This document shows positions 1-64,000 of a stretch of DNA of 64,000 nucleotides, one piece after another (positions within the stretch are counted from its first letter, which is position 1; each line of letters opens with the position of its first letter). The notes under the pieces are model-generated. The model did not search any database. It saw only the letters and a list, made by a program, of their open reading frames with translations, and was not told the DNA's origin. A program made the position numbers and the translations under genes. Source of the stretch: Mesonia aquimarina (GTDB lineage Bacteria; Bacteroidota; Bacteroidia; Flavobacteriales; Flavobacteriaceae); the NCBI RefSeq assembly GCF_003667275.1, contig NZ_RCNV01000007.1:62001-126000 (forward strand), given 5' to 3'.

Positions 1-1
1 T

Positions 2-745
2 TCTATTTCTGTTTTTTCTCAAACTCCTCCACGAACACTTATTCAAGGAAAAGTGAATGTTGAAGCAAATGCCAGTGCAGATGGAATCAATGTATACAAT
101 CTAAATAGTTTGGAAGGAACAATTACCAATGAATATGGAGAATTCATGATCCCAGTGAAATTAAATGATAAGCTAATTTTTTCTGCTTTACAATATCAAG
201 AATTTACGGTTATTATAGATAAAAGTGTTATTGAAAATAAACGTTTATCTGTTACTATAAATGAAGCTATAAATGAGTTAGATGAAGTAACCGTTAGGCC
301 TTATAATCTTTCTGGTGACGTTAATGTAGATGTGAGGAAAATAAGAACGACCGATTTCAATGAAATTAATGAGAGTTCTGAAGAAATGGTTGAAACTTTT
401 GGTTACGAAATGCGTCCCGATAAATATTCTGCAGTAGAAAATGATGCGATAGATAAAAGTTACTTAACTAATGGATTAAACTTTGCGAATATTTTTAGAG
501 CAATTTTTAATGAAGATTCAGAAGAACCAAAGCATGTAGATGATATAGATGTAGGAGTAAGAAAAATGTACAATGATGAATTTTTTAAGGATAATTTTGA
601 TATCAAAAGAGAAAACATCAACGAATTTATATTTTATGCTGAAGAAAACGGACTAACTTCTGAAATGCTTCAAAAAGGAAATGAACTAAAATTAATTGAT
701 TTTTTATTAGAAAAAAGTAAAACCTACAAAGCGCAACAAAAATAA
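2..745 (+). CDS. Secreted protein with carboxypeptidase-regulatory-like domain, 5' partial
   Basis: The frame is open to the left edge of the window, so the N-terminus is missing. The residues before the first in-frame GTG (position 53) end in SVFSQ, which looks like the end of a signal peptide, so only the first part of the signal sequence is lost. The visible part matches the next two genes in layout: a short beta-rich domain with the pattern INVYNL...GTITNEYGEF..I (residues about 20-100), of the CarboxypepD_reg-like type common in Bacteroidota surface proteins, then a divergent helical C-terminal part. It is the first of three tandem paralogs. The function is unknown; an envelope or periplasmic location is inferred. 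Confidence 0.75.
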   Translation, partial: SISVFSQTPPRTLIQGKVNVEANASADGINVYNLNSLEGTITNEYGEFMIPVKLNDKLIFSALQYQEFTVIIDKSVIENKRLSVTINEAINELDEVTVRPYNLSGDVNVDVRKIRTTDFNEINESSEEMVETFGYEMRPDKYSAVENDAIDKSYLTNGLNFANIFRAIFNEDSEEPKHVDDIDVGVRKMYNDEFFKDNFDIKRENINEFIFYAEENGLTSEMLQKGNELKLIDFLLEKSKTYKAQQK

Positions 746-779
746 ATTGCGAACGTCTTTTTAATAAGACTTACTTTTT

Positions 780-1526
780 ATGAATAAATTTTACTTTTTT
801 TTCTGCTTGTTTTCTCCTATTTATTTATTTGGTCAAGAAACATTTTTTAGTGGGAAAATTTATGCAGATTCTATAAACACTACACAAATAAACATTGTTA
901 ATTTAAGTCAAGAAATTGGAAGCGTAAATAAAATTGATGGAGTATTTTCTATAGCAGCTAATGCAGGTGATGAAGTTATATTTTCTTCTGTACAGTATCA
1001 GCCGTATCAACTTACAATTACCAAAGAAATGTTAGAAAAAGAAAATAAAATTTTCCTTTTTCTAGAAGTAAATCAATTAAAAGAAGTTAAATTGAGTAAT
1101 ATTGATTTAACCGGAGATCTAGCTTTAGACGCCAAGAATATGAATGTTTATGTTTTTGATCCTCGATCGGTTGGTTTACCCATGGCAGCACCTTCAAGAA
1201 CTTTAGCAGAACGTCGCTTATATACAGCAAGAACTGCAGGTCCCTTAGGTCTTTTGATAAATGCACTTAGTGGAAGATTAGCTATGCTAAAGAGAATGCA
1301 AGAATATGAAAAGCTTGAAGCGTTAATTTATAAAGCAAAAAATATGGTTTCGGAAAAATTTTTAAAAATTGATCTGGAAATTCCTGATAATTATATTGAC
1401 GATTTCTTATATTTTTGTGCTAAAGACAAAAGCTTTACTTCACTCGTGGTAAAAGCCAATGAGCTTAACTTTATTGCCTTTTTAACAACAAAAAAAGAAC
1501 CTTATTTTACATATAAAGATTGGTAG
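780..1526 (+). CDS. Secreted protein with carboxypeptidase-regulatory-like domain (paralog 2)
   Basis: A 248-residue protein with a signal peptide (MNKFYFFFCLFSPIYLFGQ, cleavage near residue 19), a carboxypeptidase-regulatory-like beta domain (about 20-110) and a helical C-terminal part that includes LSGRLAML. It lies 34 bp after paralog 1 and overlaps paralog 3. Bases 833-942 are identical to 1588-1697 in paralog 3, and high similarity continues to about 1180. This points to recent duplication or gene conversion of the N-terminal half, with the C-terminal halves diverged. The fold family is recognisable, but no substrate or partner can be inferred. Confidence 0.8.
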   Translation: MNKFYFFFCLFSPIYLFGQETFFSGKIYADSINTTQINIVNLSQEIGSVNKIDGVFSIAANAGDEVIFSSVQYQPYQLTITKEMLEKENKIFLFLEVNQLKEVKLSNIDLTGDLALDAKNMNVYVFDPRSVGLPMAAPSRTLAERRLYTARTAGPLGLLINALSGRLAMLKRMQEYEKLEALIYKAKNMVSEKFLKIDLEIPDNYIDDFLYFCAKDKSFTSLVVKANELNFIAFLTTKKEPYFTYKDW

Positions 1527-2293
1527 TGTTTATTTATAGATTTTATTTCAGTTTAATTTTGTTGTTAAATGTTTCTGTTTGTTTGAGTCAAGAAACATTT
1601 TTTAGTGGGAAAATTTATGCAGATTCTATAAACACTACACAAATAAACATTGTTAATTTAAGTCAAGAAATTGGAAGCGTAAATAAAATTGATGGAGCAT
1701 TTTCTATAGCAGCCAATACAGGTGATGAAGTTATATTTTCTTCTGTACAGTATCAGCCATATCAACTTACAATTACCAAAGAAATGTTAGAAAAAGAAAA
1801 TAAAGTTTTTCTTTTTCTAGAAGTTAATCAATTAAAAGAAGTTAAATTGAGTAATATTGATTTAACTGGAGATCTTACCAAAGATGCAAAAAATGTAGAC
1901 ACTTATGTTTTTGATCCTCGATCGGTTGGCTTGCCTAGACCAAAACCAAAATTAACTACAGCACAAAGAAGAATAAAAACCCCCACCACCGGTTCAGGCT
2001 TAGTTTCAGTAGATCATATCATAAATAGTATTTCGGGCAGATTAGCAATGCTTTGGCGACAGCGAGAATATGAAATTGAAAAAAACTGGGTTCAAAAAGG
2101 CTTAGAGCAATTTCCACCGAGTTTTTTTACAGAAGAGCTAGAAATTCCAGCGGCATTTCATGAAGATTTCATGTATTTCTGTTTAACAAAAGAAGGTTAT
2201 AAGAACTTTGTTACACACAATAAATTAGAATTAATCAAATTTTTTAAAAAGCAAACAGTTGCTTATAAGAAATTTAAAGAGTGGGATAAATAA
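1526..2293 (+). CDS. Secreted protein with carboxypeptidase-regulatory-like domain (paralog 3)
   Basis: A 255-residue protein whose GTG start overlaps the TAG stop of paralog 2 by one base (TAGTG), which suggests translational coupling. A TTG two codons upstream is an alternative start. The signal peptide ends near VCLSQ. The mature N-terminal half is almost identical to paralog 2. The C-terminal half keeps SGRLAML and a YDD/HEDFxYFC-like segment but is otherwise different. The three genes are likely one operon. The role is unknown; a surface-exposed or outer-membrane-associated function is inferred from the family. Confidence 0.8.
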   Translation: MFIYRFYFSLILLLNVSVCLSQETFFSGKIYADSINTTQINIVNLSQEIGSVNKIDGAFSIAANTGDEVIFSSVQYQPYQLTITKEMLEKENKVFLFLEVNQLKEVKLSNIDLTGDLTKDAKNVDTYVFDPRSVGLPRPKPKLTTAQRRIKTPTTGSGLVSVDHIINSISGRLAMLWRQREYEIEKNWVQKGLEQFPPSFFTEELEIPAAFHEDFMYFCLTKEGYKNFVTHNKLELIKFFKKQTVAYKKFKEWDK

Positions 2294-2426
2294 GCTTTTC
2301 TTTTTTTAGCTTTTCAGCTATTAAATTCTGTATTATTGCATTTATTTTAAACGTTTTAGAAAAAGTAGTGTCTAAATACTAAATAACGCAAAAAAAAGCT
2401 CTACCAATAATTTGAAGCTGGCTTCT

Positions 2427-2930
2427 ATGATGAAATCAAAAAAAATACTAATACTTTTTTTGTTAATTCCACTTTTGGCATTTCCTACAGCACATAAATT
2501 TTATTTGAGTGTAACAGAGGTAAATTATGCAGCGAAAGAAAATACTCTTCAAATTACTTCACGTTTATTTGTAGATGATTTTCAGAAATTACTCCAAAAG
2601 CGTTACGATGAAAATATCCAATTAATACGAGGAGAAAATAAAGACAAAGTAAATGCGTATATTACCAAGTATTTTCGAGAGAAATTACAACTTAGAATAA
2701 AAGATAAAACTTTAAAAATGAATTTCATAGGAAAACGCTATGAAGATGATTTGATTATTTGTTATTTTGAAGTCACTAATGTGAAAAATTTTAAAACTAT
2801 ATCGGTTTCAAATTCGTTATTACTAGACTTATTTGAAGAACAAAAAAATTTAGTTCATTTTTCGAAGAATGGCGATGTAAAAAGTAAAATGCTTCACAAA
2901 GACAAAATAGAAGGAAGAATAAGTTTTTAA
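2427..2930 (+). CDS. DUF6702 family exported protein
   Basis: A 167-residue protein starting at ATG 2427 (ATG 2430 is equally possible; an upstream TTG at 2412 is less likely because the hydrophobic signal begins at MKSKKIL). After the signal peptide comes the family hallmark AHKFYLSVTEV, then TSRLFVDDFQ and the ISVSNSLLLDLF segment near the C-terminus. DUF6702 proteins occur in Bacteroidota directly upstream of M1 peptidases, as here (27 bp gap). The biochemical function is not known. Secretion and co-expression with the peptidase are inferred. Confidence 0.82.
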   Translation: MMKSKKILILFLLIPLLAFPTAHKFYLSVTEVNYAAKENTLQITSRLFVDDFQKLLQKRYDENIQLIRGENKDKVNAYITKYFREKLQLRIKDKTLKMNFIGKRYEDDLIICYFEVTNVKNFKTISVSNSLLLDLFEEQKNLVHFSKNGDVKSKMLHKDKIEGRISF

Positions 2931-2957
2931 ATATATAATTATAATAGATTAGACCTC

Positions 2958-5264
2958 ATGAGTAAATTTAAATTCAGCCTAAGTATGTTAGTTGCCTTAT
3001 TTTCTTTTGCAGTTTTTGCACAAGAAGAAGAGGCAAAAGAACAAGAAAAAGGTCATGTAAATGAAAATAAGTTTCAGCAACTCTACCAAGAGTTTTCAAC
3101 TCCAAACCAGTACAGAACTGCTTCTGGAGCTCCTGGTCCCGCGTATTATCAAAATACGGCAGATTATGAAATGGAGGTTACATTAGATGATAAAAAACAA
3201 CGTCTTTCAGGTTATGAAACCATTACTTACACTAATAATTCACCGGAAGATTTAACCTATTTGTGGATTCAATTAGATCAAAATGTTCGTGCAAAAGACA
3301 GTAAATCTCCATTGAGAAATGGTAGTGGTGTATCACCAGTAACGCAACCGAGAACATTAGTATCAGATTATATGACAGAAGAATTTGATGGTGGTTTTAA
3401 CATTCAAGAAGTTTCTAGAAAAGGGAAACCGCTAAATTACACTATTAATCAAACTATGATGCGTGTAGATTTGCCAGAACCATTAGAAAGTGGGGATGAT
3501 TTTGAGTTCTCTATAAAATGGTGGTATAATATTAATGATCACGTAGTAAACAGAGGAAGATCTGGTTATGAGTATTTTCCTGAAGATGGAAATTATGCCT
3601 ATGTAATTGCTCAATTTTTCCCAAGAATGGCAGTTTATAACGATGTAGAAGGTTGGCAAAATCAACAATTTTGGGGAAGCGGAGAGTTTGCTTTGCCTTT
3701 TGGAGACTATAAAGTAACAATAACTGTTCCAGCAGATCACGTGTTAGATGCTACCGGAAAATTACAAAATAGAAAAGATGTTTTTTCTGATAAAATGATG
3801 GATCGTTACGAGCAAGCGAAAGAATCTTTTGATAAGCCTGTGTTTATTGTTAATGAAGAAGAAGCTATACAGGCTGAAAAAGGAAGTTCAAACAAGACAA
3901 AAACTTGGGAGTTTGAAGCTGAAATGGTTCGTGATTTTGCTTTTACTAGTTCTAGAAAGTACATCTGGGACATGCAAAATGTAAAGATTGGCGATAGAGA
4001 AGTTATGGCGGTTTCATTATATCCAAAAGAAGGAAATCCACTTTGGGAAGAATACTCCACCAAAGCTGTTGCGCACACATTAAAATCTTATAGTGATCAT
4101 ACATTTGATTATCCTTATCATAAAGCAATTTCTGTTCACGCAAAAAATCAAGGAATGGAATATCCTATGATTTGCTGGAATTACGGAAGACCTAATGAAG
4201 ACGGAAGTTATAATGATAGAACTAAATTTGGGATGATTAGTGTAATTATTCACGAAGTTGGACATAACTTTTTCCCAATGATTGTGAATAGTGATGAGCG
4301 CCAATGGGGTTGGATGGACGAAGGTTTAAACAGCTTTGTTGAATATATGGCTGAACAAGAATTTGGGGAAAAATATCCTGATGCAATTGCACCGCTAGAC
4401 AACTATCCTTCACGTCGTGGTCCTGCTGAAAATATTACGAGTTATATGAAAGGGGAGCAAGATTTTATTGCTCCAATTATGAGTAATCCAGAAAATGTGT
4501 ATCAACTAGGTAATAATGCCTATGGAAAACCGGCAACAGCACTTAATATTTTAAGAGAAACGGTAATGGGTAAAGAGCTTTTTGATCATGCTTTTAAAAC
4601 TTATTCGCGTAGATGGATGTTTAAACATCCAACTCCAGAAGATTTCTTTAGAACAATGGAAGATGCTTCTGCTGTAGATTTAGATTGGTTTTGGAGAGGT
4701 TGGTTCTACACAACTGATTATGTAGATATTGGTGTAAAAGATGTAAAATCTTATTTTTTAACAGATAAGCCAACGAAAAAGGGGAAAGAAATTTTAGCTC
4801 GATATGGTATTACAGACCCAAGTCAAGTAAAAGCTGTTTATGTTGTTGAAGAAGGAAGTGATGAGTTTGATGAAGCGATGAAGAATAAATCGCCGTTAGA
4901 AAACTCACCAACTTTAAAGGAATATATGATGGATAATTTCTCTGAAACAGAACGTGCAACTATGGAAGTTCCAAAACATTTCTACGAAATTACTTTTGAA
5001 AAACCAGGTGGGTTGGTGATGCCTTTAATTGTTGAATATACTTATAAAGATGGAACTTCAGAAAGAGTTACTTATCCGGCACAAATTTGGAGAAAGAACG
5101 ATCAAGAAGTTAGCAGAGTAATGGCAACTAATAAAGAGTTAGAACAAGTTACTGTAGACCCAGATCTAGAAACTGCAGATGTAAATAAATCAAATAACAA
5201 TTGGCCTCAAGAAGATACGCCAAATGATTTTGAGAAATTTAAAGAACAACAAGCTAAAGATTAA
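2958..5264 (+). CDS. M1 family zinc metallopeptidase
   Basis: A 768-residue secreted aminopeptidase-type gluzincin with an N-terminal signal peptide ending near FAVFAQ. The zinc site is H432-E433-V-G-H436 with the third ligand E455 in DEGLNSF, spacing exactly that of M1 enzymes. A GMEYP segment at residues 399-403 stands where M1 enzymes carry GxMEN, so substrate N-terminus recognition may differ from classical aminopeptidase N. The N-terminal beta saddle domain spans about 60-300 and a C-terminal extension runs from about 600 to 768. It probably degrades peptides in the periplasm. Transcription is likely shared with DUF6702 and ends at the hairpin at 5295. Confidence 0.93.
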   Translation: MSKFKFSLSMLVALFSFAVFAQEEEAKEQEKGHVNENKFQQLYQEFSTPNQYRTASGAPGPAYYQNTADYEMEVTLDDKKQRLSGYETITYTNNSPEDLTYLWIQLDQNVRAKDSKSPLRNGSGVSPVTQPRTLVSDYMTEEFDGGFNIQEVSRKGKPLNYTINQTMMRVDLPEPLESGDDFEFSIKWWYNINDHVVNRGRSGYEYFPEDGNYAYVIAQFFPRMAVYNDVEGWQNQQFWGSGEFALPFGDYKVTITVPADHVLDATGKLQNRKDVFSDKMMDRYEQAKESFDKPVFIVNEEEAIQAEKGSSNKTKTWEFEAEMVRDFAFTSSRKYIWDMQNVKIGDREVMAVSLYPKEGNPLWEEYSTKAVAHTLKSYSDHTFDYPYHKAISVHAKNQGMEYPMICWNYGRPNEDGSYNDRTKFGMISVIIHEVGHNFFPMIVNSDERQWGWMDEGLNSFVEYMAEQEFGEKYPDAIAPLDNYPSRRGPAENITSYMKGEQDFIAPIMSNPENVYQLGNNAYGKPATALNILRETVMGKELFDHAFKTYSRRWMFKHPTPEDFFRTMEDASAVDLDWFWRGWFYTTDYVDIGVKDVKSYFLTDKPTKKGKEILARYGITDPSQVKAVYVVEEGSDEFDEAMKNKSPLENSPTLKEYMMDNFSETERATMEVPKHFYEITFEKPGGLVMPLIVEYTYKDGTSERVTYPAQIWRKNDQEVSRVMATNKELEQVTVDPDLETADVNKSNNNWPQEDTPNDFEKFKEQQAKD

Positions 5265-5294
5265 GTAAGTTGTTTATAAATAAAATTCATTTTT

Positions 5295-5324
5295 AAGCTG
5301 ACTTTAACGAGTCAGCTTTTTTTA
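5295..5324 (+). terminator. Rho-independent terminator after the M1 peptidase
   Basis: A perfect 8 bp stem AAGCTGAC (5295-5302) / GTCAGCTT (5311-5318) with an 8-base loop is followed by a T run. It lies 30 bp after the peptidase stop codon. Confidence 0.88.
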
Positions 5325-5352
5325 TAAAACAATTAGTAATTATATTTGTCTT

Positions 5353-5631
5353 ATGATAACTCTTCCATTATTTATAAGCGGAACTGAAATAGGTTTTATA
5401 ATCTTTATTTTAGTCATGGTTTTTGGTGCCGATAAAATCCCTGAAATTGCCAGAGGATTGGGAAAAGGCATGAAAACAATAAAAAATGCTACTAATGATA
5501 TTAAGACAGAAATAACCAATAGTGCCGAAAAGCATTTAGATCACGGAGGCGGTAATAATATCAAGGAAGAAGTTAGCAAGGTAAAAGATGATATTGAAGA
5601 AATTACCGGTTCTATAAAGCGTAAACCTTAA
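5353..5631 (+). CDS. tatA: Sec-independent translocase subunit TatA/TatB-like
   Basis: A 92-residue protein with one N-terminal membrane segment (residues about 8-26), then the hinge and amphipathic helix typical of TatA (FGADKIPEIARGLGKGMKTIKNA) and a charged soluble tail. Together with TatC it would form the twin-arginine pore that exports folded proteins. No tatC is nearby, which is common in Bacteroidota. Its stop codon overlaps the start of the PAP2 gene (TAATG). A TAnnTTTG-like box (TATATTTG, 5341-5348) sits immediately upstream, without a convincing -33 element. Confidence 0.88.
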   Translation: MITLPLFISGTEIGFIIFILVMVFGADKIPEIARGLGKGMKTIKNATNDIKTEITNSAEKHLDHGGGNNIKEEVSKVKDDIEEITGSIKRKP

Positions 5632-6194
5632 TGCTTGAACAATTAAAAGAATGGGATCGCGAACTTTTTATCTACTTGAACAGCTTAGGAGTAGAACGGT
5701 TTGATTCTTTCTGGATTTGGGTTACACAAGAAGAAAATTGGATCCTTCTTTACATTATTCTTTTTTTACTTATTATAAAAGCATATTCAAAAAAAGCTTC
5801 TTTAATTGTTTTAGGAGGTTACTTATCAAGTTTTTTAATCACTTTTGGGTTGACACGTCTAATAAAAGCTTCGGTAGCCAGAATTCGACCTAATAATGTA
5901 ACAGAGTTACAAGAGGTTATTCGCATATTACAAGAGCCAACTTATTATAGCTTTGTTTCTGGTCATACTTCAACTTCTATGGCTATCTCAACATTTATTG
6001 TTCTTGTATTGCGCAAACACTTTAAATGGATTTATATTTTATATATATGGCCTATTTTATTCGCCTCTAGCCGAATTTATGTTGGTGTTCACTATCCCGC
6101 AGATATTGCAGTTGGTGCCTTACTGGGAGTGCTTGTTGCTTATATGGTTTATGTAGTTGTAAAAAAATATCTTCGGAAAAATGAGCATATTTAA
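5631..6194 (+). CDS. PAP2 superfamily membrane phosphatase
   Basis: A 187-residue polytopic membrane protein with all three PAP2 signature motifs: K79-x6-R86-P87, S110-G111-H112, and S147-R148-x5-H154-x3-D158. The family dephosphorylates lipid phosphates such as undecaprenyl diphosphate, phosphatidate or lipid A. The exact substrate cannot be told from sequence; undecaprenyl-pyrophosphatase activity is a reasonable guess. It overlaps tatA by one base and the DinB gene by 14 bases, so the three are probably one transcript. Confidence 0.88.
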   Translation: MLEQLKEWDRELFIYLNSLGVERFDSFWIWVTQEENWILLYIILFLLIIKAYSKKASLIVLGGYLSSFLITFGLTRLIKASVARIRPNNVTELQEVIRILQEPTYYSFVSGHTSTSMAISTFIVLVLRKHFKWIYILYIWPILFASSRIYVGVHYPADIAVGALLGVLVAYMVYVVVKKYLRKNEHI

Positions 6195-6696
6195 ACCTAA
6201 AATAGATAATAAGAATCTATTTTTTTATCCATATTTACAAGCGGCTACTGCAGACGAATTGTTGATTTCATTAAAGGAATCACGAGACAATACCAAGTCA
6301 CTCCTTAAAGGGATTACAGCCGAACAAGCAAATTATAAATACTCACCCGAAAAATGGACTGTAAAACAAGTTTTGCATCACATTACTGACTGTGAGCGAA
6401 TTTTATCCTATCGTTTTTTACGATTAAATAGAGGAGATGCTACAGAACTTTTAGCTTTTGACAGAGAATTGTTAGTTGAAAATGAACAAATATCACTTTC
6501 TGTAGAGGCTCTTTTAGAAGAGTTTTTTGCTGTGAGAAATGCTAGTATTCAATTAATTAAAACTTCAAATACAAGTTTACTTGATTTTAAAGCTCCTTAT
6601 AAAGATATAGAATTAAGCCCTAGAATTTTAGGATGGATGATTGCTGGTCACAATCAACATCATTTAAATTTGTTAAAGGAAAAGTACAAGTTATAA
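6181..6696 (+). CDS. DinB family putative metal-dependent protein
   Basis: A 171-residue four-helix-bundle protein of the DinB/YfiT superfamily. Candidate metal ligands are H66 or H67 in QVLHHITD and the histidines in AGHNQHH (157-161), the usual three-His arrangement. Some relatives are thiol-dependent S-transferases, others have no known activity. It overlaps the end of the PAP2 gene by 14 bp and its 3' end overlaps the convergent O-methyltransferase by 6 bp. Confidence 0.82.
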   Translation: MSIFKPKIDNKNLFFYPYLQAATADELLISLKESRDNTKSLLKGITAEQANYKYSPEKWTVKQVLHHITDCERILSYRFLRLNRGDATELLAFDRELLVENEQISLSVEALLEEFFAVRNASIQLIKTSNTSLLDFKAPYKDIELSPRILGWMIAGHNQHHLNLLKEKYKL

Positions 6697-7332
6697 CACG
6701 CGTGTTAAACTCAAACCGTCTCTTATAGGTAGCAATACGGTTTCTACTCGTTTATCATCATTTATTAGACGGTTATACTCTAAAAGCATTTCGGTGTCTT
6801 TATCGCCCGGGTTTAACTTTTCAACCACTTTGCCACTCCATAGCACATTATCAGAAAGGATTAATCCGCCAGAATTCATCTTTGGGACAATGAGTTCAAA
6901 ATATTTAGGATAATTTTGTTTATCAGCATCAATAAAAACAAGATCGAATTTTTCGGTTAATTCAGGAATGATTTTTAAAGCATTGCCAACTTTTTGCTGA
7001 ATTTGATTCTGCCAAGACGATAAATCAAAATATTTTCGCTGAAAATCGTACAGCTCTTCATTTCTGTCTATTGTAATTAATTTTCCATTTTCTTGAAGCC
7101 CTTCAGCCAAACATAAAGCTGAATAACCAGTGTATGTGCCAATTTCTAAAATAGATTTTGGACGGGTTAATTTTGAAATCATGCTGAGCAGTCTTCCTTG
7201 AAAATGACCACTCAACATGCGTGGTTGTAAAACTTTTTGATGTGTTTCTCGACTTAATTTAGCTAATAATTCAGGTTCTTGTTGCGAATGCTGTTCAGCA
7301 TAATTTTCTATTTCTTGCGGTAAAAAATCCAT
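6691..7332 (-). CDS. Class I SAM-dependent O-methyltransferase (COMT-like)
   Basis: A 213-residue enzyme of the Methyltransf_3 (catechol/caffeoyl-CoA O-methyltransferase) family. The SAM motif ILEIGTYTGY is at 61-70, the metal site FIDADK at 134-138 and SDN at 160-162. These are the Mg-binding acids of catechol-type enzymes. It shares one base with the ACMSD gene upstream (TAATG-type overlap) and so belongs to the kynurenine-pathway unit. An o-aminophenol or catechol metabolite of that pathway, such as 3-hydroxykynurenine or 3-hydroxyanthranilate, is a possible substrate by context only. Confidence 0.85.
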   Translation of the reverse strand: MDFLPQEIENYAEQHSQQEPELLAKLSRETHQKVLQPRMLSGHFQGRLLSMISKLTRPKSILEIGTYTGYSALCLAEGLQENGKLITIDRNEELYDFQRKYFDLSSWQNQIQQKVGNALKIIPELTEKFDLVFIDADKQNYPKYFELIVPKMNSGGLILSDNVLWSGKVVEKLNPGDKDTEMLLEYNRLINDDKRVETVLLPIRDGLSLTRVL

Positions 7333-8414
7333 TATGATAAAATTCGGTTAAGCAACTTTTCCTCTTTTTGTTTATCCTCTCCACAAAGCCATCTAATGAC
7401 ATTATTTTCCCAAATATCATCAAATTCTTGTGGGCTAATAATATCTCGTTCTACCGCTAAATCTAAAATTTTTCCTGGATAAGAAGATTGTGGTTCATTT
7501 TCCATTTCACCTAGCGGATAAGGATCGTCTAAGCCCATGATAATTTGTTCGGGTTTTTGGTTTTCGACCAATAATTTTAAAGAACCGGTATCGTGAACCA
7601 AGGTATCGAAGAAAATATTTTTATGTCCTACTGATTTTCTCGGATGCGTTTTACCTTCAAATAAATCGGGTCTTCCATCAAAACCTTGTATTCTTCTTCC
7701 TAAATTAATTTGTGCTAATTGTCCGCCGTGCGCAAAGCAAACACGCATATCAGGATATTTATCGGGATAACCGTTTAAAGTTAAAAAGTGATAAGCATCG
7801 GCACATTGTGCCAACATCCAAATTAAATGAAAACGCCAAGCAGTATTTTCAAGATTTATAAATTTTTCGCCGTCGTACGGATGAACTTCTACGGCCAAAT
7901 TGTATTTACTTGCCAATTCAAAAATGGGTTCATTTTCTTCATCAAAAATACAACGCCAAGTTCCGATGGTGTCCATATAGTGCGTTGGGAGACACAATAA
8001 ACGCATATCTAATTCTTCAACACAACGCTCGATTTCCCATAAAGCACTTTGTACAAATCCCGGATGAACTACAAAACCACATGTGAATTTTGAAGGATGA
8101 TCGTGCTGAACTTTTGCGTTAAAATCATTTTGAAAACGCAGTGCTTTTTTCATTTCTTCAACACGCAAGCCATTTCCGTAAAGTTGCGAAAGGTTTAAAA
8201 CAACTGCGTGATCTATTTTAAAACGCTCCATCCATTCTAATTTTTCATCTAAGAAAAAACTAGAATCAGTTACGGGTCTACGCCAATTTTTTTGAAGCAT
8301 ATATTTTCGTTCGTCATCTACCCAGAAAATCTCTTTGTCTTTCATGAATTGCGGAATTTCTTCCGGATAGGGCAATAAATGTGAATGACCGTTTATACGT
8401 AATTTTCTTTTCAT
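7332..8414 (-). CDS. ACMSD-like amidohydrolase (2-amino-3-carboxymuconate-6-semialdehyde decarboxylase)
   Basis: A 360-residue TIM-barrel amidohydrolase. Zinc ligands follow the ACMSD plan: H10-x-H12, H178 in VEVH, H229 in CFAHGG (the position that activates water or substrate), and an aspartate in GLDDPYPLG (296-297). Context fixes the role. It lies 11 bp downstream of an aldehyde dehydrogenase and near kynureninase and kynurenine monooxygenase, so it should decarboxylate 2-amino-3-carboxymuconate semialdehyde to 2-aminomuconate semialdehyde. The start is ATG 8414. Confidence 0.9.
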   Translation of the reverse strand: MKRKLRINGHSHLLPYPEEIPQFMKDKEIFWVDDERKYMLQKNWRRPVTDSSFFLDEKLEWMERFKIDHAVVLNLSQLYGNGLRVEEMKKALRFQNDFNAKVQHDHPSKFTCGFVVHPGFVQSALWEIERCVEELDMRLLCLPTHYMDTIGTWRCIFDEENEPIFELASKYNLAVEVHPYDGEKFINLENTAWRFHLIWMLAQCADAYHFLTLNGYPDKYPDMRVCFAHGGQLAQINLGRRIQGFDGRPDLFEGKTHPRKSVGHKNIFFDTLVHDTGSLKLLVENQKPEQIIMGLDDPYPLGEMENEPQSSYPGKILDLAVERDIISPQEFDDIWENNVIRWLCGEDKQKEEKLLNRILS

Positions 8415-8425
8415 TTTTTTTAATT

Positions 8426-9877
8426 TTAGTAAGCTTCGTAACTAATGCAAATATTTTTTGGCTCGGTAAAAAACTTAAGCGCTTCAAAACCGCCTTCGCG
8501 ACCTACGCCGCTATCTTTAGAACCACCAAAAGGCGTTCTTAAATCTCGATTTAACCACGTATTTACCCAAACAATTCCGGCTTCAATTGAATTGCTTAAA
8601 CGCATAGCGCGATCGATATTTGAAGTCCAAATTGTAGAAGATAAACCATAGCGAACATCGTTCGCAAATTCTAGCGCTTGTTCTTCAGATTTAAAAGGCA
8701 TCATAGTTACAACCGGACCAAAAATTTCTTCTTGGTTTAATTTGCAGTGATTTGATTTCACTTCAATAATTGTAGGTTCTAAATAATAACCATTTTCATG
8801 ACCATCAACTTTTACAGGCTTACCGCCGCATAAAATTGTTGCTTCTTGATCTTTAGCACCTTCAATATAACCTTGTACTTTTTCTAAATGTTCTTTAGAA
8901 ACCAAAGCACCTAAATCACTTTTGGCATCTGAAGGATCACCAACTTTTAATTTTTTTACAGCTTTAACAAAATCATCTTTAAATTGATCGTAGATTTTTT
9001 CTTCTACAAAAATTCTAGAACCACATAAACAGATCTGCCCTTGATTGGCAAAAGATGACTTTACAGTGGTTTTAAGCATTTTATCGTAATTGCAATCAGC
9101 AAAAATTAGGTTTGGGTTTTTTCCGCCTAATTCTAAGGATAATTTTTTAAACATTGGAGCGGCAGTTCGAGCAATATGCTCTCCGGTTTTCGTGCCACCG
9201 GTAAATGAAATTGCTTTTATCTGTGGATGCTCAACAATAGCTTGACCACAATTTGCACCTAAACCGTGAACAATATTTAAAACGCCTTCAGGAAAGTCAA
9301 TTTCTTTACAAATTTCTGATAATAAATAAGAAGTCATCGGGGTAACTTCACTAGGTTTTGCAACTACACAGTTTCCTGCGGCTAAAGCCGGAGCGATTTT
9401 CCAACTGAATAAATAGAGTGGGAGATTCCAGGGAGAAATACAACCGACAACACCAAGCGGTTTTCTTAAGGTAAAATTGATGGTGTTTTTCCCTACGCTT
9501 TCATGCGCTTCACTAGCAAATTGCGTTAATGCATTGGCATAAAAACGAAAGTTGCTCATCGCTCTGGGAATATCTACAGCCAAAGCCAAAGAGAGCGGTT
9601 TTCCGTTGTCTTTAGATTCTGCTTCTGCAAGCAAAACCAATTTATTTTCAATAGCATCAGCAATTTTATGCATCCATTGGCTACGTTCTTCTAAAGAAGT
9701 TGCAGACCAAGCAGGAAAAGCTTTTTTTGCAGCCATAACCGCTTTTTCTACATCTTCTTTTTGACTATTAGGGAGTTGACTGTATACTTCGCCTTTTGCC
9801 GGATTATAATTATCGAGCCATTTATCTGAAGATGGAGTACAAAACTCTCCGTTTATATAGTTTTTTATGCGTTGCAT
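8426..9877 (-). CDS. 2-aminomuconate (2-hydroxymuconate) semialdehyde dehydrogenase
   Basis: A 483-residue NAD-dependent aldehyde dehydrogenase with every catalytic feature: N151 in SPWNLP, the FTGGT NAD loop (225-229), E249 in LELGGK and nucleophile C283 in GQICLC. Length and motifs match the 2-aminomuconate/2-hydroxymuconate semialdehyde dehydrogenases. It oxidises the product of the ACMSD-like enzyme encoded just downstream to 2-aminomuconate. A TATATTTG -7 box lies 19-26 bp upstream of the ATG, so this may begin its own transcript. Confidence 0.9.
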   Translation of the reverse strand: MQRIKNYINGEFCTPSSDKWLDNYNPAKGEVYSQLPNSQKEDVEKAVMAAKKAFPAWSATSLEERSQWMHKIADAIENKLVLLAEAESKDNGKPLSLALAVDIPRAMSNFRFYANALTQFASEAHESVGKNTINFTLRKPLGVVGCISPWNLPLYLFSWKIAPALAAGNCVVAKPSEVTPMTSYLLSEICKEIDFPEGVLNIVHGLGANCGQAIVEHPQIKAISFTGGTKTGEHIARTAAPMFKKLSLELGGKNPNLIFADCNYDKMLKTTVKSSFANQGQICLCGSRIFVEEKIYDQFKDDFVKAVKKLKVGDPSDAKSDLGALVSKEHLEKVQGYIEGAKDQEATILCGGKPVKVDGHENGYYLEPTIIEVKSNHCKLNQEEIFGPVVTMMPFKSEEQALEFANDVRYGLSSTIWTSNIDRAMRLSNSIEAGIVWVNTWLNRDLRTPFGGSKDSGVGREGGFEALKFFTEPKNICISYEAY

Positions 9878-9895
9878 GCTTCTTGTGGTTTTTTA

Positions 9896-9903
9896 CAAAT
9901 ATA
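9896..9903 (-). promoter_or_regulatory. Bacteroidota-type -7 box upstream of the aldehyde dehydrogenase
   Basis: TATATTTG on the minus strand matches the Bacteroidota consensus TAnnTTTG in full. No clear TTG -33 box is present at the expected spacing, so the call rests on the -7 element and its position. Confidence 0.45.
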
Positions 9904-9989
9904 AAATTTCATGATGTATGAAGCTCCATTTTCTTAAGCTTAAATTTTTTCATAAAAATAATAATGTGAATTTTTTCTATCTTTAGAAT

Positions 9990-10493
9990 ATGAAAAAAAA
10001 TACTAATCTGATTTTGTATTGGGTGAAAGTAAATTTATTAGCGTCTTTCCTAATAATTTTGCTCAGTATTTTTTTAGCATTCATAGGAGAATACTACTTT
10101 CTAAATGGAATAAATTTCTCATCTATCTATGCAACTGTACTGGTATGTGCGTTTGTATTATTGGGACTTTTCTATTTGAGGAGAAAATCAGATTGTCAAC
10201 TTTTATTTGACAGTTTATGGATTACTTTTTTGGCAGGTATTGGCTCTATTTTATTTCCTGTAATTTTTCAACCTAAACTTTGTAGTGGGGGGTATTACAT
10301 TGTTCCGAATAGATTCTTGATTATTACAATTATATCAATTCTTATTTTAAGTTCGTTTATACTATGCTATAAAAATAAACTGAATTTTGTATTGGTAGGG
10401 ATATTTTCTTTTTTCCACTTTCTATGTTTAGAATATATTATTCCGTTTAATTATGCGATGGAAGTGGTTAATTTAATATGGAAACAATTCTAA
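9990..10493 (+). CDS. Hypothetical membrane protein
   Basis: A 167-residue protein with about five predicted membrane segments (roughly 15-35, 42-60, 70-90, 105-125 and 130-150) and few charged residues. I do not recognise a family. It is the only plus-strand gene inside the kynurenine cluster and separates the cluster's two minus-strand units. A TATCTTTA box lies just before the ATG. It occupies a site where the dioxygenase gene missing from this cluster could have been, but it bears no resemblance to a cupin. Confidence 0.6.
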   Translation: MKKNTNLILYWVKVNLLASFLIILLSIFLAFIGEYYFLNGINFSSIYATVLVCAFVLLGLFYLRRKSDCQLLFDSLWITFLAGIGSILFPVIFQPKLCSGGYYIVPNRFLIITIISILILSSFILCYKNKLNFVLVGIFSFFHFLCLEYIIPFNYAMEVVNLIWKQF

Positions 10494-10497
10494 TAAA

Positions 10498-10528
10498 AAA
10501 TCCCGTAAGAAAATTTCCTACAGGATTT
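10498..10528 (-). terminator. Hairpin terminator between convergent genes
   Basis: An imperfect inverted repeat (AAATCCCGTAAGA and its near-complement TTTCCTACAGGATTT) with a run of T on the minus strand side ends the kynU-to-RidA unit. It may also serve the plus-strand membrane protein gene. Confidence 0.65.
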
Positions 10529-10551
10529 AATTTGTATACTCACTTTAAAAA

Positions 10552-10983
10552 TTAATGTCCGGCGTAAGCTTGTTTCTTATAGGCAACCACTTTAATTTCA
10601 ATTAATAAATGCGGATGCGGCAATTGATGAACCGCCACCGTAGTTCTGGTTGGTCCGGTTTCAGGCTCAAAAAACTTCCCGTAGGTTTCATTATAACCTT
10701 TAAAATCGTTCATATTAACCAAGAAGCTGGTCACATCAACTACATCTTTTAAGCTCGCGCCTTCTTCTTTTAAAATACTGTCAATATTTTCTAATACCGC
10801 AGCGGTTTGTTTATTGATATCAAGATTTGTAGTTCCAAATTCGTCAACTTCAACACCTTCAAAAGAATTATCGGGTCTTCTTGAGCTTGTTCCTGAAACA
10901 TAAATAAAATCACCTACGCGTTTTACGTGTGGAAATTTTCCTCTTGGTTTTGCTTTTCCTTCAATAACTTTTCCTGTACTCAT
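10552..10983 (-). CDS. RidA-family 2-aminomuconate deaminase
   Basis: A 143-residue RidA/YjgF/UK114-fold protein ([15 protein letters not shown] near the N-terminus, [15 protein letters not shown] with the conserved arginine, [10 protein letters not shown] at the end). Within this cluster the family member acts as 2-aminomuconate deaminase, releasing ammonia to give 4-oxalocrotonate (2-oxohex-3-enedioate). It starts 3 bp after the stop of the hydratase/decarboxylase gene. The assignment to aminomuconate rather than generic enamine deaminase is from context. Confidence 0.88.
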
Positions 10984-10986
10984 AGT

Positions 10987-11748
10987 TTATTTTGTTTTGA
11001 ATGAAACACTTCCTAACTGCTCAATATTCGCTTCAATAGTTTGATTTTTATCAAGATAAACGGCAGCTGTTGCAGCACCGGCTAAAACTACTTGTCCTTT
11101 TTTAACCACTAAATCTGCTTTAGAAGCTAACCTACTTAATTCTACGACTGATTGAAGCGGATTGTTTAATATAGCGGCTGTTTTCCCTTCTTGAACCGTT
11201 TCAGTATTAATATTTAAATCAATAGAAAGATCATTGATTTCAGTTTTTAAATCTTGCCAATCGCCAATTACATAACCGGTAGAAGAACAATTATCGGCCA
11301 CCACATCTTCTAACGAAAATTTAAAATTCTCATAGCGTGAATCGATAATTTCTAAGGCCGGAGCCATTTTATCGATATAATTCGGAATGTCGTTTAAACT
11401 GATTGACTCTTCGATATCTTTACTAATTCTAAAAGCAATTTCCGGTTCTGCACGTGGATGAATCCAACGATCTAGATTGACTTCTTCATCAGGATTAATT
11501 TTCATTTCATCGGTTAAAATTCCCCAAATAAGATCGTGAACGCCCATTTGTTCCATTTTTGCGCGGCTTGTAAAGCCAAGTTTAAAACCGGTTACTTTTT
11601 CTCCGCGATCTATTCTTTTTCCAATGGAAATTCGTTGAATATCATAAGCCGCATCTAATGAAACTTCATGCGCTTCTGCCATTTGTTTGGTAGGTTTTGC
11701 CTGCCTGGCAGCTTGGTCTAAAATTTCTGCTATTTCTTGATTTGTCAT
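10987..11748 (-). CDS. 2-keto-4-pentenoate hydratase / 2-oxo-3-hexenedioate decarboxylase
   Basis: A 253-residue protein of the fumarylacetoacetase C-terminal fold. The metal-binding acids are in PRAEPEIAF (about 99-107), followed by the conserved ALEIIDSRYENF segment and an active-site-like KKGQVVLAGA. The 4-oxalocrotonate decarboxylase (decarboxylating to 2-hydroxypenta-2,4-dienoate) and the hydratase share this fold. Because it sits next to the deaminase, decarboxylase is the likelier role. No second paralog, aldolase or acylating acetaldehyde dehydrogenase is present in the window, so the lower pathway must lie elsewhere. Confidence 0.85.
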   Translation of the reverse strand: MTNQEIAEILDQAARQAKPTKQMAEAHEVSLDAAYDIQRISIGKRIDRGEKVTGFKLGFTSRAKMEQMGVHDLIWGILTDEMKINPDEEVNLDRWIHPRAEPEIAFRISKDIEESISLNDIPNYIDKMAPALEIIDSRYENFKFSLEDVVADNCSSTGYVIGDWQDLKTEINDLSIDLNINTETVQEGKTAAILNNPLQSVVELSRLASKADLVVKKGQVVLAGAATAAVYLDKNQTIEANIEQLGSVSFKTK

Positions 11749-11802
11749 GTTGTTAGAGTTATTTTATTGCGAGAAAACAGCTATAAACCTTCACTTTGTA
11801 AA

Positions 11803-13197
11803 TTAAAACGAAGTTAAATTATTGCTTTGTAAAATGTTTTCTGTTTCTTTTTTTACGAGTTTTAGTTTTTCTTCTAGCGAAATATCATCAGATATTTTTC
11901 CATCAGAAATTAATTTCAACATTGCTTTATCTTGTGCTCGACCACGTTGCATGGCTTCTTGATAACCAATTTCTTCTTGAAAAGTTACCAATCTATATTT
12001 TGAAGCATATTCTGCTGGAAATTCTTCTTCTAAGGCTGTTTCTAGTTTTCTTTTTTGCTGAAAAATTGGCGCAGCCGTGTGTTCTTTCATTTCATGGAAA
12101 TTATCGATCGCTAAATCTGCAATGGCATCGGTATCTTTTTTACGTTCTTTTTGATAGCGTTTAAAAGTTTCGTTCCAATCGCCGTTATGCTGATCTAAAA
12201 TTTCATCAAAAACAACCACATCTTCAAAAGAAGCATTCATTCCTTGTCCGTAAAACGGAACAATTGCGTGAGCGGCATCGCCCATTAAGAGCGTTTTTCC
12301 GTAGCTATGCCAAGGAGAACATTTTACCGTTCCTAAAGGGCCGGTTGGATTTTCAAAAAATTCTTCAGCTAAAGTTGGCATAAGTTTTAAAGCATCAGGA
12401 TAAAATTTTTCAAAATACTCTTCAACTTTTTCTGCTGAGGTTAAATTTTTAAAATTGTATTCGCCTTCTTCATAAGAAAGGAAAAGTGTTACGGTAAAAC
12501 TTCCATCTAAATTTGGTAAAGCAATAACCATATTTTCTCCCCTCGGCCAAATATGCAAAGCGTTTTTATACAATTGAAAATCTCCGTTTTTATCAGCTGA
12601 AATAGATAATTCTTTATAGCCGTGTTGTAAATAATCTTGACTAAAACTGAATAAAAATCCGCGATCTTCCATCATACTTTTCCGAAGTGAAGATCCAGCA
12701 CCATCGGTACCAATAACAATTGAACCGGTTTTAGTAATTTTTTCTTTTGTATTATAATCTTGAAATTCTGCGCTGCCTTTTTCTAAATTAACTTTTTTGC
12801 AGTCTTTGTTGAAGCTAATAGTTACGTTGGGCATTTTTTCAGCTTCATCTAGCAACAAAGCGTTAAGATCTGTTCTGGAAATGGAATTGATATATTCTTC
12901 TTCTAAACCACTGTAGGGCGATAAAAATGTTTCACTTTCGGTATTGTGAATCATTCTTCCGTTCATCGGAATACAAATATCCAATGCTTTTTTTTCTAAA
13001 CCGACTAATTTCATAGCTTTAATTCCGCGGTTAGAAAAAGCTAGGTTTATAGATCTTCCGGCGGCGATATCGGTTTTTCTTAAATCGGGTCTTTTTTCAA
13101 CTAAATCAATTTCATAGCCGCGTTGTGCTAATCGTAAAGCAAGTAGCGAACCACATAAACCTGCGCCAATAATTAGAATTTTTTCTTGCTTTTCCAT
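11803..13197 (-). CDS. kmo: Kynurenine 3-monooxygenase
   Basis: A 464-residue FAD-dependent aromatic hydroxylase. It has the Rossmann motif GAGLCG at 11-16 and E34 for the ribose, a DG motif (GTDGAGS), and GDAAHAIVPFYGQGMNAS contacting FAD. A C-terminal hydrophobic anchor typical of eukaryotic enzymes is absent. It hydroxylates L-kynurenine to 3-hydroxykynurenine with NADPH. Its start overlaps the kynU stop by one base, indicating coupled translation. Confidence 0.93.
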   Translation of the reverse strand: MEKQEKILIIGAGLCGSLLALRLAQRGYEIDLVEKRPDLRKTDIAAGRSINLAFSNRGIKAMKLVGLEKKALDICIPMNGRMIHNTESETFLSPYSGLEEEYINSISRTDLNALLLDEAEKMPNVTISFNKDCKKVNLEKGSAEFQDYNTKEKITKTGSIVIGTDGAGSSLRKSMMEDRGFLFSFSQDYLQHGYKELSISADKNGDFQLYKNALHIWPRGENMVIALPNLDGSFTVTLFLSYEEGEYNFKNLTSAEKVEEYFEKFYPDALKLMPTLAEEFFENPTGPLGTVKCSPWHSYGKTLLMGDAAHAIVPFYGQGMNASFEDVVVFDEILDQHNGDWNETFKRYQKERKKDTDAIADLAIDNFHEMKEHTAAPIFQQKRKLETALEEEFPAEYASKYRLVTFQEEIGYQEAMQRGRAQDKAMLKLISDGKISDDISLEEKLKLVKKETENILQSNNLTSF

Positions 13198-14468
13198 TAG
13201 AGTAATTCTTTTAAAATTGAAACCATATTGTAAACATCTTCATAAGAATTATAAATAGGAGCAGGGGCAATTCTAATCACGTTAGGTTCTCGCCAGTCGG
13301 CTATAACGCCGGCATTCATCAATTTATTGAATAATTCTTTATTGGCATTTTTAACTTTTATGGAAAGTTGACAACCTCTTTCTTCAGGATTTCTAGGTGT
13401 AATAATTTCAATTTGGTCGCCTTCAATTTCTTGTAGTAAGAATTCTAAATACCCGGTAAGTTCAACCGATTTTTTTCTGATATTTTCAAAACCGGCTTCA
13501 TCAAATAAATCTAAGGAAGCTCTAATTGCTGCCATCGATAAAATTGGAGGATTACTTAATTGCCAACCTTCGGCTCCGGGAATTGAATCAAATTCTTGGC
13601 GCATATTAAAACGCGTTTGTTTATTATGTCCCCACCAACCGGCAAAACGTTTTAAGCTGGAATCGTTGGCATGACGGTCGTGAACAAAACAGCCACCTAA
13701 ACTTCCCGGACCGCTATTTAAATATTTATAAGAACACCAAACCGCAAAATCGGGTCCGTTCTCATGTAAATTTGGTTGAATATTTCCCGCGCCGTGCGCA
13801 AGATCGATTCCTACTTTCGCATTGTGTTGGTGACCGAGTTCTGTGATTTTTTTTATCGGAAAAGATTGTCCGGTGTAATAATTTGTAGAACCAATAAGCA
13901 ATAAAGCAACCTCATCGCCGTGTTCTTTCATTATTTTTTCAAGGTCTTCAAATCGGCATAAATCTTCGCCCTCTCTAGGAGTCCATTGAACAAGGCCTTC
14001 TTTAGGATCAAATCCGTGAAAATCTATTTGCGATTCCATCGCATATTTATCTGAAGGAAAAGCATCACTTTCAATAACAATTTTGTATTTTTTTGAAGTG
14101 GGTCTGTAAAATGAAACCATCATTAAATGTAAGTTGGTAGTTAAGGTATTCATCATAACCACTTCGCTTGGGTTTGCTCCTACAATTTTCGCCATTTTTT
14201 CGGTCAAAAATTCGTGGTAAGGCATCCAAGGATGTTTAGCTTCGGTATGACCTTCTACACCAAATTTACTCCAGTCATTTAATTCTTCTTGTAAGTATTT
14301 TTGGGTGTTTTTTGGTTGTAAACCAAGCGAATTTCCGCAAAGGTAAACTTGCTCTTTTCCGTCTTTATTGGTAGGAATGTGAAATTCTTTTCTGAATTTA
14401 TGTAAAGGATCTTTTTGATCTTGTTCTTTGGCAAATGCCAAAGTATTCTCATATGAAGTTGTTGTCAT
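13197..14468 (-). CDS. kynU: Kynureninase
   Basis: A 423-residue fold-type I PLP enzyme. The cofactor aspartate is D222 in GIDLAHG and the Schiff-base lysine K248 in WCSYKYLNSGPG, the kynureninase signature. It cleaves 3-hydroxykynurenine to 3-hydroxyanthranilate and alanine. It is the first gene of the kynU-kmo-hydratase-RidA unit. A TAAATTTG -7 box lies 28-35 bp upstream of the ATG. Confidence 0.94.
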   Translation of the reverse strand: MTTTSYENTLAFAKEQDQKDPLHKFRKEFHIPTNKDGKEQVYLCGNSLGLQPKNTQKYLQEELNDWSKFGVEGHTEAKHPWMPYHEFLTEKMAKIVGANPSEVVMMNTLTTNLHLMMVSFYRPTSKKYKIVIESDAFPSDKYAMESQIDFHGFDPKEGLVQWTPREGEDLCRFEDLEKIMKEHGDEVALLLIGSTNYYTGQSFPIKKITELGHQHNAKVGIDLAHGAGNIQPNLHENGPDFAVWCSYKYLNSGPGSLGGCFVHDRHANDSSLKRFAGWWGHNKQTRFNMRQEFDSIPGAEGWQLSNPPILSMAAIRASLDLFDEAGFENIRKKSVELTGYLEFLLQEIEGDQIEIITPRNPEERGCQLSIKVKNANKELFNKLMNAGVIADWREPNVIRIAPAPIYNSYEDVYNMVSILKELL

Positions 14469-14495
14469 TTTAAAGGCTTAAAAATGGATTTCCTA

Positions 14496-14503
14496 CAAAT
14501 TTA
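14496..14503 (-). promoter_or_regulatory. Bacteroidota-type -7 box upstream of kynU
   Basis: TAAATTTG on the minus strand fits TAnnTTTG exactly. No convincing TTG is seen 19-23 bp upstream, so confidence is moderate. Confidence 0.45.
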
Positions 14504-14535
14504 TGAATAATTTGGCAGTTGCTTTTATAATTGGA

Positions 14536-15222
14536 TTATTCAATTTTGAGATTTGAAAAGTAAAGCTGAAAAGAGCCGGTTTTATTTTTATGCATTTTGG
14601 CAATTTTTAAGCCTTTTTTTGTCACATAATCTTCCCAAGTACTTGTTAAAGCAGCTGTTTCTTGTCCTTTTGGGAAAAAAGCCCATTCTTGAATTATAAA
14701 GTCATCATTTATATAAATCTTATAAGTGTCGCCAGGGGTGTAGCCTTTTTGCTTATTGTAGTTTATACTGACTTCAGTTAACTTTTTACTGCTGATTGGT
14801 GCTTCTATATTTTGTTGAACAGTGTGGGTAAAGCCTTCATCCCAAACTAATTGAAAAGGAAAAAGTAACCAGTATTTATCATTTACAAATCCTTTGTCGG
14901 TTTTAAGCTCTGTACCTGCGATACTGTTTCTAGTGTACATCATTGTGTCTTCTTTAGACATCATTTTTACTTGGTTTTTTTTAGGCCACCATTTCCAGGA
15001 GCGCTCATAATGATTGGTATCTCTATCTACATTAAATGTATATTCGAGAGAGTTTATATTTTTCCAATTTTGATATCCGTGGGCATTTGCAATTTTTTCG
15101 AGTATGGAAAATTCTTTTGCAGGTGTATTTTTTTCAGGAGCTTTTTCTGAAGTTTTTTCAGTATTATTTTTACAGCTCATCAATGCAACAATAATAATGG
15201 AAAGGAAAATTTTAATTTTCAT
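14536..15222 (-). CDS. Hypothetical lipoprotein
   Basis: A 228-residue protein with a lipobox (ALMSC, C17), then a low-complexity Lys/Glu/Thr linker and a domain rich in aromatic beta strands (YERSWKWWPKKNQVKMM, YWLLFPFQLVWDEG). The layout resembles LolA/LppX-type lipid-binding folds, but I cannot place it in a named family. It probably sits in the outer membrane facing the periplasm. It lies 67 bp upstream of kynU on the same strand; a functional link is not evident. Confidence 0.7.
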   Translation of the reverse strand: MKIKIFLSIIIVALMSCKNNTEKTSEKAPEKNTPAKEFSILEKIANAHGYQNWKNINSLEYTFNVDRDTNHYERSWKWWPKKNQVKMMSKEDTMMYTRNSIAGTELKTDKGFVNDKYWLLFPFQLVWDEGFTHTVQQNIEAPISSKKLTEVSINYNKQKGYTPGDTYKIYINDDFIIQEWAFFPKGQETAALTSTWEDYVTKKGLKIAKMHKNKTGSFQLYFSNLKIE

Positions 15223-15239
15223 AAGATGAATTTTTAATC

Positions 15240-15315
15240 ATAAAAAAAGGTTGTCTTAAAAGTAAGCAAACAATGCATTAAAATAAAATGCCAGCCAACT
15301 TTTTAAAACAACCTT
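15240..15315 (-). terminator. Long-loop inverted repeat, probable terminator
   Basis: Arms AAGGTTGTCTTAAAA (15247-15261) and TTTTAAAACAACCTT (15301-15315) pair with one mismatch around a 39-base loop. A minus-strand T run (15240-15246) follows. It lies after the small Asp/Glu-rich lipoprotein gene and before the next gene's start. Confidence 0.5.
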
Positions 15316-15342
15316 CTGGTTTACTAAGAAATGAAGTCTAAT

Positions 15343-15486
15343 TTAGTCTACAATATCTTCGGCTTCATCGCCTACTTCATCTGCAGCTTCTTCAATTTCA
15401 TCTCCAGCATCTTTGTCTTCTCTGCAACTTGTAAATGTTGTTGCTAACGTTCCCATACAAAATAGGATTAAAAATAATCGTTTCAT
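15343..15486 (-). CDS. Small acidic lipoprotein (47 aa)
   Basis: A short reading frame starting at ATG 15486 that encodes a hydrophobic signal with a lipobox-like TFTSC (C21), followed by an almost wholly acidic tail (repeats of DEIEEAADEVGDEAEDIVD). The clean signal/lipobox/acidic tail design and its place among small envelope genes support a real gene. Similar tiny acidic lipoproteins are common in Flavobacteriia. The function is unknown. Confidence 0.72.
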   Translation of the reverse strand: MKRLFLILFCMGTLATTFTSCREDKDAGDEIEEAADEVGDEAEDIVD

Positions 15487-15514
15487 AAATTTAAGTTTAG
15501 TTAGTAATTAAGTT

Positions 15515-15673
15515 TTAAGGTTTTCTTCCTGTTGCTAATCTATAAAGAATTCCGATAATGGCAAGGACTAAAAGTATATGAATTAAACTTCCTACGGCTT
15601 CACCGAAGCCAAAATACCCGATTAGCCAGCCAATTATAAGAATTACCACGATAAGCCAAATTAAATCTCTCAT
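15515..15673 (-). CDS. Small two-helix membrane protein, lmo0937/DUF5670 type (52 aa)
   Basis: A 52-residue protein from ATG 15673 with two membrane helices separated by a glycine-rich turn (IGWLIGYFGFGEAVGSLIHILLVLA in two parts) and a basic end (RLATGRKP). This is the hallmark plan of the lmo0937-family small membrane proteins, which are widespread and often stress-induced. It lies 28 bp upstream of the acidic lipoprotein gene on the same strand and is probably co-transcribed. Confidence 0.78.
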   Translation of the reverse strand: MRDLIWLIVVILIIGWLIGYFGFGEAVGSLIHILLVLAIIGILYRLATGRKP

Positions 15674-15755
15674 AGCTTTTGTTTTGATTAGTCGTGTTAA
15701 ATGTATGGAGAATAGAATTTATCAAGTAAGTCTTTAACGTTCAATTAACTAAGAT

Positions 15756-17290
15756 TTAGTATTGATTTGGGTTTTTTATAATTTTCTGGGCTCTTTCTTG
15801 ATGTTTTTTTAAGGTTTCCGGGTTCATTTTATTTAGCAAACTCATCATCATATTCATACGCTGGTTATCTTTAAAATGTTCTTTTTTCTCCGCCAAAAAA
15901 TTCCAATAGAGTGAATTGAAAGGACAAGCTTTTTCGCCTTGTTTTTTATTGACATTATAATGGCATTTTTTACAATAATTACTCATTTTATTAATGTAGC
16001 TTCCACTGGAAACATAGGGTTTTGTAGCTACAATTCCGCCATCGGCAAACTGACTCATTCCTCGTGTGTTGGGCATTTCTACCCATTCTATTGCATCAAT
16101 GTAAATTCCTAAATACCATTTGTCAACTTCATTAGGATGAACTTGAGTAAGTAGAGCAAAATTCCCCGTGATCATTAAACGTTGAATGTGATGTGCATAG
16201 GCTTCCTCTAAACTTTGCTTTATAGCGTGATGCAAACAATTCATTTTGTGTCTGCATTCCAATAAAAATCTGGTAATGAATTTTGATTATCCAATTTATT
16301 GCTTCTTCGGTACCCGGGCATTTCTTTCCAATAAATTCCGCGCATATATTCACGCCAACCTAAAATTTGGCGAACAAAACCTTCTACTTGAGTAATATCG
16401 ATTTCTTCCTTATTTTCATGATAGGTATCAATTACTTTTTCAATAACTTCTTTTGGCGAAAGCATTTTAGAATTCATAGCAAAAGAAAGCCGAGAATGAA
16501 AAAGATAGGATTGTTCGGTATGCATCGCGTCTTGATAATCGCCAAAATAGGGAAGGAGGTTTTTGCAAAAATAATTCAGAACTTTTAGCGCATCAGGACG
16601 AGAAGTTGGCCAATTAAAATTTTTCTCCTGAATAGTTCCAATAGTTTTAATCTCTTGCTGCTGAATTTGTTTCACGATTTTTGAAACATCTTTCCTAAAC
16701 CCTTTTTCGTGCGGAATTTCAGGATCTCCTTTCCATTTTTTACGATTGCTTTTATCGAAATTCCATTTTCCGCCTTCCGGATTTTTTTCATTTTGCATGA
16801 GAACGGAATGTTTTTTACGCATATCGCGGTAAAAATATTCCATGGTCATTTCTTTTTTGCCTTCGTAAAATTTGGCTAAATCGGTTCGGGAAGTAAAAAA
16901 ATGTTCGGTATCGAAAACTTCAGTTTCAATTTCTAAATCGGCACAGAAATTTTTCAGTTGTTCATCTAAACGATATTCATCGGGTAATTGATATTCAAAT
17001 TTTTCAATTTCATATTTATCGATCAATTGCTGAAGATTTTCAACTAAATCCTGTTTGTTTTCTTTCGCATCAACTTCATAATAAATTAATTGATGTCCAT
17101 TTTCTTTTAAGTGCTGATAAAAATTCCGCATTGAAGCAAAAAAAGCCACTATTTTTTGAATATGATGCGTTACATAATCGGTTTCTTGACGCATTTCTGC
17201 TAAAAAATAAATGGTATTTTTATCGGTTGAAGAAAACCAGGAATGTTTATAATTGAGTTGATCGCCAAGAAGAAGTCGAAGTTTTTTCAT
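15756..17290 (-). pseudogene. FeS-type (PhrB-like) photolyase/cryptochrome, split by a -1 frame change
   Basis: The N-terminal piece (17290-16241, 349 codons) has the LRLLLGDQLNYKHSWF start and the GWREYMRGIYW region. The C-terminal piece (to 15756) carries NCLHHAI, NTRGMSQFADGG and KPYVSSGSYINKMS. Frames join at a run of four A (minus strand; 16244-16247) directly before the TGA at 16241-16243. One additional A would restore DTKMNC. Total length is 1535 bp, one short of 512 codons, which agrees with a single missing base. All four likely Fe-S cysteines (in MNC, YCKKC and KACPF) lie after the break, so the first fragment alone cannot bind the cluster. A -1 slip on A-AAA-TGA would re-pair perfectly, so frameshifting or a sequencing error remain alternatives. 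Confidence 0.85.
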
Positions 17291-17352
17291 ATTTTTATGA
17301 TTGATTAGTGTAACAAAAACAACATTTATTCTTCATATAATAAACTACCATT

Positions 17353-17535
17353 ATGAAAAAATCTTATTACTACACTTTTATGGTGTTTTGGCTAGTTGGG
17401 TTAGCTGTATCGGCTTTTATTTTTGATATCTCAAAAGATATTTTGATTTACGCTTATATTATTGGCCAGGGCTTACTTATTGGTTTTATGCCGGGTATTT
17501 ATAAATACAAGAAATCTTCTTGCTCAAAGGCTTAA
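17353..17535 (+). CDS. Hypothetical small membrane protein (60 aa)
   Basis: A 60-residue protein with two hydrophobic segments (about 8-25 and 30-48) and a basic, cysteine-containing end. It lies between the two photolyase genes on the opposite strand, and its 3' end overlaps that of the DASH gene by 4 bp. I do not recognise a family. Hydrophobic pattern and an uninterrupted frame with a proper ATG support it moderately. Confidence 0.5.
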   Translation: MKKSYYYTFMVFWLVGLAVSAFIFDISKDILIYAYIIGQGLLIGFMPGIYKYKKSSCSKA

Positions 17536-18858
17536 AACAATTCTCTTTGTCCGCCTAACCAAGTTTGTTGATATTTTTGATCAGGATCGTAACGTTTTGC
17601 CTGTGTTTTAATATTAAATTTTCTATCGCGAGGATCATTGCCAACGCCGCTATTATACATCCAGTTTCCCCAATTGCTGTGGACATCGTAATCTAGTAGT
17701 AAACTCTCAAAATACGCGGCACCAATTCGCCAATCTTGTTGTAATTCTTTAGCCCAAAAACTGTTTACATTTTGTCTGCCGCGATTGCTCATAAAACCGG
17801 TAGCAGCAATTTCTTTCATATTTGCATTTACAAAAGGCTCTTTAGTTTTTCCATTAATCCATTCTTGAAGCATTTTTTTGTCATTATTCCAATCGAGATT
17901 TTTGTTTAAAATTCCACCAAGCTGAAAAATTTTATTGCCGTGTTTTAATGAAATATATTTAAAATAATCGCGCCAAATTAATTCGAAAATTAGCCAATAT
18001 GTACTTTGATTTTTTTTGATTTGTTTCTCAAATTTTTTAACCTCCCAATAAATTGTTTTTGCTGAAATGCTTCCGTTTGCCAACCACGCCGAAAGTTTAG
18101 AACTATAATCTGCACCCACCAAACCGTTTCGCGTTTTCTTGTAATATTGAAGCTGACACGTGTCCCAAAAATAATGCTGAATTCTTTTTAATGCTTCATC
18201 TTCTCCGCCTTTAAACGGAAATGCACTTCGCGAATCTTGTTGAAAGTCTTCTAAGCCTAAATTTTCTAAGCTTGGAATTTTAGTGGTATTTACTTCTAAG
18301 AAATCTTTATCTTGTGGTTGAGGTGAGTTTTTCCGGAGGACGAACATTTACATGATATTCGCACTTTTTTCTAAAATTGGTAAAAATTTCCGGGATATTT
18401 TGAAAATTTTCATACGGAATATCGTCTGGATGAAATAAAAACTGATTCTAGCTTTCCGTAAATTTTACTTTCGGTAAAATCTGTTCTACTTTTCTTTGAA
18501 CATTGATCTCTTCTTGTGTCCATTCTCTTTGCAGAAAAACTTCTTCAATTAAATATTTTTCAGCTAAAGATTTAAAAACATCTTCAGGATAATCGTGATA
18601 AACAAGTAAATTTACATTTAGCTTTTCTTTTAAATTTTGCTGAAGGTTTTTTACAGTTTCTAGTAAAAATTTAGCTCTAAATTTTCCAGTTTTTTTAAAG
18701 CCGAATTCAGTTTCTTCAAAATGTCTTGGATCAAAACAATAAATTGCAATCACTTTTTTTGAAGTCTTCATTGCGTTGGTAAGCGATGAATTATCTTGAA
18801 TTCGTAAATCATTTCTAAACCAAACTACGTGACAGTTTTGTTTTTGTTTTTCTGACAT
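17532..18858 (-). pseudogene. DASH-family cryptochrome/photolyase, inactivated by a stop and a +1 insertion
   Basis: The first part (18858-18448) encodes the photolyase N-terminus ([21 protein letters not shown]). It ends in KFTES followed by TAG where DASH proteins carry a conserved Trp before the LxH-PDD-IP segment. Frame continues past the TAG with NQFLFHPDDIPY to about 18333. A run of five A (18328-18332) then has one base too many, and the C-terminal FAD domain (GLVGADYSSKLSAWLANGS, NRGRQNVNSFWAKE, WMYNSGVGNDPRD) follows in another frame to 17532. The total of 1327 bp equals 442 codons plus one. Two independent lesions make true inactivation likely. Confidence 0.87.
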
Positions 18859-18968
18859 TTTTTACTGCAATATTTTACATTTTCCCAATCGCGTTCCCAT
18901 TTTTTTCGCCAAGAAAATTCGCGTTGGCAAACCGTACAAGTTTTAGTGGGAAGGTTTTCTTTTTTCAT
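18825..18968 (-). CDS. DUF2256 small zinc-ribbon-like protein (47 aa)
   Basis: A short frame from ATG 18968 with CTVC at 11-14 and CSKKC at 34-38, and the family core [17 protein letters not shown] between them. These are the DUF2256 hallmarks. Members are nearly always encoded beside cryptochromes or photolyases, as here. It overlaps the flavin reductase gene by 26 bp upstream and the DASH gene by 34 bp downstream. Function is unknown; a metal-binding accessory to the photolyase system is inferred. Confidence 0.88.
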
Positions 18969-19602
18969 CTGTAATAGAAGTTACCTCCTCATTAGGTCTA
19001 GCATAAGCAAAACGGTCTAGAAGTTGGGTTTCTGCATATGCATCTAATCCATTTATGGCTACGCTTTGCGCTTTTTCTAAATCTAACCAACCATCATTTT
19101 GTTGAATATTGTCTTCGTAAAAAAGATGCTCGATTTCGCCTATAATTAATCGGCAATTATTCTCTTTAATAAAATAGTAGTTTACCATTTTACAGCCAAT
19201 TTGTATTTTTGCTTCTTTTACAAATGGCGGATAAAAACTTTTTTTATATTCTTCTGTTAAATCGGTTTTATTGAATTCAGAAATTTTACCGTCGTATTTT
19301 GCAGAGGTATGATGCGCATCTTTAATAATATCTTTATGAATGTGGTTTACCGTAAATTGTTGTGTAGAAACCAAATTGTCATATGTATTTCTGTCAACCG
19401 AAGTCGGCCGTAAAATAAAGCCAAGTAAAGGAGGATTACTGCCCAAATGAATTACTGAGCTAAAAATTGCGACGTTGGTAATTTCGTCTTTAGATTTTGT
19501 GGCAATTAAGTTAGCAGATTTGTAACCACTTAAACTGTTGACTAAATTTACGCGATATAATTTCTCGAGATCTTCAATTTTTTCTTTGTTGAGATAATTC
19601 AT
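18943..19602 (-). CDS. Flavin reductase family protein (FMN-binding split barrel)
   Basis: A 219-residue flavin-reductase-like protein: [13 protein letters not shown] near the start, [13 protein letters not shown] for FMN phosphate contact, and a central TQQFTVNHI segment. It is the first gene of the light-repair locus and may supply reduced flavin, or simply belong to the conserved neighbourhood. It overlaps DUF2256 by 26 bp. The frame is intact, unlike the two photolyase genes downstream. Confidence 0.85.
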
Positions 19603-19684
19603 GCTTCAACTTTTTACTTTAAAGTTAAGGCTTGAAATAACCAATAAAGTTAATTTTAAACTAAAAGATTGTAATAAACATGCT

Positions 19685-19927
19685 TTATTGATTTTCTAAT
19701 TTATTGATGCGCATCTCATAATCTTCCATCGATTCTCTAATGGCATCTACATTATCTGAAGCTTTTTGGTGTGCTTTTTCCATAGCTTTTTCAAGATCTT
19801 TATCGGGATGCTGAAATAAATCCGTAATTACATGATTAATTTTATCAATAATACTTTCTTGGCTGTTTTTAATATCTTCTAGCTTGTTTAAAGTTGATCG
19901 CATTTGATCTAATTTTTCCTGATCCAT
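19685..19927 (-). CDS. Hypothetical coiled-coil protein (80 aa)
   Basis: An 80-residue protein, highly charged, with heptad-like hydrophobic spacing along its whole length (LDQMRSTLNKLEDIKNSQ, MEDYEMRINKLENQ). There is no signal or membrane segment. It is probably a helical cytoplasmic protein; no family is recognised. Confidence 0.6.
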   Translation of the reverse strand: MDQEKLDQMRSTLNKLEDIKNSQESIIDKINHVITDLFQHPDKDLEKAMEKAHQKASDNVDAIRESMEDYEMRINKLENQ

Positions 19928-20044
19928 TTTGGTTTAAATTTTAAGTTCTCTTTTAAAATAGGCATTTTTTCACGCCTAAAACCGTAGTTAACCAATATTT
20001 AGGATTTCTTTATCATCTGCTTAATTAGAAAATTACTGGGAATA

Positions 20045-20443
20045 TTAATTACTTTCTGCCCAAGAAATAGCTTCGTATAAGGTGTCAAACTTTCTTATTT
20101 TTCCTTTAAAGAATTGTTTTTCAAATAAAAGATTAAACCTTGCTGAAGGATTGCTGTCTACTACAACATAGGTGTCTATTCTTCTTTTGGTTTTAAAGAC
20201 TCTTAGCCAAATAGTCGGGTCTATAGAATAGCTATTTATTTTATTAGAAATGTAATGCGGTTTAAAATTAATTGGATAAATGCGGTTTGCAATGTCTAAG
20301 ATGATCTTTGCTTTGGGCCAGTCAAAGTTTATTCCTTCAGAAATTTCTGCGAGTACAAAATTTTGAAAATAGAAAAAATTACCAAATTCAAATTCATGAA
20401 TCTCAATAACTTCTTTTTGATATTTAGTTTCGCTAATTTGCAT
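20045..20443 (-). CDS. Hypothetical STAS/SpoIIAA-like protein
   Basis: A 132-residue protein when started at ATG 20443. An upstream in-frame start at 20518 would add a hydrophobic, poorly protein-like stretch and is rejected. The pattern of alternating strands and helices with a mid-protein DWPKAKIILDIANR and a final FDTLYEAISWAES resembles the STAS/SEC14-like proteins of Bacteroidota, which usually end in a short helix like this. The assignment is tentative. Confidence 0.6.
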   Translation of the reverse strand: MQISETKYQKEVIEIHEFEFGNFFYFQNFVLAEISEGINFDWPKAKIILDIANRIYPINFKPHYISNKINSYSIDPTIWLRVFKTKRRIDTYVVVDSNPSARFNLLFEKQFFKGKIRKFDTLYEAISWAESN

Positions 20444-20565
20444 TATTACTAAAGCTATGCATTTTTCTTTGAAGAGCAATAGCAAATCAAAATTACTAAT
20501 GCAGAAATTGATGCTCAATTAAAGCTTGTAATATTCTACAAACAGTTAATAAAATCGAGCAAAAG

Positions 20566-21132
20566 TTAGCTCTCTAACCAGTTGTTTATGAGTTGTTTTC
20601 CGTTTTCGGTAAGAACAGATTCTGGATGAAATTGAACGCCTTTTATATTAAAATGACGATGTCTTAAGGCCATTACAATTCCGTTTTCATCTAGCGCAGT
20701 AGCTTCTAAAACATCGGGTAGTTTATGATTTACAACCCAAGAATGGTAACGCCCAACGTTAAATTTTTTCGGGAAGTTTTTAAAAAGAATTTCATCTTCA
20801 ACACAGGTAGAAATGCTTGAAGCCACACCGTGATAAACTTGATCTAAATTGATTAAACTGCCGCCAAAAGCTTCAGTAATGGCTTGTTGACCAAGACAAA
20901 CTCCTAAAATAGATTTTTTTGCCCCGTATTTTTTTATGATTTCTGAAAGAATTTTACGTTCACCGGGAATTCCCGGTCCGGGTGATAAAATTATCTTGTC
21001 AAAATTTTCTATTTCATCTAAGAAAATAGCATCATTTCTTTTTACGATAACTTTTTTATCAAAAGCTTCTACATAATGAACAAGATTATATACAAAAGAA
21101 TCGTAATTATCGACAACTAAAATTTCTTCCAT
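20566..21132 (-). CDS. Glutamine amidotransferase of anthranilate/aminodeoxychorismate synthase
   Basis: A 188-residue class I glutamine amidotransferase. The catalytic triad is C79 in GVCLGQQ, H169 and E171 in FHPES, and SPGPG at 50-54 forms the oxyanion region. It supplies ammonia to a TrpE- or PabB-type synthase. No synthase subunit or trp gene is adjacent, so PabA (folate) or a stand-alone TrpG cannot be separated. It follows an inverted-repeat element at 21145-21286. Confidence 0.88.
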   Translation of the reverse strand: MEEILVVDNYDSFVYNLVHYVEAFDKKVIVKRNDAIFLDEIENFDKIILSPGPGIPGERKILSEIIKKYGAKKSILGVCLGQQAITEAFGGSLINLDQVYHGVASSISTCVEDEILFKNFPKKFNVGRYHSWVVNHKLPDVLEATALDENGIVMALRHRHFNIKGVQFHPESVLTENGKQLINNWLES

Positions 21133-21144
21133 TTTCTAAAAATA

Positions 21145-21286
21145 AAAACTGCTTCAAAAATACAAGCTTTATTGGTACCGCCAAAGGGAGTTACACTCTA
21201 AAGTTTGGCTTAGAATTTAAAATTTTTTTCAACCAATTTCTCAGGGACTTGTCCGAAGATAGCTCACTTTGTTTTGAAGCAGTTTT
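21145..21286. repeat. 142 bp element with perfect 15 bp terminal inverted repeats
   Basis: The arms AAAACTGCTTCAAAA (21145-21159) and TTTTGAAGCAGTTTT (21272-21286) are exact complements and enclose 112 bp with internal short palindromes such as GGACTTGTCC. The minus strand runs into T-rich sequence after the left arm, so it could be a long-loop terminator of the YceI operon. It may equally be a small MITE-like insertion. No target duplication is obvious. Confidence 0.55.
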
Positions 21287-21312
21287 GTTAGAATCTAAAT
21301 AAGTTTCTAGAA

Positions 21313-21888
21313 TTAGAATTTTAAGGTAATATCTAATTCAAATTCATCATAAATAGTGTTATCTCCTAAATTATCGAAGAAACTTCCAGAACCATAACGG
21401 ATTCCGTATTTAGTACGGTCAATTGTTAGACTGGTTGTAGCAGAATTACTGTTCATAGTTAAGTCAAAGTTTACAGGTTTTGTTTTTCCTTTAATGGTAA
21501 GTTCTCCACTAATCCCGTAAACGTTTCCTTTTTTGGCCGCATTTTTAATTTCTAAGGTTGCTTCTGGATAATTCTTTACACCAAAAAAGTCGTCAGAATT
21601 TAAATGTCCTTCTAATTTTCCTTTGCTTTCTCCAGATAGATCGGTAACGTTAATGCTAGTCATATCCATTACGAATTTTCCGCCGGTAATTTTATCACCA
21701 TCCATCATAAAGTAACCATCTTTCAACTGAATTGTACCTTCATGAGAACCTGTTAATTTTTCTCCGGTCCATTCAATTTTACTTTCGTTTACATTTACTT
21801 TTTTCTTTTCCATGGTATTTGCTTTAAAAGCAATTAAGGTTAAGATTAAGGTTGTTGCGCCTAGCGCTTTTAATACATTCTTTTTCAT
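21313..21888 (-). CDS. YceI family periplasmic lipid-binding-like protein
   Basis: A 191-residue lipocalin-like beta barrel with a signal peptide (first about 22 residues). YceI signatures include SKIEWTG, GGKFVMDMTSI, the LNSDDFFGVKNYPEATLEI segment and GELTIKGKTKPV. Relatives bind isoprenoid chains such as polyprenyl quinones. It is the last gene of the MarR operon, 18 bp after the nitroreductase gene. Confidence 0.9.
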   Translation of the reverse strand: MKKNVLKALGATTLILTLIAFKANTMEKKKVNVNESKIEWTGEKLTGSHEGTIQLKDGYFMMDGDKITGGKFVMDMTSINVTDLSGESKGKLEGHLNSDDFFGVKNYPEATLEIKNAAKKGNVYGISGELTIKGKTKPVNFDLTMNSNSATTSLTIDRTKYGIRYGSGSFFDNLGDNTIYDEFELDITLKF

Positions 21889-21906
21889 GATTTCTGTAGT
21901 TTAATA

Positions 21907-22539
21907 TTAAATAGTTGTAAATAATTCTTCGTTAGATTTTCGTACTTTTTTTAGGTGTTGCGTTTGGTCTTCTTCACTTCTATAACCAATGGCAGCAATG
22001 ACAGCAGTTGTAAGTCCTTTTTCATTTAAGTTTAAAATCTCATCATAAGCTTGCGGACTAAAACCTTCCATTGGGGTAGCGTCTATTTTTAAATCTGCAG
22101 CGGCACTCAATAGATTTCCTAAGGCAATGTAAGCTTGTTTAGCAGCCCAAATTTTCTGTTGATCTGGTGGTAGTTGCAAAGTGGTATTCTGAATCATAGA
22201 TTTTAATTGCTCTAAATTTTCTTCAGGAATATTTCTGGTAACACTAATGTTTTCGATATAATTATCTAAGTGCTGTTGCGTTACTTCTGTATAAGAAGCA
22301 ATAACAAATAGTTGAGAGGACTCAGTAATTTGAGGTTGATCCCAAGATTCTTTTCGCAATTTTTTTCTTATTTCAGAATCTTCAACTACAAAGATTTCAT
22401 AAGGTTGCAATCCGTAAGAGGAAGCCGATAATTGTAAAGCTTTTTTTATGGTTGCTAAATCTTTTTCGCTTACTTTTTTTGTTTCTTCGTAGCGCTTTGT
22501 AGCGTATCTCCAATTTAAATTCTCAATATATTTTTCCAT
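21907..22539 (-). CDS. NAD(P)H-dependent nitroreductase-family oxidoreductase
   Basis: A 210-residue FMN-dependent nitroreductase: RYATKRYEETKKV for FMN phosphate, SASSYGLQPYEIFVVED, and EGFSPQAYDEIL. It would reduce quinones, nitro compounds or enals with NAD(P)H. It lies between the MarR gene and the YceI gene. A 12 bp palindrome identical to the core of the marR operator sits immediately before its start codon. Confidence 0.88.
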   Translation of the reverse strand: MEKYIENLNWRYATKRYEETKKVSEKDLATIKKALQLSASSYGLQPYEIFVVEDSEIRKKLRKESWDQPQITESSQLFVIASYTEVTQQHLDNYIENISVTRNIPEENLEQLKSMIQNTTLQLPPDQQKIWAAKQAYIALGNLLSAAADLKIDATPMEGFSPQAYDEILNLNEKGLTTAVIAAIGYRSEEDQTQHLKKVRKSNEELFTTI

Positions 22540-22544
22540 AATTA

Positions 22545-22556
22545 TTGTATATACAA
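22545..22556. promoter_or_regulatory. MarR operator copy 2 (TTGTATATACAA)
   Basis: A perfect 12 bp palindrome lies 6-17 bp upstream of the nitroreductase ATG. The same 12 bases form the core of the palindrome upstream of marR, so it is probably a second binding site of the regulator. Confidence 0.68.
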
Positions 22557-22574
22557 ATGTTTGATTAAATTTTT

Positions 22575-23027
22575 TTACTCTCTAATTTTATCTAATAAAT
22601 TGTTTAGTGTTTTAATTTCAGAAGAACTTAAGCCTTGTAAAATGGATTGTTCGCTTTTATCAACTTTCGGATCAATTTCTTCTAAAAGTGCTAGGCCTTT
22701 TTTAGTGATAAACATTTCAATTTTTCTTCGGTTAGCCTCGCAAATTTGTCGCTCTACAAAGTCCTTTTCGACTAATTTATCAACTAGGCGAGTGGTGTTG
22801 CTCATTTTACTAACCATGCGATCTTGAATGGTGCTTAAATTTGCCGGTTTTCCTTTTTGACCTCTTAAAATACGTAATACATTAAATTGCTGCATAGAAA
22901 TACCAAAAGGCTTTACAACGAGAGCCATTGTTGTTGAAACTTCATTAGTTGTCATAAGAAGATTGATAAGTAACTTCTTATTTTCAGGAAGTTTGACACT
23001 GGTTTTTATGCGTTCTTCAATATTCAT
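22575..23027 (-). CDS. MarR family transcriptional regulator
   Basis: A 150-residue winged-helix regulator. The core is QFNVLRILRGQKGKPANLS (helices before the recognition helix), MSNTTRLVDKLVEKDFVER (recognition helix) and the wing ANRRKIEMFITKKG with the conserved Asn/Arg. It heads the marR-nitroreductase-yceI operon. Two copies of TTGTATATACAA, one before marR and one before the nitroreductase gene, suggest it represses itself and its partners and responds to a small ligand, possibly a quinone or aromatic compound. Confidence 0.9.
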   Translation of the reverse strand: MNIEERIKTSVKLPENKKLLINLLMTTNEVSTTMALVVKPFGISMQQFNVLRILRGQKGKPANLSTIQDRMVSKMSNTTRLVDKLVEKDFVERQICEANRRKIEMFITKKGLALLEEIDPKVDKSEQSILQGLSSSEIKTLNNLLDKIRE

Positions 23028-23038
23028 GTTGTTACAAA

Positions 23039-23054
23039 ATTTGTATATACAAAT
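23039..23054. promoter_or_regulatory. MarR operator copy 1 with overlapping -7 box
   Basis: ATTTGTATATACAAAT is a perfect 16 bp palindrome. On the minus strand TACATTTG (23057-23050), a match to TAnnTTTG, overlaps its edge, so a bound regulator would block the marR promoter. Confidence 0.72.
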
Positions 23055-23190
23055 GTAAGGTATTATAGAATTACTATAATTAAATATTTGTTAAATTTTC
23101 TAATCGATAAAATGCAATTAGCGCTTTTAAATTTAAACTCCTGTTAAATAACTTGACAAGCTGCTGATTTTATGATTAGTTTTACTGCGT

Positions 23191-23700
23191 ATGAGAGAAT
23201 TAAAAATGCAGTTTTTACTGCCTATATTTTTTTGTCTTTTGTTTTTAGCTTGTAAAAATGAAGGAGAAAAGACGACAGATAAACAACAGGATAAAATTGA
23301 AAGCGTAAATTTTAACGGGTTCAAAAAAAACCTCAATAAAAATGATAATAAATTATATGTAATCAATTTTTGGGCAACTTGGTGTAAACCTTGTGTCGAA
23401 GAAATGCCATATTTATTGAGGTTAGAGGAGGAAGAGGAAGTTGAATTAATTTTGGTTAGTTTAGATCTTCCAAAAATGAAAAACTCGCAATTAAAACCTT
23501 TTTTGAAGAAAAGAGGAATAAATTCTAAAGTAATTTTGCTAGACGATCCCAATAGTAATCAATGGATCCCGAAGGTCAATCCAGATTGGGACGGCGCTAT
23601 TCCTGCAACGCTAATCTATAAAAATGATACATCAAAATTTATAGCTCGACCTTTTGCAAATTATGATGAGCTTTTAACCGAGGTTAAAAAAATAATGTAA
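23191..23700 (+). CDS. TlpA-like thioredoxin-fold lipoprotein
   Basis: A 169-residue protein with a lipobox (LFLAC, C21) and a thioredoxin fold carrying WCKPC (C65, C68) and the cis-proline in GAIPATLIY. It is likely a periplasm-facing disulfide reductase or a cytochrome c maturation-type factor. A second in-frame ATG (MQFLL, residue 6) is an alternative start. It precedes a peroxiredoxin-like protein by 9 bp and two rhodaneses, which makes a thiol/sulfur-themed gene group. Confidence 0.87.
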   Translation: MRELKMQFLLPIFFCLLFLACKNEGEKTTDKQQDKIESVNFNGFKKNLNKNDNKLYVINFWATWCKPCVEEMPYLLRLEEEEEVELILVSLDLPKMKNSQLKPFLKKRGINSKVILLDDPNSNQWIPKVNPDWDGAIPATLIYKNDTSKFIARPFANYDELLTEVKKIM

Positions 23701-23709
23701 TAAAATACT

Positions 23710-24345
23710 ATGAAAACTCTTAAAATACTTACCGTTCTTGCCTTATTAATTGTTATTTCAGCTTTTGGTTTCCAAAGCGTTTTTAATGATGAGGATTCAA
23801 ACTCTTCCGCAGAGGGTTATCAAATAGGAGATGTTGCTGAAGATTTTAGTTTAAAAAATATTGACGGGAAAATGGTTTCATTAGCAGACTTTAAAAAAGC
23901 TAAAGGTTTTATAGTCATTTTTACAACCAATCACTGTCCGTATGCAAAAGCTTATGAAAGTAGAATTATAGCCTTAGACAAAAAGTTTAAATCTAAAGGT
24001 TTTCCTGTAATTGCAATTAATCCAAATGATCCTCAAAAAAATGAAACCGATAGTTTTGAGAATATGCAAATAAGAGCCAAGCAAAAAGGCTTTACTTTTC
24101 CTTATTTATTAGACGAAGGTCAAAAGGTTTATCCGAAATATGGAGCTACAAAAACACCGCATGTATATATTTTAGAAAAGGAATCCAATAAAAATATAGT
24201 GCGTTATATTGGGGCAATTGATGATAATTACCAAGATGAAAATGCTGTTAAAGAACGTTTTGTGGAGAAAGCGATTACAGCATTATTGAAAAATGAAGAA
24301 GTAAAACCTAAAACCACAAAAGCTATAGGTTGTAGCATCAGATAA
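23710..24345 (+). CDS. Redoxin (AhpC/TSA-like) exported protein with single cysteine motif
   Basis: A 211-residue protein with an N-terminal membrane anchor or signal (residues 5-21) and a thioredoxin-like redoxin domain. The active motif is NHCPYAKAYE with C76 but no second cysteine in CxxC position. Cis-proline lies in KTPHVYILE. The protein ends in GCSIR, so C208 could act as a resolving cysteine. The family is common in Bacteroidota and is annotated generically as thioredoxin family. Confidence 0.85.
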   Translation: MKTLKILTVLALLIVISAFGFQSVFNDEDSNSSAEGYQIGDVAEDFSLKNIDGKMVSLADFKKAKGFIVIFTTNHCPYAKAYESRIIALDKKFKSKGFPVIAINPNDPQKNETDSFENMQIRAKQKGFTFPYLLDEGQKVYPKYGATKTPHVYILEKESNKNIVRYIGAIDDNYQDENAVKERFVEKAITALLKNEEVKPKTTKAIGCSIR

Positions 24346-24357
24346 TTTTTTAATCGC

Positions 24358-24365
24358 TATTTTTG
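24358..24365 (+). promoter_or_regulatory. -7 box upstream of rhodanese gene
   Basis: TATTTTTG fits TAnnTTTG and lies 20 bp before the ATG at 24385. A TTG at 24330-24332 is 25 bp upstream, slightly beyond the usual spacing. Confidence 0.4.
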
Positions 24366-24384
24366 CATAAAATTAATAAAAAGA

Positions 24385-24699
24385 ATGAAAGATATAAATC
24401 AAGAAGAGTGGAGAGAGCTTACTGCTAAAGATGAAAGTGCAGAAATTTTAGACGTTAGAACTCCAGAAGAACACGACGAAGGTTATATTGCAGATGCTAA
24501 ATTAATTGATATTCAGCAACCTCAAGTTTTTATGGATGAGGTAGAAAAATTAGACAAATCTAAAAACTACTACATTTATTGTCGTTCTGGTGGAAGAAGT
24601 TCTCAAGCTTGTCAAATTCTAGATCAAATGGGATTTGAAAACACCTATAATTTAATTGGTGGTTTCTCTAACTGGGAAGGAGAGCGAAAAACTTCATAA
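24385..24699 (+). CDS. Cytoplasmic rhodanese-like protein
   Basis: A 104-residue single-domain rhodanese. The active cysteine is C66 in YCRSGGRS, and ILDVRTPEEHDEG gives the conserved DVR motif. It would transfer sulfane sulfur. There is no signal peptide. It lies 4 bp upstream of a second, exported rhodanese. Confidence 0.9.
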   Translation: MKDINQEEWRELTAKDESAEILDVRTPEEHDEGYIADAKLIDIQQPQVFMDEVEKLDKSKNYYIYCRSGGRSSQACQILDQMGFENTYNLIGGFSNWEGERKTS

Positions 24700-24703
24700 A
24701 ATA

Positions 24704-25108
24704 ATGTCTATTAAAAAACTTACCTTATATTTAACTACGGTAATTTTTCTTTTTTCTATCGCCTGTAAAGATCAACCAAAAGAAGATTTATCAACTATAC
24801 AGATGGTTTCTCCCAATGAAATGGAAGAACTCATTAAAATTGAATCTACTCAATTAGTTGATGTGCGAACAGAAAAAGAATTTGCATCGGGTCATATTGA
24901 AGGAGCTCATAACATTGTATATGATGAGCACTTTATTGAGAAGTTAGCAAGTCTAGATAAATCTAAACCTGTCGCAGTTTATTGCCATTCAGGAGGTAGA
25001 AGTGAAAAATGTGCGAAAATTTTAAAGGAAGCTGGCTTTAAAAAAATATATGATTTAAAAGGTGGAATCACCCAATGGGTTTATCATAAAAAAGATACTA
25101 TAAAGTAA
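24704..25108 (+). CDS. Rhodanese-like lipoprotein
   Basis: A 134-residue protein when started at ATG 24704; the longer frame from 24656 would overlap the previous gene and is rejected. It has a lipobox SIAC (C21), the DVRTEKEF motif and active cysteine C94 in YCHSGGRS. It is the envelope counterpart of the cytoplasmic rhodanese next door, so sulfur chemistry on both sides of the inner membrane is suggested. Its stop is directly adjacent to the convergent XRE regulator stop. Confidence 0.88.
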   Translation: MSIKKLTLYLTTVIFLFSIACKDQPKEDLSTIQMVSPNEMEELIKIESTQLVDVRTEKEFASGHIEGAHNIVYDEHFIEKLASLDKSKPVAVYCHSGGRSEKCAKILKEAGFKKIYDLKGGITQWVYHKKDTIK

Positions 25109-25870
25109 TTATAGTTTATTTTTTAGTTTAGTTAGTTCTTGTTCTAAAAACTGAAATTTTTCTTCCAGGTTTTCAGCACTATGATGTTCAGGAATCCTTT
25201 TATAAAACACATAACGTATTTTCCATAATTCTTTTACATCCTCTATTTTACAAGTAATATCGTTTATATTTTTATGGTCTGCCCGAAGTATAAATTTATT
25301 CTTTGTAATATATAGTCTCCTTAAAATCAGGTCATCATTAATCAAACCAAGAACAATATTGCCATTGTTTAATTTTTTATAAATATCTTTTGGTATAAAT
25401 TCTCCAATAACAATATCTTTAGGGTAAAGACCTCTATCGTGGTTGGTCATTTCTAAATTGATAACACTATAAGCTCTAAATGTTTTAGAAGGATTGATTG
25501 GAAGATGTAATGAAGGCAACTCATCAATAAAAACTTCATTTTTAAAATTAGAAATATAAGCTTTACTATTTTTTTCAGTTATGCAGGGAACAGTTGTAAA
25601 TTTTTCTTGAATTCCGATGCCTTCTTTAAGAGAAAAATCTCCCTTAAATCTTAAAAGGTGATTGACCGTTAATTCTTTTGTTAGCAAATCATCTATTGTG
25701 ATGCTAAAATAATTAGCTATTTTTATTATTGTTTCAATTCGAGGTTCGCTTCTTTGTTCCTCATAAGCTCCTAGCGTTCCACGTTTTAAGTTGAAAAGAT
25801 CCGCGAAAGCTTGCTGACTCATATTTTTTACATTCCGTATTTTCCTAATATTTTTACCAAAAAAAGACAT
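25109..25870 (-). CDS. XRE-family regulator with S24/LexA-like C-terminal domain
   Basis: A 253-residue protein with an N-terminal helix-turn-helix (residues 5-62; MSQQAFADLFNLKRGTLGAYE) and a C-terminal beta domain resembling the CI/LexA S24 fold (IVIGEFIPKD, GNIVLGLINDDLILRRLY). A short coiled coil follows. The serine-lysine dyad of self-cleaving members is not clearly present. It is divergent from the PspA/flotillin operon, across a region with repeated GCTAA/TTAGC sites, and is the likely regulator of that operon and itself. Confidence 0.82.
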   Translation of the reverse strand: MSFFGKNIRKIRNVKNMSQQAFADLFNLKRGTLGAYEEQRSEPRIETIIKIANYFSITIDDLLTKELTVNHLLRFKGDFSLKEGIGIQEKFTTVPCITEKNSKAYISNFKNEVFIDELPSLHLPINPSKTFRAYSVINLEMTNHDRGLYPKDIVIGEFIPKDIYKKLNNGNIVLGLINDDLILRRLYITKNKFILRADHKNINDITCKIEDVKELWKIRYVFYKRIPEHHSAENLEEKFQFLEQELTKLKNKL

Positions 25871-25872
25871 AT

Positions 25873-25992
25873 TTAGCTAATTTTATTTGCAATTATAATT
25901 TTTATTAGTATATTTACCTAACATTATTAGCTAATATACATTTTTTTGCTAAATATTTAGGTTTAAATTTTATTTAAGCTAAAATAATTAGC
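25873..25992. promoter_or_regulatory. Operator array of GCTAA/TTAGC palindromes
   Basis: Four symmetric sites lie in 120 bp: TTAGCTAA (25873-25880), TATTAGCTAATA (25925-25936), CTAAATATTTAG (25949-25960), and GCTAA-5-TTAGC (25978-25992). They lie between the XRE gene and the divergent operon and share the same half-site, as expected for cooperative repressor binding. Confidence 0.68.
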
Positions 25993-26129
25993 GTTAACTG
26001 TTAATTAAATTTTAAAACTATTCATTATGTTAACCGTAATTTTAATAACTTATGCCAAATTAATTTTCATCTTTGAAAATAGTCAATTGCTATGTCACTT
26101 ATTTCAATAACCTATAAACTTATTTGCAG

Positions 26130-26525
26130 ATGAAAGATCATTTTCAAATTACAAAAAACTATTTATTAGAATTGAACTTCAATATAACTTATGAGAATCG
26201 TGATGAGGAACTTATTGTAGTTCAAAAGGAAGCTTTTGGAATCAAAAACTTGATTTTAGGTGTTTCCCCTCCAGTTTTAATAATGGAACAATTTGTATTC
26301 AATATTAATAATCAATCTGATAAAATTTTTAAAAGTCTTCTTCAAAAAAATAGAGATATTATTCATGGAGCCTTTGTTCTTGATGAAAGCGGAAAGCGAG
26401 TGATTTTTAGAGATACCCTTCAAATAGAGAATTTAGACCTTAATGAGCTTGAAGGTTCATTAAATTCATTAAGCTTATTGATGAGTGAATATTCAGACAA
26501 AATAATAGAATTTTCAAAATATTAA
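26130..26525 (+). CDS. YjfI-like DUF2170 family protein
   Basis: A 131-residue protein started at ATG 26130; a TTG two codons upstream is possible. It resembles E. coli YjfI (DUF2170) in length and in the pattern of a KSLLQKNRDI helix, then a VIFRDTL strand, then a long C-terminal helix. DUF2170 proteins are encoded beside PspA-type proteins, and here PspA follows by 11 bp. The biochemical role is unknown; a partner of the PspA membrane-stress machinery is inferred. Confidence 0.7.
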   Translation: MKDHFQITKNYLLELNFNITYENRDEELIVVQKEAFGIKNLILGVSPPVLIMEQFVFNINNQSDKIFKSLLQKNRDIIHGAFVLDESGKRVIFRDTLQIENLDLNELEGSLNSLSLLMSEYSDKIIEFSKY

Positions 26526-26536
26526 AAACTACCGTT

Positions 26537-27250
26537 ATGAACATTTTTAGACGATTATTTAAAATAGGTCAGTCAGAAGCCAATTCTACCATTGACAAGA
26601 TGGAAGACCCTATTAAAATGACTGAACAAGGAATTAGAGACATGAAACAAGACTTAGAAAAGAGTCTAGAAGCTTTAGCTCAAGTAAAAGCATTAGCTAT
26701 TCGAGCAAAAAATGATCAGGAAGAACATCAAGATAAAGCGGAAGATTATCATAATAAAGCTATTTTAATCTTGAAAAAAGCCGAAAAAGAACAGATGGAA
26801 AAAGAGGAGGCAGATCGTCTTGCTAAACAAGCTTTATTAAAAAAAGAAGAATCACAACAACACGTAACACGTGCTAAAGAAGAAGTGAAAAAGTTCAATG
26901 AATCTATTATTCAACTTGAAAATAATATTCAGGGAATTAAAGCCAACATCAGTAACTGGGAGAATGAACTTAAAACTTTAAAAGCCCGCGTAAAAGTATC
27001 AAGTGCAACTAAGAACTTAAACAAACAAATGGCAGAAATTGATAGCTCAAGCACGGTTTCTATGCTAGAACGTATGAAAGAAAAAGTGGCACAAGAAGAA
27101 GCTTTAGCAGAAGCTTATGGCGATATTGCAAATGCATCTAAATCGATAGATGAAGAGCTTGAGAAAGCTGCAGATAGTTCTGAAGCAAAAGCCGATGACG
27201 ATTTATCTAAACTTAAAGAACAGTTAGGACTTAATAACAAAGACGCGTAA
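26537..27250 (+). CDS. PspA/IM30 family protein
   Basis: A 237-residue protein, almost entirely helical, with the PspA start FRRLFKIGQSEANSTIDKMEDPIKM and long coiled coils. PspA/Vipp1 relatives bind and remodel stressed inner membranes and assemble ESCRT-III-like polymers. It is the second gene of the operon, with 2 bp to the next gene. The coupling to YqiJ/YqiK-like proteins suggests a membrane-microdomain stress complex. Confidence 0.9.
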   Translation: MNIFRRLFKIGQSEANSTIDKMEDPIKMTEQGIRDMKQDLEKSLEALAQVKALAIRAKNDQEEHQDKAEDYHNKAILILKKAEKEQMEKEEADRLAKQALLKKEESQQHVTRAKEEVKKFNESIIQLENNIQGIKANISNWENELKTLKARVKVSSATKNLNKQMAEIDSSSTVSMLERMKEKVAQEEALAEAYGDIANASKSIDEELEKAADSSEAKADDDLSKLKEQLGLNNKDA

Positions 27251-27252
27251 CA

Positions 27253-27954
27253 TTGAACGATTTATTCAATATCATATTTTCTGAAGTAAACCTGGTACTT
27301 ACCTGCTTACTTATCTTGCTTATCGCTTACTGGATTTTAACCATGATTAGCGGAATTGATTTTGACTTAGATGTTGATGTAGATATTGATGTGGATGTAG
27401 ATGCCGATGTAGGGATCGAAGGTGGAAATATGGATTTTCAAGATGTTTCTAATGCCGAGGTTCATAAAGATACAGTCGTCGGTAAACGGCGACAGCCACT
27501 TAAATGGTGGCAGGTTTTTTTAATTTATTTCAATTTCGTCGGGCTGCCATTTATGTTCACTTTTACATGTTGGGTTTTTGTTTGGTGGTTTATTACCGTG
27601 TTTACCACAAGTATTACTTATACTTACGATTCAAGTTTCGGTTTTTTAATAATGATTTTAGCCTTTATTCCGGCGCTTATTATTACAAAAATCATTACCA
27701 CACCGTTCAAGAAGTTCTTTAAAAATCTAAATAAAGATGGTGATAAAGCAGTTGATTATATTGGTAGACGTGGCGTGATGCTTTCTACCATTACTGAAGA
27801 ACGAATGGGGAATGCCGAAGTGATTATTGATGGCAACTCTTACAATATTTATGTGAAATCACTCGATGGATCAACAATAGCCTATCATCAAGAAATTTTA
27901 ATTATCAACAAATCGAACGATAACAATTATTTTTTAGTACAAACCTATAACTAA
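27253..27954 (+). CDS. YqiJ-like OB-fold membrane protein with Asp-rich repeat
   Basis: A 233-residue protein with a TTG start (no suitable ATG). The plan is one membrane helix (about 10-32), an alternating Asp-hydrophobic stretch (about 36-56, DVDVDIDVDVDADVG), a cluster of further helices (about 85-155) and a C-terminal OB/NfeD-like domain (GRRGVMLSTITEERMGNAEVIIDG). YqiJ/NfeD proteins are partners of flotillins, and the flotillin gene follows by 16 bp. The Asp stretch is a candidate divalent-cation site. Confidence 0.84.
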   Translation: MNDLFNIIFSEVNLVLTCLLILLIAYWILTMISGIDFDLDVDVDIDVDVDADVGIEGGNMDFQDVSNAEVHKDTVVGKRRQPLKWWQVFLIYFNFVGLPFMFTFTCWVFVWWFITVFTTSITYTYDSSFGFLIMILAFIPALIITKIITTPFKKFFKNLNKDGDKAVDYIGRRGVMLSTITEERMGNAEVIIDGNSYNIYVKSLDGSTIAYHQEILIINKSNDNNYFLVQTYN

Positions 27955-27970
27955 TTTAACTTAATTTATT

Positions 27971-30061
27971 ATGGAAGGAATTTTACCTATTATCGGGATA
28001 GGACTGGGATTAGTCTTATTCTTAATCGTGATATACTTTGCTATAATCGCGATGTTTTACAAAAAAGTTCATCAAGGTCAAGCGCTTATTCGTACTGGTT
28101 TTGGAGGAACAAAAGTAGCAACCGACAAAGGGCTGTATGTAGTACCGGTTTTTCACCGTGTTGAAATTATGGACGTTTCGGTAAAGAAAATTCAAATCGA
28201 ACGTCAGGCACACGAAGGTCTTATCTGTAAAGACAATATGAGAGCAGATATTAAAGTCGCTTTTTTCGTTCGGGTTAATAATGACATTAGCTACATTAAA
28301 AAAGTAGCACAGACTATTGGTGTTGCTAGAGCTTCTCGAATAGAAACTTTAGAAGATCTCTTTGAAGCTAAGTTTTCTGAAGCTTTAAAAACCGTCGGTA
28401 AAAAGTTTGAATTTATCGAACTTTACGAGGCGCGTCGAGAATTTAGAGACGAGATTGTTAATATTATTGGTACAGATCTTAACGGCTACACCCTAGAAGA
28501 TTGTGCGATAGATTTCTTAGAGCAAACTCCTGTACAACATTTAAAAGCAGATAATATTTTAGATGCAGAGGGAATAAAAAAGATCACCGATCTTACCGCT
28601 GCTCAAAATGTAAAAGCCAATTTAATTAAACGTGACGAAGAAAAAACCATCCGTAAACAAGATGTAGAAGCACGGGAAGCTATTCTTGAACTAGATAAGC
28701 AACTGGCTGAAAAAGAAGAGTCTCAAAAGCGTGAAATTGCCAACATTAAAGCAAGAGAAGGGGCCGAAACACTAAAAGTGGCAGAAGAAGAGCGCTTAAA
28801 GTCTGAAACCGCCCGTATTGCTACCGAAGAAAAGGTGAAGGTTGCAGAAGAGAATATGAACCGTCAAATTATTGTAGCAGAGAAAAATAAACTACGTACC
28901 GATGCTGTGGAAACGGAACGCGTAGAAAAAGATCGTTTGCTTGAAGCTACAGAACGAGAACGTGTGGTCACTTTAGCTCAAATTGAAAAAGAAAAAGTAG
29001 TTGAAGTTGAGAAGAAAAACATTCAAGATGTCATTAGAGATCGTGTGATGTTAGAGAAAGGAGTAGTTGAGGAGCAAGAAAATATGAAAGATATTGAAGC
29101 CTTTAAAACTGCCGATCGTGATAAGAAAGTAAAAGTAACTAATGCCGAAGCTCACGCACAAGAAGAATTAATTAAAACCATTAAAGCTGCTGAAGCTCAA
29201 AAAGAAGCGGCAAAACAAAAAGCAGAAGAAATTAATATTGAAGCGATGGCTCGTAAAGATGCCAGTGAAAAAGAAGCAGAAGCCAGAAAAACATTAGCCG
29301 AAGCTCAAGCCAAAGAAGAAGCGATTATCGGTATGTCTGAGGCTCAGGTAATGCACGCAAAAGCAGATGCTAATGAGCGTCAAGGAATTGTAGATGCTTC
29401 TATTATCGAGAAAAAAGCGAAAGCAGAAGCTGCCGGTATCGAAGCAAAAGCGGAAGCTTCTAGAAAAGAAGGAAAAGCTGAAGCTGAAGTTATTAAAGAA
29501 AAAGCGTTAGCAGATGCTGCCGGAATTGAAGAAAAAGCCGCTGCAATGAAAAAACTTGACGGTGTAGGTAAAGATCACGAAGAGTTTAAATTACGCTTAG
29601 ATAAAGAATTGCAAATTGATTTAGCCAATATAAATATTCAAAAAGATATTGCTGATGCCCAGGCACAGGTTCTAGGTGACGCTCTGAAACAAGCGAAGAT
29701 TGATATTGTTGGAGGCGAAACGATGTTCTTCGATAATATTGTATCGCAAATTAGTCGAGGTAAAGGTATAGATAGACTGGTCCAAAATAGTGAGAACATT
29801 CAGCAGGTAAAAGATTCAATTTTGGGAAGTGATGATATTAAAGGTAATTTATTAGAAAAAGTAAGGGAGTTTGCTGCCAAATATGGAATATCCACAGAAG
29901 ATTTAAAAAACCTAACCATTGCGAATCTTTTAATCGATTTAAAGAATAGAACTAATAGTGATAAAGAACATACAATGTTCAATAATTTATTTAATCTGGC
30001 TGAAGGCTTAGGATTATCGAATAAGACCATTGGAGCTGTAGGAAAAGAGCGTTTAAGCTAA
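27971..30061 (+). CDS. YqiK-like flotillin family protein
   Basis: A 696-residue protein with one N-terminal membrane segment (about 8-30), an SPFH/band 7 domain (about 40-210; GFGGTKVATDKGLYVVPVFH) and a very long Glu/Ala/Lys-rich coiled coil (about 215-560; repeats such as AEAAGIEAKAEASRKEG). A C-terminal oligomerisation region follows. Flotillins scaffold ordered membrane domains. With the YqiJ-like gene upstream this is the yqiJK arrangement. The operon segment ends at the hairpin at 30071. Confidence 0.92.
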   Translation: MEGILPIIGIGLGLVLFLIVIYFAIIAMFYKKVHQGQALIRTGFGGTKVATDKGLYVVPVFHRVEIMDVSVKKIQIERQAHEGLICKDNMRADIKVAFFVRVNNDISYIKKVAQTIGVARASRIETLEDLFEAKFSEALKTVGKKFEFIELYEARREFRDEIVNIIGTDLNGYTLEDCAIDFLEQTPVQHLKADNILDAEGIKKITDLTAAQNVKANLIKRDEEKTIRKQDVEAREAILELDKQLAEKEESQKREIANIKAREGAETLKVAEEERLKSETARIATEEKVKVAEENMNRQIIVAEKNKLRTDAVETERVEKDRLLEATERERVVTLAQIEKEKVVEVEKKNIQDVIRDRVMLEKGVVEEQENMKDIEAFKTADRDKKVKVTNAEAHAQEELIKTIKAAEAQKEAAKQKAEEINIEAMARKDASEKEAEARKTLAEAQAKEEAIIGMSEAQVMHAKADANERQGIVDASIIEKKAKAEAAGIEAKAEASRKEGKAEAEVIKEKALADAAGIEEKAAAMKKLDGVGKDHEEFKLRLDKELQIDLANINIQKDIADAQAQVLGDALKQAKIDIVGGETMFFDNIVSQISRGKGIDRLVQNSENIQQVKDSILGSDDIKGNLLEKVREFAAKYGISTEDLKNLTIANLLIDLKNRTNSDKEHTMFNNLFNLAEGLGLSNKTIGAVGKERLS

Positions 30062-30070
30062 ACTAAAATT

Positions 30071-30105
30071 AACCTACAAGGTTTAGAAAATCTTGTAGGT
30101 TTTTA
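30071..30105 (+). terminator. Rho-independent terminator after the flotillin gene
   Basis: A 10 bp stem AACCTACAAG (30071-30080) / CTTGTAGGTT (30092-30101), loop GTTTAGAAAAT, then T residues. It lies 10 bp past the stop codon. Confidence 0.85.
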
Positions 30106-30370
30106 TAGAAGATTACAATCATTTTCATGCTGGATTGTGATTTGCTTTCAGTTCAAGTCATTCGGCGAAACTCAATACGAGCGGAGTCGAGAACTATATA
30201 GCACCTAAAATTGAGTGTCACCCTGAACTTGTTTCAGGGTCTCATTTAGATGATTTCAAAATGAGGATTTGATGCTGAGTCAAGCTCAGCATGAAGTTCA
30301 TTTTAAATACAATTCAATTTCTTTTTAATATTCAGAAGGAATCACACTAACCTCTTGTTCAAAAATTACT
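30106..30370. repeat. Gap between flotillin and AAA genes: extragenic palindromes
   Basis: This stretch is the only part of the window that, with the terminator, exceeds 300 bp without a gene. It holds two palindrome types seen widely in Flavobacteriia: a TCGACTCCGCTCG-like unit (minus strand, about 30166-30194), and a paired unit of CACCCTGAACTTGTTTCAGGG (30219-30240, shown split) and TGCTGAG-TCAAG-CTCAGCA (about 30273-30291). The latter has the same plan as the centre of the repeats at 35240 and 41471. No reading frame is evident. Confidence 0.6.
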
Positions 30371-33300
30371 ATGCAAGAAGAAGAACAAAACAACCAAGCC
30401 TTAGACGGCGGTACTTACGAGATTATAAAGAGCAGATTGCAAAAGCAGAAGCAAGAGCTTCAACAGCGGTTGCAGCAACTTAACGAAAACAGAAAAGAAG
30501 TTTTCGGTTCTTTGGAAACTAAACTCATCGCCAATAATCGCATCAATACAGAGAATAACTGTATTGCCAGAGATATCGTTTCTATCGATGAGCTTTGCAT
30601 TTTCGGCTATAATGTTCATTTTGGTTTACGAACTGAAATCACATTAGAAGATGTCTTCAGTATTTATCAATATAAAGATCAGCAATTTGAGCCGGTATCA
30701 TTAGCATTGATCGAAAATGATACCTTTCAGACTGATTTTACCAACCTTTACAAATATTACAGAAATACCATTTTTTCCAAGTTTGCCGTTATTGGTAATT
30801 ACTTGCATATGGTTTTTCAACTGAGTGATAGTGTAACCGATATTAAAACCTTTAAATGGTTAATTAAGGATGGGAAGTTAAACTACATTGATAATCGAAG
30901 TGAGCACGAATATAAATTTCCGCAGCAGCATGAATTCAATTGGCAACAAGCTGGAAGAGACGAACAACGCCACGGTGAACACGCTCACATTTCTATTTTA
31001 GATAGAGTGTTTGTTGAAACCATTGGCGGCGATCTCACCATTAAAATTGAAGATAATACCAACGACGGAAAAGGAATTTATAACGAGCCTGTAGAATACC
31101 AAGATCAAACCTTAGATGACGGTCAGTTTAGGTTTGCTAACTTGGGTAATCTTATTGTGTTAGAGATTAAACCTTTTCAAGAAGACGCTCGTTATTTTGT
31201 TTACAATCATAAATTACAAGAAGTTCAAAAAATAGATAGCATAAAGGATGCTGCTGTTTTACTACCCGATGAACAAGGAATAATTTTCCCCAACGGGTAT
31301 TACTTGCAAACCGGGGAATATCAGATTTTTGATAGTGACACGCAAAACTTAAAATTTCAAAAGCGAATAGCTTCCCCAAATGGAGAAGATTACCTCTTTG
31401 TGTTTTACGCACAAGATCGTGGGATGTATGTGTTAATGTCTTACAATGTGATCGAGCAAACCGTACAAACACCTATTATTTGTAACGGATATACCGTTCA
31501 GCCCAATGGTGAATTATGCTATTTTAAAGGGGAAGACGATCAGACTAAGCATCATATGGTGCAAATTTGGCAAACGCCATTTTTAAAAGGTGATATTATG
31601 CCTTCGCAGCATCAAGACACGATGTTGTATAAAATTGGTAATAAAGACATTGTTCGTGCGATGGCCGAAGCACAAGAATTAATTAATCTCCTGAGCAAAG
31701 AAGATAATTATAGCGGACTTTATGACGACGTAGCCAAGCTTTCTAAAGACATTTTAGACGCTTATTATTGGCTATCTGAAGAAGAAACGCAACAGTTAAA
31801 TCTTCCTTTAGTTGAAATTAATAAAGCTGCAAATTCGGCAATCGACGAGTTTGAGAAAGTCGTTCAGCTGAAGCGAAATGCGAAAAAAGAAACCGAAAAA
31901 TTCACTAAGAAAGCAGAAGAAGTTTTTTCTAAAGTAAAAAGCACTTCGTTTAAATCTATCGAAGATTTTGTGAAGCTTTTAAATCAGATGCGGACCTTAA
32001 GAGGGGAAGCGATTGGTTTGTATGAAATTAGGTATATCGATGAAAAGTTCATCAAATCTATTGAAGAAGAAATAGCAACATATACCGAGAAAATTTCTCA
32101 GCGTTGTGTGCAGTTTTTATTAGACGATAAAGCCTTAGCTCCGTATCATCAAAAAGTTGAAGAAAAAGAGCAAACACTCGATCGCATAGAGAAAGTTATC
32201 GACGCCAAAAAGTTAGAAGAAGAAGTCAATCAAATTGCGCAAGAGTTAGAAATGCTTATTGAAATTGTTTCTAACCTCGATATTGAAGACACTTCACATT
32301 CAACTAAAATCATTGATAATATTTCGTTGATTTTTGCAACACTCAATCAGTTAAAAGCAGCGATTAAAAACAAGCGCAAAAATTTAGGCAGTAAAGAAGC
32401 CAAAGCCGATTTTGCAGCGCAGTTAAAATTGATTGATCAGAGCATTATCAATTATTTAGATATTGCCGATACCGTAGAAAAAACCGATGATTTTCAAACT
32501 AAAATTTCAATTCAGTTAGAAGAGCTAGAAGGTAAATTTGCCGATTTTGATGTCTTTATTACCCAAATCATCGAAAAGCGAGAAGAAGTTTACAATGCCT
32601 TTGAAGCTAGAAAAAACTCGATTACAGAAAAACGTAATAAGCGAAGTTTAGCGCTAGAAAATGCTGCTGAAAGAATTTTGAAAGGAGTAGATAAGCGAGC
32701 CTTAAATTTAGGTTCTGCGAACGAGATCAATGGCTATTTTGCATCTGACTTAATGGTGAATAAGCTTCGGGACATTATTCAGCAATTAAAAAATTTAGAA
32801 AATTCTGGTCGAGCAGAAGAGATCGAAACCAAATTAAAAGTTGCTCGAGAAGATGCGTTACGTAAGCTAAAAGATAAGTTAGAGTTATATGAAGACGGCG
32901 ACAACGTCATCAAATTTGGGAAACATAAATTTGGAGTAAACAAGCAAAACCTCGATTTAACCATTGTTTACCGAAATAATGAATTACAATATCATTTAAC
33001 AGGAACAGATTTTTACGAAGAAGTCACTAATTCAACCTTATTAAATTCCAGAAGTCTTTGGGATCAAGAGTATATTTCTGAAAGTGATGAGGTGTATCGA
33101 AGTGCGTATTTAGCCTATAAATTATTCCGCAGTTTACCGTTTTCAACTTTAGTGAATGCAAACGCAGAAGAGCTGTTGAAAATTGTTCAAGAGCAAAGCA
33201 GTAGCAATTATGCTGAAGGTTATGTAAAAGGAGTTCACGATCGTGATGCTGTCGATATTTTGTCGGTTCTGGTTCGTAAACATCAAGAGTTAGGTTTGCT

Positions 33301-35233
33301 TCGTTTTTCACCTAAAACCAGAGCACAAGCACATTTTTTTTGGCATAGTTTACCTGAAGAAATTCAACAGAAATTTAATGAAGCTTTAAAATCTTCAGGA
33401 GAAGTGTTGAGCTTTTTTCCGGATACCAAAGAATACGATTTTTTATTGCAGCAATTAGAAAAAGAAATCTTGCAAGTTGCTGAGAATTCGGTGTTGTTTT
33501 CTTCAGAAAGTAGCAAAGCGATGGCGAGTTATTTATTTGAAGAATTGCAAGACGACGATCAGTTTCAAATTAGTGGAGATGCACTGAAAATGAAAGAAGA
33601 TTTCATGAAGACGCTTCAGCAAAAACAAGCCGATCTGAAATTTAAAAATAGTTATGAAAAATTGGATGAGCTGGAAGCTAAAATTCAGCTGATCCGACAA
33701 TGGGTGAAATCTTTCCTTAGAACTTCTTCCACTAACTATGATGAAAACTATTTAGATGAAGTGGTGAGCGTGATTTTATTTTCCGATGATTCGGTTGAAA
33801 AAGTAAAACACATTCCGGCAAGCGAAAGCATTCAAAATTTAAAAGGAGATCATCCAAGTTTAAAAGAAGGTGAATTTCAATTTAATTACCATCAATTCAT
33901 TGAAAATTTAGCGGAATATATTGAAGAAGTAGTTCCGGCATTTCAGCAGTTTAAAAAAGCAAAACATGAGATTACTGAAAGTTTAAAAGAAGAATTGAAG
34001 CTGGAAGAATTAAAACCTCGCGTATTAACTTCTTTCGTAAGAAATAAACTGATCAACGAAGTGTATTTACCGCTTTTTGGAGATAATCTCTCCAAGCAAT
34101 TGGGAACCGTGGGCGACAATAAACGGACGGATAGAATGGGGATGTTGCTATTAATTTCGCCACCGGGTTACGGTAAAACTACTTTGATGGAATATATCGC
34201 TAACCGATTAGGATTGGTATTTATGAAAATTAACGGGCCGGCAATTGGGCACGAAGTAACTTCGGTAGATCCTGCAGCAGCCAATAATTCTGCAGCGCGA
34301 GAAGAATTAAAACGCCTGAATTTAGCTTTTGAAATGGGAAATAATGTGATGTTGTATTTAGATGACATTCAGCATTGCCACCCCGAATTTTTACAGAAGT
34401 TTATTTCACTTTCCGACGGAACTCGAAAAATAGAAGGAGTTTACAAAGAGAAATCTAAAACCTACGATTTACGCGGAAAGAAATTCTGTGTGATTATGGC
34501 AGGAAACCCCTATACCGAAAGCGGAGAAAAATTCAGGGTCCCTGATATGTTGGCAAATCGAGCCGATATTTATAATTTAGGAGATGTAATTGGGGATACT
34601 TCAGATTTATTCAAGTTGAGTTTGATAGAAAATGCACTCACCTCTAATACAACTTTGCAGCAGTTAAGCAGTAAGAATTTTGACGATATTTATAAGCTGA
34701 TTGATCGTGTAGAAAATAACAATCCTGAAATTCAATTAGAAGGTAATCATACACCACAAGAAATTCAAGATTACGTTTCTGTATTAGAGAAAGTCATTAC
34801 GATAAGAGATACCGTATTGCGGGTAAATGAAACCTACATCAAATCTGCTGCGATGGAAGACGAATACAGAACAGAACCACCATTTAAATTACAAGGTTCT
34901 TATAGAGATATGAATAAATTGATCGGAAAAGTGGTGCCAATTATGAATAAAGAAGAACTTTCTACTTTATTACTGTCTCATTATGAAAGTGAATCGCAAA
35001 CCTTAACTACTTCCGCAGAAGCAAATTTATTGAAGTTTAAAGAACTTCGGAACAATTTAAGTCCGCATGAAAGTGAGCGTTGGGAAACCATTAAAGAAAC
35101 TTTCGTAAAAAACAATAAGTTGAAAGGCTTAGGCAGTAAAAACGAAATGGCACAAATGCTAAATCAAATGATGGCGTTTACCGATAATTTGGAAGGAATT
35201 AAAGATGTTTTAGAAAAAGGATTAAAAGACTAA
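30371..35233 (+). CDS. Giant AAA+ ATPase of the DUF3686 'DNA repair ATPase' type
   Basis: A 1620-residue protein with no signal peptide. The N-terminal 450 residues form a beta-rich repeat-like domain (DUF3686 type, with ARYFVYNHKLQEVQKID-like strands). A long coiled coil spans about 450-900, and further helical domains lead to a C-terminal AAA+ module with Walker A PPGYGKTT (1264-1271) and Walker B LYLDD (D1331, D1332). Such proteins occur beside flotillin/PspA operons. The name 'DNA repair' in databases is not well founded. It probably works with the membrane-stress proteins upstream; hairpins 5' may give it separate regulation. Confidence 0.85.
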   Translation: MQEEEQNNQALDGGTYEIIKSRLQKQKQELQQRLQQLNENRKEVFGSLETKLIANNRINTENNCIARDIVSIDELCIFGYNVHFGLRTEITLEDVFSIYQYKDQQFEPVSLALIENDTFQTDFTNLYKYYRNTIFSKFAVIGNYLHMVFQLSDSVTDIKTFKWLIKDGKLNYIDNRSEHEYKFPQQHEFNWQQAGRDEQRHGEHAHISILDRVFVETIGGDLTIKIEDNTNDGKGIYNEPVEYQDQTLDDGQFRFANLGNLIVLEIKPFQEDARYFVYNHKLQEVQKIDSIKDAAVLLPDEQGIIFPNGYYLQTGEYQIFDSDTQNLKFQKRIASPNGEDYLFVFYAQDRGMYVLMSYNVIEQTVQTPIICNGYTVQPNGELCYFKGEDDQTKHHMVQIWQTPFLKGDIMPSQHQDTMLYKIGNKDIVRAMAEAQELINLLSKEDNYSGLYDDVAKLSKDILDAYYWLSEEETQQLNLPLVEINKAANSAIDEFEKVVQLKRNAKKETEKFTKKAEEVFSKVKSTSFKSIEDFVKLLNQMRTLRGEAIGLYEIRYIDEKFIKSIEEEIATYTEKISQRCVQFLLDDKALAPYHQKVEEKEQTLDRIEKVIDAKKLEEEVNQIAQELEMLIEIVSNLDIEDTSHSTKIIDNISLIFATLNQLKAAIKNKRKNLGSKEAKADFAAQLKLIDQSIINYLDIADTVEKTDDFQTKISIQLEELEGKFADFDVFITQIIEKREEVYNAFEARKNSITEKRNKRSLALENAAERILKGVDKRALNLGSANEINGYFASDLMVNKLRDIIQQLKNLENSGRAEEIETKLKVAREDALRKLKDKLELYEDGDNVIKFGKHKFGVNKQNLDLTIVYRNNELQYHLTGTDFYEEVTNSTLLNSRSLWDQEYISESDEVYRSAYLAYKLFRSLPFSTLVNANAEELLKIVQEQSSSNYAEGYVKGVHDRDAVDILSVLVRKHQELGLLRFSPKTRAQAHFFWHSLPEEIQQKFNEALKSSGEVLSFFPDTKEYDFLLQQLEKEILQVAENSVLFSSESSKAMASYLFEELQDDDQFQISGDALKMKEDFMKTLQQKQADLKFKNSYEKLDELEAKIQLIRQWVKSFLRTSSTNYDENYLDEVVSVILFSDDSVEKVKHIPASESIQNLKGDHPSLKEGEFQFNYHQFIENLAEYIEEVVPAFQQFKKAKHEITESLKEELKLEELKPRVLTSFVRNKLINEVYLPLFGDNLSKQLGTVGDNKRTDRMGMLLLISPPGYGKTTLMEYIANRLGLVFMKINGPAIGHEVTSVDPAAANNSAAREELKRLNLAFEMGNNVMLYLDDIQHCHPEFLQKFISLSDGTRKIEGVYKEKSKTYDLRGKKFCVIMAGNPYTESGEKFRVPDMLANRADIYNLGDVIGDTSDLFKLSLIENALTSNTTLQQLSSKNFDDIYKLIDRVENNNPEIQLEGNHTPQEIQDYVSVLEKVITIRDTVLRVNETYIKSAAMEDEYRTEPPFKLQGSYRDMNKLIGKVVPIMNKEELSTLLLSHYESESQTLTTSAEANLLKFKELRNNLSPHESERWETIKETFVKNNKLKGLGSKNEMAQMLNQMMAFTDNLEGIKDVLEKGLKD

Positions 35234-35239
35234 TTTTAA

Positions 35240-35372
35240 AGAGGACGTCTAAAAAGTCTATTTTTGTCAACCTGAACTTGATTCAGGTTCTCATACTGGT
35301 TTGTATTTCAGTAATATGAGATTCTGAAATAAATTCAGAATGAAGCTTTTTTTACCTTTTTAGACAGCCTCT
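35240..35372. repeat. MITE-like repeat, copy 1 (133 bp)
   Basis: Ends AGAGGACGTCTAAAAAG and CTTTTTAGACAGCCTCT are imperfect inverted repeats. The interior has ACCTGAACTTGATTCAGGTTCTCAT and ATTCTGAAATAAATTCAGAAT, each split palindromes. It is highly similar to 41471-41602. It lies between the convergent AAA and rtcB genes, where it can also act as a bidirectional terminator. Confidence 0.75.
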
Positions 35373-35384
35373 ATCTTTTTAAGA

Positions 35385-36797
<1,413 letters not shown>

Positions 36798-36805
36798 TTA
36801 AATTA

Positions 36806-36865
36806 GCTCCGTTACCTCCTCGTGTAACGGAGCGCTAGTTACAGGTTCGAACTCCGTCTTAACTA
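36806..36865 (-). promoter_or_regulatory. Structured leader upstream of rtcB with alternative pairings
   Basis: GCTCCGTTAC (36806-36815) and GTAACGGAGC (36824-36833) form a perfect 10 bp stem whose loop reads ACGAGGAG on the minus strand. Upstream in the rtcB transcript, GTAAC (36842-36838) and ACGGAG (36857-36852) could pair with the same 5' strand instead, giving mutually exclusive hairpins. On the plus strand 36841-36857 resembles a tRNA T-arm (ACAGG, loop TTCGAAC, TCCGT, one mismatch). No complete tRNA can be folded. Confidence 0.5.
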
Positions 36866-36880
36866 CAATACAAATATTTA

Positions 36881-36913
36881 TTGTTAACTGCGCAATCTTT
36901 TTGCGTAGTTTTG
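36881..36913 (+). promoter_or_regulatory. Promoter and operator-like repeat for the WYL regulator
   Basis: TTG (36881-36883), 22 bp spacer and TAGTTTTG (36906-36913) fit the Bacteroidota -33/-7 pattern. Overlapping it is the inverted repeat AACTGCGCAA (36886-36895) / TTGCGTAGTT (36901-36910), 9 of 10 positions matching, a likely regulator binding site. Confidence 0.68.
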
Positions 36914-36934
36914 TTTTTCTTAAATTTTATTTTT

Positions 36935-37951
36935 ATGGCAGTTACAAAGAATGCTCTAATACGGTATAAAACCATTGATAAATGCCTGCAAAATCATTAC
37001 CGAAAATGGACATTAAATGATTTGATTGAGCAATGTTCTGACGCATTATATGATTTTGAAGGAAGAGCTGTAAATGTAAGTAAACGTACCATTCAGTTGG
37101 ATATTCAGTTAATGCGAAGTGATAAATTGGGTTATAATGCTCCGATTGAAGTATATGAAAAGAAATTTTACAGGTATGGCAATCCAGATTACAGTATTAC
37201 CAATATTCCGTTAACCGAAAACGATATGAATATTCTAACCGAAACAATGAATATGCTTAAACAATTTGAGGATTTTTCATTGTTTGGTGAATTTAAAGGA
37301 GTATTGCATAAATTAGAAGATAAATTATATTCAGAAAAAAATCATCAGCCTTCAATTATTCATTTGGATAGAAACGTAGAGCTACAAGGTTTAGAATGGT
37401 TAGATGAATTATACCAAGCTATTTTAAAGCAAGTAGTTTTAAAAATAATATATCAATCATTTAAGGCTATATATCCTTCAGAAATTATATTTCATCCGCA
37501 TTTGCTAAAAGAATTTAATAACCGATGGTTTTTAGTAGGTAAAAATAGTACAAGTAATAAGGTGTTAACATTAGCTTTAGACCGAATTTTAGGAATAGAT
37601 TACGACTTTAAGACAGCGTATATTTCAGCAGATTATAATACCGAAGAATATTACAAAGATACGATTGGAGTAACTGTTTTAGAGGAAAGAAATTTAACCG
37701 AAATAATATTTAAAGTAGATGATAAAAATGCTCCTTATGTTAGGACTAAACCTTTTCATGCTTCTCAAAAAATAGTAGATAGGCATAAAGATGGAAGCAT
37801 TACCTTTAAAATGAAAGTTCATCAAAATTTTGAGTTGGAGCGGCTTTTTCTTGGTTTTGCAGAAACCTTAGAAGTTCTAGCGCCAAAAAAATTAAGAAGA
37901 AGAATAGCCTATAAATTAAAAAAAGCCGCAGAAAATTATACAATGACTTAA
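36935..37951 (+). CDS. WYL-domain transcriptional regulator
   Basis: A 338-residue protein started at ATG 36935; the longer frame from 36881 would begin inside the promoter. An N-terminal winged helix (about 1-80; WTLNDLIEQCSDAL, SKRTIQLDIQLMRS) is followed by a WYL domain (about 155-230; NRWFLVGKN, LALDRILGI) and a C-terminal WCX-like extension. WYL domains sense nucleic-acid fragments or nucleotides in several stress and defence systems. Divergent from rtcB, it probably controls the ligase. Its 3' end overlaps the convergent helicase gene by 4 bp. Confidence 0.87.
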   Translation: MAVTKNALIRYKTIDKCLQNHYRKWTLNDLIEQCSDALYDFEGRAVNVSKRTIQLDIQLMRSDKLGYNAPIEVYEKKFYRYGNPDYSITNIPLTENDMNILTETMNMLKQFEDFSLFGEFKGVLHKLEDKLYSEKNHQPSIIHLDRNVELQGLEWLDELYQAILKQVVLKIIYQSFKAIYPSEIIFHPHLLKEFNNRWFLVGKNSTSNKVLTLALDRILGIDYDFKTAYISADYNTEEYYKDTIGVTVLEERNLTEIIFKVDDKNAPYVRTKPFHASQKIVDRHKDGSITFKMKVHQNFELERLFLGFAETLEVLAPKKLRRRIAYKLKKAAENYTMT

Positions 37952-40641
37952 TAAATAAATTTTATCAGCTCTTTTATAGCTTTTTGCCGATCTTTTTTCC
38001 AAAAGCTATAATGGAGCGGTAAACTTTTTATCCCTGTTCTACCTAAAGTTTTGTAACGCTCTAAATTAAAAGCTTCTCGGTATTTTCCCGGATAACCAAT
38101 TAAATCGATAAAATAATTTTTCTCGCGGTGGGTCACTAAAATATCTAATAAGCTTCCGGCTACCGGATAGCCACATTTAATTTCTTCAATTCCTTCTTTT
38201 TTTAACGCTGCAACCACTTCGTTTTGAAATTGATCTGTTGAATTTTCTTCAGCATTAAAATGAATAAAATTTTCGATAAAATCTAAGTATTGATAAAATA
38301 AAGAATCTTGTTTTAACTGATTTTTTTCTACCGAAGTAATTATAATTTGAAGTGATTTTGCACGTGTAATTGCTACATTTAAAACTTCTGGTTTGTTGAG
38401 GTGAATGTAAGCAGAATGATGCGTATTGGGACAAACTCCAAAAGTCATGAGAATAATTTCACGTTCTGAACCTTGAAAATTATAAGGCGTTCCGCATAAA
38501 ACATTAAATTGTTTTAAGGTTGAAAGCTCGTAATGTTCTCTTAAAAGTTTTTTAAGATGAGTAACTTGACTATTAAATGGCGAAATAATTCCGATAGAAG
38601 GTTTTAGCTTCACTTCTTTATAGTTTTTAATAATCGTATCTAACTGCTGTAAAACTTGTAGAGCTTCTTTTTCATTTATTCCTTTTTTATTTCTTTCTCC
38701 ATTTACGTTAATCAGATCGATTTGTTTTTCATTAGTATGATTTGGAGTAGATTTTAAAACTTCTAATTGTCCATCGTAAAATTGACGATTGCTAAATTCG
38801 ATTAGCGAAGGTGTAGAACGAAAATGTTCTCGCAAAAAACTGATTTGATTTTGATGTTTCGCTTTCGCGATAAAAACGTCTAACACACTTCTATTGCGAT
38901 AATCGAAAATTTTGTCTTTTGGTAGTTTGTATTTTTTCTGTAAATTAAATTGCTGAGCTTTGGCTACAAAAGAATAATGCCGTAATTGATTTGGATCTCC
39001 TGCAATTACTACACGTTTAGCTCTATATAAAGCAGGTAGCGCAGAAGCAATGTCGCACTGTGTAGCTTCATCTATAATTACCAAATCGAAACTATCTTTT
39101 TTTAAAGGTAAAACGGCATTAAGTTCAGATAAATTAGCAAGCCAAATAGGAAAAACTTTTAAAACGTGCTCGAAATCTACTTGCTGAAGAATTCGCTTAT
39201 ATTCAGAAAAACTTGAAGAATCCAAGGCGTCGAAAAATTGTGAAATTTCATTGCGATAACGATGAGCGTTATTTTTAATGTTAAGTGCAATTTTTCGTTT
39301 AGAATATAAACTGACTTCTTTTTCTAATTGCTTTAAAACTTGATTAATTTCTTTAAAAATGAACCATAATTCTTCACCGTTATAAGAAATTCTATTCAAA
39401 TAAAAATTTTGCCATTTTTCCCAGAGGTTGAGTTTATTTAAAAATTCTAGATCAGAGCGTCTTAGTTCTTCTTCAATATAATCTTCAAATTCCTGTTCAA
39501 GTTTAGCTAGTTTGTTAGAAAGATTTTCAATTTTATTAAGGTCAAAATCTTTTTGTATTCTTGCTGAAATCCCACTTAAATATCGTTTTATTTTTGCTCT
39601 TAAGCTTACTTTATAATTATGACCGGTCGTGTGAATTAGATAATTTTTCAGCTTAAAATCCTTCTCTAACATAGTTCGTAAAACTTCAACCGCTTGTTTG
39701 GTTTTAGAAACCACTAAAACCGATTGATTATTTACGACAGCATCAGAAATAATGGAGGTAATCGTATAGCTTTTACCGGTTCCTGGCGGACCTACAATTA
39801 CGGAATTTGAATAATGATAAGCATTTTGCAAGGCTGTATATTGTTCGGCATTTAAACGCGTTTTGTAGAAACTTTTTTCAAAAGGAAATTCACGTAAATT
39901 ACTACTTAAGAGATTAGTTAAACTGGAGTTGAATTCGGCTTTTTTTGCCATTTCTTTCAAATCATTTAAAACCCGTAAAGAAGATTCAGACTTTTCAACT
40001 AAAATAGTTCCTGCGGCGGGGACAATTTGAAAATTATCACTTTCAATTTTTTCAGAAGAAAGATAGCTTCTTATTTTTTGAATTGACCAAACCGTAGGAA
40101 ATAACAGTAATTCTTCAGTTTCTAAATTTGCTACGTATTTGTCTATAAAACTTTTTAAACCAATATAATTATGATTGTTAATGCGTTCTGAAAGTCGGCG
40201 AATAAATTCGTCTTTATCAATAATTTCTTCATTCAGTTCTAGTAAACTTAGCGCCGATCTGTTAATCTCAAAATTTTCATGTTCTATTTTCAAAAACTTT
40301 TCTTCATCTAGCGTTTCAATACTTGCAGGAAAAAGTAGGAGTGGAGCGCAAACTCGATTATCTTTAGTTAACGGATTTTCATTTTTACCCAATACAAAAA
40401 AACAGCCGTAAAACAATTTTTTCTCTAAATTGTAAAGTTCCATTTCCTTTTCTAAAGCCAAAACTTTTTTATTTGTGTATGGTACTAAAGGAAAATTTTC
40501 ATAAAGTAATTCTTCCTTGGTTTTCGCGAACCACTTGTAAGTATATTTGGCAGAAAGAATATTGTTTATGGTAAACTCTTTATAATCTAATTGATAGCAA
40601 CTTCTATAGTAATTGAAAAAATCTTGCGCGTTAAAATTCAC
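37948..40641 (-). CDS. SF1 (Upf1/DNA2-like) helicase with C-terminal nuclease-like domain
   Basis: An 897-residue superfamily 1 helicase: Walker A GPPGTGKS (284-291), Walker B with DEAT in VIIDEATQCD, GDPNQL (motif III), and NVAITRAK (motif VI). The last about 90 residues (FQNEVVAALKKEGIEE, YPVAGSLLDILV, YFIDLIGYPG) resemble the REase_MTES_1575/Vsr-type PD-(D/E)xK fold, with the usual ExDG changed to DLIG, so catalytic activity is uncertain. Helicase-nuclease fusions of this kind are frequent in defence islands. It is next to rtcB-WYL. Confidence 0.84.
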   Translation of the reverse strand: MNFNAQDFFNYYRSCYQLDYKEFTINNILSAKYTYKWFAKTKEELLYENFPLVPYTNKKVLALEKEMELYNLEKKLFYGCFFVLGKNENPLTKDNRVCAPLLLFPASIETLDEEKFLKIEHENFEINRSALSLLELNEEIIDKDEFIRRLSERINNHNYIGLKSFIDKYVANLETEELLLFPTVWSIQKIRSYLSSEKIESDNFQIVPAAGTILVEKSESSLRVLNDLKEMAKKAEFNSSLTNLLSSNLREFPFEKSFYKTRLNAEQYTALQNAYHYSNSVIVGPPGTGKSYTITSIISDAVVNNQSVLVVSKTKQAVEVLRTMLEKDFKLKNYLIHTTGHNYKVSLRAKIKRYLSGISARIQKDFDLNKIENLSNKLAKLEQEFEDYIEEELRRSDLEFLNKLNLWEKWQNFYLNRISYNGEELWFIFKEINQVLKQLEKEVSLYSKRKIALNIKNNAHRYRNEISQFFDALDSSSFSEYKRILQQVDFEHVLKVFPIWLANLSELNAVLPLKKDSFDLVIIDEATQCDIASALPALYRAKRVVIAGDPNQLRHYSFVAKAQQFNLQKKYKLPKDKIFDYRNRSVLDVFIAKAKHQNQISFLREHFRSTPSLIEFSNRQFYDGQLEVLKSTPNHTNEKQIDLINVNGERNKKGINEKEALQVLQQLDTIIKNYKEVKLKPSIGIISPFNSQVTHLKKLLREHYELSTLKQFNVLCGTPYNFQGSEREIILMTFGVCPNTHHSAYIHLNKPEVLNVAITRAKSLQIIITSVEKNQLKQDSLFYQYLDFIENFIHFNAEENSTDQFQNEVVAALKKEGIEEIKCGYPVAGSLLDILVTHREKNYFIDLIGYPGKYREAFNLERYKTLGRTGIKSLPLHYSFWKKDRQKAIKELIKFIY

Positions 40642-40785
40642 TTATAATATAAATTTTGATGACGGAATATACAAATCTTAACAAAACCACCGTAAGGAGA
40701 TAGAATAAAAAGTTTTTTAAATTTTTAATGACTTTTTTATTGATAATAACTTCATTAAGTTTATAAGATTAATGAACAAGAAAAT

Positions 40786-41397
40786 ATGAATAGCGAAACT
40801 CCAGGAATCTCCATTCAAATTCCGGTAAAAATAAAATTAGAAGCCATAGAAAAAGTGCTTCGGGAAAAATTAGTCGGTTTTAAGATTCAAAAAGAAGAAG
40901 TTGATAGTAAACAATTTGGAGAAGTTCTATCCTTAAACTTACTTCCGGGAAAGTCTGGATATGATTTAGGAATTCAGCTAGAAGTTTTAATGAAAACCCT
41001 CTTGTTTAAGAACAAGAAAATTAATTTTAGTTTTCAATTAAAATTTGAATATGATAAAGAACTTCAAGAATTAGATATTAAAGAATACAAGGTAATTGGA
41101 GAACAAAAATATTGGCTGACCAATAAGGCACTTAAAGTAATTACTGATTTTATTTTTAAAAAGAAATTATCCAGTCAGTCAAAATTATTCTTGTCACCTA
41201 AAATTTCGGAATTACTTGATCAACTCAATAAAAAGCTTGAAAATATAATTGAAGTTAAAAAAGGAATTAGCCTTTTTGGTAGTATTGATAATTTTAAAGT
41301 AATTGACCTCTATTTCAAAGAAATTGGCTTGGTCGTATTAATCAATTTTGAAGGAAATATGGCGGCAGAAGTTTCTGAAATTGAATTACCCAATTAA
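40786..41397 (+). CDS. Hypothetical protein, possibly DUF4403/TULIP-like
   Basis: A 203-residue protein with no signal peptide. The start GISIQIPVKIKLEAIEKVLREKL and the long alternating strands resemble the repeat unit of DUF4403 (lipid-binding TULIP-like) proteins, at about half their usual length. It is a tentative match only. It stands alone between the helicase gene and a MITE-like repeat. Confidence 0.55.
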   Translation: MNSETPGISIQIPVKIKLEAIEKVLREKLVGFKIQKEEVDSKQFGEVLSLNLLPGKSGYDLGIQLEVLMKTLLFKNKKINFSFQLKFEYDKELQELDIKEYKVIGEQKYWLTNKALKVITDFIFKKKLSSQSKLFLSPKISELLDQLNKKLENIIEVKKGISLFGSIDNFKVIDLYFKEIGLVVLINFEGNMAAEVSEIELPN

Positions 41398-41470
41398 AAA
41401 ATTAATATTTTTTAAATCTTTTTAAAAGTAAAGAATATAAAAAATCATTAAGAAAAACAGAAAATGAAAA

Positions 41471-41602
41471 AGAGGCTGTCTAAAAAGTCTACTTTTATCA
41501 AACTGAACTTGATTCAGGTTCTCATATTTATTCGTATTTCAGTAATAAGAGATTCTGAAATAAATTCAGAATGACGCTTTTTAATCTTTTTAGACAGACT
41601 CT
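41471..41602. repeat. MITE-like repeat, copy 2 (132 bp)
   Basis: Ends AGAGGCTGTCTAAAAAG and CTTTTTAGACAGACTCT are near-perfect inverted repeats. The interior closely matches copy 1 at 35240-35372. It sits between the convergent genes ending at 41397 and 41608. Confidence 0.78.
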
Positions 41603-41607
41603 TTTTT

Positions 41608-43029
41608 TTACTCTTTTAAATCTTCACTCTTAATGTGAAAAGAATCAGTTTCTTTAGAATAATAGAGGTAACGAGTTGAGTTTTGTGTAAAGGCTAATGT
41701 CGCGTCTTTAATTTTTCTATCGTCGTCTAAAGGCTTAATATAAATTTCTTTATCTATTTTCTTTCGCTCTGGTTTAGCTTCGCCTGTAGAAACTGAAAAG
41801 TTTGTATCGATTAAAAGTTGAAATGATTTATGTTCTTTTTTGATGTAAATATTTTCGTTATCAGAATAATAAGAAGCATTAGGACCGTAATTCATCATTT
41901 GCATTTGTTGATGCTGTTGCATCATTTGGTGTTGAAACATCATTTGTTGATGAATAAACCAATGATGGTACCACCAATTGTAGTTGTAATTATAAGTACG
42001 AGTATCTACATAATCTATGGTAACAAGCATTTTTTTATCTTGAGTAGTATTTACCGTTCCTGTTAAACCATTACGATTACGTGAAGAATCTTTAATAAAA
42101 TCATCTAAAACATCTTTATCAATAGTATTTTGCAAACTTTTTCTAAGGCTATTATCCATCAATTTGCTACCCGTATTAACATCATAAGATTGTAAACTGA
42201 TATCTTCTTTATCGTTTATAAATAAAAAGCTTTTGTCCTCATAAATATAAGAGTTTACATCTTTTACTTTATCAAAACCACTAATTTCAATATCTTGAAA
42301 ATGAGGTTCTTCTTTTTTATCCGGATTTAATTGAAGCGTTTTGTAAATGTCTTCAGATGTATAGTCAAAAACAAGTTTATTATTACTGAAGTATAATTTG
42401 GACTCGTGAACAGATCCGTTTTCTACAAACTCTTTTGTGTTGATAACTTCCGGTTTTTCATCAAAAATAGTTTCAAAATCCTCTAAATATTCACCTTCAA
42501 AATTATAATCAACTTCAGAACTTGTATCACTGTTTTTTATCGTTACTAATTTTAATTCCGGATTATCATCCTCTCTATTTATTAAAATACTTTTATTAGT
42601 TAAGCGAACTACCAAATAACTATTTTTAAAGGGCTGTTTACTACGTTTTTGAATGTTATTTTGCGTATTGATGTCAATAATATGCAGTTCGTTTTCATCT
42701 TCACCTTTTGCGCTAACTAAAAGTGATAAGTTTGAACTTCCTTTTTCAAAATGATAAGAAACAATAGTTGGTTCTTCCATAAAACTTACTTCATCTAAAG
42801 CCTTAATTCGATGATTTTGATCTATAAAAAAAGGTTTAATACGGTAATCGTCTTTATTTTTATCTTTAAAAACAATCATATGCACAGAAAATTCTTGATT
42901 GATATCGCCGGAAAATGTACCGATTAATTTTTGTTTTTTCTCAAGTTTAAAAGTGATTTCATCGGTTGCGTATAACAATCCGCTTGAAAATACAAGCAAG
43001 GAAAGAAATAATAGAGTAATTTTTTTCAT
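41608..43029 (-). CDS. Exported hypothetical protein with His/Met/Gln-rich segment
   Basis: A 473-residue protein with a clear signal peptide (MKKITLLFLSLLVFSSGLLYA). Most of it looks like repeated beta strands, perhaps a propeller-like fold. Around residues 345-385 lies a striking His, Met, Gln and Trp-rich stretch (WWYHHWFIHQQMMFQHQMMQ), which could bind copper or other soft metals. No family is recognised, and no metal-handling gene is adjacent. Confidence 0.68.
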   Translation of the reverse strand: MKKITLLFLSLLVFSSGLLYATDEITFKLEKKQKLIGTFSGDINQEFSVHMIVFKDKNKDDYRIKPFFIDQNHRIKALDEVSFMEEPTIVSYHFEKGSSNLSLLVSAKGEDENELHIIDINTQNNIQKRSKQPFKNSYLVVRLTNKSILINREDDNPELKLVTIKNSDTSSEVDYNFEGEYLEDFETIFDEKPEVINTKEFVENGSVHESKLYFSNNKLVFDYTSEDIYKTLQLNPDKKEEPHFQDIEISGFDKVKDVNSYIYEDKSFLFINDKEDISLQSYDVNTGSKLMDNSLRKSLQNTIDKDVLDDFIKDSSRNRNGLTGTVNTTQDKKMLVTIDYVDTRTYNYNYNWWYHHWFIHQQMMFQHQMMQQHQQMQMMNYGPNASYYSDNENIYIKKEHKSFQLLIDTNFSVSTGEAKPERKKIDKEIYIKPLDDDRKIKDATLAFTQNSTRYLYYSKETDSFHIKSEDLKE

Positions 43030-43216
43030 ATAATAAATTAGTTAAAATTATTGAGCTTACTAAAATAGAAAAAAGTATTGAAAACTAGGACTTTAATTTA
43101 AAAACACTAAAATTTTGAATATTAAACTAGTGTATAATATTTGCTAATAAATTAAATATTGCTAGTTAAGGCGAAGGAAACTTTTTTCTTATTTTAATTT
43201 GTATAAAATCATACAA

Positions 43217-45760
43217 TTAAATTTGTCCATTTAGCGTTTTTTTTAGAAATGGAGCAGTTTTACTATGTTTATTTTTAGAAACTTCATTCGGTGTGCCTTC
43301 TGCGACTATTTTACCTCCTTCGTCTCCGGCTCCAGGACCTAAATCAATAACCCAATCACTTGCAGCTATTACGTTCATATCGTGCTCTACTAGAATTACA
43401 GTATTCCCGGCATTCACTAATTTTTCGAGTTGTAACTGTAATTTTTCTACATCGGTAGGATGCAGTCCTGTAGTGGGTTCATCTAAAATATAAAGCGTAT
43501 TTCCCCGGCTTAAGCGTTGAAGCTCAGTAGCAAGCTTTATTCGTTGCGCTTCTCCACCCGAAAGTTCCGTTGCCGACTGTCCCAAACGCAAATAGCCTAA
43601 ACCTACTTCTTTTAATACACGGAGTGAACGACTAACCCGATCTTCTTGTTCAAAAAATACAGCAGCTTCGTCCACGGTCATTTCAAGAACTTGGGAGATA
43701 TTTTTATTTTTATAGGTAATTTCTAAAGTATCAACATTATAGCGGGCTCCATCACAAACAGGGCAAGGAGCGTAAACACTTGGTAAAAATAAAAGTTCTA
43801 CCATCACAAAACCTTCACCATTACAATTAGAACACCGACCTTTACCAACATTAAATGAAAAACGTCCAGCTTTATAGCGACGTGATTTAGCTAGTTTTGT
43901 TGAAGCAAACAACTTTCTTACTACATCAAATAAGCCTGTGTACGTTGCAAGATTAGAACGGGGAGTTCTGCCAATAGGTTTTTGATTAACTACAACCATA
44001 CGTTTTATAGATTCAGAACCTGCTACTATTTCGCCTTTTAATTTTGTTACATTCTTTTGTTGTAAATCATCTTCTGACTCTTCATCTTCTGTTGGAGAAC
44101 TTTTTCCCAGTTGTGTAGCCATCAATTTGACTAATAATTGACTAACCAAACTGCTTTTTCCTGAGCCTGAAATACCGGTAACACTTGTTAATACGCCCAA
44201 AGGAAAAGATACCGAAAGGTTTTTTAAGTTATTTCCAGTAACTCCGTTTAACTTTAGCCAATTAGATGGTTTACGAAAGTTATTTTTATTAAGAGGAGAA
44301 TTGTTAAATAAATGTTCTCCGGTTTTGGAATTCGTGATTTCTTTCAATCCAGCCGGCGGACCGCTGTATAAAATATCTCCACCGCCTTCTCCAGCATTTG
44401 GTCCTACATCTACAATCCAATCTGCATGGCGAATTACATCTAGCTCATGCTCTACAATAAAAAGTGAATTACCGCTAGCTCTTAACCTGTCCAAAGCTTG
44501 TAGTGAAGCTTTAGTATCTGCAGGATGCAAACCTGCAGAAGGTTCATCTAAAACATATACGACACCAAATAAATTACTGCGGACTTGAGTTGCCAATCTT
44601 AAACGTTGATGCTCTCCTGGAGAAAGTGTAGGTGTACTTCGTTCTAAGGATAAATAACCTAAACCTAACTCTAATAGAACTTTCAATCGTGCTACAAAAT
44701 CTTCTGCAATTCGTTGTGCGACTAAGGCTTTTTCTTGCTTATTTTTAACTGATGTAGAAAGAGTTGAAGCAGTACCGTTACTATAAGGAGTGAAAATAGA
44801 AAGCAATTTTTTTAATGGTAATCTTGAGATTTCAGCAATGTCATAATCTGCAAAAGTTACAGAAAGTGATTCGTGACGTAAACGTTTCCCTTTACAAGTA
44901 GGACATTCGTTGCTTAACATATATTGAGATACCCGTTTTTTCATCAAATCACTTTTAGTATTTGCATAAGTATTCAATACGTAATTTTTGGCACCAGAAA
45001 ACGTTCCCATATAGCTAGGCTCTTCGTTTCTTTTGATGGCAAGTTGAACTTCTTCTCGATCTAAGCCCGGATATACGGGTACCTGTGGTTTTTCATCAGT
45101 AAATAGGATCCAATCTCGATCTTTTTTAGGAAGATCTTTCCAAGGAATATCAACATCAAAACCTAAGGTAATTAGAATGTTACGAAAATTTTGTCCTAAC
45201 CAAGCTTTAGGCCAAGCAGCAATAGCTTTTTCCCGAATTGATAAGGAATCATCAGGAACCATGCTCTGTTCTGTTACTTCGTAAACCCTCCCAAGTCCGT
45301 GACATTTAGGACAAGCTCCTTCTGGTGTGTTGGTTGAAAATGATTCGGCATATAAAATAGGTTGTCCTTCTGGGTAATTTCCTGCACGGGAATATAACAT
45401 TCGTAACAAATTAGACAATGTAGTTACAGAGCCAACCGAAGATCGGGTAGAGCCAGAACTTCGTTGCTGTTGTAATGCAACGGCAGGAGGAAGCCCTTCT
45501 ACTTGATCTACTTCAGGTATAGGCATTTGATGAAAAAGTCGTCGTGCATAAGGTGATACAGATTCAAGATATCTTCGCTGTGCTTCGGCATATAAAGTAC
45601 CAAAAGCAAGTGATGATTTACCTGAGCCAGATACTCCCGTAAAAACAACTAGTGCATCACGAGGAATTTCTAGGTTTATATTTTTAAGATTATGTTGACG
45701 TGCTCCGCGTACCGTAACGAAACCATTTTTATGCGAATTGTTTCTTTTTGATTGTCCCAT
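43217..45760 (-). CDS. UvrA-like ABC excision-repair ATPase paralog (UvrA2 class)
   Basis: An 847-residue protein with two ABC ATPase halves ([20 protein letters not shown] and [11 protein letters not shown]), ABC signatures ([24 protein letters not shown]) and Zn-finger cysteines ([32 protein letters not shown]). It is about 100 residues shorter than housekeeping UvrA, and the missing part fits loss of the UvrB-binding region, as in the UvrA2 class. UvrA2 proteins are linked to DNA-damage or drug tolerance. No uvrB or uvrC is nearby. Confidence 0.88.
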
Positions 45761-45820
45761 GGGGGTTGAAGAAACAAAAAAATATCAAGAATTGATAGTT
45801 GATTTTTTTAAAATTATGAT

Positions 45821-45847
45821 AAAAAATAGGGAGGCGATTAGCCTCCC
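45821..45847 (-). terminator. Terminator after the PLP-dependent transferase gene
   Basis: A perfect 7 bp GC stem GGGAGGC (45829-45835) / GCCTCCC (45841-45847) with loop GATTA, followed on the minus strand by TATTTTTT (45828-45821). It lies 6 bp past the stop codon at 45853. Confidence 0.87.
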
Positions 45848-45852
45848 AAAAG

Positions 45853-47697
45853 TTAAATACTTTCAACAAATTCTGAAAAGACTTCTTTATGACGTTCAAG
45901 ATCTAAGTTTCCAGAAACAGAAACGCGAACAATATAATCTTTATCACCTTCTTTGGTAGTTCCTTGTGTAGAAGTTGCCGGGACGGTCCAATAACAACCT
46001 TTTAGCTGTCCGTAACTTACGCAAAATTTACTTTCCTCAGGGATTTCGGTAATCATTAAATTGATTAATTGTAAGTTTAATCGTCTTTTATAAGCTTCTT
46101 TTTCTTCAGCCGTGTTTCCTTTGGTAGGGAGGTCTAATGAGAAAACAGAAGGTGTAAAACCTTCATTTGCTAATTCTTCTGAAACAAAATTGATTTTAGC
46201 TTCGGGTAAAGTTTTATGGATAAAGTTTACAAATTCACGCGTATTTTTATAAGCATTTTTAATCCGTTGATTTATAGACGGTAATTGTTTTGCTAAAATT
46301 TCATACTGCAGCGCTGTAGCTTCATTATCACAAAGGTTGAGGTTTATTTCTATATACTCTAACAAAGCTTCGGTTTTAGTATTTCCTACACAATAACCAG
46401 CAGTACAGAGTCCGCCACTAGGAAATTTAGATCCGCTAGCATAAGAAATAGCTCTCATTGTTGAAAGCTTATCGCCTTCACCTAAAAAATGTACATCTGG
46501 ACAAAAAGTTTGGTCTAAAATAAAAACAGGATCGATGGCAGTTGTTCCGGTTTCAGTTGTACGTTTGGCATTTAAGACGTCTTGAAGTTTTTTAAGATCC
46601 GGAACTTCAACTCGTGGATTTGTAGGAATTTCTGCAATAATGTATGGAACAGCATCTTGCTTAGCAACTTCGTTTAACACAGTATCTATACTTTGTACCA
46701 TATCGTTATCACCATCCACTGGCAAATCTACTACAGTAACATTATCTAAGCAATCAGCAACTCTTCTGGCTTGGTCGTTTGTACCTCCATAACAATTTGG
46801 AGGTACAATAAATTTAATTTTTTTTCCTTTATAATTTTCCGTAGCAAATTGCGTGAGTCCCATCATAATAGCGTATTGCATAGATAAACCACAAGAAGCT
46901 ACTAATGCTTTTGAATTTGTATTGGTAATTTTATTCAATAAAGTAGTGACTTGATTTTTATTTGCAGGCAAGTCACTTTTTTGAGGCGATAAAGAAGTGT
47001 TTTCTATTAATGCTTTTAAAGCAATATGACAATTATCAGGCGTCATAGAAATTGTTTCTCTTCTTCTAACATGTTGAATAGCTGAAATGTAAGAAGCATT
47101 TTTATTTGTATTTACAATTAAAACACTACCTAAGTCAGCTTGCAAATTGATGTAAAAGTCAATATTTGAATTAAGCTTAACTTTATCTACTTTATCATTT
47201 TGGGAAATAAAAATTGTACTTCCATCAAATGATGAAACATCGTTTAGACTTTCAACTTTTTTTACGTCAAAATTATATCCATAAACGCGTTGTATTAGCT
47301 CGGTATCAAAATAATCAGGAAGTTTATCAGTATAGACAATTTGTGTGCTTTTATTATCTAATAAGTTTTTTCTTAGAATAGCTAAAATGGGAATTGTCTT
47401 TGATTGAAAACTGATGACATTTTGCGGATCAAGCTTGTGTAAATTAGCAATTGTCCATTCTAAAATACAAGATAAAGGGTGCCCTAATCTGATGTAATCG
47501 TAAGCAGTAGGTAATTTATGGAGTGCTGCTGTTTCAGAATTATTTTTTTTATATAAGTTTTCAAATTCTTCTAAAAATTGCGTTTTAGCTAATTTTTCAT
47601 CATAAATATCCAATCGGTGAGTGGTAAGCTTTAGCCAGTCAGTTGGCATATTTACGAGTACTTCTTTTATATAATTGAACATTTTATCTTTTTCCAT
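45853..47697 (-). CDS. PLP-dependent transferase, Cys/Met-metabolism type
   Basis: A 614-residue fold-type I PLP enzyme, much longer than the usual 380-400 of cystathionine synthases/lyases because of an N-terminal extension of about 200 residues. The cofactor region includes a candidate Schiff-base lysine in YASGSKFPSGG and an aspartate in VFILDQTFCPD. Similar long proteins are common in Flavobacteriia without an assigned reaction. Start is ATG 47697; an internal ATG five codons later is also possible. Confidence 0.78.
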   Translation of the reverse strand: MEKDKMFNYIKEVLVNMPTDWLKLTTHRLDIYDEKLAKTQFLEEFENLYKKNNSETAALHKLPTAYDYIRLGHPLSCILEWTIANLHKLDPQNVISFQSKTIPILAILRKNLLDNKSTQIVYTDKLPDYFDTELIQRVYGYNFDVKKVESLNDVSSFDGSTIFISQNDKVDKVKLNSNIDFYINLQADLGSVLIVNTNKNASYISAIQHVRRRETISMTPDNCHIALKALIENTSLSPQKSDLPANKNQVTTLLNKITNTNSKALVASCGLSMQYAIMMGLTQFATENYKGKKIKFIVPPNCYGGTNDQARRVADCLDNVTVVDLPVDGDNDMVQSIDTVLNEVAKQDAVPYIIAEIPTNPRVEVPDLKKLQDVLNAKRTTETGTTAIDPVFILDQTFCPDVHFLGEGDKLSTMRAISYASGSKFPSGGLCTAGYCVGNTKTEALLEYIEINLNLCDNEATALQYEILAKQLPSINQRIKNAYKNTREFVNFIHKTLPEAKINFVSEELANEGFTPSVFSLDLPTKGNTAEEKEAYKRRLNLQLINLMITEIPEESKFCVSYGQLKGCYWTVPATSTQGTTKEGDKDYIVRVSVSGNLDLERHKEVFSEFVESI

Positions 47698-47873
47698 ATT
47701 TATCGACTTTTAATAGGGCGATAATATACATGAATTAGATTTTTATTAAAATGTTATAGGGTGTTTTTCTCAAGTCTGATGCAAGTAAAGGAATAAGTTT
47801 TGTGCTTAATTTTTACAGTCTTGTCCAAAAGAATTAGAAGATATAAAAATTCCATGGCAAGTTGATAAAATAA

Positions 47874-47914
47874 AAAAACCGTAAATATTTAAAAATTAAA
47901 CATTTACGGTTTTT
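47874..47914 (-). terminator. Terminator of the tmRNA gene
   Basis: Stem AAACCGTAAAT (about 47877-47887) / ATTTACGGTTT (about 47902-47912) with a loop of about 14 bases, followed on the minus strand by a T run (47873 downward). It lies directly after the tmRNA 3' end. Confidence 0.85.
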
Positions 47915-47920
47915 AAAAAG

Positions 47921-48317
47921 TGGAGTCGGGGAGACTCGAACTCCCGTCCAAACAAGCAATTCAATAGCTTTCTACACGCTTAGTCTTCGTTTGGTTGTCG
48001 ATGCAAGACCGGCCGAAAACCACCAATCTTACACGTATTCTCGCTTAAATTTCAAAACTGCATCAAGACCCTGCAGTTTCTATATTTACTTTATCGGTGC
48101 CTCAAATGTGAGTGCCGTAAATCAAGGCGCTCACGAGACATCTTGGCTCCCTGTCTTACAGGGACTAAGGTATCCTACTATAATTCAGATTACGCAGCCA
48201 AGGCGTAGTTATTCTCGCCGTTTAAAAAAGTCTGAAATATGAGATTTACGAGCTATATTCCAGCGCTCGGCGTGCTTACCATTCAATTAGACTCGCTGTC
48301 AAAACCAAATCGACCCC
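47921..48317 (-). ncRNA. ssrA: Transfer-messenger RNA (tmRNA)
   Basis: A 397-base gene. The 5' end GGGGTCGATTTGG pairs with the 3' end CGACTCCA to form the tRNA-like acceptor, and GGACGGGAGTTCGAGTCTCC near the 3' end is the T-arm region. CCA is not encoded. The tag-coding segment (48219-48190) reads GENNYALAA then TAA, a typical Bacteroidota degradation tag. It rescues stalled ribosomes together with SmpB. A hairpin terminator follows. Confidence 0.97.
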
Positions 48318-48336
48318 AGTAAAAAAAGAACTTTTA

Positions 48337-48440
48337 AAAAATCTTGGGCGTTCCGTCTGCCTTTTTAGGCATCCGGCGGGCTATCCGTTACAATTCCTCA
48401 TCTCTATCGAGATTCCGGGATTTTCACTTCTATCCCTAAC
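48337..48440 (-). ncRNA. Candidate structured RNA immediately upstream of tmRNA
   Basis: On the minus strand the sequence begins GTTAGGGATAGAAGTG, then has hairpins ATCTC-GATA-GAGAT and GCCTAAAAAGGC, the block GTAACGGATAGCCCGCC, and ends GGGCG-type pairing followed by ATTTTTT. It is clearly richer in GC than its flanks. The GGGATAGAAGTG and GGATAGCCCG blocks recur in many Bacteroidota intergenic regions, possibly the Flavo-1 RNA class. I recall the motif but cannot check it here. Confidence 0.6.
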
Positions 48441-48510
48441 ACAAGTGCAAAGCTACAAAGAAAATCATATATTTACACAGTAATCTAACTTCAAAAGCTA
48501 TACCATTTGT

Positions 48511-49716
48511 ATGAAATTAGGAATAATTAAAGAAAGAAAAACTCCACCTGACAGAAGAGTCGTTTTTTCACCCGAAAAATTAACAGTATTATTAGATAAA
48601 TTTCCTGAAACAGATGTGACTGTAGAAAATTCTGATATTCGGATTTTTTCCGATGAAAGTTATAAAAAAGCAGGATTAAAAGTTTCAGAAGATTTATCAA
48701 CTTGTGATGTTTTGCTTGGCGTAAAAGAAGTTCCTATTTCAGCATTAATTCCACGTAAAAAATATTTTTTCTTTTCGCATACCATAAAAAAGCAACCTTA
48801 TAATAGAGAACTTTTACAAGCTATTTTAGAGAAGAAAATAGAATTGTATGATCACGAAACAATTACAGACGCCAGAGGAAATCGGTTAATTGGTTTTGGT
48901 CGATATGCGGGTATTGTAGGCGCTTATAATGGATTTAGAGCTTTAGGTTTGCGCGACAATTTATTTGAATTACCCAAAGTTGAAAACTTACCAGACTATA
49001 AAAGTTTAATTCAGCAGCTTCAAAAAATTGAATTGCCAATAATTAAAATAATTTTAACCGGAAATGGAAAAGTAGCAAATGGAGCAAAAGAGGTTTTAGA
49101 ACATTTAGGAATTAAAGAAGTTAATGTACAAGATTATTTAGTTAATAATTTTGATGAACCTGTTTTCTGTAAGATAGATGTATTAGATTATAACAAAAGA
49201 AAAGATGGAAAAAACCTTGATCGGTTCGATTTTTATAACCATCCGGAAGAATACGATTCTGACTTTATGCGTTTTGCAGCTGTATCAGATATGTTTATAG
49301 CCGGTCATTTTTTTGGCGATGGAGCCCCATTTTTATTTACGAGAGAAGATGCAAAAAAGGCTGAATTTAAAATTAACTTAATTGCAGATGTTAGTTGCGA
49401 TATTGATGGACCGGTGGCTTCAACAATTCGTCCTTCAACAATTGCCGATCCGTTTTATGGATATGATCCAGTAACAGAAAAAGAAGTTGCTTTTAATGCT
49501 AAAAATGCAATAACTGTAATGGCGGTAGATAATTTACCTTGTGAGTTACCAAAAGATGCGAGCGAGGGTTTTGGAGAAATGTTTTTAAAACACGTAATTC
49601 CCGCATTTTATGATAATGATAAAAATGGAATTTTAGAACGTGCGCGTATGACTTTCAATGGGAAATTGACACCACGTTATTCATACTTGCAAGCTTTTGT
49701 AGAGGGTAAGGAATAA
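48511..49716 (+). CDS. Saccharopine dehydrogenase-like NAD(P)-dependent oxidoreductase
   Basis: A 401-residue protein of the alanine dehydrogenase/saccharopine dehydrogenase (AlaDh/PNT) superfamily: LGIIKERKTPPDRRVVFSPE for substrate binding, ILTGNGKVANGAKEVLEHLG for NAD, and FLFTREDAKKAEFKI. It is probably the NAD-dependent, lysine-forming type or a related opine-type reductase. Neither lysine biosynthesis nor degradation genes are adjacent, so the substrate is uncertain. Confidence 0.82.
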   Translation: MKLGIIKERKTPPDRRVVFSPEKLTVLLDKFPETDVTVENSDIRIFSDESYKKAGLKVSEDLSTCDVLLGVKEVPISALIPRKKYFFFSHTIKKQPYNRELLQAILEKKIELYDHETITDARGNRLIGFGRYAGIVGAYNGFRALGLRDNLFELPKVENLPDYKSLIQQLQKIELPIIKIILTGNGKVANGAKEVLEHLGIKEVNVQDYLVNNFDEPVFCKIDVLDYNKRKDGKNLDRFDFYNHPEEYDSDFMRFAAVSDMFIAGHFFGDGAPFLFTREDAKKAEFKINLIADVSCDIDGPVASTIRPSTIADPFYGYDPVTEKEVAFNAKNAITVMAVDNLPCELPKDASEGFGEMFLKHVIPAFYDNDKNGILERARMTFNGKLTPRYSYLQAFVEGKE

Positions 49717-49726
49717 AAATTTTACT

Positions 49727-50596
49727 ATGAAAAATCTATGTTATATACTTATTGTTTTTCTTGTTTTTCTTGTTTGTCTTGGGTGTAAATCAACACAGCA
49801 GCTTACAAGTGCACCAGCAGGAGAACTAAATGTAATGACTTATAATATTCGTTATGGTGCAGCTAAAGAAAAGAAAGAGATTAATAATTGGGTGTCTAGA
49901 AAAATGATTTTAATTAATCAGCTAAAAAAATATCACCCAGATATTATGGGTTTGCAGGAAGTAGTAGACGAGCAATTAACATTAATTTCTAAAAGTTTAT
50001 CAAACTATAAAAGTGAGGCCACAAAAAGAAATACAAAAGCCAACGGCAGTTCAGAGCCTATATTTTTTAAAGCAGATAAATTTAAAAAGTTAGACGGTAA
50101 TACGTTTTGGCTTTCTGAAACGCCTTTGCAAATGTCTAAAGGTTGGGATGCTGCAGAAAAAAGGGTTTGTACTTATGTTTTATTAAAAGATAGGCAAAGT
50201 GAAAAACGTTTCTATGTTTTTAATACGCATTTTGATCATAAAGGTAGGAAAGCACAGGTAGAAAGTGCAAAGCTAATGGTTCAAAAAATTAGAGAAATTA
50301 ATACAGAAAATTATCCGGTCATAATTCTAGGAGATTTTAATGCGCAGTATTATCAAGAGCCTTATAAGATTATAGCTAATAATTTTAAAGATGCTGCAAA
50401 AATTAATCCTGAACAAAATTTAGGACCCAAAGGCACATTTAATTGGTTTAATGCCAACCGATCACACCCTTATCAAATAGATTATATTTTTTTTACTGAA
50501 AATGTGCAATTAAGACGATATGAGGTTATAGAAGATGAATATGAAGATACTTACCCATCTGACCATTTTCCTATTTTGGTTAAATTAAAATTGTAA
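49727..50596 (+). CDS. Endonuclease/exonuclease/phosphatase family lipoprotein
   Basis: A 289-residue protein with a lipobox CLGC (C20) and an EEP fold. The motif blocks are MTYNIRYG, GLQEV (metal Glu), NTHFDHKG, ILGDFNAQ (Asp and Asn), DYIFF and SDHFPIL (catalytic His). It may hydrolyse phosphodiesters or sugar/lipid phosphates outside the cytoplasm. It follows the saccharopine-like gene by 10 bp and ends at a strong terminator. Confidence 0.88.
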   Translation: MKNLCYILIVFLVFLVCLGCKSTQQLTSAPAGELNVMTYNIRYGAAKEKKEINNWVSRKMILINQLKKYHPDIMGLQEVVDEQLTLISKSLSNYKSEATKRNTKANGSSEPIFFKADKFKKLDGNTFWLSETPLQMSKGWDAAEKRVCTYVLLKDRQSEKRFYVFNTHFDHKGRKAQVESAKLMVQKIREINTENYPVIILGDFNAQYYQEPYKIIANNFKDAAKINPEQNLGPKGTFNWFNANRSHPYQIDYIFFTENVQLRRYEVIEDEYEDTYPSDHFPILVKLKL

Positions 50597-50600
50597 AAAA

Positions 50601-50632
50601 AGCAGGCAGTTTTTTTGCCTGCTTTTTTTTTT
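50601..50632. terminator. Bidirectional terminator between EEP and CreD genes
   Basis: An 8 bp stem AGCAGGCA (50601-50608) / TGCCTGCT (50616-50623) is flanked by A7 on one side and T10 on the other, so it can stop transcription in both directions between convergent genes. Confidence 0.9.
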
Positions 50633-50638
50633 ATAAAA

Positions 50639-51988
50639 CTACTGTTCATTATTCCAGTCAATTTTTCTTGAAGCAAACATTACACTTGCTAAAATTAAAA
50701 ATAATCCAATACTTCCTATTAATAATGCATAATTTTCTAGTTGGATAATTACATAAATAAATCCGTAAATAGCAGTAAGACTGATAAAAATTAGTAGCGG
50801 AAACTTTATATTTTTAAAAATAAAGCGGGCATAAATTCCTATTAATAATACTACTGCAGTCCCCGCTATTAAGTAGGCTTTTAAAAACGAACTATGTTCA
50901 GAAATAGATAACAGTAATGTGTAAAACATGACTAATGCTAAGCCAATCATTAAATATTGAAATGGGTGAATATAAATTTTACTTACAATTTGAATGAGTA
51001 AAAAAACTAGAAGCGTTAAACCAATTACCAAAAATCCATATTTTGCTGTACGTTCGTTTTTTTGATATTCATCTACCGGAATAATAAAGTTTGTTCCAAA
51101 AGCAAACTCATTTAAATTGGGTAGTTTTTTTATAAAAAGCTGCTCAAATTGTCGGTTAATTTGTAGAATTTTCCAACTAGCTTTAAAACCATTTTCTGAA
51201 ATTTCTCTGCTACCGTCTTCGGGTAAAAAATGCCCATCAAAACTTGGTGAAGCCCAATTCGATTGCATATTAGCTGTGGTGGATTTCCCTACGGGAATAA
51301 ACTTTAAACTCTCACTTCCGTTGATTTGTAAATTGAATTGAAAAGGGATGGTTTTTTCTTTTAAATCAATTACATTAAGCGTATTGCTTTGCAGCGTTTT
51401 TAAATACGCTTTGTTATATTTCGGAAGTAAAGAGAGTTTTTCTTTCTCGCCTAATTTTATTTCAACTTGATTTCTAATTCCTTTTAAATTAGATGTCTTT
51501 AAAATTAAACTGGCCTTTTCCCATTGCAATTGGTCTTCGGTTATATCTTCTTTTGCTAAATCAGGTAAGGTGAAATTCCCCCCAACTGTCAAATCTGTTG
51601 TAAAAACAACCGATTTATAGATGCTTCGTTCTAAGGCTTTAGCATCGACATTAGAGTTTATTGCTAAGTTTTCCGGTAAAATAAAAATAGCCTCTTCGTG
51701 TTTTACCTTTTCTATATCTTGTTCTTTGGTTGTCTTGTTGTAGTGTGTTTCTTCTGTGTAGTAAATGTAAGGAATTTTTAAAATTGGTCCAGAGAGTAAA
51801 ATATCATTACCCCATTTGTTATTAATTTCCGTAATAACCTCTTCTTGTCTTTTTGAACGTTCATTAATTAAATCTTGTACAAAACTCAGCGGAATTAATA
51901 ATACAAGAATTAAAATACCTACAACCAGCATTCTTGCAGTAATTGAAGTTTTTAACCAATTTCCGAATTTACTTTTTTGCTTTTCCAT
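50639..51988 (-). CDS. creD: CreD-like inner membrane protein
   Basis: A 449-residue protein when started at ATG 51988 (MEKQKSKFGN), which places the first membrane helix at residues 17-36. A further 37-residue upstream extension has no support. One N-terminal helix, a large periplasmic domain (about 45-320) and a C-terminal bundle of about six helices (about 325-445) match CreD, a protein of the cell-envelope stress CreBC response. No creBC is nearby, as usual in Bacteroidota, where a small winged-helix regulator accompanies creD, as here. Confidence 0.88.
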   Translation of the reverse strand: MEKQKSKFGNWLKTSITARMLVVGILILVLLIPLSFVQDLINERSKRQEEVITEINNKWGNDILLSGPILKIPYIYYTEETHYNKTTKEQDIEKVKHEEAIFILPENLAINSNVDAKALERSIYKSVVFTTDLTVGGNFTLPDLAKEDITEDQLQWEKASLILKTSNLKGIRNQVEIKLGEKEKLSLLPKYNKAYLKTLQSNTLNVIDLKEKTIPFQFNLQINGSESLKFIPVGKSTTANMQSNWASPSFDGHFLPEDGSREISENGFKASWKILQINRQFEQLFIKKLPNLNEFAFGTNFIIPVDEYQKNERTAKYGFLVIGLTLLVFLLIQIVSKIYIHPFQYLMIGLALVMFYTLLLSISEHSSFLKAYLIAGTAVVLLIGIYARFIFKNIKFPLLIFISLTAIYGFIYVIIQLENYALLIGSIGLFLILASVMFASRKIDWNNEQ

Positions 51989-52016
51989 AATAATGTGTTT
52001 TAGATTTTTGTGAATA

Positions 52017-52502
52017 TTATATTGATGTGGATTTATTTTTCTGAAAAATTTCAGCCCTAAATTCGTTGTAGTTTTTTTGAAGCAACTTTTTATAATCAAA
52101 ATGATGAAAAGGCTTTGCGTCTTTTCCTTTTAAAAAAGATTTATAATAAAAAGCGAAGTATTCTGGAAGAATGAAAGTTCCTAATATAATAGCCCCAAAC
52201 ATATAGGGGCTTTTTTTACCGTTTCCTAAACACAAATATTGTAGGGCAATTTCTTCTTCAACTGAAACTCCATATTGTGTTAAAGTGTGGTAAGCATCGT
52301 GGCGTTCAACTTTTGGAATAAGCTGAAAATGATGTTGATTTAAGAATTCGCCTAGCTTATGCCCAAAACTTTCTGAAGGATATAGCAATAACTCTTGAAC
52401 ACTTACACACCAGGGAATATGATTCTTTTTAAACCACTTTGTGTAAATTTTTTTAGAAAATTCAAATAGCCATAATACAAGTTTTTTTCTCATTTTCAAC
52501 AA
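52017..52502 (-). CDS. Coq4-like protein
   Basis: A 161-residue protein (an ATG at 52493 is an alternative start). It carries the Coq4 zinc motif H68-D69-x2-H72-x11-E84 (HDAYH...VEEE), with a membrane-seeking helix at about 98-115. Coq4 functions in ubiquinone assembly in mitochondria. Most Bacteroidota use menaquinone, so an ancient homologous role in quinone or lipid binding is more likely. It lies between creD and its regulator. Confidence 0.68.
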   Translation of the reverse strand: MLKMRKKLVLWLFEFSKKIYTKWFKKNHIPWCVSVQELLLYPSESFGHKLGEFLNQHHFQLIPKVERHDAYHTLTQYGVSVEEEIALQYLCLGNGKKSPYMFGAIILGTFILPEYFAFYYKSFLKGKDAKPFHHFDYKKLLQKNYNEFRAEIFQKNKSTSI

Positions 52503-52549
52503 TTTTAAAGTACTTTGTATTTCAAAGTTAATAGATAAAAAAAATAGGG

Positions 52550-52846
52550 TTAATTTTTTCTTTTAATTATTTCTTCTAACGCATCAATATGTTTTTGAAA
52601 CTCCTTTTTTCCGAGGCGAGTGGCAGCATATTGTGTGTTTGGTTTTCTATCAATAAACGATTTTTGAACCGATAGATAGTTCGCTTTTTCTAAAGCTTTT
52701 ATATGGCTCGCTAAATTTCCATCGGTTACTTCTAATAATTCTTTTAAGCGTTTAAAATTTACGTTTTCATTTACCATAAGAATAGACATAATTCCCAGGC
52801 GTACCCGATGATCAAATAGTTTATTTATATTTTCAAGTAAACTCAC
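52550..52846 (-). CDS. Small winged-helix transcriptional regulator
   Basis: A 98-residue DNA-binding protein with a MarR/ArsR-like winged helix (VNFKRLKELLEVTDGNLASHIKALEKANYL, shown in parts: recognition helix DGNLASHIKALEK) and wing RKPNTQYAATRLGKKEF. It shares one base with the preceding membrane-protein gene (ATGA). This regulator/membrane protein pair with creD is a recurrent flavobacterial unit and probably controls creD in response to membrane state. Confidence 0.86.
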   Translation of the reverse strand: MSLLENINKLFDHRVRLGIMSILMVNENVNFKRLKELLEVTDGNLASHIKALEKANYLSVQKSFIDRKPNTQYAATRLGKKEFQKHIDALEEIIKRKN

Positions 52847-53463
52847 TAGGCTGATTTTTGTTCGTTAACATACATTAGGCTTCCATAGATAATATGAAGA
52901 ATACCAAAACCAAAAGCCCAAAACCATAATCCGTAACCGGGAAAGATTGCACAAATTATACCGGCAATAATTTCAGCATAACCTAAATATCTAATACTAC
53001 CCAATGTATATTTTGAAGCATTTACAAGTGCTAAACCGTAAAAAATTAACATTAAAGCGGCACTGAGTCCGTAATGTTCTTGTCCTAATTTTATGAGAAT
53101 ATAAATTCCACCAGTTGCTAGGGGAATTAAAAAGTTTAGCAATAATCTTCGGGTAGTTTGATCCCAAATTTTCTCATCGTTTTTTCTCGCCTTTCTCAAG
53201 CTAATAATAATTGCGGTTGCGATACTTAAAAAAGCAACTAAAGCAAGATCTATTAAAACAAAACGAAAATCTGCCGATCTTGTTGAAGCATTAATATAAC
53301 TAGATTGATTTTGAAATAGAAAAACATAAGCAAAAGCGGCACCAATTAATGCGTAAACTCCAGCCATTATTCCTGCTAAACCGCTTAATGAAATAAATCT
53401 AGAAGAGCGATTCATTAAATTTCTAATATCAGAAATTTCTTGATGATAATTTTTTTCTTTCAT
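52846..53463 (-). CDS. Hypothetical six-helix membrane protein of the CreD locus
   Basis: A 205-residue protein with a cytoplasmic N-terminus (ISDIRNLMNRSSRF) and about six membrane helices. It overlaps the regulator gene by one base, so the two are translated together. It could be the sensor or anti-regulator partner of the winged-helix protein. No family name is certain. Confidence 0.75.
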   Translation of the reverse strand: MKEKNYHQEISDIRNLMNRSSRFISLSGLAGIMAGVYALIGAAFAYVFLFQNQSSYINASTRSADFRFVLIDLALVAFLSIATAIIISLRKARKNDEKIWDQTTRRLLLNFLIPLATGGIYILIKLGQEHYGLSAALMLIFYGLALVNASKYTLGSIRYLGYAEIIAGIICAIFPGYGLWFWAFGFGILHIIYGSLMYVNEQKSA

Positions 53464-53572
53464 ACGATTAAAGTGCTTTGAAAAACAAAGTAAATAAAAT
53501 ATATCCTGATATACAATTTATTAGCTCATTTTTTAAAAAATGAAATTTTTAGATAAAAATAAAATAGAGATT

Positions 53573-54391
53573 TTAAAGCGTATTTATTGTTTTTCGAATA
53601 GCTACAAGATTACTTAATAACTTTTCTAAATATTGGAGATCAAGCATATTTGCGCCGTCACTTTTTGCGTTTGCAGGATCAAAATGAGTTTCAATAAAAA
53701 GTCCGTCAACGTTATTAACTACTCCTGCACGCGCAATGGTTTCAATCATATCGGGTCTTCCACCGGTAACGCCACTACTTTGGTTGGGTTGCTGTAACGA
53801 ATGTGTTACATCTAAAACAGTTGGTGCAAATTCACGCATTGTAGGAATTCCACGAAAATCTACCAACATATCTTGATAGCCAAACATCGTTCCCCGGTCA
53901 GTAACCATAACTTGTTCGTTGTTACAATCGGTTACTTTTTTTACCGCATGTTGCATACTTTCGGGACTCATAAATTGTCCTTTTTTCAAGTTGACTACTT
54001 TTCCGGTTTCTGCTGCAGCAACTACCAAATCGGTTTGACGAACTAAAAATGCAGGAATCTGCAAGACATCTACATATTCTGCAGCTAGTTTCGCATCGCT
54101 TACTTCGTGAATATCAGTAACAGTAGGAATATTGAATGTTTCTGAAACTTTACGTAGTATTTTCAGTGCTTTTTCATCGCCAATGCCGGTAAAACTATCA
54201 ATTCTGCTACGGTTTGCTTTTTTAAAACTTCCTTTAAAAATATAAGGAATCTCAAGCTTATCGGTAATTTCTACCACCCGTTCTGCAATGCGCAAGGCCA
54301 TATCTTCATTTTCTATGGCACACGGTCCGGCGAGAAGAAAAAAGTTACCTGAATTTATATGTTTTAACTGCGGAATTAAATCAAGTTTCAT
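53573..54391 (-). CDS. kdsA: 3-deoxy-8-phosphooctulonate (KDO-8-P) synthase
   Basis: A 272-residue class I aldolase-type TIM-barrel enzyme with LLAGPCAIEN near the N-terminus, FKGSFKKANRSR, and VTDRGTMFGY. It condenses phosphoenolpyruvate with arabinose-5-phosphate to form KDO-8-phosphate for lipopolysaccharide inner core. The cysteine in GPCAIEN suggests the metal-dependent class. A stand-alone gene, 110 bp after the CreD unit. Confidence 0.94.
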   Translation of the reverse strand: MKLDLIPQLKHINSGNFFLLAGPCAIENEDMALRIAERVVEITDKLEIPYIFKGSFKKANRSRIDSFTGIGDEKALKILRKVSETFNIPTVTDIHEVSDAKLAAEYVDVLQIPAFLVRQTDLVVAAAETGKVVNLKKGQFMSPESMQHAVKKVTDCNNEQVMVTDRGTMFGYQDMLVDFRGIPTMREFAPTVLDVTHSLQQPNQSSGVTGGRPDMIETIARAGVVNNVDGLFIETHFDPANAKSDGANMLDLQYLEKLLSNLVAIRKTINTL

Positions 54392-54536
54392 AACATCATT
54401 TTTGAAAGGCTAAAGATACTGTTTTTAACTTATTCAAAAAAAAGATGTGACCTTTCTCGATAATTATATTTTATCAAAAATTAGCGCTTTACAAAGTGAA
54501 AGAAATTGATTAACTTCATAACATAATATCTTAGTT

Positions 54537-55184
54537 ATGAAAAAGTTTCTATCTATATTTTTGCTACTTTTTATTTCAGCTTGTGCCAGTATTCCTAAAG
54601 AAGCACCGGAACTTTCACAGCATTTGGGTGTGGAGTTACAAGAATTAGAAAATGCACATCTCAATTTGGTTAAATCATTTTTTCAGCAAGAAAAGCAGAA
54701 AGTACGAAAATTTGTAGATGAAAAATGGTTGCCTTTATATGCTACAAATTTTTTTGAAGAACCCGCTATAGAAAATGTTTGGCAGCAGGTTGTTGTTTCG
54801 GGAAATAAGGAAGATCGACTTCAATTTATTGTAAAAACTGCGCCAAAACTTCAGCAGCAAATTAATTTAAAATATCAAGAGTTAATAACGCCATTAAATC
54901 AATTAGAACTAGAATTAACAACTTCAATTCGTGCAAAATATAACAATGCAAAAAGCATCAACCAAAGTTTAACTTCTTACTTGTATTCAGCGGCAGATGT
55001 AGCCGAAAACAGACAGCGATATTTAGATATGGTGGGTGTTTCTGAAGAAGGAAATAATCAATTGATTCATGAAACTGAACAAATTACAGCACAACTTTTA
55101 AAAGGAGCAGAGACTGTAGAAGAAGCAGAAGAAAAAATTAGACTTTTTACTGAAAAAATGGAAGAGTTACTGGCAAAATTATAA
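54537..55184 (+). CDS. Hypothetical helical lipoprotein (patatin operon)
   Basis: A 215-residue protein with a lipobox SAC (C16) and a largely helical, charged body that looks like a coiled coil (ENRQRYLDMVGV, EEAEEKIRLFTEKMEELLAKL). It is the first gene of a three-gene operon, 4 bp before the next. No family is recognised. It is probably anchored at the outer or inner membrane facing the periplasm. Confidence 0.72.
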   Translation: MKKFLSIFLLLFISACASIPKEAPELSQHLGVELQELENAHLNLVKSFFQQEKQKVRKFVDEKWLPLYATNFFEEPAIENVWQQVVVSGNKEDRLQFIVKTAPKLQQQINLKYQELITPLNQLELELTTSIRAKYNNAKSINQSLTSYLYSAADVAENRQRYLDMVGVSEEGNNQLIHETEQITAQLLKGAETVEEAEEKIRLFTEKMEELLAKL

Positions 55185-55188
55185 GATT

Positions 55189-55488
55189 ATGGCAAAAAAA
55201 AGCACAAAAATAGATTGGGATGGTTTTGATGAAAAAGTAAAAGAAGCTTCAAAAAAAGCAGCCCAAAAAACCGATGATCAATTAGCATTGCAATTGGCTT
55301 CTATTACAAGTTTGACCCAAAAAGAAATTCAAGAGATTTTTCCCGAAAAAGCCGATGTTGAAAAATTGTCTGAGCTAATGGGTATTGTAAAATCCAGTAC
55401 TTCTAGGAATAATAAAATCAATAAAATTGTTGATGATTCAGAAAAATTTGCCGGTATTATTGTAGATCTTTTAGGTAAATATTTTTAA
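55189..55488 (+). CDS. Hypothetical small cytoplasmic protein (patatin operon, 99 aa)
   Basis: A 99-residue, lysine-rich helical protein with no signal. It starts 4 bp after the lipoprotein gene and ends 2 bp before the patatin gene, so the three are tightly co-translated. It may be a partner or inhibitor of the phospholipase; this is inference from spacing only. Confidence 0.7.
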   Translation: MAKKSTKIDWDGFDEKVKEASKKAAQKTDDQLALQLASITSLTQKEIQEIFPEKADVEKLSELMGIVKSSTSRNNKINKIVDDSEKFAGIIVDLLGKYF

Positions 55489-55490
55489 GT

Positions 55491-56714
55491 ATGGCAGCAG
55501 AATTTTTAGAAGACGAGCGCTTAACTAAGCTGGTAACAAGAGCTCGAAATTTGCAGAAACAACAAAAAGTTTTTTCTGATGTGGTAGACGATAAGGGCAA
55601 TCAATATGTAGATTTAGTGCAAGAAGGTGGCGGCGTTTTAGGAATAGGATTGGTGGGTTATGCCTATATTTTAGAGCAAGCCGGGATCAGGTTTTACAGC
55701 TTAGCAGGAACTTCTGCAGGAGCCATTAGTACACTTTTGGTTGCTTGTATGGGTAAAATTGGGGAGCCGGTTTCTATGAAAATATTAGAAATTTTAAGTC
55801 AGAAAAATTTATTCGATTTTGTTGATGGACCAAAAGGAATTAAAAATTTAATTCAGAAAAAGATCGAAGGGAAGTCCGGCCTGTTTTGGAATGTTCTTTG
55901 GAATAGCTGTTCCATTTATTATTCAATTAAAAATAAGTTCGGATTAAATCCTGGAAAAACTATTGAAGAGTGGTTTTTTACCAAATTAAAAGAAGAAAAT
56001 ATTACCACCTTATCAGCTTTACAAAAACACAGAACAGATTTACCGAAGCTAAAAAATAGACTGGATAAAAAATTACCGGTAAGTGAACCTCGTTTGGCTA
56101 TTATAACTTCTGAAATTACCACACATACAAAAGTAGATTTCCCGAGAATGGCAAGCTTGTATTGGGAAAATGTAGAAGAAATATCTCCGGCAGAATTTGT
56201 AAGAGCATCCATTTCAATTCCTGCGTTTTATTATCCATACAATAAAAGTAACATTCCGTTTGCTGGAAAAAAGGCAACAAATAATTGGCAAGAAATGGCA
56301 GGCTACTATGGAAAGATCCCACCTGAGGTAAAGTTTGTTGATGGCGGTTTGTTATCTAACTTTCCTATTAATATTTTTCATAGAGCGTATGTGCCTTCGC
56401 GTCCAACTTTTGGTGTTCGCTTAAGCACTTATCGTCAAAATTATAGTAAAACGCAGTCATTTTTCAGTTATACGTGGGCAATCGTAAATACAATGCGTCA
56501 AATTCATGATTATGATTTTATTCATCAAAATCCAGACTATAAACAATTAATTTGCCATATTGACGCCGATGAAGAATTTAATTGGCTAAATTTTGATATG
56601 AAAAAGGAGCGTCAAAAAGAACTTTTCTTACTTGGTGCTGAAAAAGGGATAGAGTTTTTAGAAAAATTTGATTGGGAAGCTTATAAAAAAACTAGAGAAA
56701 AAACTTTAGCTTAA
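55491..56714 (+). CDS. Patatin-like phospholipase
   Basis: A 407-residue serine hydrolase. The glycine-rich oxyanion loop is GGGVLGIG (47-53), the nucleophile S75 is in GTSAG, and the partner aspartate D284 in VDGG completes the Ser-Asp dyad. No signal peptide, so it should act on membrane lipids from the cytoplasm. It is third in the lipoprotein/small protein/patatin operon. Similar enzymes are effectors in some anti-phage and toxin systems, but no nucleotide cyclase or sensor is present here. Confidence 0.9.
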   Translation: MAAEFLEDERLTKLVTRARNLQKQQKVFSDVVDDKGNQYVDLVQEGGGVLGIGLVGYAYILEQAGIRFYSLAGTSAGAISTLLVACMGKIGEPVSMKILEILSQKNLFDFVDGPKGIKNLIQKKIEGKSGLFWNVLWNSCSIYYSIKNKFGLNPGKTIEEWFFTKLKEENITTLSALQKHRTDLPKLKNRLDKKLPVSEPRLAIITSEITTHTKVDFPRMASLYWENVEEISPAEFVRASISIPAFYYPYNKSNIPFAGKKATNNWQEMAGYYGKIPPEVKFVDGGLLSNFPINIFHRAYVPSRPTFGVRLSTYRQNYSKTQSFFSYTWAIVNTMRQIHDYDFIHQNPDYKQLICHIDADEEFNWLNFDMKKERQKELFLLGAEKGIEFLEKFDWEAYKKTREKTLA

Positions 56715-56719
56715 AAATT

Positions 56720-56998
56720 TTATAATATGTAATAAAGAAAAACTACAGTGCTAATAGTTAAAAAAATGATTAACCTTATTAGTTTTTGCTTTACCAATTT
56801 TTTATTTCCGCCTTTCCAATCTCTTTTCATTAACAAGTAAAAAGATGCAATAGCCAAAACAGCCATTACACAAGAAATAAGCATTGTTTGAAATTGAGCA
56901 AAACTTCCTAAACTTTTAATACTGAAAAACAGAAATAAAAGTAAAAAAGGAAATATGCGTAGCGTTTTGTTCGATATTTTTTCTAAATAATTTTTCAT
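56720..56998 (-). CDS. Hypothetical small membrane protein (92 aa)
   Basis: A 92-residue protein with three hydrophobic segments (about 14-32, 37-56 and 72-90). Its N-terminus (YLEKISNKTLRIFP) resembles that of the gene 11 bp upstream (YLQKVPMKILQTVP), so the two look like related tandem genes. No family is recognised. Confidence 0.6.
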   Translation of the reverse strand: MKNYLEKISNKTLRIFPFLLLFLFFSIKSLGSFAQFQTMLISCVMAVLAIASFYLLMKRDWKGGNKKLVKQKLIRLIIFLTISTVVFLYYIL

Positions 56999-57008
56999 AG
57001 TAAATTAT

Positions 57009-57212
57009 TTAAAATTCGGTTACTTCAGTTTTCCTCTTTCTTTTATAAGCAACTAAAAAAGTCACCGAAACAGGAATAAGCGGTAATAAAATGTAAAGCT
57101 TTGTTAAATGACTCAACATATCTAAATCTCCAATTATAATAGCTAAAAACATAATTAATATCGGAACTGTTTGAAGTATTTTCATTGGAACTTTCTGTAG
57201 ATATTTAAACAT
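57009..57212 (-). CDS. Hypothetical small membrane protein (67 aa)
   Basis: A 67-residue protein with two hydrophobic segments (about 15-32 and 36-55) and a basic C-terminal tail. It precedes the 92-residue protein gene by 10 bp on the same strand and shares its N-terminal pattern. The function is unknown. Confidence 0.58.
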   Translation of the reverse strand: MFKYLQKVPMKILQTVPILIMFLAIIIGDLDMLSHLTKLYILLPLIPVSVTFLVAYKRKRKTEVTEF

Positions 57213-57393
57213 ACTAGTAGCTTGTTTTACACAAATATATAAAATCTATTATTTAAAGATTACGGAGTTTTAAAATTTTCAACATAATCAACTGAAAATC
57301 AAATAATAGTTAAATTTTTACACTAAAAAATAATTTTGTGCAAAACCTTTTCAGAAAATAAAAATATACCCCGATAAAACAGAAAATAAAGCC

Positions 57394-57401
57394 TACATTT
57401 G
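57394..57401 (+). promoter_or_regulatory. -7 box upstream of typA
   Basis: TACATTTG fits TAnnTTTG and lies 24 bp before the typA ATG. No clear -33 TTG is found at the right spacing. Confidence 0.45.
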
Positions 57402-57424
57402 CAGCCTTTTAAACAAGGCTTTTT

Positions 57425-59227
57425 ATGACAGCGATAAGAAATATTGCAATTATTGCACACGTTGACCACGGAAAAACAACCCTGGTTGATAAAATTATGT
57501 ACCACTGCCGCTTGTTTCGTGACAACGAAAACACAGGAGATCTTATTCTAGATAATAACGATTTAGAGCGTGAACGTGGAATTACCATTACATCTAAAAA
57601 CGTATCGGTAACCTATAAAGATACAAAAATCAATATTATTGACACTCCTGGTCACGCCGATTTTGGAGGAGAAGTTGAGCGTGTTTTAAACATGGCCGAT
57701 GGTGTTTTACTATTAGTAGATGCTTTTGAAGGACCAATGCCACAAACGCGTTTTGTACTGCAAAAAGCAATTGATTTAGGATTGAAACCTTGCGTGGTTG
57801 TCAATAAAGTAGATAAAGAAAACTGTACACCAGATGAAGTGCACGAAAAAGTGTTTGATTTGATGTTTGAGTTGGGTGCAGAAGAATGGCAGTTAGATTT
57901 TCCAACTGTTTACGGTTCAGCAAAAAATAACTGGATGAGTGAGGACTGGAAAAATGAAACCGAAAATATTGAGCCATTATTAGATATGGTTATCAAACAT
58001 ATTCCGGCTCCTAAAGTAGATACCGACGGTACGCCACAAATGCTGATTACTTCTTTAGATTTTTCATCATTTACAGGACGTATTGCTATTGGGCGCTTGC
58101 AGCGTGGTATTTTAAAAGAAGGAATGCAGGTTTCTTTGGTAAAACGCGATAAGAGCATCAAGAAAACTAGAATTAAAGAATTACAGGTTTTTGAAGGTTT
58201 AGGTCGGAGAAAAGTAGAAGAAGTTACTGCTGGAGATATTTGTGCAATTGTAGGATTAGAAGGTTTCGAAATTGGTGATACTATTGCTGATATTGAAAAC
58301 CCTGAAGGACTTAAAACTATTGCTATAGACGAGCCAACAATGAGTATGTTGTTTACTATTAACGATTCGCCTTTCTTCGGAAAAGACGGAAAGTTTGTAA
58401 CATCAAGACACATTAAAGATCGTTTGTTTAAAGAATTGGAAAAGAATTTAGCGCTTCGTGTAAATGAAACGGATAGTGCAGATAAATTTAACGTATTTGG
58501 TCGTGGTGTACTTCACTTATCGGTTTTAATAGAAACCATGAGAAGAGAAGGTTACGAGTTACAAATTGGTCAGCCGCAAGTAATCATCAGAGAAATTGAT
58601 GGTGTAAAATGTGAGCCAGTTGAAGAATTAACTATTGATTTACCAGAAGAAGTTTCAGGTAAAGCAGTAGAGATGGTAACTATGCGTAAAGGAGAAATGT
58701 TGAGTATGGAAGCTCGTGGAGACCGTATGGTTTGTGAGTTTATTATTCCATCGCGCGGTATTATCGGTTTACGTAATCAATTGTTAACCGCAACCGCCGG
58801 TGAAGCAATTATGGCACACCGTTTTAAAGAGTATCAACCTTTAAAAGGTGATATTCCACAACGATTAAACGGTTCATTAGTTTCTATGGAAAAAGGAAGT
58901 GCGATTCCTTATTCTATTGATAAATTACAAGACCGTGGTAAGTTTTTTGTAGATCCGGGAGAAGATATTTATGAAGGACAAGTAATTGGTGAAAATTCTC
59001 GTCAAGATGATATGGCAGTAAATATTACCAAAACCAAAAAACTTTCTAACGTACGTTCATCTGGAGCAGATGATAAAGCTAAAATTGTTCCTGCAATTAA
59101 ATTTAGCTTAGAAGAAGCTTTAGAATATATTCAAAAAGATGAGTATGTTGAGGTAACGCCAAATCACTTACGAATCAGAAAAATTTTCTTGACAGAAAAC
59201 GAACGTAAGCGTAATAAGATTATATAA
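57425..59227 (+). CDS. typA: Translational GTPase TypA/BipA
   Basis: A 600-residue ribosome-binding GTPase with G1 AHVDHGKTTL, switch RERGITITS, G3 DTPGHADFGGEVERVL and G4 NKVDKENC, then EF-G-like domains II, III and V and the BipA-specific C-terminal domain (SNVRSSGADDKAKIVPAI). It helps 50S subunit assembly and stress-responsive translation. A terminator follows. Confidence 0.97.
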   Translation: MTAIRNIAIIAHVDHGKTTLVDKIMYHCRLFRDNENTGDLILDNNDLERERGITITSKNVSVTYKDTKINIIDTPGHADFGGEVERVLNMADGVLLLVDAFEGPMPQTRFVLQKAIDLGLKPCVVVNKVDKENCTPDEVHEKVFDLMFELGAEEWQLDFPTVYGSAKNNWMSEDWKNETENIEPLLDMVIKHIPAPKVDTDGTPQMLITSLDFSSFTGRIAIGRLQRGILKEGMQVSLVKRDKSIKKTRIKELQVFEGLGRRKVEEVTAGDICAIVGLEGFEIGDTIADIENPEGLKTIAIDEPTMSMLFTINDSPFFGKDGKFVTSRHIKDRLFKELEKNLALRVNETDSADKFNVFGRGVLHLSVLIETMRREGYELQIGQPQVIIREIDGVKCEPVEELTIDLPEEVSGKAVEMVTMRKGEMLSMEARGDRMVCEFIIPSRGIIGLRNQLLTATAGEAIMAHRFKEYQPLKGDIPQRLNGSLVSMEKGSAIPYSIDKLQDRGKFFVDPGEDIYEGQVIGENSRQDDMAVNITKTKKLSNVRSSGADDKAKIVPAIKFSLEEALEYIQKDEYVEVTPNHLRIRKIFLTENERKRNKII

Positions 59228-59251
59228 TCTTTTATATACGATTAATTTTGA

Positions 59252-59285
59252 AAACCCTGAATTTTAAAAGTTCAGGGTTTTTTAG
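59252..59285 (+). terminator. Rho-independent terminator after typA
   Basis: A 10 bp stem AAACCCTGAA (59252-59261) / TTCAGGGTTT (59271-59280) with loop TTTTAAAAG and a T run. It lies 24 bp past the typA stop. Confidence 0.88.
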
Positions 59286-59371
59286 TTAATTTTTTTATGC
59301 TCTTATTTTATAGAACTACTTAGGATTGAATTAAAATGTCTTATTTTTGTTTATGAAATCCAATCATTTTT

Positions 59372-60664
59372 ATGAAGAAACGTCTTTTAGAGATTTTTCA
59401 AAAAAATAAACTTTTAAAAGTTACTTCTCAGAATAGTGCTGGTATTTTAGTTAAACTTTTTACTGGATTGGCTACTTCTAAAATTGTAGCGTATTTTTTT
59501 GGACGTTCAGGAATGGCGCTCTTAGGTAATTTAAAAAACTTCCAGAGTGTTGTAAATAGTTTGTCAATAGGAGGTTTAGAAAAAGGTGCTATACGTTATT
59601 CGGCAGAATATAAAGATGACTCTAAGCGTCTTAAAAGTTTTGTGTCAACCTTATTAGTGATAGGGATTTCAATTTGTTTTTTGTTAGGAATTATATTGTT
59701 TATTGGTAGTAGTTTTTTTAACCAACTTATTTTTCCAACTAAAAATTTTGACTATGTTTTTAAACTTTTAGCGATAATTTTGCCTTTACATATGCTCAAT
59801 GTGTATTGTTTATCAATTCTAAAAGGCTTAGGAGAGTTTAAAAAAGTAATTTTTATAAATGTTTTTAGTAATATTATAAATCTTGCTTTAATGGGATTGT
59901 TAGTCTGGCAATATGGTTTTGAAGGGGCTATTCTTACTGTTGTTATTTTACCTTCTGCTATTTTGATAATTACTTTAATTGTTGCTAATAAAAAGCTAGA
60001 TGTAATAAGGAACTTTAGGTTTATAAATATTTCTCGTATATTCAGTAAAAATTTAAGTCATTATGCATTAATGACACTAATTTCTAGTGTGACATTTCCT
60101 ATTATATTTTTGCTAGTAAGGAACTTTATTATTGCTGAAGTAGGAATTGATGAGGCTGGTTATTGGGAGGCTTTAAACAGGATTTCCAATTACTATTTAT
60201 TATTTGTGATGTCATTATTGTCTCTTTATATATTGCCTGAATTAGCAGCTGCAAAAACAGATGATGGTTTTAAAGCAATTATTTTTAATTTTTATAAAAC
60301 CATACTCCCATTTTTTGGTATAGGTTTAATACTAATATATATATTCAGATACTGGATTGTTAAAGTAATATATTCAGAAGAATTTTTGCCAATGATATCT
60401 CTTTTTAAATGGCAATTGATAGGTGATTTTATAAGGGTGTCTGTTATTGTTATAACACATCAATTACACGCAAAAAAAATGATATGGAAATTTATTTTAT
60501 CAGATATGTTTTTGGCAGCAACAACATACTTAAGTAGTGTTATATTTATAAAACAATTGGGATTAGAAGGGGTTACAATAGCTCATACAGTAACTTGGTT
60601 TCTTTATGGTTTAGTGATATTATTTATCTTCAGAAAAACATTTTTAAGCAAATGGATCACTTGA
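59372..60664 (+). CDS. O-antigen/polysaccharide flippase (Wzx-like)
   Basis: A 430-residue polytopic protein with about 12 membrane helices, of the MATE-like polysaccharide transporter group that flips undecaprenyl-linked oligosaccharides across the inner membrane. The N-terminal SQNSAGILVKLFTGLATSKIVAYFFG is typical of O-antigen translocases. It is the first gene of the surface-glycan cluster. Its end overlaps the next gene by 13 bp. Confidence 0.88.
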   Translation: MKKRLLEIFQKNKLLKVTSQNSAGILVKLFTGLATSKIVAYFFGRSGMALLGNLKNFQSVVNSLSIGGLEKGAIRYSAEYKDDSKRLKSFVSTLLVIGISICFLLGIILFIGSSFFNQLIFPTKNFDYVFKLLAIILPLHMLNVYCLSILKGLGEFKKVIFINVFSNIINLALMGLLVWQYGFEGAILTVVILPSAILIITLIVANKKLDVIRNFRFINISRIFSKNLSHYALMTLISSVTFPIIFLLVRNFIIAEVGIDEAGYWEALNRISNYYLLFVMSLLSLYILPELAAAKTDDGFKAIIFNFYKTILPFFGIGLILIYIFRYWIVKVIYSEEFLPMISLFKWQLIGDFIRVSVIVITHQLHAKKMIWKFILSDMFLAATTYLSSVIFIKQLGLEGVTIAHTVTWFLYGLVILFIFRKTFLSKWIT

Positions 60665-62259
60665 AATTAATAAAAAAATCACTTGTTTTTTGGGTCCTAC
60701 CTATACTTGTAAGTTTTCTATTTGAAATTTTTTGTGCAGACTTTAATTCATATAGTTTAAATAATTTGTTAGAAAACTTATTGTTTTTTAGTATACTTTT
60801 TTTAATCGTTCCACTATTTAGTAATAGGACGATAAAGCTTTTTTTAACCCGGTATCTCTATATTTTATTTGTTTTTGGATTGTTTGTAGAAACAGTTTTT
60901 TATTACATTTTCCAAACAAATTTTACAGCTTCTGCAATTTTTATATTATTAGAAACTAATTTTTCTGAAGCTAAAGAGTTTTTAGACTTTTATATAAACG
61001 TTTACATTATATCCTACCTTTTTATTTTAATAGTAGTTGTTTCTATTTTTTTTAAGACCATTAAAAAAAAGGATATTATTCAATTATCGTTGCCGTATAA
61101 ACTTTTTGCGGGAGTCTTTGTTTTGATATTCTTAGTTTTACTAAAGCTCAGCGGATTAATTTCCTATAATATGCCTTACCTTATAATAAAATCTACTAAA
61201 GCATACTGGGTTGAACAGCAAAAAATGAATAATTCTAATATTTCATCTTCAAAAGGACATTTTACTCAAGTAAGTAAAAAAAATAAAAAAGAACAGGAGC
61301 TATTTGTTTTGGTAATTGGAGAATCTACCACGAGAAATCATATGAATATTTATGGTTATCCAAGAGAAACAACCCCTAGATTAAATTTGCTGAAAAATGA
61401 ACTAGACTTATATCAAAATGTAATTAGCCCCCATACCTATACTATTGAAACTTTAAAACAAAATTTAACTTTAAATGGTTTTAAAAAATCAAAAGAATCC
61501 TCAATTGTACAATTAATGAATCAAGCTGGTTTTAAAACTTTTTGGTTCTCTAATCAACAACCAATTGGTCCTTTTGATAGTATGGTTACTGAAATAGCAA
61601 AAGCATCTGATATTCTAAAGTTCACTAATTTAAATAGACATTCGCATAACACACCATATGATGGTGTTTTGTTGGATAATTTAATAGCAGCAGTAAAAGA
61701 CCCTGCGAAAAGAAAATTTATAGTTATACACTTATTAGGAACACATTTAAATTATGGATATCGTTTTCCTGAAAGATTTAATAAGTTTAATAAGTCACCT
61801 GAAGGTAAATATAAAGATAAAAAAGCCATAGAAACTATTAATAATTATGATAATGCCGTTTTGTATGTAGATTATGTATTAGCTGAAAGTATAGAAATTT
61901 TGAAACAAGCAAATTTAAAAAGTTATTTGTTGTATTTTTCAGATCACGGAGAAGAGGTTTATCAATCACGTTATTTTTCTGGGCATACATTATCAAAAGC
62001 AACAAAAAATATGTTTGAAATTCCATTTATTTTGTGGCGTTCAGAAAAGTTTAAAAAAGCGAAATTTATTTCAAAAGAAAATTATAGTAAACCTTATGTT
62101 ACAGATGATTTGATTCATAGCATATCAGATTTGTCAGATGTTGACTTTGAAGAGTTATTACTTAATAAAAGTATTTTTTCAGATCAGTTTATACCTAAAA
62201 AAAGAATTGTTGGGGAAGGTATTAATTTTGATAACTATCGTTGGAATAAATCAAAATAA
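60652..62259 (+). CDS. Sulfatase-fold phosphoethanolamine transferase-like protein
   Basis: A 535-residue protein when started at ATG 60652 (a longer frame from 60595 lies inside the flippase gene). About five N-terminal helices precede an alkaline-phosphatase-fold domain: metal-ligand E224 in VIGESTTRNH, a candidate nucleophile threonine in HTYT (T262 or T264) and the second metal pair D431-H432 in FSDHGEE. This matches EptA/CptA-type lipid A or core phosphoethanolamine transferases, which alter surface charge. Its place in a glycan cluster supports modification of LPS. Confidence 0.86.
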   Translation: MDHLKLIKKSLVFWVLPILVSFLFEIFCADFNSYSLNNLLENLLFFSILFLIVPLFSNRTIKLFLTRYLYILFVFGLFVETVFYYIFQTNFTASAIFILLETNFSEAKEFLDFYINVYIISYLFILIVVVSIFFKTIKKKDIIQLSLPYKLFAGVFVLIFLVLLKLSGLISYNMPYLIIKSTKAYWVEQQKMNNSNISSSKGHFTQVSKKNKKEQELFVLVIGESTTRNHMNIYGYPRETTPRLNLLKNELDLYQNVISPHTYTIETLKQNLTLNGFKKSKESSIVQLMNQAGFKTFWFSNQQPIGPFDSMVTEIAKASDILKFTNLNRHSHNTPYDGVLLDNLIAAVKDPAKRKFIVIHLLGTHLNYGYRFPERFNKFNKSPEGKYKDKKAIETINNYDNAVLYVDYVLAESIEILKQANLKSYLLYFSDHGEEVYQSRYFSGHTLSKATKNMFEIPFILWRSEKFKKAKFISKENYSKPYVTDDLIHSISDLSDVDFEELLLNKSIFSDQFIPKKRIVGEGINFDNYRWNKSK

Positions 62260-62268
62260 AATTAAAAA

Positions 62269-63360
62269 TTGAAAAGTAATTCTTCTATTAAAATTTGTTT
62301 AGTAGGTATTTCTTTAGGAGGAGGAGGTGCAGAAAAATCTATAGCCCTACAATCTAAAATGCTTGATTCTATTGAGAATATAGAAGTGCATTTAGTTATT
62401 TTAACCAATAATATAGCTTACGATTATAAAGGTGAATTACTAAATTTAGGCGCTTTAAAGGAAAGTAAAAATACTTTCTTTTCAAGATTATATCGTTTTT
62501 CTCATTTTAGAAAATATTTAAAGAAACATCAATTTGATTATATAATAGATAATCGCCCTAAAAATAATTTTCTCAAAGAATATTATTATGCAAATTATAT
62601 TTACCGTGGTTTTAAGCGTGTTTACGTTGTACATAGTAGTAAACAAGAAAATTATCTTACTCAGAAATTAAGACAAGGAGTCAAATTATATAATAAGAAC
62701 TTTGCTACAATAGCAGTTTCTAATTATATAAAAAACACTGTGCTAGAAAAAAACGGAGTAAACAAAGTAAAGTGTATTTATAATACTTTTGATGAAGAAA
62801 AAATTGAAATAGCACCTCAAAAAGAGTTGCCCCAGAAGTATATTCTAGCTTATGGGAGAATGGTAGATGATATCAAAGATTATTCTTTTTTAATAAAATC
62901 TTATAATCATTCAAAACTATGGCAAGAAAATATTTATTTGATGCTAATGGGAGAAGGAAAAGATAAAACGGTACTTCAATCTTATGCAGAAAGCTTAGAT
63001 TGTGCTCCATTTATAATTTTCAAACCTTTTTTGTCAAATCCTTATTCAATAGTTAAAAGCAGTCTTTTCGTAACCTTAACAAGTAAGTATGAAGGTTTTC
63101 CTATGGTTTTAGTAGAGTCACTTGCTTCAGGTGTTCCATTAGTTTCGTTAGATATAAAATCCGGTCCTTCTGAAATTATTCAAGACAGAATAAATGGACT
63201 ACTTGTAAAAGATAGAGATTTTAAAAAATTTGCTCTAGCTTTAAGAGACATGGCTTTAGATGATAAACTTTATATTACTTGTAAAAAAAATACAATAAAA
63301 AGTATCAGTAAATTTAGAGAGAAAGAAATAGTAAGCCAGTGGAAAAATTTACTTTTTTAA
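62269..63360 (+). CDS. Glycosyltransferase family 4
   Basis: A 363-residue GT-B enzyme with a TTG start (no upstream ATG in frame before the previous stop). N-terminal GISLGGGGAEKS is the donor/acceptor loop, and the C-terminal motif EGFPMVLVESLASGVPLVSLD with the two glutamates fits GT4 nucleotide-sugar binding. It follows the phosphoethanolamine-transferase-like gene by 9 bp. The sugar is unknown. Confidence 0.88.
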   Translation: MKSNSSIKICLVGISLGGGGAEKSIALQSKMLDSIENIEVHLVILTNNIAYDYKGELLNLGALKESKNTFFSRLYRFSHFRKYLKKHQFDYIIDNRPKNNFLKEYYYANYIYRGFKRVYVVHSSKQENYLTQKLRQGVKLYNKNFATIAVSNYIKNTVLEKNGVNKVKCIYNTFDEEKIEIAPQKELPQKYILAYGRMVDDIKDYSFLIKSYNHSKLWQENIYLMLMGEGKDKTVLQSYAESLDCAPFIIFKPFLSNPYSIVKSSLFVTLTSKYEGFPMVLVESLASGVPLVSLDIKSGPSEIIQDRINGLLVKDRDFKKFALALRDMALDDKLYITCKKNTIKSISKFREKEIVSQWKNLLF

Positions 63361-63387
63361 ATTTACCACTTATAAAATCAGGGAAAT

Positions 63388-63999
63388 TTACTTTTCAAAA
63401 GCAGTCAATCTAATATTAAACTTTTTCAATAATTCTTTTAACCTATAAAGTGTTATTAACTGTGTACTGCTTAATTTTAAGAGCATAACTTGCTTTTTAG
63501 ATAGTAAGTTAGGATTAATTTTCTTCTTTAACAATTTGGCATTCTTATAATCTTTTACAATCATACATTTTAAGTATAATGAAAATCTATTTATGATTAT
63601 ATATTTCTCTAAAGGGAAATTATTTTTAGCAATCTCATCAAATTTAGAAAAGTCTGTTTTATTTTTAAATTGAAATTTTTTTTGAGATAGACTACCCTCT
63701 ACAAAGGTATAACTAGATGTGACAGTAGTAGAAAATGCAATCTTATAGCGTAGACCGATTCTAATCCAATAATCAGTATCCTGTCCGCTAATTATTCTCT
63801 CATCAAAAAAACCGATTTTTTTGGGTACAGTATGATTAAAAACAGTAGTAGATCCTGATAAAATAGGAGCTCCGTAACTGTGCTTTAGAAAATCCAAAAG
63901 TTGGTGATTTTTTGTATCGGGAACACCATTATAATTTGCTTTATATTTGCCTTGTTTGTCATGTATTTCTAAGGCTGTAGAAAACACCAAAGCAGAGGG
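63388..63999 (-). CDS. Glycosyltransferase family 2, C-terminal part
   Basis: The frame is open to the right edge of the window, so the N-terminus of this minus-strand gene is missing. The 203 visible residues have the GT2 acceptor region: DERIISGQDTDYWIRIGL, where the Asp-rich QDTDYW matches the catalytic ED-type motif, and a C-terminal helical part. It faces the GT4 gene and may belong to a neighbouring minus-strand cluster for the same surface glycan. Confidence 0.82.
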   Translation of the reverse strand, partial: PSALVFSTALEIHDKQGKYKANYNGVPDTKNHQLLDFLKHSYGAPILSGSTTVFNHTVPKKIGFFDERIISGQDTDYWIRIGLRYKIAFSTTVTSSYTFVEGSLSQKKFQFKNKTDFSKFDEIAKNNFPLEKYIIINRFSLYLKCMIVKDYKNAKLLKKKINPNLLSKKQVMLLKLSSTQLITLYRLKELLKKFNIRLTAFEK

Positions 64000-64000
64000 G

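What the first reader, a model, noticed from the sequence alone, without database searches (positions are those of the whole stretch)
25109..35233. Six-gene membrane-stress module: XRE/S24, DUF2170, PspA, YqiJ-like, flotillin, DUF3686 AAA+ ATPase
Pairs such as DUF2170-PspA and YqiJ-YqiK are known, but here they form one unit with a 1620-residue AAA+ ATPase of unknown action. The ATPase has an N-terminal beta domain and a long coiled coil and could remodel PspA/flotillin assemblies, much as Vps4 acts on ESCRT-III. This is the strongest candidate for an incompletely described system.
Basis: partly seen in the sequence, partly recalled or inferred. Interest (0 to 1): 0.75.

Follow-up and report, generated by a model that had tools for sequence, protein, structure and literature searches.

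The report
Stress operon joining PspA and flotillin
This is a membrane-stress gene set, already described in outline, in which a large ATP-driven machine turns out to be tied to flotillin rather than to PspA, and in which a tiny water-repelling protein and a likely repressor site had gone unlisted.

Summary
The arrangement is in print: Ravi et al. 2024 (PMC11237479, section 19) describe CesT/Tir-PspA with flotillin, YqiJ/YuaF and this AAA+ ATPase, and suggest ESCRT-like roles. 'DUF2170' is not met; gene 2 is CesT_Tir_1.

Added here: (1) The ATPase's constant neighbours are YqiJ and flotillin (70 of 71 loci), not PspA (47 of 71). Of 24 genomes with the ATPase but no PspA seen in the operon, 12 have none over the cut-off anywhere. 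(2) The AAA+ core has a pre-sensor-1 hairpin and sensor-2 Arg, pointing away from Vps4, though sequence matches are best to p97-type proteins; its motifs are invariant in 92 of 92. (3) A divergent XRE regulator faces a likely promoter with a palindrome behind it. (4) A hydrophobic 12-27-residue micro-ORF lies in the leader: 30 of 48 regions, at most 9 in shuffles, with codon-like conservation.

Likely mechanism: a stress-induced kit whose ATPase remodels the flotillin scaffold, with PspA an optional partner. Untested.

The parts
25109..25870 (-). XRE-family (HTH_3) regulator with a degenerate S24-like C-terminal domain, divergent from the operon
   Evidence: HTH_3 4.6e-11, Peptidase_S24 0.0018 (below cut-off); by eye, against the LexA motif as recalled, the Ser is Glu in 5 of 6 long members (Ser in L015) and the Lys is Arg in 6 of 6
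25886..25916 (+). Candidate Bacteroidota sigma-A promoter facing the operon: TTTG (25886-25889), 19 nt, TATATTTA (25909-25916)
   Evidence: -7 consensus TAnnTTTG from PMC9723704 passages, one mismatch; the TTTG element is recalled
25925..25936 (.). Perfect palindrome TATTAGCTAATA, candidate operator of the XRE regulator
   Evidence: exact in 17 of 48 XRE-CesT intergenic regions, 0 copies in the other 1.2 Mb of the same loci; alignment of 8 regions that hold it
26027..26110 (+). Micro-ORF, 27 codons, hydrophobic peptide; unlisted seventh gene
   Evidence: 30 of 48 vs shuffle mean 3.8, max 9; variable columns by codon position 43/20/48 of 75 each
26130..26525 (+). CesT_Tir_1 chaperone-like protein (PF22550), neighbour of PspA
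   Evidence: E 6.5e-56; ATG at 26130
26537..27250 (+). PspA/IM30 protein, the only PF04012 match of this genome
   Evidence: E 8.7e-43
27253..27954 (+). YqiJ/NfeD-like membrane protein: three hydrophobic segments, Asp-rich stretch, C-terminal soluble part
   Evidence: alignment; 5 of 15 members hit YqiJ_N, 1 NfeD, the window copy none
27971..30061 (+). Flotillin: one N-terminal hydrophobic segment, Band_7, long Ala/Glu-rich stretch (coiled coil by eye)
   Evidence: Band_7 7.8e-14
30071..30101 (+). Terminator-like hairpin after flotillin
   Evidence: -16.6 kcal/mol, z -3.95, 1 of 200 shuffles folds as well; not listed by the terminator scan
30371..35233 (+). DUF3686-DUF7902-AAA+ ATPase, 1620 aa: propeller-like beta domain (about 50-400), long helical part (about 420-840), AAA+ (about 1206-1520)
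   Evidence: AlphaFold2 models; Foldseek; motifs 92 of 92

Best explanation
A stress-induced inner-membrane maintenance operon built from two separable halves. Half one (YqiJ-flotillin-ATPase) is the ATPase's constant setting: YqiJ and flotillin form a membrane-bound scaffold, and the ATPase, a single-AAA+ motor carrying a beta-propeller and coiled-coil arms, docks on that scaffold and uses ATP to remodel, dismantle or pull clients from it, much as FtsH works with the SPFH proteins HflKC. Half two (XRE regulator, micro-peptide, CesT-like protein, PspA) was joined to it in Bacteroidota (a different PspA operon was joined to it on the Pseudomonas plasmid pQBR103): the CesT-like protein holds PspA in reserve, PspA coats damaged membrane, and the flotillin platform recruits it. 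The XRE protein probably represses the operon by binding the palindrome just downstream of the promoter's -7 box; its S24-like domain, lacking the LexA Ser-Lys pair, senses a ligand or partner rather than cutting itself. Shown: gene content, order, dissociation of the two halves, intact ATPase motifs, a conserved palindrome, selection on the micro-ORF. Inferred: all physical contacts, the remodelling action, the sign of regulation, the stress signal.
For: Triad in 70 of 71 loci with over 6 kb upstream, and flotillin next to the ATPase in 11 of 11 distant plasmid/chromid records from Proteobacteria, Actinobacteria, Deinococcus and Hymenobacter, YqiJ-like in 10 of 11 (some weak), PspA in 2 of 11. 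The PspA label needs 8 changes (7 forced by supported branches) on a 92-row ATPase tree, 83 rows scored, while flotillin is found in every scored row but L075. 12 of 24 genomes with the ATPase but no PspA seen in the operon lack PspA over the cut-off. AAA+ motifs invariant in 92 of 92. SPFH-AAA+ precedent (YbbK and HflK/C with FtsH) in PMC2636767 passages; SPFH-dependent PspA localisation in B. subtilis in PMC8581546 passages. BacA-BacB (DUF2170-PspA) binding, cited as unpublished, in PMC10948618 passages. Palindrome, micro-ORF.
Against: No contact between ATPase and flotillin has been measured; neighbourhood can reflect shared regulation only. A terminator-like hairpin lies between flotillin and ATPase and many relatives have other genes inserted there, so tight co-expression is doubtful. 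L075 has the ATPase with no flotillin found in its locus. 12 of the 24 PspA-less-operon genomes do have a PspA elsewhere, as Ravi et al. propose. The palindrome is exact in only 17 of 48 regions. Walker B has Asp where Glu is usual, so turnover may be slow.
Confidence: 0.45

Rival explanations
1. Vps4-like: the ATPase disassembles PspA polymers as Vps4 does ESCRT-III (first reader; Ravi et al. suggest ESCRT-like roles for PspA with AAA+ proteins).
For: PspA in the operon in 47 of 71 loci; printed suggestion; 12 of 24 genomes without PspA in the operon have one elsewhere; best sequence matches of the AAA+ core are classical AAA proteins (VCP-like, Rix7) and Pfam AAA scores above AAA_5; module PspA tails keep a short Leu/Lys-rich motif, though the same kind of tail is in PspAs without the ATPase.
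Against: 12 of 24 genomes with the ATPase and no PspA seen in the operon have no PspA over the cut-off; no MIT hit in Pfam; pre-sensor-1 hairpin and sensor-2 Arg (criteria recalled); 11 of 19 genomes with a strong CesT_Tir_1 have no DUF3686 ATPase. A divergent ESCRT-III-like protein missed by PF04012 is not excluded.
Confidence: 0.17
2. Protein quality control: the ATPase is an unfoldase for membrane clients held in the flotillin cage, handing them to a protease encoded elsewhere.
For: YbbK/HflKC-FtsH precedent; Foldseek hits to ClpA and FtsH AAA+.
Against: No protease domain among its Pfam hits and no protease as a repeated neighbour in the six annotated plasmid stretches I read; pQBR103 has a rhomboid gene nearby, a single case.
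Confidence: 0.15
3. DNA repair ATPase, as databases name it.
For: Annotated so in several plasmid records and in the Pfam description of DUF3686; weak RuvB hits.
Against: Constant neighbours are membrane proteins; RuvB similarity covers the shared AAA+ core only; no paper found with flotillin plus 'DNA repair ATPase' or with DUF3686.
Confidence: 0.05
4. Anti-phage defence unit acting on the membrane.
For: Patchy distribution (8 of 296 phylum genomes, 5 of 16 genus genomes) and a cassette beside genes that genus mates also have; XRE regulator.
Against: PADLOC gives HTH hits for the regulator, two JetC hits for the coiled-coil PspA and one AAA hit (mad8, E 0.0021) for the ATPase, and nothing for the other three; no match in the phage collection.
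Confidence: 0.08

Closest known systems
CesT/Tir-PspA + band-7/flotillin + AAA+ (coiled coil, beta-propeller) + YqiJ/YuaF operon (Ravi et al. 2024, PMC11237479; example ANH61663.1)
   Same: Same five protein kinds; same domain make-up of the ATPase; abbreviated flotillin-YqiJ-ATPase versions also described (section 19 read whole; passages)
   Different: XRE/S24-like regulator, palindrome, micro-ORF and terminator-like hairpin are not in what I read (figures, tables and supplements not seen); the paper suggests the short version may use PspA encoded elsewhere, which fits 12 and not 12 of the 24 genomes
E. coli yqiJ-yqiK and B. subtilis yuaF-yuaG (NfeD2-SPFH2; PMC2636767 passages)
   Same: YqiJ/NfeD-like membrane protein with a flotillin
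   Different: No DUF3686 ATPase: PF12458 rings in 0 of 14 control genomes, E. coli and B. subtilis among them (named)
HflK/C and YbbK (QmcA) with FtsH (PMC2636767 passages); prohibitin with m-AAA (recalled)
   Same: SPFH scaffold with an AAA+ partner
   Different: Here the ATPase has a propeller and coiled coil, no protease domain among its Pfam hits and no hydrophobic segment over the threshold
P. aeruginosa bac operon / E. coli yjfIJ (DUF2170-PspA), PMC10948618 passages
   Same: CesT-like protein directly before a PspA homologue
   Different: DUF2170 family; no ATPase or flotillin partner described in the passages I read

Membership tests
Ravi et al. CesT/Tir-PspA-flotillin-AAA+-YqiJ operon class | CesT/Tir gene directly followed by pspA | tested here: met
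   PF22550 then PF04012, 11 nt apart
Ravi et al. [quoted passage not shown]
   Band_7; hydrophobic segment 7-25; coiled coil by eye; no separate flotillin-domain hit
Ravi et al. [quoted passage not shown]
   AlphaFold2 pLDDT 87.2 and 85.5; proteins I recall as propellers among the Foldseek hits, low TM
Ravi et al. CesT/Tir-PspA-flotillin-AAA+-YqiJ operon class | 3TM YqiJ/YuaF-like protein | tested here: met
   three hydrophobic segments; 5 of 15 family members hit YqiJ_N, the window copy none
Vps4 | MIT domain | tested here: not met
   no MIT in the Pfam scan at E 0.01
Vps4 | Classical AAA core, without pre-sensor-1 beta-hairpin and sensor-2 Arg (criterion recalled) | tested here: not met
   strands 1353-1358 and 1361-1366 before the sensor-1 strand in the model; GSYR with Arg1512 in 92 of 92. 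Against: best PDB sequence matches are classical AAA proteins, around Walker A, Pfam AAA 1.7e-7 beside AAA_5 6.5e-7, and FtsH and a proteasome chain are among the Foldseek hits
Vps4 | Obligate ESCRT-III-type partner | tested here: not met
   PspA absent over the cut-off in 12 of 24 genomes; other ESCRT-III families not searched
PS1-hairpin AAA+ (Clp, RuvB, MoxR/NorQ/CbbQ, dynein) | Walker A, Walker B, sensor 1, Arg finger, sensor 2, PS1 hairpin | tested here: met
   (ClpA, RuvB, dynein, NorQ, CbbQ hits); residue roles recalled; Walker B second acid is Asp; the clade within the group is unsettled, and see the contrary matches in the Vps4 row
LexA/CI autoproteolytic S24 repressors | Ser-Lys catalytic pair | tested here: not met
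   by eye against the recalled LexA motif: Ser replaced by Glu in 5 of 6 long members (Ser kept in L015), Lys by Arg in 6 of 6; the other 4 of 10 have a shorter, unlike C-terminus; 6 of 10 hit Peptidase_S24, which ones is not told
DUF2170 (YjfI) | PF09938 match | tested here: not met
   only CesT_Tir_1, CesT and YbjN at E 0.01
Flotillin- or PspA-remodelling ATPase | Physical ATPase-flotillin or ATPase-PspA contact | not testable with these tools
   no complex prediction or bench work available

The most novel reading that the evidence does not exclude
The DUF3686 ATPase is a dedicated soluble motor of bacterial flotillin (SPFH2) scaffolds, a kind of partner I do not recall for them, working with or without PspA across phyla; and in Flavobacteriaceae the composite operon carries a 12-27-residue membrane micro-protein that couples the membrane to PspA/CesT or to expression of the operon.
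Probability: 0.3. Interest if true: 0.72.

Novelty: new member of a known kind. Interest (0 to 1): 0.48.

Why it matters
As far as I recall, bacterial flotillins have no agreed job and bacterial PspA has no known disassembly ATPase. The dissociation test says where to look: the ATPase belongs with flotillin first. That makes a direct experiment possible and argues against both the database name 'DNA repair ATPase' and the Vps4 analogy. The micro-ORF and the palindrome would give a handle on how the operon is switched on.

Tried and rejected
Considered and rejected: the DUF2170 label; Vps4 membership; the PspA tail as a special docking motif for the ATPase, because the same kind of tail is in PspAs without the ATPase; a flotillin tail specific to the ATPase, because the C-terminus is the least conserved part and differs between phyla; defence system; phage carriage.

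Led nowhere: sigma-70 scan of the region, at the shuffled expectation (34 found, mean 34.7); search for DUF3686 in papers (0); Rfam found only a tmRNA elsewhere in the window; PDB by sequence: the 60 of 96 matches shown cover at most a stretch around Walker A, of p97-type, Rix7 and RuvB proteins among others.

1 of 12 plasmid records (H3, Proteus like H2) was not fetched. One search took 23 of the 24 no-PspA loci (L075 was left out) plus L089, which has only 1.9 kb upstream of its YqiJ-like gene. Of the 12 genomes without PspA over the cut-off, 7 are MAGs by title (L058, which has one sub-threshold match, L059, L060, L064, L084, L088, L099) and 5 are not (L055, L073, L074, L097, L103); completeness is not told. 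The XRE absence next to 12 CesT-PspA dyads holds for the stretches fetched, one of which (L158) is short. The FastTree carries long-branch and composition warnings. The micro-ORF criteria were set after seeing examples; 18 of 48 regions do not meet them; in Leeuwenhoekiella alone the codon-position counts are weak. The chi-square values use pairwise counts that are not independent and are not relied on; one search counts two genomes twice (L020/L048, L022/L024), one search leaves L020 and L022 out. L163 has a 32-aa ORF of lower hydropathy (0.76) upstream of CesT. One search aligned 8 of the regions that hold the palindrome, chosen by me.
Full report
1. Observation. The six genes are present at the stated places. 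Pfam names five of them: XRE (HTH_3, with a sub-threshold S24 match), CesT_Tir_1, PspA_IM30, Band_7, and DUF3686 + DUF7902 + AAA. Gene 2 is CesT_Tir_1, not DUF2170. Gene 4 has no Pfam or NCBIfam hit; of 15 aligned family members, itself included, 5 hit YqiJ_N and 1 NfeD, and it has three hydrophobic segments. PADLOC gives HTH hits for the regulator, two JetC hits for PspA and one weak AAA hit for the ATPase.

2. What is in print. Ravi et al. 2024 (PMC11237479; section 19 read whole; [quoted passage not shown] So the arrangement and the analogy are not new. I found no paper with DUF3686, none with flotillin and 'DNA repair ATPase', and no experiment on the ATPase in the listings. Popp et al. 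2022 (PMC9239133, passages) note band-7 genes next to pspA in Bacteroidota, and HTH regulators in PspA operons in a passage on Acidobacteriota.

3. Distribution. DUF3686 is in 8 of 296 genomes of the phylum sample and 5 of 16 of the genus, the window's own genome counted in both. In 11 of 11 other loci fetched from these the six genes are in the same order. In genus mates the left flank (thioredoxins, rhodaneses) also exists without the module: a close homologue of the second thioredoxin-like protein (56% identity or more) is in 11 of 16 genomes, 6 of them without the ATPase, and in the six stretches fetched no module gene was matched (L180 is short). The module behaves as a cassette that is gained or lost.

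4. Which partner is constant? A scan of genome contigs gave at least 579 relatives; the best 80 were kept. Of 71 with over 6 kb upstream, 46 have XRE-CesT-PspA-YqiJ-flotillin-ATPase (3 with a second or split flotillin ORF), 22 YqiJ-flotillin-ATPase only, 1 PspA without a detected XRE or CesT, 1 XRE without CesT-PspA, 1 the ATPase alone. So the triad is in 70 of 71. Eleven distant ATPases in plasmid or chromid records: flotillin in 11, YqiJ-like in 10 (some weak), PspA in 2. On a FastTree of 92 ATPases, 83 of them scored, the PspA label needs 8 changes, 7 forced by supported branches. In 24 genomes with the ATPase but no PspA seen in the operon, 12 have no PspA over the Pfam cut-off, 11 of these no match at all; the other 12 do have one elsewhere. 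Conversely, of 19 phylum genomes with a strong CesT_Tir_1 (over 150 bits), 8 have the ATPase. The XRE gene was found next to 0 of 12 CesT-PspA dyads without the ATPase, and neither were YqiJ or flotillin (11 dyads and one genus mate), so it goes with the composite. In independent tree pairs XRE and PspA go the same way in about 5 of 6, never opposite, which is too few pairs for significance.

5. The ATPase. AlphaFold2 models of residues 700-1620 (pLDDT 85.5, pTM 0.65) and 1-785 (87.2, 0.66) come from alignments of 56 and 49 sequences. Strands 1353-1358 and 1361-1366 stand before the sensor-1 strand. SPPGYGKT, Y-x-DDIQH, N1379, R1397 and GSYR1512 are invariant in 92 of 92. Foldseek hits for the C-terminal part include ClpA, RuvB, dynein, NorQ and CbbQ (best E 2.5e-4, TM by target up to 0.55) and, lower down, FtsH and a proteasome chain (50 of 547 shown). 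Hits for the N-terminal part include IFT-A, Elp1-containing, CyRPA and prolyl oligopeptidase chains, which I recall as propeller proteins, and long coiled-coil chains of axonemes (best E 1.2e-5, low TM). Residue roles and clade names are recalled. Against this reading, the best PDB matches by sequence are classical AAA proteins (VCP-like, Rix7) and Pfam's AAA scores slightly above AAA_5. An active motor of the PS1-hairpin group is the likelier reading; the tests of Vps4 membership that I could run fail.

6. Regulation and the hidden gene. Between XRE and CesT lies TATTAGCTAATA (25925-25936), exact in 17 of 48 such regions and nowhere else in 1.2 Mb of the same loci; a second palindrome type is exact in 9 of 48. 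It follows a likely sigma-A promoter (TTTG, 19 nt, TATATTTA; -7 consensus in PMC9723704 passages; alignment of 8 regions), where a repressor would block transcription. Further down the leader is a hydrophobic micro-ORF (26027-26110). An ATG ORF of 12-30 codons with mean hydropathy of 1 or more, ending 15-100 nt before CesT, is in 30 of 48 regions, against 5 on the other strand and a mean of 3.8 (maximum 9 in 300 runs) in first-order shuffles; at hydropathy 2 or more 17, 0 and at most 3. In four clades (22 rows) lengths are constant but for one row, and variable columns by codon position are 43, 20 and 48 of 75 each, against 64, 68 and 60 of 80 in the 60 nt upstream, compared without gaps. This is the pattern of a translated, selected peptide. 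In the 12 CesT-PspA dyads without XRE no ORF of 12-40 codons reaches hydropathy 1 in the 300 nt upstream.

7. Operon structure. CesT, PspA, YqiJ and flotillin are 2 to 16 nt apart. The ATPase follows after 309 nt that hold a terminator-like hairpin (-16.6 kcal/mol, z -3.95, 1 of 200 shuffles as good), and in many relatives other ORFs sit there. The ATPase may be made in smaller amounts by read-through.

8. Mechanism. I commit to a flotillin-centred remodelling motor with PspA as an optional client or co-worker (0.45), over a Vps4-like PspA disassembler (0.17), a quality-control unfoldase (0.15), defence (0.08) and DNA repair (0.05). Nothing here shows contact or action; the argument rests on co-occurrence, invariant active-site motifs and the HflK/C-FtsH precedent (PMC2636767 passages).

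9. Verdict. The locus is a further member of a published operon class. The additions are a test that separates the ATPase from PspA, a reading of its AAA+ type, the regulator with a candidate operator, and a selected micro-ORF.

Noticed in passing
L104 (pQBR103, NC_009444.1) 1034-14238: YjfI-PspA-rhomboid-DUF2491-DUF350-DUF1190-glutathionylspermidine synthase-YqiJ-like-SPFH-ATPase lie in one run on a Pseudomonas plasmid, joining a yjfI-type PspA operon with the flotillin-ATPase triad.
   Followed up: partly
window 30062-30370 and the same gap in L027, L036, L039, L040, L052, L063, L083, L095: The flotillin-ATPase gap collects inserted ORFs that look by eye like small endonucleases or transposase-type proteins; in the window it holds inverted repeats seen by eye.
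   Followed up: partly
L032, L035, L038, L039, L043, L057 between PspA and YqiJ: Aquimarina relatives carry an extra conserved 104-aa gene in the operon (by eye YbjQ-like, not tested), and L038 and L043 a second, short flotillin-like ORF.
   Followed up: no
ATPase residues 1331-1332 (window 34361-34366): Walker B reads DD, not DE, in 92 of 92 sequences, as I recall for DnaA-type AAA+ proteins; turnover may be slow.
   Followed up: partly
L070 about 3447-3704: In place of the micro-ORF a Rufibacter relative has an 85-residue ORF with hydrophobic stretches (by eye) between XRE and CesT.
   Followed up: no
window 35385-40641: An RtcB-like, a WYL-type and a helicase-like ORF lie downstream (names by eye); the helicase-like ORF is also near the module in L022.
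   Followed up: no
window 47918-48317 (-): tmRNA gene, tag peptide GENNYALAA.
   Followed up: no
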